A stretch of 35,471 nt of DNA from Candidatus Methanomethylicus oleisabuli (GTDB lineage: Archaea; Thermoproteota; Methanomethylicia; Methanomethylicales; Methanomethylicaceae), in assembly GCA_001717025.1 (NCBI GenBank), contig MAGU01000075.1, forward strand, positions 1-35,471. The letters are read 5' to 3'. How positions within the stretch are numbered: position 1 is the stretch's first letter; every line of letters starts with the position of its first letter. Shown one piece after another: positions 1-35,471 of this stretch. The notes below the pieces were generated by a model that saw only the letters and a program-made list of their open reading frames with translations, had not been told where the DNA came from and ran no database searches. Position numbers and translations under genes: made by a program.

Positions 1-232
1 GGTATTTGTAAAGATCGTTTGTGAACACGGCTATCAGGCCATCTCTCTTTAGGGCATCCCTCAGCCCAGCGTTATATTTCTGGAAGAACCCTTTGCTCTC
101 ACATTCCTCTTTCAATTCACTATCCAGTATCTCCTTTTTCAGCTCCTGGGGAAGCAAAACGGCGTCCGTGACCCCGGGAATCTTGAGTAGCCTGTCCATG
201 AGCTTGGCTAGTGTCGAGTCCGCAAGCGACAT
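1..232 (-). CDS. Partial protein of unknown function (N-terminal ~77 aa; runs off the left window edge)
   Basis: Reverse-strand open frame from ATG at 232: MSLADSTLAKLMDRLLKIPGVTDAVLLPQELKKEILDSELKEECESKGFFQKYNAGLRDALKRDGLIAVFTNDLYKY. Composition is protein-like, unlike the + strand ORF over the same region. Confidence 0.6.
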   Translation of the reverse strand, partial: MSLADSTLAKLMDRLLKIPGVTDAVLLPQELKKEILDSELKEECESKGFFQKYNAGLRDALKRDGLIAVFTNDLYKY

Positions 233-327
233 TTGCACCCTTTCCTTAACGTAGCGTATATATGACCGCGCTTTATATGTGCTTTTAATAGCTGTGGCAT
301 ATGGCGCCATAACTAAGCTCCTAGGGT

Positions 328-1959
328 GTGGGCTCGTTGTATGGAATCGCTATAGACATCGGCACAAGCGGCATAAGGCTGCAGGCATTGGACCTATCGA
401 AATCCGAGGTAGAGGCGACTGCCATAACTCTCAGACACCCCCTTCCAGGGGCAAACGTCATAGATCACCTTCATTTTGCCATAGAGGTGGGCGTGCCGGT
501 TGCACACGGCCTAATAATCGATACGATCAACAAGCTTCTGGAGCTCGTCAACATAGACGTCTCAGCGGTGGAGCGTGTAGCCGTGGATGGCAACCCCACC
601 CAGCTCTCCCTCTTTCAGAACTCCGAGATAAGGGACCTTGCATATTGGGGGGAGCATGCCATGAGGGACATGGGCATAAAGCCGCAGGATAGGGACGCTC
701 GCATCATCAAGGCCGGGAAACTCGGCCTGAAGGTAAACCCAGAGGCAGACGTCTACATACCGCCAGGCGTGAAGCACGAAATCGGCGCAGACGCCCTTGC
801 CATGTTGGTAAAATCAGGAGTCCTTGACCGAAGGGGAGTCTCGCTTGTTACGGACTTCGGCACAAATGCCGAGATCGCATTGGTCATAGATGGCGAGGTT
901 TATACCTGCTCGGCTGCCGCCGGGCCAGCCATCGAGGGACAGAGGATCGAGAGGGGGATGCTCGCTTCACCAGGCGCAATCTGTGATCTCAACCCTGCCG
1001 TTGGGGGGTGGGGCTGTAAGGTCTTGAACGATCAGCTTCTAGCGGAAGATGGGAATGTCGTTGATCCTGCAAGCGGGGCGGTGGTGTCCAAGGGGGCAAT
1101 GGACCAGAGGGCCACCGGCATTACAGGAACAGGAGTGATCGCCCTAATTGCCCTCGGTCTCAAGGATGGCCTCATAAAGTTGCCAAACATACAAACTGAG
1201 AACAAACGCCTCAACATGCAGGATGGAATCTACTTTACGAAGAGGGACCTCGTTGAGGCTGGTAAGGCAATTGGCGCCTTCAGGGCTGGCCACATCGCCC
1301 TCTGCGAGGAGGCGGGCATAATGATCAACAATATTGATACATCGTACATGGCAGGCGCCTCCGGTTTCTATGTAGACGCATTGAAGTCTATGGATGTAGG
1401 GCAGATACCCGCCTGCTCGCGCAGGGTCTTTCAGATCGGGAACACCTCGCTCGGAATGGCCAAGGACATCGTGCTAAAGCCCGAACTGCTTGATGACCTC
1501 CAAAGGATGGCAAACGGCATCCGCGGCCATCACATAATGCTTGCAACATCAAAAGTTTTTGAGAAGGCATATACCCTCGAACTCGCCTACTGGGATGAGG
1601 GGATGCCCCTCTCCATTTATAACGAGTATCTCAGGCGCTACGGATACTCTCCTATGCCGCCTAGGTCAAAGAGCGTCGAAGTCCAAAGGGTGCATTCAAG
1701 GGACATCCCTGAATTGGGGAAAGGAGGGCTCAAGGTCCTCAGAGAGCTCGGCATGATCCTGAGTGCAGAGTTTGAAGGGTGTACCGGCTGTGAGAGTTGC
1801 CTGAAGAGCTGCAATGAAGGTGCCATAATGCTGGAGAAGGTTGGGGACCGCTTTAAGGTCGTGATAAAATCCGAGAAGTGCGATGGCATGGCATGCCTGC
1901 GCTGTCAAGCGGCATGCCCCCAAGGGGCATTCAAATTCCAAGATCTCTTGCATGACTAA
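328..1959 (+). CDS. ramA: RamA-type corrinoid protein reductive activase (ASKHA-like domain plus C-terminal 2x[4Fe-4S] ferredoxin)
   Basis: GTG start; N-term GIAIDIGTSGIRLQALDL, VTDFGTNAEIAL; C-term CTGCESCLKSCNEGA...CDGMACLRCQAACPQGAF ferredoxin motifs. Confidence 0.85.
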   Translation: MGSLYGIAIDIGTSGIRLQALDLSKSEVEATAITLRHPLPGANVIDHLHFAIEVGVPVAHGLIIDTINKLLELVNIDVSAVERVAVDGNPTQLSLFQNSEIRDLAYWGEHAMRDMGIKPQDRDARIIKAGKLGLKVNPEADVYIPPGVKHEIGADALAMLVKSGVLDRRGVSLVTDFGTNAEIALVIDGEVYTCSAAAGPAIEGQRIERGMLASPGAICDLNPAVGGWGCKVLNDQLLAEDGNVVDPASGAVVSKGAMDQRATGITGTGVIALIALGLKDGLIKLPNIQTENKRLNMQDGIYFTKRDLVEAGKAIGAFRAGHIALCEEAGIMINNIDTSYMAGASGFYVDALKSMDVGQIPACSRRVFQIGNTSLGMAKDIVLKPELLDDLQRMANGIRGHHIMLATSKVFEKAYTLELAYWDEGMPLSIYNEYLRRYGYSPMPPRSKSVEVQRVHSRDIPELGKGGLKVLRELGMILSAEFEGCTGCESCLKSCNEGAIMLEKVGDRFKVVIKSEKCDGMACLRCQAACPQGAFKFQDLLHD

Positions 1960-1968
1960 CTAACTACA

Positions 1969-2292
1969 TCACGGGATGTGGCACTGGCATGGCATCTCTT
2001 TTTGATAAGCATAGCATGTTTGGCAGATTTTTTGTTGCAGCTCATTGTGGGTCAATGCATCTTCGTGAATGCCCTTAGCTATGCTCTCGCCTAGCGCTCT
2101 TATCTCCGGAGTAAATGTGGCGTTCTCTCCCCGTTGATCTCTCAGATACCTGCTCATTGCCGATTGCGTGAGGCCCAATTTTTTCGCAGCTGAGGTTTGT
2201 GTGTAATTGTATTTCTCCATGAGTATCTTGGCTATCGATGCGCGGATGGCTGGGACATAAGCCCGCGTCATGAGTTCGCATGGCTGTCGCAT
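1969..2292 (-). CDS. HTH transcriptional regulator (archaeal XRE-like) with C-terminal Cys residues
   Basis: KYNYTQTSAAKKLGLTQSAMSRYLRDQRG helix-turn-helix; C-term CQTCYAYQKEMPCQCHIP. The start may be an internal ATG. Confidence 0.7.
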   Translation of the reverse strand: MRQPCELMTRAYVPAIRASIAKILMEKYNYTQTSAAKKLGLTQSAMSRYLRDQRGENATFTPEIRALGESIAKGIHEDALTHNELQQKICQTCYAYQKEMPCQCHIP

Positions 2293-2842
2293 TGAACTTC
2301 AACTCATATGCTATGGCATTACTTTTTTGTATTGCATCAACAAGCTCTATTTAAATTTATTTTGTACTTCATGCATCAATAGCTGCAGTCAATTCGCGCC
2401 CCCTTCACATTTAGCCAGCCTGGCATTACTGCAAAATGGTGAAACAAAGCAATTTGCCGGTTCGCGTGGCATGAGGAAGTGCTGCTTAGTCGCCTCCAGT
2501 CCGGAACCTTGGACGATCCGCTTCTGCAAGCGCGTATCCACCGGTCGTTTCCGCCCTGGGCATGCGCGCCCGCACCCAAACGTGTAGGCGCCAACGATCA
2601 CCTGGCCTGCCTTACCTTCATCACACGCCATCTGCAAGACGCAGCTATCCACCGCCGTACCGGCAAGATCAACCAACTAAGTTGATAACGTAATGGGCGC
2701 TCCTATGCTGCTGTGAACCTTCCGCTGGAATAGCTCCTCCTGCCTACAATGAAGCAAAGGATAAATGGGGTAGTGCGAGACGTCTCTATGCCTTCCGCTT
2801 GCTCGAGGTTTGAAAACCAACTGATGTCCTGGTGATGAATGG

Positions 2843-3886
2843 TTGACCCCAAAGGAACGCGTTCTGAGCGCCATCCGCGGCGAGGAGACCGACCGCGTTC
2901 CAGCATCGTGCGTGACGCAACTGGGGCTCGTCGAAGCGATGGAGATTACCGGCGCTAGATGGCCCGATGCCCACCGGAACGCCGATGCTATGGCACTCTT
3001 GGGCGCCTCGTTGTACCGGATAGCCGGCCTCGAGGCCGCGAGGATACCCTTCTGCCTCACGGTCCAGGCAGAGGCGATGGGGTGCCCTGTCGACTTGGGC
3101 ACGATGGAGCAGACCCCTGCCGTCGTAGGGCCGGCATTCCGGTCTGTCGATGGCGCGTCCTTGCCCGAAGGGTTCATTGGCAGGGGCAGGATCCCTGCCG
3201 TTCTGAAGGCGACTAGGATGCTGCGCGATGAGCACCCTGACCTGCCTGTGATCGTAGGAATCGAGGGCATCTGCACCTTGGCGGGTCACCTTGTGGGCAT
3301 AGAGCGCCTCATGAGGTGGTCGATCGTGGAGAGGGACCGCGTGGCCAGGATGCTGGACCTCGCCATGCAGGCGAACACGGCCTACGCCGTGGCACTCATC
3401 GCTGCAGGCGCCGACGTCATATGCGTCTCGGACCCGACCGCCTCACCAGACCTTCTGAGCCCGCGTGACTTCGCATCCCTCATCAAGCCGAGGCTGAAGG
3501 GGGTCGCTGACGCCATACGGAAGAGCGGCGGTCTCGGCGTCCTCCACGTATGTGGCAGGGCCCAGCGCATCTGCAAGGAGATGGCCGAGACCGGCTTCGA
3601 TGGGCTTAGCGTCGAGGAGAGGGTCGACATCGCCCAGGCAAGGGCGCTCATCGGCGCGCCCAGGCCCGCCCTCATTGGAAACGTCGCCGCTGCTGGGAGC
3701 CTCTTCTCCGGAACCGCGGGCGACGTCCTGCAGGAGTCGAAGCGCGCACTGATGGCAGGCGTCAGCGTCCTGGCGCCCGGCTGCGGACTTGTAGCGAGGA
3801 CGCCGCTCGCGAACATAAGGGCACTCGCCGAAGCCGCCGTCAGATCACCGCTCCAAAGCGTGCGCCTTCCGCGTGGCACCGCCTAG
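2843..3886 (+). CDS. Methylcobamide:CoM methyltransferase, MtbA/MtaA family (uroporphyrinogen decarboxylase fold)
   Basis: TTG start; MTPKERVLSAIRGEETDRVPA; putative Zn ligands LHVCG ... APGCGL (HxC...C). MtbA versus MtaA cannot be distinguished here. Confidence 0.8.
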   Translation: MTPKERVLSAIRGEETDRVPASCVTQLGLVEAMEITGARWPDAHRNADAMALLGASLYRIAGLEAARIPFCLTVQAEAMGCPVDLGTMEQTPAVVGPAFRSVDGASLPEGFIGRGRIPAVLKATRMLRDEHPDLPVIVGIEGICTLAGHLVGIERLMRWSIVERDRVARMLDLAMQANTAYAVALIAAGADVICVSDPTASPDLLSPRDFASLIKPRLKGVADAIRKSGGLGVLHVCGRAQRICKEMAETGFDGLSVEERVDIAQARALIGAPRPALIGNVAAAGSLFSGTAGDVLQESKRALMAGVSVLAPGCGLVARTPLANIRALAEAAVRSPLQSVRLPRGTA

Positions 3887-4028
3887 TTCCATATGCCCCT
3901 CGCTCGGCTATCCGCCGGCTGCGCCCTATGAGACGGCGCTAGCCAGACAAGCGTTCGGCGCCAAAGCAAGCCGGCCGAAGCCCGCCCGCCTGGCCGTCTA
4001 CATTAACAAGTCTGAGGTAACCCCCTGC

Positions 4029-5948
4029 TCAAGTAGGTCCCTCGCGCAGGTAAGCGACTGTGCCGTACGGCTGTAGGGACAGCGCGCAATCGCCCTTCCC
4101 CGCGAAGGAGATGGGTCCCTGCTCCTGCCCGTTCCCGCCGTACTCCTTTCTGTTGGAGCATATTGCGAGGTGCCATTCCCCGTCCGGAAGCGCGAGCTCA
4201 ACCTTCATCTTGGATGGGCTGAACGACATGGCGACCACCGACGACTGGCTCCCTGCCTTCTTCCTTAGCGCCAGGACATCCCCCGGCAGCATCTCAGATG
4301 CCGCGTCCCGCCTTGCCACCACGCCAAGCGAGGGGCGCTTCTTGCGGAGCGCGACGAGGTCCCGATACCACCTAAGGATGCTGTCGTGAGGCGCAGATAG
4401 CCGCTGCGCGATGTCTATCTTGCTGCGCTCGAAGGTCTTGGGGTCCTGCGGGTCCGGGACATCCAGTCTCCAGTTGAACTTCCTGAACTCATTCCTTCGT
4501 CCTCTTCGAACTGCCTCGATAAGGTTAGGATCAGAGTGGCTGACGAAGAACTGGAAGGGCGCGCCCTCCGCATACTCCTCGCCCATGAACAGCATCGGTA
4601 TGTATGGCGATAGCAGAGTGGCAGCAGCGGCGAGCCTCAGCGCCTCAGGCGTCAGCACCGCGCAGAGTCTGTCGCCCATCGCCCTGTTCCCCACCTGGTC
4701 GTGGTTCTGCGAGAATACCACAAACTTATCGCACTCGAGGCCGTCAGCCGGTCTCCCGAAGCTCCTCCTGCGGAAGCCGGAATACTGCCCCTTGTAGACA
4801 AATCCCCTGTTGTATGCCTCCTCGAGGTGCCGCAGCGTCCCGAAGTCTGAGTAGTACCCATCCGCCTCTTCGGTGAGGCGCGAGTGCAGCGCATGGTGGA
4901 AGTCGTCAAGCCACTGGGCATCCATGCCATATCCGTGCTCCCCGCGCCCCCTCACGATCCGGGGATCGTTGAGGTCGCTCTCAGCTATCAGGAACGCCCT
5001 CCTGCCCTCCTCTTCTGCCCGCGCACCCACCCTCTCCGAGAGCTCCTCGAGTATGTGCTTCGCAGAGGAGTCGTATATGCTATGCACCGCATCGAGGCGT
5101 AGCGCGTCGAAGTGGTATTCGGATACCCAGTAGAGGGCGTTCTCCACCACAAACCCCCTCACGAAGTCCGAGTCGGCGCCATCATAGTTGAAGGCAGGTC
5201 CCCACGGCGTCCTATACCTGCTTGAGAAGTATGGGCCGAACTGCCCAAGGTAGTTTCCCTCCGGTCCAACGTGATTATAAACCACATCCAACACTGCTGC
5301 CATGCCTGCCCTGTGGAGCTCGTTCACGAGCGTCTTCAGCCCCCGCGGCCCACCATACGTGTTCTGCGGGGCATAGAGGCTGACGCCGTCATACCCCCAG
5401 TTGCGCCCGCCCGGGAACTGCCCCACCGGCATCAGCTCGACCGCGTTGACGCCGAGCTCGTCCCTGAGGTAGCCGATGAATGGGATTATCGCCTCGAAGG
5501 TGCCCTCGCGAGTGAAGGTGCCGGTGTGCAGCTCATACATGATGTAGTCCCTCAGCTCCATCCCACGCCAGCCTGCATCTGCCCACCTGAAGGTCATGGG
5601 GTCTACCACGCACGAAGGCCCGTGGACCCCTTCCGGCTGAGACCTCGATACGGGGTCAGGCATCCCCCTGCCCCCATCGAGGCTGAAACAGTATCTCGTC
5701 CCATCCCCCGCCCCCTCGACCGATGCGCTGAACACCCCGCTGCGCTGGGTCATGGGATGGGCCGTCTCCCCTTCACCTATTATCTTCAGGTCCACCCCAT
5801 TCGCGTAGGGCGCCCACACGCGGAAGTCGCATCTGCCATTGAGCAGGCTGCTGCCGAGTCGAGTGCCCGAACGTTCACCCTCAGATTTGGTGCGCATCTT
5901 GTGGCTTGGCAAGGTAAAGTCTCCATAAAATGCAGAGATTACTTCCAC
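4029..5948 (-). CDS. treZ: Malto-oligosyltrehalose trehalohydrolase (GH13)
   Basis: N-term CBM48-like FRVWAPYANGVDLKI; GVNAVELMPVGQFPGGRNWGYDGVSLYAPQNTYGGP; DVVYNHVGPEGNYLGQFGPYF; DALRLDAVHSI; FSQNHDQVGNRAMGDRL. Adjacent to treY. Confidence 0.9.
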   Translation of the reverse strand: MEVISAFYGDFTLPSHKMRTKSEGERSGTRLGSSLLNGRCDFRVWAPYANGVDLKIIGEGETAHPMTQRSGVFSASVEGAGDGTRYCFSLDGGRGMPDPVSRSQPEGVHGPSCVVDPMTFRWADAGWRGMELRDYIMYELHTGTFTREGTFEAIIPFIGYLRDELGVNAVELMPVGQFPGGRNWGYDGVSLYAPQNTYGGPRGLKTLVNELHRAGMAAVLDVVYNHVGPEGNYLGQFGPYFSSRYRTPWGPAFNYDGADSDFVRGFVVENALYWVSEYHFDALRLDAVHSIYDSSAKHILEELSERVGARAEEEGRRAFLIAESDLNDPRIVRGRGEHGYGMDAQWLDDFHHALHSRLTEEADGYYSDFGTLRHLEEAYNRGFVYKGQYSGFRRRSFGRPADGLECDKFVVFSQNHDQVGNRAMGDRLCAVLTPEALRLAAAATLLSPYIPMLFMGEEYAEGAPFQFFVSHSDPNLIEAVRRGRRNEFRKFNWRLDVPDPQDPKTFERSKIDIAQRLSAPHDSILRWYRDLVALRKKRPSLGVVARRDAASEMLPGDVLALRKKAGSQSSVVAMSFSPSKMKVELALPDGEWHLAICSNRKEYGGNGQEQGPISFAGKGDCALSLQPYGTVAYLREGPT

Positions 5949-6041
5949 TCTTACCTAACTATGCATTCAAAAATATAGCTTGTTCGCTATCATGGCTATG
6001 GACAATTACTCTTTTATTCTTTGGAGCATTTTAAAATAGTG

Positions 6042-8493
6042 GTGGAATCGATATACGTCAAGCCGTTCAGACCGTTTTGTATGCATCCACGGCCACTTCT
6101 ATCAGCCGCCCCGGGAGAATCCTTGGCTCGAGGAGGTCGAGTTGCAGGAGTCCGCCTACCCGTTCCATGACTGGAACGCTAGGGTGACCGCGGAATGCTA
6201 CGCCCCCGCCTCGGCGTCAAGGATAATGGACTCGAGCAACCGGATAATCGCCATTGTAAACCTGTACTCCAAGATAAGCTTCAACTTCGGCCCGACCCTG
6301 CTCTCATGGTTGGAGAAGCACGAGCCTGATCTATATATGGCGATAATCGACGCCGACCAGCGGAGCAAAAAGCGATTCTCCGGGCACGGCTCAGCCATAG
6401 CCCAGGTCTATAACCACATGATCATGCCTCTGTGCAACCAAAGGGACAAGCGCACACAGGTCATATGGGGGATAAGTGACTTCAAGAAGCGATTCAACCG
6501 CATGCCTGAAGGCATGTGGCTCGCCGAGACCGCCGTAGACAACGCCACCTTAGAGGCACTTGCCGAGCAGGGTATCAAGTTCACGATCCTTGCACCCCAC
6601 CAAGCTGCACGCGTGCGGAGGATTAGCGAGCAGGGGTGGACGGATGTATCCGGGGGGAAGATTGATCCGAAGAGGGCGTATCTCTGCAACCTCCCTTCAG
6701 GAAAGTCGATTAGTGTCTTCTTCTACGACTGGCCCGTCTCGCACGATGTGGCATTCTCCCGTCTCCTAGACAACGGCAAGGACTTTGCGAAGAGGCTGAC
6801 CAAGACCTTCACGAACGATCGCTACCCGCAACTGGTAAACATCGCCACGGACGGCGAGACCTATGGCCACCACCATCGCTTCGGCGACATGGCACTCGCC
6901 TACTGCCTATACTACCTCGAGTCCAACAACATGGTCACCATGACAAACTACGGCGAATTCCTTGAGAGGTTTTCACCGGAGTACGAGGTTCAGATATATG
7001 AGAACACTTCTTGGAGCTGCTCCCATGGGATTGAGAGGTGGAGGCGCAACTGCGGCTGCAATATGGGCAAGTTACCTAGCCAGGAGTGGCGGAAGCCGCT
7101 CCGCGAGGCTATGGACTGGCTCAGGGACGTCCTAGCGCCGCTCTACGAGAGCGCCCTCTCAAAGTACTCTATGGACCCGTGGGCATCAAGGGACGATTAT
7201 ATAGACGTCATACTCGACAGGTCTGAGGTCTCTATGGACGCCTTCTTCGAGAGGAATGCAAGACATGGGCTCTCGCTGGATGAGCGTCGCCGGGTGCTCA
7301 ACCTGCTCGAATGCCAACGGCACGCAATGCTTATGTACACGAGCTGCGGCTGGTTCTTCGATGATATCTCAGGGATCGAGACCGTACAGGTTATGAAGTA
7401 TGCTGCAAGGACGATCCAGCTCATGAGGGCGGTCTTTGGTGTCGATCTAGAGAAGAGCTTCCTTGAAAAGTTGGTAACCGCCAAGAGCAACATTCCGGCT
7501 TACGGCGACGGCGCAAGGATATACGAGACGATGATCAAGCCGTTGTGCGTTGATCTTGTGAAGGTAGGTGTTCACTACGCCATCTCCTCTATCTTCAACA
7601 GGATCGAGCCGGGTCCATCAAAAGTCTACTGCTATGCCGTCAATGATGAGGTGTACAACCGCTACCATTCAGGGCGGCAGGTGCTTATTACCGGCAGGTC
7701 GAGGATAACCTCTGAAATAACACTCGATGAGCAGGTCGTAAGCTATGCCGTCCTTTGGCTCGGGGACCAAAACCTCTTTGGCGGGGCTAGGCAATTCATC
7801 AACGATGATGTTTTCAACTCGATGTGTGAGAGCGTCACGGAGCCGTTCAAGAGAGGGGAGATACACCGCACGATAGCACTAATCGATGACCTATTCACGA
7901 AGGGTCAAAGCACACCTTGTACCCTGAAGAACCTATTCAAAGATAAGCAGATTGCCATAAGCAAGGTCATATCTGAGCTTGCACTCAAGAGGTCGATATC
8001 GCGCTATAGGGAGATCTATGACGACTGCCTGCCGATCATGCTATTCCTAAAGGAGATCGACCTCGCACTGCCCCTTGAGATGCAGTCTGCTGCCGAGGTG
8101 GTGCTGACCAACGCGATACGGGATGCGCTACGGCTGAAGGATATCGATCTTGATCTTCTGACAGCAATAGTCGAGCAGGCAGAGCGCCTCGACGTCAACA
8201 TCGACCGTATGATGATCAGCCTCGACGCTCAGAGGAGGGTGGAGTCAGAGATGGAGGCAATCTCAAAGGAGCCGGATGACCTCTTCCGTATAGCGCAGAC
8301 CGCCGCGCTGCTCAACCTACTTTTAAAGTTGAAGCTATCCCTCAATCTGTGGCATGCCCAGAACGAGGCATTCTCGATCATAAGTCAGTACTACGCCTTT
8401 ATGGAGCGGCGCGCCAAGCACGGCGACGGGGGGGCGGATCGGTGGCTCGCCTCATTCCGCGAACTCTGCCTGCTGCTAGGAGTAAAGGTCTGA
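6042..8493 (+). CDS. GH57 family glycoside hydrolase with DUF3536-type C-terminal region; apparent 1-nt frameshift near the N-terminus
   Basis: Main frame contains CIHGHFYQPPRENPWLE (from 6082, upstream of the tracked TTG at 6142), MWLAETAVD (nucleophile motif) and TDGETYGHHHRFGD (acid/base motif). GTG at 6042 gives VESIYVKPFRP in frame 0, which joins the main frame if one C near 6072 is removed. Confidence 0.85.
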
Positions 8494-8495
8494 CC

Positions 8496-11210
8496 ATGCG
8501 CACGCCGGTTGCTACCTACCGCTTGCAGCTCAGCTCGGACTTCGGCATCTCAGACGCCGCCCATGTTGCAAGGTATTTGCGCCGCCTAGGCATCAGCCAC
8601 GTCTACGCCTCTCCGGTGTTCAAAAGCAGGCGAGGCAGCCCCCACGGCTACGATGTTGCCGACCCAAACCGGATTAACGACGAGCTCGGATCCGAGGATG
8701 ACTTCGAGGGGCTCGTTGAATCGATAAACTCACTTGGCATGGGGTGGATCCAAGACATCGTCCCGAACCACATGGCATTCGACTCGGATAACCCTTACCT
8801 CCGGGAGCTCCTCGAGCTTGGAGCACACTCTGAATTTCGCAGCCTCTTCGACATCGATTGGGATCATCCATCCGCGCCCCTTAAGGGTCGGCTTCTTGCG
8901 CCGTTCCTCGGGAACCCCTTAGAGAGGTGCCTCCGAAAAGGCGAGATACGGCTGGAATATGATGGCGCATTCATGATAAACTACTTCGAGGTATCGCTAC
9001 CTGTAAGCATCTGGTCGTACGCTCAAATCCTAGAACCAGTTCTGAAGAGCGGGCACAAAAAAGGCATCAAGGCGGGCGAGATCGGGAGGGTGCTGGGAGA
9101 TGTGCGCTCAGGAGCGGATCCGCGCGTACAGGCGCAAGTGCTGAAGGCGCTTCTTGGCGGCTCTTTCGCAACCAATGAGCCATTTTGTGCGGCAGTAGGC
9201 GACGCCGTTCGAAGCATAAACTCTGACGCAACCCGTCTCCGACGCCTCCTGCGGTTGCAGAACTTCAGCCTCTCTTACTGGCGGTCGGCTAAGAGACAGA
9301 TAAACTACAGGCGCTTCTTCGACATAGGGGGGCTCATCTGTGTCCGTGTAGAGGATAAGAACAACTTCGACTTAACTCATCGAATGATAAGTCGCTTGCA
9401 TAGCCAGTTTCGCGACTTCGGAGTCCGGGTCGATCATATAGATGGGCTCCGCGATCCTGCTGCCTACATCGAACGGCTCAGGGGAATCATAAATGATGCC
9501 TACCTGGTCGTCGAGAAGATACTGGTCCCAGGAGAGGCGCTAAAGGACTGGCCGATACATGGCACGACTGGTTATGACTTCCTGAACGCACTAAACAGCA
9601 TATTTATCGACCCATCAGGAGGCAGGGCGCTGAGCGAGTTCTACAGGAGTAGCATCAGCAGGACGCCCTTCGGGGAGACCGTCTACAGGTGCAAGAAGGC
9701 TGCCATTAGGAGCCTCTTTTCCGGTGATGTTGACAATATTGCGCGCATGTTTGCTGCGGAGCTAGGCGTGGCATCTGCCGCTAGACGGAGGCGACTGAAG
9801 GCCGCCCTCACTGAGGTGCTGTGCGCCTTCCCTGTCTACCGCACATATCTTGCGGAGGGCGGTCAGAGCGAGGCGGACCGTCGTTTGATCATGGGCGCCA
9901 TCTGCGCCTCCAAGGATCGCCGCGCCGACCTGTCGAACGAACTTGACCAGATCAAAGAACTCCTCGTTGACGCCAAATACTCGGAAAAAGCCCTCTCGTG
10001 CTTTATGAGGTTACAGCAGTACTCCGGGCCTGTTATGGCGAAGGGAGTGGAGGACACCGCCCTCTATAGGTACGCCCCACTCGTATCTGCTAACGAGGTT
10101 GGCGGCTCGCCCAAAACCCTTGGTTCAGAGCCGTCCTCTTTGCACTCGTTCAACAGGCGCCGACGAGCGAGTTGGCCACTGGCGATGAGCGCCACCTCTA
10201 CACACGACACGAAGAGGGGAGAGGATGTCCGGGCAAGAATCAACGTCATCTCGGAGTTCCCATCAGAGTGGACGCAGAGGATGCGCACCTGGACTAGGCT
10301 GAACCGGCCTCTCAAGTCAAGGGTCAAATCGAGGCTGGCTCCTGACCGGATAGAGGAGGTCTTACTCTATCAGACCATGGTAGGCGCATTCCCATTCGAC
10401 GAGTTAGCGGCAACCAACTTCACCTCTAGGCTGGCAGACTACATGATCAAGGCTGTAAGGGAGGGGAAGGTAAACAGCTCGTGGATGCACCCAAACGAAG
10501 AATACGAGACGGCAGTGGCCTCCTTTATTACCCGATTGCTGAACGCTAGAGGCGGAGATCCGTTTCTGAACGACTTCCTGCCATTCCAGCGCAAAATCGC
10601 GTTCTACGGCATGCTCAATTCACTCTCCCAGGTCGTATTGAAGATAGCGTCTCCTGGCATACCTGACTTTTATCAGGGGTCAGAGTTATGGGACCTCAAC
10701 TTGGTGGACCCTGACAATCGCCGCCCCGTTGACTTTGAGATGAGGGATGCGCTCTTGGATCAGATGATCGGTATGTCGGGGCGCGGCGATAGCCTGGCGA
10801 ACCTCATGGCATGCTACAGGGATGGCAGAATAAAGCTATATTCGATCAACCGCGCCCTGAGGCTCCGCAACGAATATGCCGCGGTCTTTAGTCTGGGCGA
10901 TTATGTCCCGCTTCAGGCGGAGGGGCGTTTCCAACAAAATATCGTGGCATTCTGTAGGAGGGAACGCGATGATTGGGTGTTGGCGGCGGTCCCCCGCCTC
11001 CTCTCGCACGTCTGTGCAGAAGGCGAGTTTCCACTGGGTGAGGCCAGGTGGGAGAACACTACGATAAGGCTGACCGAAGGGATGCCCCACTCATGGCGCG
11101 ACGCCTTCTCCGGCAAGGAGGTTGTTGCCTCGCGGCATAATAGCGATTATATACTGCAAGCCTCTGATTTATTTGAGAGGTTTCCAGTCGCATTATTGGC
11201 GAACCGTTGA
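8496..11210 (+). CDS. treY: Malto-oligosyltrehalose synthase (GH13_26)
   Basis: MRTPVATYRLQLSSDFGISDAAHVARYLRRLGISHVYASPVFKSRRGSPHGYDVADPNRINDELG; GMGWIQDIVPNHMAFDSDNP; VRVDHIDGLRDP; ATSTHDTKRGEDVRARI; PGIPDFYQGSELWDLNLVDPDNRRPVDF. ATG at 8496 is preferred to the 8349 start of the track. Confidence 0.94.
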   Translation: MRTPVATYRLQLSSDFGISDAAHVARYLRRLGISHVYASPVFKSRRGSPHGYDVADPNRINDELGSEDDFEGLVESINSLGMGWIQDIVPNHMAFDSDNPYLRELLELGAHSEFRSLFDIDWDHPSAPLKGRLLAPFLGNPLERCLRKGEIRLEYDGAFMINYFEVSLPVSIWSYAQILEPVLKSGHKKGIKAGEIGRVLGDVRSGADPRVQAQVLKALLGGSFATNEPFCAAVGDAVRSINSDATRLRRLLRLQNFSLSYWRSAKRQINYRRFFDIGGLICVRVEDKNNFDLTHRMISRLHSQFRDFGVRVDHIDGLRDPAAYIERLRGIINDAYLVVEKILVPGEALKDWPIHGTTGYDFLNALNSIFIDPSGGRALSEFYRSSISRTPFGETVYRCKKAAIRSLFSGDVDNIARMFAAELGVASAARRRRLKAALTEVLCAFPVYRTYLAEGGQSEADRRLIMGAICASKDRRADLSNELDQIKELLVDAKYSEKALSCFMRLQQYSGPVMAKGVEDTALYRYAPLVSANEVGGSPKTLGSEPSSLHSFNRRRRASWPLAMSATSTHDTKRGEDVRARINVISEFPSEWTQRMRTWTRLNRPLKSRVKSRLAPDRIEEVLLYQTMVGAFPFDELAATNFTSRLADYMIKAVREGKVNSSWMHPNEEYETAVASFITRLLNARGGDPFLNDFLPFQRKIAFYGMLNSLSQVVLKIASPGIPDFYQGSELWDLNLVDPDNRRPVDFEMRDALLDQMIGMSGRGDSLANLMACYRDGRIKLYSINRALRLRNEYAAVFSLGDYVPLQAEGRFQQNIVAFCRRERDDWVLAAVPRLLSHVCAEGEFPLGEARWENTTIRLTEGMPHSWRDAFSGKEVVASRHNSDYILQASDLFERFPVALLANR

Positions 11211-11235
11211 ACGCATCTTATCCGAGTGACCAACG

Positions 11236-12741
11236 ATGGGCGCTTTGACTAAAAGGGCATCCGGAGTTCTGTTGCCAATCACCTCGATCCCATCCCGATT
11301 TGGGATAGGCGACCTAGGCCCTGAGGCGCATAATTTTGTCGATAAACTAGCGGAGTCTGGACAGACGTACTGGCAGGTGTTGCCGCTGAACCCAACAAGC
11401 CCGGAGTGGGGCAACTCCCCTTACACATCTTGCTCCAGCTTCGCAGGAAACCAGCTTATGATCAGCCCTGAGCAGATGGTAGCGGACGGTTTGATCGACA
11501 ATGCTGCCGCACCGGATCTCGGGGCACCGCCAGACCGCATCGACTACGCTTCCGTAACCGCTTATAAATCCGCTCTTATGAGGCTGGCATACCGCCAATT
11601 CAAGGAGAACTATAGCAATTTCCGGAGCGATTACGAAGAATTTCTTGCTGGCGAATCTTGGATAAACGACTATGCGCTCTTCAAGGCACTTAGAGCGGGC
11701 AGTGGCATTCCTTGGTACCTCTGGGCTGTGGAAGTCAGGGACCGGGATCCCCGCACCCTCTCCGATAAAGAGTGGATGCTCAGGGAAGATGTTGGTCTTG
11801 AGAAGTTCACGCAGTTCATATTCTTCAGGCAGTGGGCGTCCCTGAAGCAGTATTGCCGGGAGAGGGGCATCTCAGTCATCGGAGACCTTCCATTCTATGT
11901 CAGCTACGACAGTGCTGATGTCTGGACCGACGGCCGGTTCTTCCAACTTGATCCATCAAGGAGGCCGAAGTACGTGAGTGGTGTACCTCCTGACTACTTC
12001 AGCACGAGCGGTCAGCTGTGGGGGCATCCGGTCTACGACTGGGACGCGCTCAGGTCGACCGGCTTCGAGTGGTGGATCAGGCGGGTCACTCACAACATGA
12101 AGCTCTTCGACCTGCTTCGCATCGACCACTTCAGGGGGCTCGTGGCATACTGGGCAGTGCCCGCCAACGAGAAGACCGCGACCAACGGCAGGTGGGAGCG
12201 CGTGCCGTCTGAGTTCTTCAGCACCCTCAGGAGGGCATTCCCTTCGCTCCCCTTCATTGCCGAGGACCTCGGCATAATCACCGACGACGTGCGGCAGGCG
12301 CTCTCGTCGCTTGGTCTGCCCGGCATGAAGGTCCTTATCTTCGCCTTCGACTGCGACGAGAACAACCTGAACCTGCCTAAGAACCACGTCAAAAACTGCG
12401 TAGTCTATACTGGAACTCATGACACAAACACGGTCAAGGGCTGGTTCATGAACGAGGCGAACAACGACGTGCGGCAGTGCCTCTTCCGTCATCTGGGGAG
12501 GGCTGTCTCTGAGGCGGAGGTAAGCTGGGCGCTAATTGAGATGGCATCTGCATCGAACTCGGACCTTTGCATCATCCCGCTCCAGGACATGCTTTCGCTT
12601 GGGTCGGAGGCCCGTCTTAACAACCCCGCCGTCACGCTAAACAATTACGTCTGGCGGTGCGGGGAGGCACATCTGCCCCACGAGCCGTTTGTGCGGCTTG
12701 GCGAGCTGACCAAATCGACAAACCGGTCGCGTAGTTGCTGA
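11236..12741 (+). CDS. malQ: 4-alpha-glucanotransferase (amylomaltase, GH77)
   Basis: RASGVLLPITSIPSRFGIGDLGPEAHNFVDKLAESGQTYWQVLPLNPTSPEWGNSPYTSCSSFAGN; DLPFYVSYDSADVWTD; LLRIDHFRGLVAYWAVP; IAEDLGIITDDV; YTGTHDTNTVKGWF. Confidence 0.95.
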   Translation: MGALTKRASGVLLPITSIPSRFGIGDLGPEAHNFVDKLAESGQTYWQVLPLNPTSPEWGNSPYTSCSSFAGNQLMISPEQMVADGLIDNAAAPDLGAPPDRIDYASVTAYKSALMRLAYRQFKENYSNFRSDYEEFLAGESWINDYALFKALRAGSGIPWYLWAVEVRDRDPRTLSDKEWMLREDVGLEKFTQFIFFRQWASLKQYCRERGISVIGDLPFYVSYDSADVWTDGRFFQLDPSRRPKYVSGVPPDYFSTSGQLWGHPVYDWDALRSTGFEWWIRRVTHNMKLFDLLRIDHFRGLVAYWAVPANEKTATNGRWERVPSEFFSTLRRAFPSLPFIAEDLGIITDDVRQALSSLGLPGMKVLIFAFDCDENNLNLPKNHVKNCVVYTGTHDTNTVKGWFMNEANNDVRQCLFRHLGRAVSEAEVSWALIEMASASNSDLCIIPLQDMLSLGSEARLNNPAVTLNNYVWRCGEAHLPHEPFVRLGELTKSTNRSRSC

Positions 12742-12751
12742 CCTCTCGCTG

Positions 12752-13420
12752 CTAGCTTGAGAAGAACTCCTTCAGCTTATCCTTTAGGAACCAGCCTACG
12801 ACTATGCCGACGGTCACACCCATGAATATCGCCACGCCCCACGCGAATGCTTGGGCGACGGTATACAGGATGGTCACGTCCATGCCAAGCTGGGACATAA
12901 CCAACGTGATCACAATGAAGTACAGAATTACCTTAACGAGGTTCGCTATCATGTCCAGATAGAATGCCTCCCTATGCTCGGGCGCCGCCCCCTTCTTTAT
13001 CAGATCGCCGGCAACGTCAGCGATTATAGCTCCAACCACCAGCATTATTATCCCGCCTATCAGGTTCGGCAGGAATGCAAGCACGCTCTCCACCGGGCCA
13101 TTTATCGCCGGCACATCGATTGCTTTGAAGGCAAGCAGCACGCTGACTGCATATATCGACCACTTCGCAATTGCCTTGAAGAAGTCTGCAGTCGTTAACC
13201 CCGCCCTTATCACCGACCTCCCAATCGCGGTCTTGCGCATAATGGGGTCAACACCGGTCTTTGCGACTATCTTGCCTACCAGCGCACCGACAAGCCTTCC
13301 AATAACCCAGCCCGTAATTACGACTAGCGAGAAGATCAACGCTTTATAGCCGATGGTAATGAGCAGGTCAACAAACTCCGGTAGGCTGATGATTTGGCCT
13401 GCATTAACTAACGATAACAT
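12752..13420 (-). CDS. Mechanosensitive-channel-like membrane protein with conserved TM-helix repeats, lacking an obvious MscS beta domain
   Basis: Multiple hydrophobic helices; VESVLAFLPNLIGGIIMLVVGAIIADVAGDLIKK and AFAWGVAIFMGVTVGIVVGWFLKDKLKEFF resemble TM_helix repeats of MscS-like proteins. Confidence 0.7.
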   Translation of the reverse strand: MLSLVNAGQIISLPEFVDLLITIGYKALIFSLVVITGWVIGRLVGALVGKIVAKTGVDPIMRKTAIGRSVIRAGLTTADFFKAIAKWSIYAVSVLLAFKAIDVPAINGPVESVLAFLPNLIGGIIMLVVGAIIADVAGDLIKKGAAPEHREAFYLDMIANLVKVILYFIVITLVMSQLGMDVTILYTVAQAFAWGVAIFMGVTVGIVVGWFLKDKLKEFFSS

Positions 13421-13556
13421 ATCCAGTCAGAAATCTGTTCGCATGATATTTAAATCTATTTTAGAATCGTTCATAAAAGAAAAACGTTTTTAAATGATCA
13501 GGGGCGCCTCATTAACAGAGGCTTGGAATGAATCATAGCTGATTCGGCCGCCTCGC

Positions 13557-16500
13557 ATGAGGTACCACAGGATGGACGCCTCCGATCAAGCTCCAGACAG
13601 TGTCGCTCTATGGTATAAAGACGCGATAATATATGAGCTCCCCGTGAAGGCATTCTACGACAGTAACGGCGACGGCTACGGCGACTTCAAGGGGCTGACA
13701 GCGAAGCTCGGCTACCTGAAGGATCTCGGCATCACCGCTATATGGCTGCTCCCCTTCTACCCGTCGCCTGAGAAGGACGACGGCTACGACATCTCCGACT
13801 ACTGCGGCTTCAATCCCAAGAACGGGAACAACGACGACTTCAAGGAGTTCTTGGATGAAGCCCATAAGCGAGGGATACGTGTTATCACAGAGCTCGTGCT
13901 CAACCACACCTCCGATCAGCACGAGTGGTTTCAGCGTTCGCGCAGGAGCAGACCCGACTCAAGCGCAAGGCATTACTACGTCTGGAGCGACACCCCAGAC
14001 AAGTTCAAGGAAGCGCGGATCATCTTCAAGGACTTTGAGAGGTCGAACTGGACGTGGGACGATGATGCAAAGGCGTACTTCTGGCATAGGTTCTACTCGC
14101 ACCAGCCCGACCTGAACTATGACAACGAGGAGGTCCAGCAGAAGATTCTCGAGGTCGTTGACTTCTGGCTCGGGCTCGGTGTCGACGGTCTGCGGCTGGA
14201 CGCGGTTCCTTATCTCTTTGAGAGGGAGGGCACCAACTGCGAGAATCTGCCTGAGACTCATGCCTTCCTGAAGCGGCTTAGGGCTCACGTCGATGGAAAA
14301 TTCAGGGGCAAGATGCTCTTGTCCGAGGCGAACCAGTGGCAGACCGACGCTGTGGCATATTTTGGTGACGGCGACGAGTCGCATATGGCATTCCACTTCC
14401 CCCTCATGCCGCGGATCTTCATGTCCATTGACCTTGAGGACCGCTTTCCTATAGTCGACATCCTCGAGAACACGCCCCCAATACCCGCAAACGCGCAGTG
14501 GGCCCTCTTCCTAAGGAACCACGATGAGCTAACGCTGGAGATGGTTACCGACGAGGAGCGGGACTACATGTACCGCGTCTATGCCAAAGACAAGCAGGCG
14601 CGCATCAATCTTGGGATCAGGAGGCGGCTTGCCCCCCTCCTCAAGAACGACCGTAGGAAGATCGAGCTCGTTAACGTCTTGCTCCTCACTCTTCCGGGCA
14701 CCCCTATTCTGTACTATGGCGACGAGATCGGCATGGGCGACAACTACCATCTTGGCGACCGTCACGGCGTCAGGACGCCAATGCAGTGGGATGATACGCT
14801 TAACGCGGGCTTCTCCACGGCAAATCCGCAGAAGCTATACTTGCCAGTGATTACAGACTCAGAATTCAACTATGAAGCAATAAACGTAGACAACCAGATC
14901 AAGAACCAGTCATCGCTCTTCTGGTGGACAAAGAAGATAATCGGGATCCGGAAGTGCTTCAAGGCCTTCGGCAGGGGAGATATCGAGTTCCTATTCCCTG
15001 AGAACAACAAGATACTTGCCTACTTCAGGCGATACGGCAGCGAGGTCCTGCTCATTACAGTCAACCTATCCAAGCGGCGCCAGGTCGCCGAGCTGGACCT
15101 GTCGATGTACGATGGATATATTCCTACCGAGATATCCGGTGGCACTGTATTCCCCAGGATAGGCAAATCTGAGTACATGTTGACCTTTGATCCATTCGGA
15201 TACTATATCTTCTTGCTTACCACGCAGGCGCCAAGCCAGCCGTTCCGTGTCCTCTTGAAGCAAGAGATTCTCCTCGAGAAGAGCTTCGATGAGCTCTTCG
15301 AGGGGGATAATGCAGAGAAGCTAGAGTCCGAGATTCTGCCACACTATCTTAATAACAACAACTGGTTCGGTGCTAGGGGCAAGGACATAGATTACGTCAA
15401 ACTACGCGAGATGTTGCCAATAGACGTCCCAGGCACCGCAATCTCGAGGATACTGATCGTCGACGTCTACTACCAAGAGGGCCTACCCGACTCATATGTC
15501 ATTCCGATCGTCTATTCCGCCGAAGATCGCGTCCAGGCCCTCGCCGCGCAGGTCCCCCAGGCTATACTTGTGAGGATCGTCATGGGCAATGAGAGGGGGG
15601 TCCTCTACGACGGCATGCACGATGATGGATTTAGAGGCGCCATGCTCGGCATCATAGCAAACCGGCGCGTGATCAGGGGCTTAAAGGGCGAGCTGAGGGG
15701 CACGCTTAGGGAGCCATTCAAGGGGGTCATCGACACGTCACCAGTCACGGAATCCATGTTGATCAGCCCCGCGCATGTCAATACATTGGTCGTCTACAAT
15801 GACAACGCAATACTCAAGCTATTCAGGCGCGCCGAGGAGGGGATAAACCCCGATGTTGAGATTGGCGACTTCTTGGCAAAGGCATCGTTTGCATATGCGC
15901 CGACCATCTTGGGAGACATCAGCTATCACGAAATTGGCTCTGAGCCTAGCAGCCTGGCCGTCCTACAGTGCTTCGTGAAGAATGACGGGGATGCTTGGTC
16001 CCTCTGCATGAGGGAGGTTAAGCGCTACTACGAGAAGCTGACTCAGAGCGGTCAGGATAAGATAAACCCGCCCCCTCCTTTGACATTCGAGGCGAGAGCG
16101 AAGATCCCAGAGCAGATGGTCGACCTGATGGGGAGACCATTCCTCAGTCTGATCTCGATGCTTGGGTCAAGGACGGGCGAGTTACATAAGACCTTGATGT
16201 CTGGGGCGAGCGACCCTGCCTTCACACCCGAGTCGTTCAATTACCTCTCGCTCTTTGCCCTCTCCCAGTCAATGGCCAGCTACGCAAGGCGAACCCTTCA
16301 GTGGGCCATGTCCTCGAAGAGCCTCAGCAAAGAGCACAGCAGTGATATACAGTTCTTGGTCAAGAACAAGGCGCTCATCGAAGACACCTTCAAGGCACTG
16401 CGTCATGAGAAGATCGATTCGCTGAAGATACGAATTCACGGTGATTATCATCTTCAGCATGTCCTCTTCACGGGTTGCGACTTCATAATAATTGATTTCG

Positions 16501-16877
16501 AGGGCGAACCGACGAGGTCAATAAGTGAGAGGAGGCTGAAGCGCTCGCCCCTCAGGGACGTCGCTGGAATGATCCGTTCATTCCACTACGCCGCATTCGC
16601 CGGGCTTAGAGAGATGCCTCTTGATCCATCCACCTCCATGTCGCTGGAGCGTTGGGCGGACCAGTGGTACAAATGTTGCGCCATCGCCTTCCTTAAATCT
16701 TACACTCAGACCGTGAACGGGACCGGTCTTATACCCTCTGATGAGCCTTCATTCAAAAACCTTTTGAATGCGTTTCTGCTTGAGAAGAGCATCTACGAAC
16801 TGGCATACGAGCTGAACAACAGGCCCGCATGGGCATCCATTCCGATCCGGGGAATCTGGGACTTGCTTGGTGTCTAG
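13557..16877 (+). CDS. treS: Trehalose synthase / maltokinase fusion (TreS-Mak)
   Basis: N-term GH13_16: WYKDAIIYELPVKAFYDSNGDGYGDFKGLTAKLGYLKDLGITAIWLLPFYPSP; DGLRLDAVPYLFEREGTNCENLPETHAFLKRLR; FLRNHDELTLEMV. C-term kinase: IRIHGDYHLQHVLFTGCDFIIIDFEGEPTRSISERRLKRSPLRDVAGMIRSFHYAAF. Confidence 0.94.
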   Translation: MRYHRMDASDQAPDSVALWYKDAIIYELPVKAFYDSNGDGYGDFKGLTAKLGYLKDLGITAIWLLPFYPSPEKDDGYDISDYCGFNPKNGNNDDFKEFLDEAHKRGIRVITELVLNHTSDQHEWFQRSRRSRPDSSARHYYVWSDTPDKFKEARIIFKDFERSNWTWDDDAKAYFWHRFYSHQPDLNYDNEEVQQKILEVVDFWLGLGVDGLRLDAVPYLFEREGTNCENLPETHAFLKRLRAHVDGKFRGKMLLSEANQWQTDAVAYFGDGDESHMAFHFPLMPRIFMSIDLEDRFPIVDILENTPPIPANAQWALFLRNHDELTLEMVTDEERDYMYRVYAKDKQARINLGIRRRLAPLLKNDRRKIELVNVLLLTLPGTPILYYGDEIGMGDNYHLGDRHGVRTPMQWDDTLNAGFSTANPQKLYLPVITDSEFNYEAINVDNQIKNQSSLFWWTKKIIGIRKCFKAFGRGDIEFLFPENNKILAYFRRYGSEVLLITVNLSKRRQVAELDLSMYDGYIPTEISGGTVFPRIGKSEYMLTFDPFGYYIFLLTTQAPSQPFRVLLKQEILLEKSFDELFEGDNAEKLESEILPHYLNNNNWFGARGKDIDYVKLREMLPIDVPGTAISRILIVDVYYQEGLPDSYVIPIVYSAEDRVQALAAQVPQAILVRIVMGNERGVLYDGMHDDGFRGAMLGIIANRRVIRGLKGELRGTLREPFKGVIDTSPVTESMLISPAHVNTLVVYNDNAILKLFRRAEEGINPDVEIGDFLAKASFAYAPTILGDISYHEIGSEPSSLAVLQCFVKNDGDAWSLCMREVKRYYEKLTQSGQDKINPPPPLTFEARAKIPEQMVDLMGRPFLSLISMLGSRTGELHKTLMSGASDPAFTPESFNYLSLFALSQSMASYARRTLQWAMSSKSLSKEHSSDIQFLVKNKALIEDTFKALRHEKIDSLKIRIHGDYHLQHVLFTGCDFIIIDFEGEPTRSISERRLKRSPLRDVAGMIRSFHYAAFAGLREMPLDPSTSMSLERWADQWYKCCAIAFLKSYTQTVNGTGLIPSDEPSFKNLLNAFLLEKSIYELAYELNNRPAWASIPIRGIWDLLGV

Positions 16878-18819
16878 AGTGTCCTCAAAGAGAGCTTCAC
16901 CCAGAGCGATGAGTGCTGGCGAATGCAGCCTCCTGACCAGCTACGACGTATATCTGTTCAGGCAGGGCAAGCACTTCAGGCTGTACGAGAAGCTAGGCTC
17001 GCATTCTGTGGAAGCAGAGGGCGAGCAGGGCGTATACTTTGCGGTTTGGGCCCCAAACGCGAGGCTAGTTTCTGTGATAGGCGACTTCAACTCATGGGAC
17101 CCCTCTAGCAACCCCATGAGGCTGCACGACAACGCCTCAGGGATCTGGGAGGCGTTCGTCCCCGGTGTTGAGGGTGGGTCGCTATACAAATACAGCATCA
17201 CGCCTAAGAACCTCGACCGGGCGCATGAAAAGGCAGACCCGTTTGCCTTCCTATGCGAGCCCCCTCCAAGGACCGCCTCGGTCGTTTGGGATGCAAGCTA
17301 CTCTTGGCAGGACTCTGCGTGGATGGACAACAGGAGGGCGCACAACTCCCTCTCCGCCCCCATATCCGCATACGAGGTCCATCTTGGCTCGTGGAGGCGG
17401 AGCGCGTGCGGCAAGAGCCGCTGGCCGACCTATGTTGAGCTGGCTGACGGGCTGTCGGAGTACGTAGGCGATATGGGCTACTCCCATGTTGAGCTAATGC
17501 CTGTTATGGAGCACCCATTTTACGGCTCATGGGGATACCAGATAACGGGTTACTTTGCCCCGACTAGCCGCTTCGGGACGCCCGCCGACTTCAAGTACTT
17601 TATTGAAAAGCTGCACCGGTCTGGCATAGGCGTGATACTAGACTGGGTCCCGTCCCATTTCCCGACCGACCCGCACGGATTGGCGTTCTTTGACGGCACC
17701 TGCCTCTACGAATACGCCGACAGGAGGAAGCGGTTCCACCCCGATTGGAAGAGCAACATCTTCGACTACAAAAAGAATGAGGTCCGGTCATTCTTGATAA
17801 GCAACGCGCTCTTCTGGCTAGACAGATACCATGCCGATGGTTTGAGGGTTGACGCGGTGGCGTCAATGCTGTACCTCGACTACTCCCGCAAGAACGGCGA
17901 ATGGCTCCCGAATGAGTACGGGGGCAAAGAGAACCTTGAGGCAATCTCTTTCCTTCAGCTGCTAAACGAGGTGGCGTACGGCTCATATCCTGATGTTCAG
18001 ATGATCGCGGAGGAATCGACCGCATGGCCTATGGTGTCGTGGCCTATATATGTGGGGGGATTGGGGTTCGGCATGAAGTGGAATATGGGATGGATGCATG
18101 ACATCCTGGACTACATGTCGAAGGATCCGCTGTATCGGAAGTACCACCACAACCAGCTCACCTTCAGCCTTTGTTACGCATTCACCGAGAACTTCATGCT
18201 ATCGTTATCCCATGATGAGGTGGTGTATGGGAAGGGCTCGTTGCTGAAGAAGATGCCGGGGGACCTGTGGCAGAAGTTCGCAAACCTCAGGCTGCTCTAT
18301 GGCTATATGTATGGGCACCCTGGGAAAAAGACCCTCTTTATGGGTAACGACTTCGGTCAGGCTGGGGAGTGGTCACACGAGCAATTTTTGGATTGGGGGC
18401 TGCTCGATCAGCCATTGCATGGTGGGCTTAGGCGATGGGTGCGCGACCTGAACTCAGCATATGGGCGCGAGCACGCACTCTACGATCTAGACTTTTCTCC
18501 GGCTGGCTTTGAGTGGGTAGACGCAAACGACTGGGTGCACAGCGTCATAAGCTTCATCAGGAACAGCGCCGGCGGCACAGAAAAGATCCTGGTCGCCTGT
18601 AACTTCACGCCTGTCCCGAGAACGGGCTACCGCCTCGGCGTCCCTTGCGGAGGAACATGGTTAGAAATTCTGAACAGCGACGCATGCTGCTATGGGGGGA
18701 GCGGCTATGGCAACTTAGGCAAGGTCGAGACAACGCCGATTCCATTGCACGGTCGGCCATCCTCCGTTTCCCTCACCATCCCTCCGCTAGGCGTTGTCTT
18801 TCTGAAGCATACTGAATGA
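16867..18819 (+). CDS. glgB: 1,4-alpha-glucan branching enzyme (GH13)
   Basis: GVYFAVWAPNARLVSVIGDFNSWD; VELMPVMEHPFYGSWGYQITGYFAPTSRFGTPADFKYFIEKLHRSGIGVILDWVPSHFPTDPHGLAFFDGTCLYEYAD; DGLRVDAVASMLYLDYSR; LSLSHDEVVYGKGSLLKKMPGD. The true start may be ATG 16909. Confidence 0.95.
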   Translation: MVSRVSSKRASPRAMSAGECSLLTSYDVYLFRQGKHFRLYEKLGSHSVEAEGEQGVYFAVWAPNARLVSVIGDFNSWDPSSNPMRLHDNASGIWEAFVPGVEGGSLYKYSITPKNLDRAHEKADPFAFLCEPPPRTASVVWDASYSWQDSAWMDNRRAHNSLSAPISAYEVHLGSWRRSACGKSRWPTYVELADGLSEYVGDMGYSHVELMPVMEHPFYGSWGYQITGYFAPTSRFGTPADFKYFIEKLHRSGIGVILDWVPSHFPTDPHGLAFFDGTCLYEYADRRKRFHPDWKSNIFDYKKNEVRSFLISNALFWLDRYHADGLRVDAVASMLYLDYSRKNGEWLPNEYGGKENLEAISFLQLLNEVAYGSYPDVQMIAEESTAWPMVSWPIYVGGLGFGMKWNMGWMHDILDYMSKDPLYRKYHHNQLTFSLCYAFTENFMLSLSHDEVVYGKGSLLKKMPGDLWQKFANLRLLYGYMYGHPGKKTLFMGNDFGQAGEWSHEQFLDWGLLDQPLHGGLRRWVRDLNSAYGREHALYDLDFSPAGFEWVDANDWVHSVISFIRNSAGGTEKILVACNFTPVPRTGYRLGVPCGGTWLEILNSDACCYGGSGYGNLGKVETTPIPLHGRPSSVSLTIPPLGVVFLKHTE

Positions 18820-18882
18820 GGAACTGCTGCGCCTCCTTATGCAGTGATGCAATATATGAAAAAGAATACATGCCGTCAGCAC

Positions 18883-18903
18883 GGCTTGGGGACAAGCCTT
18901 TTT
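18883..18903 (+). terminator. Intrinsic terminator-like hairpin (GGCTTG-GGGA-CAAGCC-TTTTT)
   Basis: Perfect 6-bp stem with 4-nt loop followed by five T residues, 64 nt after the glgB stop. Confidence 0.55.
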
Positions 18904-18962
18904 GTACAGTTGGACGAAAACACACAAATGGCGTCGCATGTATTAACTATGGTTGATTAAAA

Positions 18963-19937
18963 ATGGCATCTCTCATACCAGAGCGAAACCTATCCGTCGG
19001 CATTGATATGGGCGGCAGTTGGATCAGAGTAGCGCTTGGAAATCGAAGCGGAAGAATCATTCGGAAGTCAGTTGTACCAATGGGGGCCAATGATGCTGCC
19101 ACCTTCATCAAGCATCTTGACGATCTGATTCGGAGGGTCGCTGGGGACTCGCTAGAGCGAGTAGTTGGCATAGGGATCGGCGCAGCTGGTAGGCTGGACC
19201 TTAAGGATGGCTCGATAATATTCTCTCCCCACACATGCTTGCGGGACATGCATATAAAATCCGAACTCGAATCATGTACAGGCATAGACGTCTGCCTCCT
19301 CAACGACTGTGCGGCAGCGGTAATAGCCGAGCATCTGATAGGCGCCGGCAAGGGCTGTGAGAACCTTGTCTATGTTGGCATCGGAACCGGAATCGGGGGC
19401 GGGATAATGGTGAACGATCGGTTGCTCCTTGGAAAGGACGGCAATGCACACGAAATAGGGCACATGATAATCGATATCGAAGGTGGCATCGAATGCGAAT
19501 GCGGCGGCTTTGGGCACTGGGAGGCATATACTTCGGGGAGCGGCCTTCCCAAGCTTGCGATGCTACTTGCAGACCGATACCGTCAAGACTCGCCGTTTTT
19601 GGAACGCGTGCGGGGGGGTCAAACGACTGCCAAGGATATCTTCAAAGCCGCTTCGTGCAACGATCATTTTGCAGAGCATATCATTGAGGTTGCAGCAGAT
19701 ATCAATTCAAAGGCATTGGCGAACTTGGTGAACTTGTATGACCCAGAGCTGATAACCATCGGTGGAGGGCTTGCAATAAAAAACAAGAACCTTGTCATAT
19801 TGCCCATCTCCGAAAAGTTGCCCGCCTACTCGTTCAACCGGGTACCGCGTGTCCTTCCAACGCCGTTGGGCGAGGACGCTCCACTACTCGGAGCAATAAT
19901 GTCGGTCTATTATCCGTCCAACATCCATGCAACCTGA
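18963..19937 (+). CDS. ROK family sugar kinase (probable glucokinase)
   Basis: LSVGIDMGGSWIRVALGNRSGRI; GIGTGIGGGIMVNDRLLLGKDGNAHEIGHMIID; IECECGGFGHWEAYTSG ROK Cys motif. Confidence 0.88.
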   Translation: MASLIPERNLSVGIDMGGSWIRVALGNRSGRIIRKSVVPMGANDAATFIKHLDDLIRRVAGDSLERVVGIGIGAAGRLDLKDGSIIFSPHTCLRDMHIKSELESCTGIDVCLLNDCAAAVIAEHLIGAGKGCENLVYVGIGTGIGGGIMVNDRLLLGKDGNAHEIGHMIIDIEGGIECECGGFGHWEAYTSGSGLPKLAMLLADRYRQDSPFLERVRGGQTTAKDIFKAASCNDHFAEHIIEVAADINSKALANLVNLYDPELITIGGGLAIKNKNLVILPISEKLPAYSFNRVPRVLPTPLGEDAPLLGAIMSVYYPSNIHAT

Positions 19938-19947
19938 TCAAGCTGCA

Positions 19948-21477
19948 TCATCTATCACCGAGTTGACGCTTTGCCTCTATGATTGCTGCATTGATGCTGT
20001 CCAGCATCTCCTTGCGGAGTTCCTCTGAAGTCCCTCCCTTGCCCTCTAACTTCCTGAACTCGGTTGCCAGTTCGATGCATCCTAGGATCTCGTCGGTCCA
20101 CTTGCTCAGGTCCCCGCGCATAACGTGGAATGCTAAAGCCTCCTTTCTGACAGTTCTGACCGCATCCCTCAGCTCAAGCAGATTTCGTGCAGTCGCCTCT
20201 GAAGGCAGCGCGAAGCCCGCGGCGAAATGAAACGCGTGCCCCTCGGGCAGCTCCCCGTATAGCATCCTGAAGTATCTCGATCTCTTGTCCGCGACTGCAT
20301 ACAACCTTTGCCGGAAGTCTGTGAGCGCCCACAACATGCTTATGAACGCTTCTACAGGGCTGTCGAAGTGGGAGAAGTAAGCATGAATCGCGCCGGTCCC
20401 CCCTCCCTTAGCGCTCATGTATTGGAAGTTGTCGCTCTGGGTGAAGAGCCTCCATATCCTGACCATCCTCTCGTTTGAGGTCTCAACTATAGGTCTCAGG
20501 TACTTCACGGTCTCGAAGCAGTACCTCTGCCTGTCATTCCCTAGCCATGCCGAGAGGTCCTTCTCCAGGTCGGCGTCCGATACAGCACTCTCTATTTCCA
20601 CCACGCCCACCGGCTTCAGCCCATTGGATGCCTCCGACGGCGTCTCGACCGCGATGTCGTCCCTGCCATCAAAAGCAATTGGCAGTTCCTTCAGGAAATC
20701 CCCAGCGCCAACATCCTTGGAGAAGTGCTCCCCAAATGTCTCTAGGTTGAACTCGATGAGTACAATGTCGCCTTCAGCACGCGACAGGCCATCCACGAAT
20801 TCCTTGGCTGCCATCCCCGGCACCTGCCGATCAGGGCGGGCGAACCTGAAGTTGACCATGTCCGACTGAATGTAGTTCCTCGTAAGCACCTTGACCGGGA
20901 AGGCTTTCGCCACGTATGCATAGTTTGGGGACCTCCAGCTGAGCAGCCTCTCTGAACCGTCTACTATCACGTTGCCGTAGCCCATCTTGCACAATGCCTC
21001 TGCAATGCTATTGCTGTAGATATGCCCTGTGTTCTTGAATGTTGCCGCGTCCACACCGAAGAGCTTCTTTATTGCCCTTCTATGCATCTCTGCCTGCTGC
21101 ATGAACTCCTTCTCGTCAATAAGGCATGCAAGCGAATGATAGTATGTCTGCCCTACAAACTCGCAGCGGCCTGATCTGGCAAGCCCATCGAGCAGATCTA
21201 TGACCTCGGGGCACCACTCCATGCTCTGCTCCATTAGTGTTCCGGATATGCTGATGGCACATTTGAATCCGTGGTGCGCGATCCCCTGCGATATCGCCTT
21301 CAGCCCCGGCAGATAACAGTTCTTGGCAACCCTCAGGAAGACCTTTCTGTTAAGCTCATCGTCGAAAAATTCCGCCTCAAGATCAGCGCCATTCAAGGTC
21401 TTTTTGCCGAAGATGCGCCTCAGGCGTTTCGGCTGATGCATCTCGAAAAGAGGTACTACAAGTAACAATTTTGACAC
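19948..21477 (-). CDS. GH57 alpha-amylase-like protein, predicted catalytically degenerate
   Basis: LFEMHQPKRLRRIF; ISGTLMEQSMEWCPEVIDLL; EFVGQTYYHSLACL; FKNTGHIYSNSIAEAL; IEFNLETFGEHFSKD. Fold motifs are present but nucleophile and acid/base positions are substituted. Confidence 0.85.
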   Translation of the reverse strand: MSKLLLVVPLFEMHQPKRLRRIFGKKTLNGADLEAEFFDDELNRKVFLRVAKNCYLPGLKAISQGIAHHGFKCAISISGTLMEQSMEWCPEVIDLLDGLARSGRCEFVGQTYYHSLACLIDEKEFMQQAEMHRRAIKKLFGVDAATFKNTGHIYSNSIAEALCKMGYGNVIVDGSERLLSWRSPNYAYVAKAFPVKVLTRNYIQSDMVNFRFARPDRQVPGMAAKEFVDGLSRAEGDIVLIEFNLETFGEHFSKDVGAGDFLKELPIAFDGRDDIAVETPSEASNGLKPVGVVEIESAVSDADLEKDLSAWLGNDRQRYCFETVKYLRPIVETSNERMVRIWRLFTQSDNFQYMSAKGGGTGAIHAYFSHFDSPVEAFISMLWALTDFRQRLYAVADKRSRYFRMLYGELPEGHAFHFAAGFALPSEATARNLLELRDAVRTVRKEALAFHVMRGDLSKWTDEILGCIELATEFRKLEGKGGTSEELRKEMLDSINAAIIEAKRQLGDR

Positions 21478-21568
21478 TGCTTAATGTTAGGTCTTGCCTT
21501 ATTTCAATTTGGCGATCACTGCCAGCCATCCGCCTCAGGGCGATCCAAAGATTTGGATGCGCTGCCGC

Positions 21569-22783
21569 TCAGTTCCTCTTCCCGACAAGCTCTATGTGCA
21601 TCCTCAGATAGTTCATGATCCCCTTCGTTATCAGGAAATTCAACCTGACATGCCTCATTCCGTTCTGGCCAAGCTCCCTAGCAAGCCAGGGCCTCTTCAG
21701 AAGGAGCACTGCCTTCTCGGCGCCCTCCTGATAATTCCCTATAAGGTAGCCGGTTGTCCCGTCTATAACCTGTAGCGGGATGCCTCCTGCCCGCGTGCCG
21801 ATGACCGGCACGCCCTTCCATAGCGCCTCGGTAACCGTGAGCCCAAATCCCTCCCGCTTTGACATCTGGAGGGCAACGCTGAATGCCCTCTGGAAAGCAT
21901 TGACCTCAAAATCACCGACGCCGTCCAAATTCGTAAGCACAAATATGTCCTTCTCTTTAGCCGCAAATGCCATCGCCTTATCATACCACTCCTTGCCCTC
22001 AGGGTCATCCTTGGCAAAGGAGCCGATCAGAACCAGCTGTGCTGTGCCGATCCTCCCCTTCACCATTCTGTAGACTTCCATTGCGCCAAGGGGGTCTTTC
22101 CATGGATCGAAACGCCCCACTTGGCCGATGATCGGTCTAGCCGGGTCAACGCCATAGCGATTTAGTACCTTCTCAATCTCTGAGATGCCGATTTTAGCGT
22201 TCTTAGTAGCGAGGGGGTCTATCGTTGGATAGTCGATAAGCACCTGCGTATCTAGGCTCTTCGGTATATACCTCTCGAGCGAGAAGATGGCTATATTATA
22301 CCTCCTGATAAGTTCCATCAGTGGATCCCAGACGCTGGCATTTGGGGATGAGGTGTCGATGTGGCAACGCCATGCCCACTTCCCCCCTCTTCTGTAATCA
22401 ATAAGTGGTAGTGGTTGCGGGTCATGGATGACCACGACATCCCCCTCAAGGTTCAATACGGATGAATTGAATCGAACGGTATCAAAGTAATGCTTCCACT
22501 CCGCCTCGCCAATGGCAACGCCTTGGTTGCCCTGCAGTGCATTATGCATCTTCTTTGTAATGGTGAAGAACTCGGCGTCCCCCTTCAGCGTCTGCCAATT
22601 GGCGTCGATATCAAGTGACCTTGCCAACGGAATTATTCTGTTCAGCATCTCGGCCACTCCGCCGCCGTATGGCGTCGCGTTCACGTGCGCTACCTTCTCG
22701 CCCTTTACAAGCTCTGCTAGTTGCTTTATGCCTTCGACTTCGCTCTCCCCAACAATGGAGGCATAATCCTCTATTCTCACCAT
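21569..22783 (-). CDS. treT: GT4 glycosyltransferase, trehalose glycosyltransferring synthase (TreT) type
   Basis: VAHVNATPYGGGVAEMLNRIIPLARSLDIDANWQTLKGDAEFFTITKKMHNALQG; VVIHDPQPLPLI; WRCHIDTSSPN; QVGRFDPWKDPLGAMEVYRMV; SKREGFGLTVTEALWKGVPVIGTRAGGIPLQV. Confidence 0.85.
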   Translation of the reverse strand: MVRIEDYASIVGESEVEGIKQLAELVKGEKVAHVNATPYGGGVAEMLNRIIPLARSLDIDANWQTLKGDAEFFTITKKMHNALQGNQGVAIGEAEWKHYFDTVRFNSSVLNLEGDVVVIHDPQPLPLIDYRRGGKWAWRCHIDTSSPNASVWDPLMELIRRYNIAIFSLERYIPKSLDTQVLIDYPTIDPLATKNAKIGISEIEKVLNRYGVDPARPIIGQVGRFDPWKDPLGAMEVYRMVKGRIGTAQLVLIGSFAKDDPEGKEWYDKAMAFAAKEKDIFVLTNLDGVGDFEVNAFQRAFSVALQMSKREGFGLTVTEALWKGVPVIGTRAGGIPLQVIDGTTGYLIGNYQEGAEKAVLLLKRPWLARELGQNGMRHVRLNFLITKGIMNYLRMHIELVGKRN

Positions 22784-23647
22784 CTACCCCATCATCTCGA
22801 GCACCGAATTTAATCCGAGTATGCGCACCGCTCCTGCCAAGACGTCTATCCTTGAAGCCATTCCTACAAGTATGCCCCCCTCGGAAATGACTGGAAGACC
22901 GCTGATCTCCATATCAACTATAATTCTGACAACCTCCCCGGCATCCTCAGTCGTGGGGCAGACGATCACCTCCCTGCTAGCCGCCGACTCCACGCGGTCA
23001 GAGAGGGCATCCTCCATCCCCTCCGCGCCGTTCAATGCCCTCCGCCCCCCGTCTTCAGAGAGGATGTGCCTTATGACATCGTTGACTGTGATAATGCCTG
23101 TTAACTGCCCATCCTTGACTATCGGCAGCCGCCGGACCCTCTCCTTCAGCATCTTGTCTGCGGCGTCGCGCATCGTTGCATCATGCGGCAAGGTTACAGG
23201 GTCGGTCCTCATCACATCCTGCGCCTTTATGCCCAACGTCTTTCCCTTGAGACGCTCTAGAAACTTTATCTCTTCAATTATGCCCTTATACGAATTGGCA
23301 TCATCCACTAGAATGACGTAGCCAATCATGTTCTCCGACATATACTTCAGTGCAGTGTCTGCCCCTACATCCTCAAGAAATCTCTGATGACTCTCGTCAG
23401 TAAAGATCCTAACTGGTTCACGAAGCATCCACTTGAAACCCTCTCCCTCCTTTAATGCCACGCCCCTCTTCCCCATTATCACCTCTAGTACTCTCCTCGC
23501 GCTGAGTATGCCTTTGAACTTACCATCCCGGTCGACAATCACGCCCCTGTAGTATCTCTTCTTTGCTCCCATCGTCTGGAGCGCCTGCGATATGGGCGTG
23601 TCCCAGCATATTGCCGCCCTTTCCGAAGAAAAAATTCTCGCCTCCAT
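22784..23647 (-). CDS. CBS-domain protein (about four CBS repeats)
   Basis: AQDVMRTDPVTLPHDATMRDAADKMLKERVRRLPIVKDGQLTGIITVNDVIRHIL and further CBS-like repeats (ISGLPVISEGGILVGMASRIDVL). Confidence 0.85.
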   Translation of the reverse strand: MEARIFSSERAAICWDTPISQALQTMGAKKRYYRGVIVDRDGKFKGILSARRVLEVIMGKRGVALKEGEGFKWMLREPVRIFTDESHQRFLEDVGADTALKYMSENMIGYVILVDDANSYKGIIEEIKFLERLKGKTLGIKAQDVMRTDPVTLPHDATMRDAADKMLKERVRRLPIVKDGQLTGIITVNDVIRHILSEDGGRRALNGAEGMEDALSDRVESAASREVIVCPTTEDAGEVVRIIVDMEISGLPVISEGGILVGMASRIDVLAGAVRILGLNSVLEMMG

Positions 23648-23996
23648 GTTTTTCCACTAAATACTATTCATCTATTCTCTCCTTAGAAAACTTTGCATCG
23701 CAGCGTTAGGGTGGCGTCCGCTTGTAATGCGATCACGAACCTATTGAATGCCGCTACATCCTAGCAAACCCCCCATGCAACCGCCACCAAAGTCTCGAGC
23801 GATCCGCCTCATAATCTGAGTCTGCTGCCTACCTCCATGCCGTCAAAGCGCAGTCCCTATGCAGCGTCTCTCAAACTGTTGCACAGATGATGCCTCCCCC
23901 TCAATCAGGGGGTGTTGAACAATACTGGCGCACCATCAAAAACGGCGCCTCTTTTTCAAACAGAATGCAAATATGGCAATGCGTTTTACTTGATAT

Positions 23997-25814
23997 ATGC
24001 CAGGAGGCACCTCGATGACTCCTCTCATCACGACACTGCACATGCTACTGCTAATTGGACTCGCCGCCTTGGGTGCATATCTTGGCATATACTCGTGGCA
24101 TCGGCGCACGGCGCCTGGCGCCAAGATGTATGCCATCTTCATGTTGGCGATGGTGAGCTACATCATCTGCTACGCCATGGAGTACGTCTCAGCCGACCTA
24201 GCAACCAAGATCATATGGAGCAAGCTAGAGTACATCTCGCCCGCAATAGTCCCCCTCGCCTGGCTCGGGTTCTCCTTTGAATTCACCGGCAGGGCGAGGT
24301 GGCTCAGCAGGTCGAAGCTCGCCTTGCTGTCAGTAATGCCCGCCATAACCCTGGCGCTTGTATGGACTAACGAATGCCACGGTCTCATCTGGAGCGTAAT
24401 CCCTCCTGAGGTCGGCGTCCCCTTCAGGATAATGCTGGTCTCTACATACGGTGCGTGGTTCTGGGTCTTCTGGGCCTACAACTCTGTCCTCATCCTTGTC
24501 GGCAGCGCAATCCTCATCGGCGACGCACTCTCCTCTAAGAGGCACAACCGGGGGCAGGTCGTTGCGCTCATCCTCGGGGCCATCATTCCTTGGGTCGGCA
24601 CAATGGTCTTTATCTTCAGGCTAAATCCAATCAAGGACATCAGCGTGGCCCACTTCACATACATCCCTGCGGGCATGCTTATAGCGTGGGCACTATTTCA
24701 TTATAGGGCGTTCGACATCGTCCCTGCGGCTTACGACGTGCTGACTGGGGGCATGGCAGACGGCATCCTTATAGTAAATTCGCAGGGCGAGATAACCAAC
24801 GTGAACCACGGGGCCGAGGTCATATTGAACCGAACGAGGCTGGGTCTCATTGGAAAGCAAGCATCGGTATCGCTTCCCAAGTGGCTAGATGGCGATGAGG
24901 CTGTTCTGGACGCATCGAGCAAATACTTTACCATCGCTAATGACCAAGCCGTCAAAGGTGACTCTGCTGTAACTAAGAACTACTTCGAGATGAACACCTC
25001 CCGAATCGAGGATAATAAAGGTAGACATGCGGGATGGCTGGTTTTGATTCACGACATCACAGACCTCAAGCAGAGGGAGGAGTGCCTTCAGACGCATTCG
25101 ACCGAGCTTGAACAGATGGTCGACAAGACGCAACGACTGCTAAAGGAGAAGGACAGGCTCGCGGCTATAGGCGAGACCGCAACCATGGTGGGGCACGACC
25201 TGCGCAACCCACTGCAATCGATAACAAACACATTATTCCTGATGAATGAGACCTTGAAGGAGATACCTGAGAGTGAGTGCAAGAAGACCATGATGTCTTA
25301 CTCCGACCGGCTCAACAAGAACGTCTTCTACATGGAGAAGATCGTATCCGACCTGCAGGACTTCTCTAGGCAGCTGGAGCCTTCGCTCGTAGAGGTCAAC
25401 CTCGCGCAAGTGGTTGACGATGCATCCGCCTCAGTAATAGTTCCTTCCAACGTTTCGATGTCGAAGCGCGTGCCTTCTGATATGTTGATAAAGGTCGACC
25501 CTTTGCTAATGCGGAGGGCGCTAGTCAACCTATTCAGCAACGCAATACAGGCGATGCCTGATGGCGGAACGCTTCTCGTATCGGCCGCGAGGGAGGGGGA
25601 TGCGATCAGGATCTCCGTCATGGATAACGGGGTCGGAATGTCAAAGGAGACGCTGAGCCGACTCTTCCAGCCCCTCTTCACGACAAAGGCAAAGGGTATG
25701 GGCATGGGCCTGGTGGTTATCAAACGCATAGTCGAGGCGCACAATGGGAGCATCAACATCGAGAGCGAGCAGGGAGAGGGAACGACTGTCACGATAATCC
25801 TGCCTCAGCAATGA
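23997..25814 (+). CDS. Membrane sensor histidine kinase (N-terminal 7TM HisKA_7TM-like, PAS, HisKA, HATPase)
   Basis: Seven-TM N-term; DGILIVNSQGEITNVNHGAEVILN PAS; ETATMVGHDLRNPLQSI H-box; LVNLFSNAIQAMPDGG N-box; SVMDNGVGMSKETLSRLFQPLFTTKAKGMGMGLVVIKRIVEAHNGSI. Confidence 0.92.
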   Translation: MPGGTSMTPLITTLHMLLLIGLAALGAYLGIYSWHRRTAPGAKMYAIFMLAMVSYIICYAMEYVSADLATKIIWSKLEYISPAIVPLAWLGFSFEFTGRARWLSRSKLALLSVMPAITLALVWTNECHGLIWSVIPPEVGVPFRIMLVSTYGAWFWVFWAYNSVLILVGSAILIGDALSSKRHNRGQVVALILGAIIPWVGTMVFIFRLNPIKDISVAHFTYIPAGMLIAWALFHYRAFDIVPAAYDVLTGGMADGILIVNSQGEITNVNHGAEVILNRTRLGLIGKQASVSLPKWLDGDEAVLDASSKYFTIANDQAVKGDSAVTKNYFEMNTSRIEDNKGRHAGWLVLIHDITDLKQREECLQTHSTELEQMVDKTQRLLKEKDRLAAIGETATMVGHDLRNPLQSITNTLFLMNETLKEIPESECKKTMMSYSDRLNKNVFYMEKIVSDLQDFSRQLEPSLVEVNLAQVVDDASASVIVPSNVSMSKRVPSDMLIKVDPLLMRRALVNLFSNAIQAMPDGGTLLVSAAREGDAIRISVMDNGVGMSKETLSRLFQPLFTTKAKGMGMGLVVIKRIVEAHNGSINIESEQGEGTTVTIILPQQ

Positions 25815-26281
25815 CGTGTCTCGTTCAATCTATCGGCGCTCCCTCGAAGCGTACCTAGCCTGTTCAGCGCCAACGACCGCGATCGCCCTCCCCTCATCGC
25901 CAAGCATGGCAAGCCCTCCGTATATCAGGCACCTTCCCGTCAAGGCGGTGGGCGGCGCCCCCTACTTCGACAACCGCCTCTGCGTACGCTGCCTCCCATA
26001 GAAACTCCATCGTTGGGGTGGGTCTTCCTCGCCTAATCATAGCCGCCTAACGTTAGGATGTGGGGCAGACCTCCGGTTTTAGCCCTATATAACTAGGAAA
26101 TGTGGAGGTCAAGCCCGATGAACCGAACCCTCGCTGAAGGAGTGGTCGCGGATCAAAGCCACGCCTCAAATGTCGGGGGCATATTGCTGTGCCCCCTTGA
26201 ATTTAGTAACTGCCCTGACCTTTTTATTAAGCTTAAAAGGAACCACCATTCCAATACTTCTATCAATATGGGGAATGATGC

Positions 26282-27382
26282 GTGTCTACGTCGCCCAAAT
26301 CTCTGCATCTGCCGTGGGTAGTTGTGGCGTCGCTTCTCTTGATGCTGGCGTTCTCCCCCGTCTGGATGCCATCAGGGTCGGCTGCCCCTGAACTCACTGC
26401 CACGCAGAGCATACTCGCGGCCAATGAGGCTGGCGAGGCGGGCGTCCCACAGTGCCTATACTTCTTCTATGACAGCGGATGCACAGACTGCCAAGAGGTC
26501 AAGGCATTCCTTGAGTCGCTTGAAGCGAACAGCACCTGGCTGACCGCCCACTACTTCGAGATCCGCAACTACTCTAACTGGCAACTGATGGTCGACTTCT
26601 ACCGCTCCAAGAACATTAGCACCTTCGAGGTGCCTGTCGTCTTCATCGGGAACGAAGTCCTGATCGAGGCAGCGAACATCAAAACGAGTCTTCCCCTGCT
26701 GCTCGCGAACAAAACAGGATGGATGTGCCCATCATTAAACTCGACGATACCTGATTATGAGCCGCCATCCACGCCGCCACTGACGATAATCTTCGGGATG
26801 GCATTCGCCGACTCCCTCAACCCTTGCGCAATATCCGTCCTGCTGCTCTTGGTCGTGACGCTTTCAGTCTCCTCGAGGTCGGTCATCAGGACCGGCGCAG
26901 CATATATCATGGGCAACTTCGTGGCATACTTCCTGATAGGGGTGGGCCTCTTCTCCACCCTTAACATGTTCAGGCTTCCGGAGTACACCTCCAAGGTCGT
27001 TGCCGTCCTAGCCATAGCCGTCGCCATCTTCTCGCTATTCTCGAAGCTACCCAAGCAGACTAGACCCGTTATAAAGAAGATCATCTCCGCCATCACATCG
27101 CCATATGTGGCATTCGTCGCAGGGGCGGTGATCTCGGTCATAGAGCTCCCCTGCTCTGGCGGTCCTTACTTCCTTGCGCTTACGCTGATGAGCCAGTACT
27201 TGATGAGCCAGTCCGAAGTGCTGGGTTACCTCTTGATTTACAACCTGATCTTCGTCCTTCCACTAATCGCCGTCCTCATATTCTATTTTGCAACGAAGTC
27301 CGTCAGCATCCCACGGAACTACATAAGGTACGCGTCCGCAGCAATCATGATTATTATGGGGATCGCATTATTCCTCATCTAG
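26282..27382 (+). CDS. Thioredoxin-like domain fused to CcdA/DsbD-type transmembrane electron transporter
   Basis: N-term signal/TM; YFFYDSGCTDCQEVKAFLESL CxxC; FADSLNPCAISVLLLLVV and VIELPCSGGPYFLALTLM CcdA signature segments. Confidence 0.85.
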   Translation: MSTSPKSLHLPWVVVASLLLMLAFSPVWMPSGSAAPELTATQSILAANEAGEAGVPQCLYFFYDSGCTDCQEVKAFLESLEANSTWLTAHYFEIRNYSNWQLMVDFYRSKNISTFEVPVVFIGNEVLIEAANIKTSLPLLLANKTGWMCPSLNSTIPDYEPPSTPPLTIIFGMAFADSLNPCAISVLLLLVVTLSVSSRSVIRTGAAYIMGNFVAYFLIGVGLFSTLNMFRLPEYTSKVVAVLAIAVAIFSLFSKLPKQTRPVIKKIISAITSPYVAFVAGAVISVIELPCSGGPYFLALTLMSQYLMSQSEVLGYLLIYNLIFVLPLIAVLIFYFATKSVSIPRNYIRYASAAIMIIMGIALFLI

Positions 27383-27510
27383 TCAGGCGCATCTTTCAAT
27401 AAAAACGCATCTTGAAACGGATTAAAGTTTGATCCGCAGGCACCTGCCTCATCTTGCGGCTGGCAAACAAAAGATTAATTTGATACCGCCATGCTGTTTT
27501 ACTGACGCAT

Positions 27511-27588
27511 GGGCCGGTCGTCTAGTCTGGTTAGGATACTGCCCTGACACGGCAGTGGTCACCGGTTCGAATCCGGTCCGGCCCACCA
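27511..27588 (+). tRNA. tRNA-Val (anticodon GAC), CCA encoded
   Basis: GGGCCGG...CCGGCCC acceptor; anticodon stem CTGCC/GGCAG with loop CTGACAC; T-arm ACCGG-TTCGAAT-CCGGT; 3' ACCA followed by a T run. Confidence 0.95.
27569..27588 (+). repeat. attL (tRNA-Val 3' end)
   Basis: GAATCCGGTCCGGCCCACCA, identical to 32348-32367. Confidence 0.88.
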
Positions 27589-28480
27589 TACATCCTTTTT
27601 TGTCATCCCCGCCATCACCCGTTGAAAAAAGTTTCATCAAAAAATATCCCCAAGACGCCAGTTCAGTGGGCGGTACCGTACGCGGAGGAGGGCTCGAGGG
27701 CTTTGTCCAATTCTGCGAGGTGGACCGCGGTCTGAAGCGCGTGACGGCGATGAACCACCGGATGCTGATCCTGAGGGTCCTCGCCAGGTGCGGAGGGGAG
27801 CCTGACACTGAATGCATAAGGTCGTTCCTGGCGGGCATAACGAACCGCAACTACCGGAACAACTACGTCAAGTCTCTGAGGGTCTACTTCAGGGACTACA
27901 TGCACGAAGGCGGCCTCGTGGGGTCGTTCAGGCTGACGGAGGGGGACGCCTGCCCGCCGAGGCTCTTCACAAAAGACGAGCTCAGGAGGTTCTACGGCGC
28001 GCTGGACGGCCCCGAGGAGCGTGCCCTCTTCCTGCTCTACGCGGCGACCGGGAGGAGGCGGATGGAGGTGCCTGCGCTCAGGCTGGAGGATGTCGACTTC
28101 GGGAAGCGGATGCTCCTGCCCAACAGGAACAGCAGCACGAAGCACACGTGGTATTCCTTCTACAACGGGGAAGCTGCACGGGCGCTCGATGAGTGTATGG
28201 CCATAAGGAGGAAGAAAAACGACTTTCTCTTCACCCTCAACTCGCAGAAGAAGGACTACATACTCGCCGGGGCGCAGGAAAAGACGGGGCTCGGCATCAC
28301 CCCCCGCGTGCTGCGCTTCTGGTTCGCCAACGAGATGGCGAGGCTCGGCGTGCAGGACAGGTTTATCGACGCCTTCCAGGGGAGGTCCCGAGGAAGGTCC
28401 TGGCGAGGCACTACACCGACTACTCCATGGAGACCCTGAAGCGGATCTACGACAAGGCGGGGCTGAAGGTGCTGGAGTGA
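27589..28480 (+). pseudogene. Tyrosine recombinase / integrase, catalytic part (int(C)-like), frameshifted near the C-terminus
   Basis: SAM-like N-domain LEGFVQFCEVDRGLKRVTAMNHRMLILRVL; ATGRRRMEVPALRLEDVDF; FWFANEMARLG; frame change near 28379-28385, then VPRKVLARHYTDYSMETLKRIYDKAGLKVLE (catalytic Tyr region). Confidence 0.82.
28454..28473 (+). repeat. 20-bp direct repeat copy 1 (integrase 3' coding end)
   Basis: AAGGCGGGGCTGAAGGTGCT, identical to 29051-29070. Confidence 0.85.
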
Positions 28481-28599
28481 AGCCTCCCCTCAGTCATTAC
28501 TGCGTATTCCCTGTTGACCTCGATCCCCGTGCACGCCCTCCCCAGCTCCGATCTGGGCCTCGGGGGACAGGGCAAGGACGGGCCTGAAGATTCTTGATT

Positions 28600-28637
28600 A
28601 TTGTTATAAGTCTGCAATATTGTTATAAGTCTGCAAT
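28600..28637. repeat. Two perfect tandem 19-bp repeats ATTGTTATAAGTCTGCAAT
   Basis: Copies at 28600-28618 and 28619-28637, 25 bp upstream of the small membrane protein start. Confidence 0.9.
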
Positions 28638-28662
28638 AAAGATATAGTGATAAGGATAAAAA

Positions 28663-28899
28663 ATGCTACTGCAACAGATAATGACCCCTACAATAGGGCA
28701 ACTTGCTTGGTCGCTGGTTGGCGGGACATTGCTCCTACCCGTGATTTGGTTCATCGTTGCAATATTGTGCTGCATCTGGGTTTACAGAGACGCGGAAAAA
28801 CGAGGAATGAGCGGGGTATTGTGGCTCATTGTCGTGCTGATTATAGGTATCATTGGACTAATAATATACTTGATTGTCAGAAAGGGCAAAAAGACATAG
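28663..28899 (+). CDS. Small two-TM membrane protein (PLDc_N-like / hypothetical)
   Basis: MLLQQIMTPTIGQLAWSLVGGTLLLPVIWFIVAILCCIWVYRDAEKRGMSGVLWLIVVLIIGIIGLIIYLIVRKGKKT; typical small integral membrane family with WVYRDAEKRG. Confidence 0.7.
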   Translation: MLLQQIMTPTIGQLAWSLVGGTLLLPVIWFIVAILCCIWVYRDAEKRGMSGVLWLIVVLIIGIIGLIIYLIVRKGKKT

Positions 28900-29050
28900 C
28901 CGACCGGACAGCCGCCACCGCCGTAAAAAGATCCATCCTATTTTTTTTTTATTTCATTATGATGAGATATGGGCAAAAAGGAAATCCGTTAGAGGTTGGC
29001 ATTGAATATTATCTGATGCGCCTCATTCCCTCTGCCCCCGCTCCATTAAT

Positions 29051-29070
29051 AAGGCGGGGCTGAAGGTGCT
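29051..29070 (+). repeat. 20-bp direct repeat copy 2, abutting the methyltransferase 3' end
   Basis: AAGGCGGGGCTGAAGGTGCT, identical to 28454-28473. Confidence 0.85.
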
Positions 29071-29073
29071 TTC

Positions 29074-30093
29074 CTAGATCCTCTTCACGGCAACTAGCCC
29101 ATCTATCAACCGCCTTATTGGTGCAGTGGGGGGCTTTACCCTCTCGAGCCTTGCCATTGCCATCTCGACGTAATTGGGGTTCAGGTCGCACCCTAGGTAC
29201 CTCCTCCCCAAAGCCTTGGCCGCGCAGAGTGTCGTGCCGGAGCCTGAGAACGGATCGAAGACAATGCCTCCGGGAGGGCATGAAGAGAGGATGGGCTTTA
29301 TGCACAGGTCGGGAGGATAGATTGCGAAGTGGGGGCCGTGGAATGGTTTGAGGGTCACGTCCCAGACGTCGCCTGGGTTTGCGCCCTTTGGATTTGGGAG
29401 TTTCCTCCGGGCGAAGTGGCGGATTATGTCTGAATCGCGCTTAGGCTGTCCGGACGATAGGTACAGCTGAGCTTTTCCCTTACCATAGCCTGAACACTCC
29501 ATTCTCTCACGCGTGCTTTGCTTTATTGGCACCCTGATTGCGTCTAGATCATAGTAGTAGCGACGGGACTTTACGAAGTGGTAGACGTACTCGTACGCTG
29601 AGGTGAGCCTGTCCATTACGGAGGATGGGAGGTGGTTCCGTTTCCACCAGACATTCTTGTTTCGGAGGATCCACCCGTCCTCCTGCATGGCGATCATGAC
29701 GCGCTCTGGGATGCCTAGGAGTTGTTTGTGCTGGAGCCATTTGCTGTCTGAGATCAATCCCCAATCCCTGTTATTTGGCATCGTCTGCAGGCCTGGCCAC
29801 TTGATGGCTTTGCCTTCCTTCTGTGGCCCTCGGGTATTTGACCCAAAGTAAGAGTCGCCGATGTTCAGATAAAACGAGCCGCTATTTTTGAGCACCCTCT
29901 TAATCTCGTGGAATGTGCACGACAAACGATGGATATACTCCAAGGGGTGACACTCGAGCCCAATCTGCCCATCGACGCCATAATCCCTTAGATTCCAGTA
30001 CGGAGGGGGTGTCATTACGAGATCCACGGATCCGGTGGAAAGCGACTGGATGAATGAGAGGCACTCGGAATGGACGTTGACGTCGACTGGCAT
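29074..30093 (-). CDS. DNA (cytosine-N4)-type methyltransferase, TSPPYW family with variant motif IV (TPPPYW)
   Basis: MPVDVNVHSECLSFIQSLSTGSVDLVMTPPPYWNLRDYG; VWDVTLKPFHGPHFAIYPPDLCIKPILSSCPPGGIVFDPFSGSGTTLCAAKALGRRYLGCDLNPNYVEMA. ATG at 30093 is preferred to 30435 of the track. Confidence 0.88.
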   Translation of the reverse strand: MPVDVNVHSECLSFIQSLSTGSVDLVMTPPPYWNLRDYGVDGQIGLECHPLEYIHRLSCTFHEIKRVLKNSGSFYLNIGDSYFGSNTRGPQKEGKAIKWPGLQTMPNNRDWGLISDSKWLQHKQLLGIPERVMIAMQEDGWILRNKNVWWKRNHLPSSVMDRLTSAYEYVYHFVKSRRYYYDLDAIRVPIKQSTRERMECSGYGKGKAQLYLSSGQPKRDSDIIRHFARRKLPNPKGANPGDVWDVTLKPFHGPHFAIYPPDLCIKPILSSCPPGGIVFDPFSGSGTTLCAAKALGRRYLGCDLNPNYVEMAMARLERVKPPTAPIRRLIDGLVAVKRI

Positions 30094-30440
30094 GTCGCAT
30101 ACAATCCGATTCGAGCCCTCGCCAATCACGCTGGAACATGCGCATGGAGGGTTATAGCAATTTACCAACAGTGTGCTGGTGGTGAGATGAAAGTATATTT
30201 CATATGTGTGCGCACCTTCTATCCATATACATAATATGTTAATGTTAGAGTCGGCGGGGGGAGGGGGTGATGGTGCAATCACCATAGATTTTACAGTCTG
30301 TTCAGCATATTGTAAACCGCAGATAATGCTTCTCAGCCTTTTTTGACCCTCCCCCTGGCTGGACGGCGACCGGGCGGGGCGGCACTCAGGGTCATGGGAC
30401 TTTGTTAAATGGTTGGAGGTTTTACTCCGGAGCAAAAAAG

Positions 30441-30878
30441 CTAAGCCCGCTCGAGGAGGAGCCGGGCGAAGTATGACTGCCAGGACAGGGATATGTAGCG
30501 GGCCATGACCTTAGAGAGCCCTGCGGAGCGGAGGTCCCAGCCGCAGTAGTAGGCGAGGTGGGCGGGCTCGAAGCCGTAGAATGAGGCAAGCTCGGATGCC
30601 CTGAGGTGCCTGAGGAAATGCACACCTGCGTTGCGCTCGTGGGCGGGAACTTTGGCGCCGTGGACGAGCTGCGGGTCTATCCCGTACGTCAGGCATGCGA
30701 AGGCCTCTGAGGCGTAGCTGTGGAGGGTCTGCCGGGTGAAGGGGAAGGCGAGCTCCGGACCCCGAACTATGAAATAGTCGAGGAGCAGGCCGCGACCGGC
30801 ATCCTTGACACTTCTTCGCCCATACTTTGCACCGCTGAATACTGTGTCACTTTCGCCTAATTTCTGCTCCCTGACCAT
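30441..30878 (-). CDS. Tyrosine recombinase-like C-terminal domain (orphan/truncated integrase)
   Basis: VHFLRHLRASELASFYGFEPAHLAYYCGW...KVMARYISLSWQSYFARLL resembles HxxR...GW...Y recombinase C-termini; no N-terminal domain is evident upstream. Confidence 0.6.
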   Translation of the reverse strand: MVREQKLGESDTVFSGAKYGRRSVKDAGRGLLLDYFIVRGPELAFPFTRQTLHSYASEAFACLTYGIDPQLVHGAKVPAHERNAGVHFLRHLRASELASFYGFEPAHLAYYCGWDLRSAGLSKVMARYISLSWQSYFARLLLERA

Positions 30879-31208
30879 CAGAACGACATCGTTCCGGGGG
30901 CGGCCGGGCAGGGATTCAGTTTCGGGAGGGGGTGAGAGAGCGAAAGAATAATGCAGACTTTCTTAAATATTAATTAACTATTCCATAAATAAACGTATTA
31001 TATTACACATTTTTATCATTTTTTTATTAAAAAAGTTCACTAAAAACCAAAGACTTTAAATCGCAGCGATTCGAATGATGATTTGTGGTCAGGAGGGTTG
31101 CACATGCGACCCGTTATGGTCTTTCGACCATACCTGGCTGCATCTTTTTGTTTCAAATAAAAAAAGTATAGAATACGTTATAATTATCTTAACAACTTAT
31201 TTTGAACC

Positions 31209-31955
31209 ATGTATTTGTTGTATATGGATGAATCAGGCGATCCCGGTCAATTCACTAAAGGGCAGAACACATTTGTGTTAGGGGGCTTGGCAGTTCACGA
31301 AGGACAAGTTCGCATTTTGACCGACCGTATGAACGCAATGCAGGAAGCATTCTTTCCTGGAATAAAATTAGCGATTCCGTTCCACGCAACTGAACTGCGA
31401 GCAGGTAAAGGCTGCTTCGATAAAATGCCTGCAGAAAAAAGAAATAAAATTTTTGATGCAATATATGACATCATAAGTTCCATGCGTTTTCCATACCTGC
31501 TGACCTTCGCTACTGCGATAGACATCAGCTCGGTGGAAAACCCTTAACAAGCACTTCATGACGTATTCGAAGACGTGTGCACCAGATTTAATTTCTTCCT
31601 AATCAGGGAACATAAATCTGATCATCCAAATAAAGGGCTTCTACTCATTGACCAAGCCCACACGCCGCATTACCGCCAATTCATTGACGATTTCCGCAAG
31701 TCAGGGACAAAATATGGCTCTGTTAACCATGTGATAGACATCCCTTATTTCGCTGGCAGGCATGATACACGGGTGCTGCAGTTAGCTGATTTTTGTGCTT
31801 ATGCCGTATTCAGATATTACGAAAATAATGATACCCAATACCTCAATAAAATCATCAAGTGCTTCGACAAACGGCCAACTCTAGGAGTGCTCGATGGCTT
31901 AAAGCATATCACTAAAAATATACCATGCGCATGCCTTGCGTGTTCAATGCGATGA
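31209..31955 (+). pseudogene. DUF3800-family protein interrupted by an in-frame TAA
   Basis: MYLLYMDESGDPGQFTKGQNTFVLGGLAVHE...SSVENP*QALHDVFEDVCTRFNFFLIREHK...GRHDTRVLQLADFCAYAVFRYYEN; TAA at 31545-31547, with the same frame continuing to 31955. Confidence 0.82.
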
Positions 31956-32176
31956 TGTCGTCATTCAAACCAAATAACCGTTCGTTTACCGCTCCTGTGA
32001 TGCGAGCAAATCAGCATGATTCGGTTATGCCAAGGTAGGATTGTGCGCTGCTGGTGCATGGGCTACCGCATTGTTCGCCCGCTCATCCGAGCACCCTGAG
32101 CCCTGCATCCTGTGCTCTGCCTCCAGACCGCTAGGTTCTTGTCCCGCCGGGGCGAGTATACCCCTGAGGGATCAGT

Positions 32177-32367
32177 ATGCCGAAGAGGGGCTACAGGTCG
32201 ATGACGCTCCCAACGAAGCTCTACAGGGAGCTGGCCAGGTGCGCGGACAGGTACGGTACGACCTGCCCCGGAGCTGGTCAGGTGCCTGCTCGACATTATG
32301 GAGGGGGATGCAGTTTTTGATGAAACTTTTGCGGCAAAAGTTTCTGAGAATCCGGTCCGGCCCACCA
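32177..32367 (+). pseudogene. RHH-like N-terminal fragment running into attR; candidate integrase int(N), frameshifted
   Basis: SD-like GAGGGA before ATG 32177: MPKRGYRSMTLPTKLYRELARCADRYGTTCP, then in frame 0 PELVRCLLDIMEGDAVFDETFAAKVSENPVRPT. One extra C in CCCC (32266-32269) would explain the shift. Confidence 0.6.
32348..32367 (+). repeat. attR (duplicate of the tRNA-Val 3' end)
   Basis: GAATCCGGTCCGGCCCACCA, perfect 20-bp copy in the absence of a full tRNA. Confidence 0.88.
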
Positions 32368-32541
32368 CCATCATTTTTGACGTATTCTAATGGGAAAGAT
32401 AAAACAGTCAGAAAAAAGACCCCTCCCATTAACCTATCTATTAAACGCATTTTTTGCGAAATGGCGTCACTCGTGCCGACTCCCATACTTCCGTCGTATT
32501 ACTCTCGAATTTGTTACTTCTTGAGTGAGTCACGCAATCAA

Positions 32542-34146
32542 CTAATCATAGTCCTTCCTGCGGAAGAGTATGTTGTTTATGTCCGACCTGCTTATTGTAC
32601 CGATTACTATCTTGTTGTCTTTCTCATCGACAACAGGCAGATTAGGCTCGGCTGCTGCTATCAACTTTTCAAGCACTGAAGACACGTTCTCGTTTGCCAA
32701 TACTGTTGTGCCGTCCTTCTTCATGCAATCCTTGACGGGCGCCGTCCTCCATATCTCCCTAGGGATGCAGACATCCTTCTTGGATATCGTCCCCACCAGC
32801 TTCGCATCGTCATCGAAGACAAAATGGTTGACCTTCTCATAATCAGGGTGGTCGAGCACAAACTCCTCAATCGTCATATCTTGGGGAATCGATTCAACGA
32901 ACATCGACATCAGATCCTTTGCAACGATGTCCATGCCTGCCGTCCGCATATAGGAGGGGGTAAGCACGCCCGCCGTCTCGTCCAGGGAGACGCTGGCTCG
33001 CCTTATCGATACCTTCATGAGCGTCGGGAAGATCATTGCAACGATTAGCACGCTGAATATGTAGAGGGAGAATAACCTGTCGTCTACTATCCCTATCGTA
33101 AAGAGTGTTAGCATGAGCGCCATGTCGACAGCACCCTTGGACATCATGCTGAAGCTCACTGCAATTGGCGCGCTCAGCCTCGTCACCATGGTCCCTACGA
33201 GAGCGCCCAGGAACTTGCCCACGCTGTTCAGGAAGAGCACCCCAATAATGATGGCCAGCGGCAGCGTGCTAAATGAGAAGCTGAAGTATAATCCCATACT
33301 CGCGAAGAACATCGGCACAAATAGGCCGTAGGCGATCCCTTGCATACCCTTTGCTATCTCGCTGTGAATATCCTTTGATAGTGGCGAAAGCATCATCCCG
33401 AGCAGAAGCGCGCCGATGGCACCATGCAGACCGCTCCATTCTGCAAAGACGACAAAGAGCAGTATTATTCCGATCATTATTCCAACAGAGATCCCCTTGG
33501 TCTTACCATGGCTCTGTATGAATACAAGGAGCTTTGGCACGACATATATTCCAACTGCCGCCGCAACGATGAAGTAGACAATCATCGTAGCCGCGAAGAA
33601 CACCAGGTCAAGCAGCACGTTTGACGGGTTGTTAAGCATCCTTATGGCGACGCTTACAAAGATTAGCCCCAGGAACTCGACGATTGCCCCGATTGTGAAC
33701 GTTACTAGTCCGATTGGTTTCCTCATATACCCTAAATCCATAAGCACCTTTGCAAGCACGCCGAGGCTCGTTATCGAGAAGACCGCTGATATCGCAAATG
33801 CGGTCACGTACTCGTAGCCGAAGAAGACGAAGAACTGGAACGAAAATGCCAGGGGTATCAGGAATGCCAGCAAAGCCGCATAGAAGAGCTTCTTCCTGAA
33901 GACCGTCATCAGCCCGGCGACGTCTATCTCCTCGAATCCTATTAAGAAGAAGAGGAAGATCGCCCCAAGCTCGAAGAATAGCTGTATATCTGCGGATGCG
34001 CCGACCACGCCGAGTCCAGTCGGGCCAAGCAATATGCCTGCTATGATATAGCCCACTACTGACGGCTGTTTGATCCTGTCGCAGACCTCTTCTGCTATTT
34101 TGGATGCGAGCAAAAGAAGGGCTATCGAGAGCAGTGTCCACATCAA
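32542..34146 (-). CDS. CPA2/Kef-type cation:proton antiporter with C-terminal CBS-like domain
   Basis: KQPSVVGYIIAGILLGPTGLGVVG; FLIGFEEIDV; AISAVFSITSLGVLAKVLMDLGY; C-term DHPDYEKVNHFVFDDDAKLVGTISKKDV and NLPVVDEKDNKIVIGTISRSDINNIL. Confidence 0.92.
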   Translation of the reverse strand: MMWTLLSIALLLLASKIAEEVCDRIKQPSVVGYIIAGILLGPTGLGVVGASADIQLFFELGAIFLFFLIGFEEIDVAGLMTVFRKKLFYAALLAFLIPLAFSFQFFVFFGYEYVTAFAISAVFSITSLGVLAKVLMDLGYMRKPIGLVTFTIGAIVEFLGLIFVSVAIRMLNNPSNVLLDLVFFAATMIVYFIVAAAVGIYVVPKLLVFIQSHGKTKGISVGIMIGIILLFVVFAEWSGLHGAIGALLLGMMLSPLSKDIHSEIAKGMQGIAYGLFVPMFFASMGLYFSFSFSTLPLAIIIGVLFLNSVGKFLGALVGTMVTRLSAPIAVSFSMMSKGAVDMALMLTLFTIGIVDDRLFSLYIFSVLIVAMIFPTLMKVSIRRASVSLDETAGVLTPSYMRTAGMDIVAKDLMSMFVESIPQDMTIEEFVLDHPDYEKVNHFVFDDDAKLVGTISKKDVCIPREIWRTAPVKDCMKKDGTTVLANENVSSVLEKLIAAAEPNLPVVDEKDNKIVIGTISRSDINNILFRRKDYD

Positions 34147-34575
34147 AGTAAATCCTGCACATTCTATTTTCTAATCGGTTAAAAAACATTAGCCATCGAG
34201 CCGATTTATTTGCCTATGTTGCCATCCATCTGATGTCAAAACAGAGGCAATCGCATGCACTCGACGCGAGCGCTTCGCAACTGCCTCGGCACCACTCGTG
34301 CAGCTATGCACGCGCACCTGCTTGTCATATGTCAAAACACTCATCACTGTCACTATTTCTACATATGCGCCGTTTGTTCTCACTCGGGCCACCCTACTTC
34401 TGTGGCATATTGACTTGGGCAAGACTGCCATCTTTTCAATGGCGTCTATTTGGCATCAGTGCTATGTGACACAGGCCGTCTTCCGAGTAATCTTCATTTT
34501 TCCGTGCTGCCGCTTTTTTCGTACAGCCAAAATGCTTAAGCATCCTCTTTGCCAACACTATACATAACTCGGAGC

Positions 34576-35322
34576 GTGTCCTCTATTACCGGTCAATACG
34601 ACGAATGGGCTAAGGTCTACGATATCATGTATGGCAACTACCGCGACGACTTCGAATTTTACCTGAGGGAAGCGAAGAAGTCCAAGGGCAAGGTCCTCGA
34701 GGTTGGATGCGGAACCGGAAGGATATACTTGGGTCTCCTGAAGCAGGGCATCGACGCATACGGCATTGATATCTCCGAAGAGATGTTGTGCACACTGCGT
34801 AAGAAGGCTGAGGACGAGAAGCTGGTGCCAAAGGTATTCCACGGAGACATGCGGGGATTCAAGCTAAACGAGAGGTTTGCCCTAATCATCCTGCCCTTCA
34901 GGTCGTTCCTCGTCAACCTTACCTCCGACGACCAGCTCACGACTCTAAAGAATCTGCGCCGTCACCTGCTGCCTGGAGGGCGCCTCATCCTGAACTTCTT
35001 CTACCCCGACCTCGAGCGGCTGATGAGCTTCGGCAAGGAGTCTGAGGACATCATCGTAAGCGACAGCGGGAAGTATCTCCTCCGGGAGAAGTCCTCCTTC
35101 GTCAGCGAACCAGACCAGGTGATAGAGACCACTGCTGTGCTGTATAAGGACGGCGAGCTTTACTGGCGGGGCGTATTCCAGATTGCGCTGATATACAAGA
35201 AGGAGTTCGAGCTTCTGCTGCGGCTCGCGAACTTCAAGAAGTGGGCGGTCTATGGTGGCTTCGACTACAGACCGCTGACATCCTACAAGCAAGAGATGGT
35301 CTGGATCGCTGAGAGGGGTTAA
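34576..35322 (+). CDS. Class I SAM-dependent methyltransferase
   Basis: ITGQYDEWAKVYDIMYGNYRDDFEFYLREAKKSKGKVLEVGCGTGRIYLGLLKQGIDAYGIDISEEML; GTG 34576 preceded by GGAG. Confidence 0.88.
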   Translation: MSSITGQYDEWAKVYDIMYGNYRDDFEFYLREAKKSKGKVLEVGCGTGRIYLGLLKQGIDAYGIDISEEMLCTLRKKAEDEKLVPKVFHGDMRGFKLNERFALIILPFRSFLVNLTSDDQLTTLKNLRRHLLPGGRLILNFFYPDLERLMSFGKESEDIIVSDSGKYLLREKSSFVSEPDQVIETTAVLYKDGELYWRGVFQIALIYKKEFELLLRLANFKKWAVYGGFDYRPLTSYKQEMVWIAERG

Positions 35323-35418
35323 TCTGATAGAGCTGTTAGACGGAAAGAGCAAACTACTGGCGAATTGAATAACTTAACAAAAATAAAATAAAAAATAAAA
35401 AATATTAACTACGAAAGG

Positions 35419-35471
35419 TCATAAGCCTACATACTTGTAGGCGGCATCGCCGCTCTCGAAGGAAAACTTGA
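35419..35471 (-). CDS. Possible C-terminal end of a gene entering from the right edge
   Basis: Reverse frame reads KFSFESGDAAYKYVGL* with TGA at 35421-35419; too short for a family call. Confidence 0.3.
   Translation of the reverse strand, partial: KFSFESGDAAYKYVGL

Follow-up and report, generated by a model that had tools for sequence, protein, structure and literature searches.

We propose, at a probability of roughly 0.7, that a mobile element integrated in the genome of a Methanomethyliaceae archaeon encodes a suicide integrase with a ribbon-helix-helix (RHH) arm-binding domain, and that integration parts this domain and a left site from the catalytic half and the right sites. The element lies in the window (the whole stretch of 35,471 nucleotides that was analysed; contig C71, part of a 1.37-Mb genome that is 95% complete) as an insert of about 4.8 kb at a tRNA-Val(GAC) gene (27511–27588), the last 20 bp of which are repeated exactly and in direct orientation on the far side (27569–27588 / 32348–32367). 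In G002, a genome of the same genus, homology to the left flank stops at the tRNA 3′ end (27588), homology to the right flank resumes outside the element from about 32547, and no counterpart of the element was found at the matching site. Because the flanks match up to and from these positions and the insert has no match between them, synteny identifies 27589–32367 as an insertion. The locus comprises the following features:

27511..27588, + strand: tRNA-Val (GAC), the integration target, whose 3′ 20 bp are the att core (ARAGORN)
27569..27588, + strand: attL core, GAATCCGGTCCGGCCCACCA, from the T-loop to the tRNA 3′ end (exact repeat; G002 left-flank synteny ends here)
27569..28480, + strand: int(C), catalytic half of the SSV-type integrase, with one frameshift near 28385 (joined read PF00589 1.9e-8, PF16795 4.9e-6)
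28663..28899, + strand: cargo, 78-aa membrane protein, PLDc_N-like
29074..30435, − strand: cargo, DNA N6/N4 methyltransferase (PF01555 4.4e-47; phrog_67)
30441..30878, − strand: cargo, 145-aa ORF with no family match
31209..31955, + strand: cargo, DUF3800 gene with an in-frame stop at 31545–31547
32177..32367, + strand: int(N), RHH half, MPKRGYRSMTLP...DRYGTTCPELVRCLLDIMEGDAVFDETFAAKVSENPVRPT, with one frameshift at 32266–32269 (ORF reading, RHH alignment)
32348..32367, + strand: attR core (exact repeat)

The true start of the methyltransferase probably lies downstream of the longest-ORF start.

A tyrosine-recombinase frame leaves tRNA-Val as TGSNPVRPTIHPF..., and because this C-half reads ...TGSNPVRPTIHPFLSS... 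out of the tRNA and the N-half frame enters the right repeat as FAAKVSENPVRPT, both halves are in the same frame. A first-pass annotation, made from the sequence alone, had claimed that the 20-bp repeat carries the halves in frame across the att core, and direct reading of both frames bears this out. The N-half starts at ATG 32177, with an SD-like GAGGGATC upstream. The window copy is damaged twice, with one frameshift per half: the N-half is broken at the CCCC run 32266–32269, as the annotation had correctly stated, and the C-half is frameshifted near 28385, which it had overlooked.

That the two halves in the window are one integrase gene split by integration, as the annotation had interpreted them, is well supported by reconstruction from joins. 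The C-halves of relatives read out of tRNA-Arg, Val, Gly, Glu, Ala, Thr, Lys and Phe genes, and 12 of the 14 that were scored (those whose core-binding region has a locatable beginning) stay open across the tRNA in the integrase frame, the other two having an indel or a stop; N-halves were found separately, via an alignment of the RHH part. Joined without any correction, the halves of an undamaged pair on a single contig (G021:C123, 43-bp core) give an uninterrupted RHH-integrase of 367 aa, and those of a second pair (G015, contigs C26 and C10, 51-bp core) one of 361 aa; the shared core suggests that the two G015 contigs represent one element. Three frames are possible across a tRNA, and lineages differ in the one they use (GSNP, GFES, VRIP). 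The N- and C-halves of each lineage nevertheless agree, and where a lineage has an alternative frame, it recurs in N- and C-half alike (GFES/GFKS for tRNA-Gly, VRIP for tRNA-Arg-CCT). The open C-halves together with the two uncorrected joins argue that the frame relation is not due to chance. Two decayed same-contig pairs, G010:C153 and G014:C6, keep repeats of 33 and 34 bp; in G010:C153 the N-half contains a stop and is not in frame with the C-half, which counts against our preferred explanation.

We also sought cases that speak against a single gene. In the family we saw no catalytic homologue with an N-terminus of its own inside the element, consistent with the 12 of 14 open frames, and no RHH ORF that ends before attP was found, the undamaged pairs running into the core in frame. 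The joined gene envisaged in the first-pass annotation can be reconstructed intact from both undamaged pairs, but an unsplit, episomal copy was found neither among viral contigs or phages nor in 398 genomes of the phylum. Searches of the viral contigs with the catalytic and RHH alignments gave zero matches, and the plasmid collection yielded only matches below 60% identity, to distant archaeal-plasmid and bacterial integrases. A 431-aa open frame in G216 that begins with an RHH was considered as an unsplit RHH-integrase but rejected: in the roughly 107 aa read, the RHH gives way to a metal-ribbon-like stretch of CPKCGE type, and no integrase was recognised. An RHH ORF at G021:C90, lacking a recognisable att core, was left out of the pairs. 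Among named genomes, relatives of the catalytic half come mostly from Candidatus Methanomethylicota (Methanosuratincola, Methanomethyliaceae); distant ones carry the labels Bathyarchaeota, Thaumarchaeota and others. Methanomethyliaceae emerge as hosts of many tRNA-integrating elements, with a wide range of tRNA targets and numerous decayed remnants.

By its split gene and its match to PF16795, the SSV-type family, the integrase is placed with the SSV type. The gene is divided between attL and attR, with the att core within the coding frame, and all nine C-halves of alignment A2 match both PF16795 and PF00589 (best PF16795 6.7e-11); the PF16795 match of the window C-half (4.9e-6) is right at the cut-off. 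Within the R...KXXR...Y signature, the R, a K further along and the R of LR are conserved among the members, the Y of HYTDY is retained in all except the decayed C75 copy, and the K of KXXR varies between K, Q and R.

The first-pass annotation had described the N-terminus as RHH-like, and three kinds of evidence support an assignment of the N-terminal half to the RHH domains. The AF2 model (mean pLDDT 74; 93 over residues 11–30), a monomer without an assigned strand, has an extended N-terminal segment followed by helices 13–26 and 30–39. Its best Foldseek matches are Arc and CopG, with probabilities of about 0.93–0.97 and E-values of about 0.2–0.7, which are at least 0.2 because the model is short. 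A profile of the ten N-halves matches AvtR (1e-7), CopG (0.002) and ORF56 (0.011) in the PDB; the top-scoring PDB profile matches were designed repeat proteins and were discarded as repeat artefacts. In Pfam, RHH_5 is found in eight of the ten N-halves and RHH_1 in two, with a best E-value of 7.9e-5; these single-sequence matches fall under the curated cut-offs, as does that of the window N-half (RHH_5, 0.0055).

Candidate accessory palindromes are present on both att arms in four pairs, at −64 to −93 and +68 to +112. The palindrome, GTAC[G/C]GTAC, occurs within the RHH codons and once or twice shortly past the core, at site-to-core distances of −93/+89 (window), −64/+76/+100, −70/+89/+112 and −64/+68/+92; the window copy thus has a single site on the C side. 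Together with a pair of inner arms, the sites in the window are:

27627..27643, + strand: right inner arm AAAAGTTTCATCAAAAA, an exact inverted copy of 32314–32330
27673..27681, + strand: right outer candidate arm site GTACCGTAC, 89 bp past the core
32251..32259, + strand: left outer candidate arm site GTACGGTAC, in RHH codons R25-Y-G-T28, 93 bp before the core
32314..32330, + strand: left inner arm TTTTTGATGAAACTTTT, which also forms a local palindrome with 32336–32344 (AAAAGTTTC)

The inner arms are a 17-bp perfect inverted repeat about the core, and 0 of 20,000 base shuffles of the core flanks reached 17 bp, although this mononucleotide control is a mild test. Within the window, GTAC[GC]GTAC occurs exclusively in the two integrase halves. 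In the whole 1.37-Mb genome it occurs at five places, four of them in integrase halves: two here, two at the tRNA-Gly int(C) on C75, and the fifth in an apparent PRPP-synthetase gene. The twin form, with 8–22 bp between copies, occurs eight times in the 22 family genomes, always adjoining int(C), and zero times in the reversed control. The palindrome is absent from the closest catalytic relative (tRNA-Glu, 62% identity) and from the tRNA-Lys one; this weighs against our proposal, as do the frameshifts and the single C-side site of the window copy. In seven N-halves the site spans codons 25–28, and the third positions of codons 25–27 are invariant, whereas most other third positions have pairwise identities of 0.14–0.71. 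Because third positions are frozen in the N-halves, and the C-side copies are translated in differing frames across lineages (CTVQ, YGTD), the conservation of the site points to selection on the DNA rather than on the peptide.

Based on these patterns, we propose a mechanism in which (i) attP would lie inside the gene of the circular form, directly after the RHH domain; (ii) the RHH domain would most likely act as the arm-binding domain, its dimers holding GTAC[G/C]GTAC about 65–95 bp either side of the core, with one predicted arm site in the RHH codons and one or two past the core; (iii) the catalytic part would act on the core and perhaps also on the inner inverted arms; and (iv) recombination with the 3′ end of tRNA-Val would split the gene into int(N), with the RHH domain, at attR and int(C), with the core-binding and catalytic parts, at attL. 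We infer the binding of the sites by the RHH domain, their bridging by its dimers and any role in directionality from sequence. Because integration breaks the gene, excision would depend on an undamaged integrase supplied in trans, a proposal already made for other suicide integrases (PMC8371274).

The association between RHH class and motif is relevant to what the head may recognise. Genes of a second RHH class (MPKPGY and similar) enter tRNA-Val in antisense, like SSV1, and have a twin palindrome of another sequence, GGACNGTCC; in the 22 genomes all four places with this twin adjoin MPKPGY-class RHH genes. Free-standing RHH relatives in the phylum have TAC[GC]GTA within about 50 bp 5′ of the start at 11 of the 13 loci first examined, well above chance given a background of roughly 0.5 sites per kb in this set. 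These relatives were chosen by protein score, the 13 loci being the best-scoring part of the match list and several to many of them orthologues of one gene, and the motif had been taken from the integrases beforehand, so that the test was directed. In a wider set the motif lies at −60..+2 in 9 of 37 loci, mainly those with a GYK/GFK/GYR strand, and is therefore not general to RHH matches. These data support, but do not prove, that this RHH subfamily reads GTAC half-sites.

The main alternative is an ordinary SSV-type suicide integrase whose RHH domain serves dimerisation or autoregulation, with the GTACSGTAC sites as operators of int transcription and the int(N) stub at attR still a repressor. 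The promoter-proximal motifs of the free-standing relatives do resemble self-repression, int(N) retains its start and upstream region at attR, and the SSV2 N-terminus is reported to control multimerisation (PMC8371274). The integrase sites, however, lie within the gene, to either side of the core, and not 5′ of the start, and the twin sites, which stay with int(C), are parted from the int promoter by integration; we regard this explanation as unlikely. Considerably less probable is that the palindromes bind another element- or host-encoded factor and that the RHH head does something else. Xis- or IHF-like factors do bend attP in lambda-type systems, but here the palindrome changes together with the RHH class, and the same core motif is found next to the genes of some free-standing RHH relatives. 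A further idea is that the RHH ORF is a separate gene by attR that runs into the tRNA-like repeat only by coincidence, and that the integrase is of type II, with its start in the tRNA or beyond it. This could draw on the frameshifted window copy and the missing unsplit copy (viral contigs, phages, 398 genomes of the phylum), but given the C-halves open through the tRNA, the intact joined ORFs in two pairs and the agreement of the halves even in lineages using different frames, it is already disfavoured and very improbable.

An arm-binding RHH head would set this suicide integrase apart from the characterised systems it otherwise resembles. In the SSV1 integrase (ORF D-335, fusellovirus), attP likewise lies in the gene, which tRNA integration splits into int(N) and int(C), and PF16795 and an N-terminal segment of about 65 aa before att are also shared. 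The SSV1 N-terminus, however, is PF07935 rather than RHH, and its att core is antisense to the tRNA, whereas the gene described here reads sense through the tRNA, so that int(C) lies at the intact tRNA. The pTN3 and pT26-2 suicide integrases of Thermococcales, compared by description, are similarly split on integration, match PF16795 and use several tRNA targets, but neither RHH nor arm sites are mentioned for them in the passages of PMC8371274 and PMC6972569 consulted. The pNOB8/pARN-type integrases of Sulfolobales, about 26–28% identical in the aligned part, are archaeal tyrosine integrases with an N-terminal HTH instead of RHH; in plasmid pARN3 the gene is intact and single, and this head excluded it as an unsplit RHH-integrase relative. 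AvtR, CopG and ORF56 share fold and sequence profile with the head, but are free-standing repressors, unfused to a recombinase.

The lambda/Tn916-type integrases have an N-terminal DNA-binding domain and accessory sites flanking the core, and the integrase described here would work like such an arm-binding integrase while standing outside the known AB families. The AB domains of six subgroups form one Pfam clan, CL0081, for which a common origin has been proposed (PMC8138268); the lambda/Tn916 AB domains belong to it, whereas no known AB domain was among the matches listed for the joined proteins at E<=1. We take the RHH head, by inference, to be an arm-binding domain without relation to the lambda type. 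The first-pass annotation had called an RHH head on such a recombinase unusual, and we found none described on an SSV-type integrase in the literature searched, from which subscription papers were mostly excluded; a broader search showed no such case among the titles listed, and we found none in the review of archaeal tyrosine recombinases PMC8371274, which does not contain the word 'ribbon'. We lean, with somewhat less confidence than for the mechanism itself, towards the view that Methanomethyliaceae suicide integrases independently gained a repressor-type RHH as arm-binding domain whose arm sites flank att within the coding sequence; integration would then separate the domain and left site from the catalytic domain and right sites. 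If true, tyrosine recombinases came under arm-binding control on more than one occasion and by way of unrelated folds. Suicide integrases are reported only from archaea, and N-terminal DNA recognition has been described for few of them (PMC8371274); the recognisable DNA-binding domain, the candidate sites and the undamaged relatives make such recognition directly testable here.

As to the nature of these elements, no capsid or replication family was found among the scanned proteins of the undamaged 21-kb G021 element, which can therefore be assigned neither as a virus nor as a plasmid; its cargo includes a restriction-modification-type enzyme and a winged-helix protein. In relatives the att core begins at the anticodon loop or close to it; in the window it begins at the T-loop, and a related relic at G002:C83 resembles the window in this respect.

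A second class of ribbon-helix-helix (RHH) domains, marked by MPKPGY or a similar sequence, is accompanied by the twin GGACNGTCC. Its members lie in related family genomes:

G000, contig C5 (L174)
G021, contig C1 (L129)
G002, contig C9 (L137)
G021, contig C123, 2805-2956 (L044)

In L174, L129 and L137, an intact tRNA adjoins the N-half, from which this class is known here, and the RHH frames read into the antisense tRNA-Val; this placement of the N-half at the intact tRNA resembles that of SSV1. The G002 locus (L137, 3592-4315) carries two tRNA-Val(GAC) genes, spaced 646 bp apart and separated by a mini-insert, at the chromosomal site equivalent to that of the window's element.

Besides the copy in the window, its own genome contains at least four more copies or remnants of the catalytic half, int(C), located at tRNA-Glu, Gly, Val and Thr, and the majority are decayed:

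C30, 35979-36908 (L037)
C75, 19269-19769 (L176), HYTDY motif changed to HCTD
C16, 14476-14913 (L040)
C30, 1314-1915 (L133)

Within the window's element, an in-frame stop breaks the DUF3800 gene (31209-31955), which is a further sign of decay. The undamaged 21-kb element of G021 (C123, L043/L044) contains a block of about 4 kb in two tandem copies (about 14375-18467 and 18457-22084), representing either an assembly duplication or a real repeat. Left of the tRNA in the window lies a cluster of large genes (4029-22783) that, judged by eye, resemble genes for amylase, trehalose synthesis and branching enzyme.

At some RHH genes that stand free in other families of the phylum (L149-L165, L190-L221), TAC[GC]GTA lies directly ahead of the start codon as a possible self-operator. 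Within one orthologous group of free-standing RHH genes, GTACTTTAAAGTACGGTA is conserved upstream of the start.
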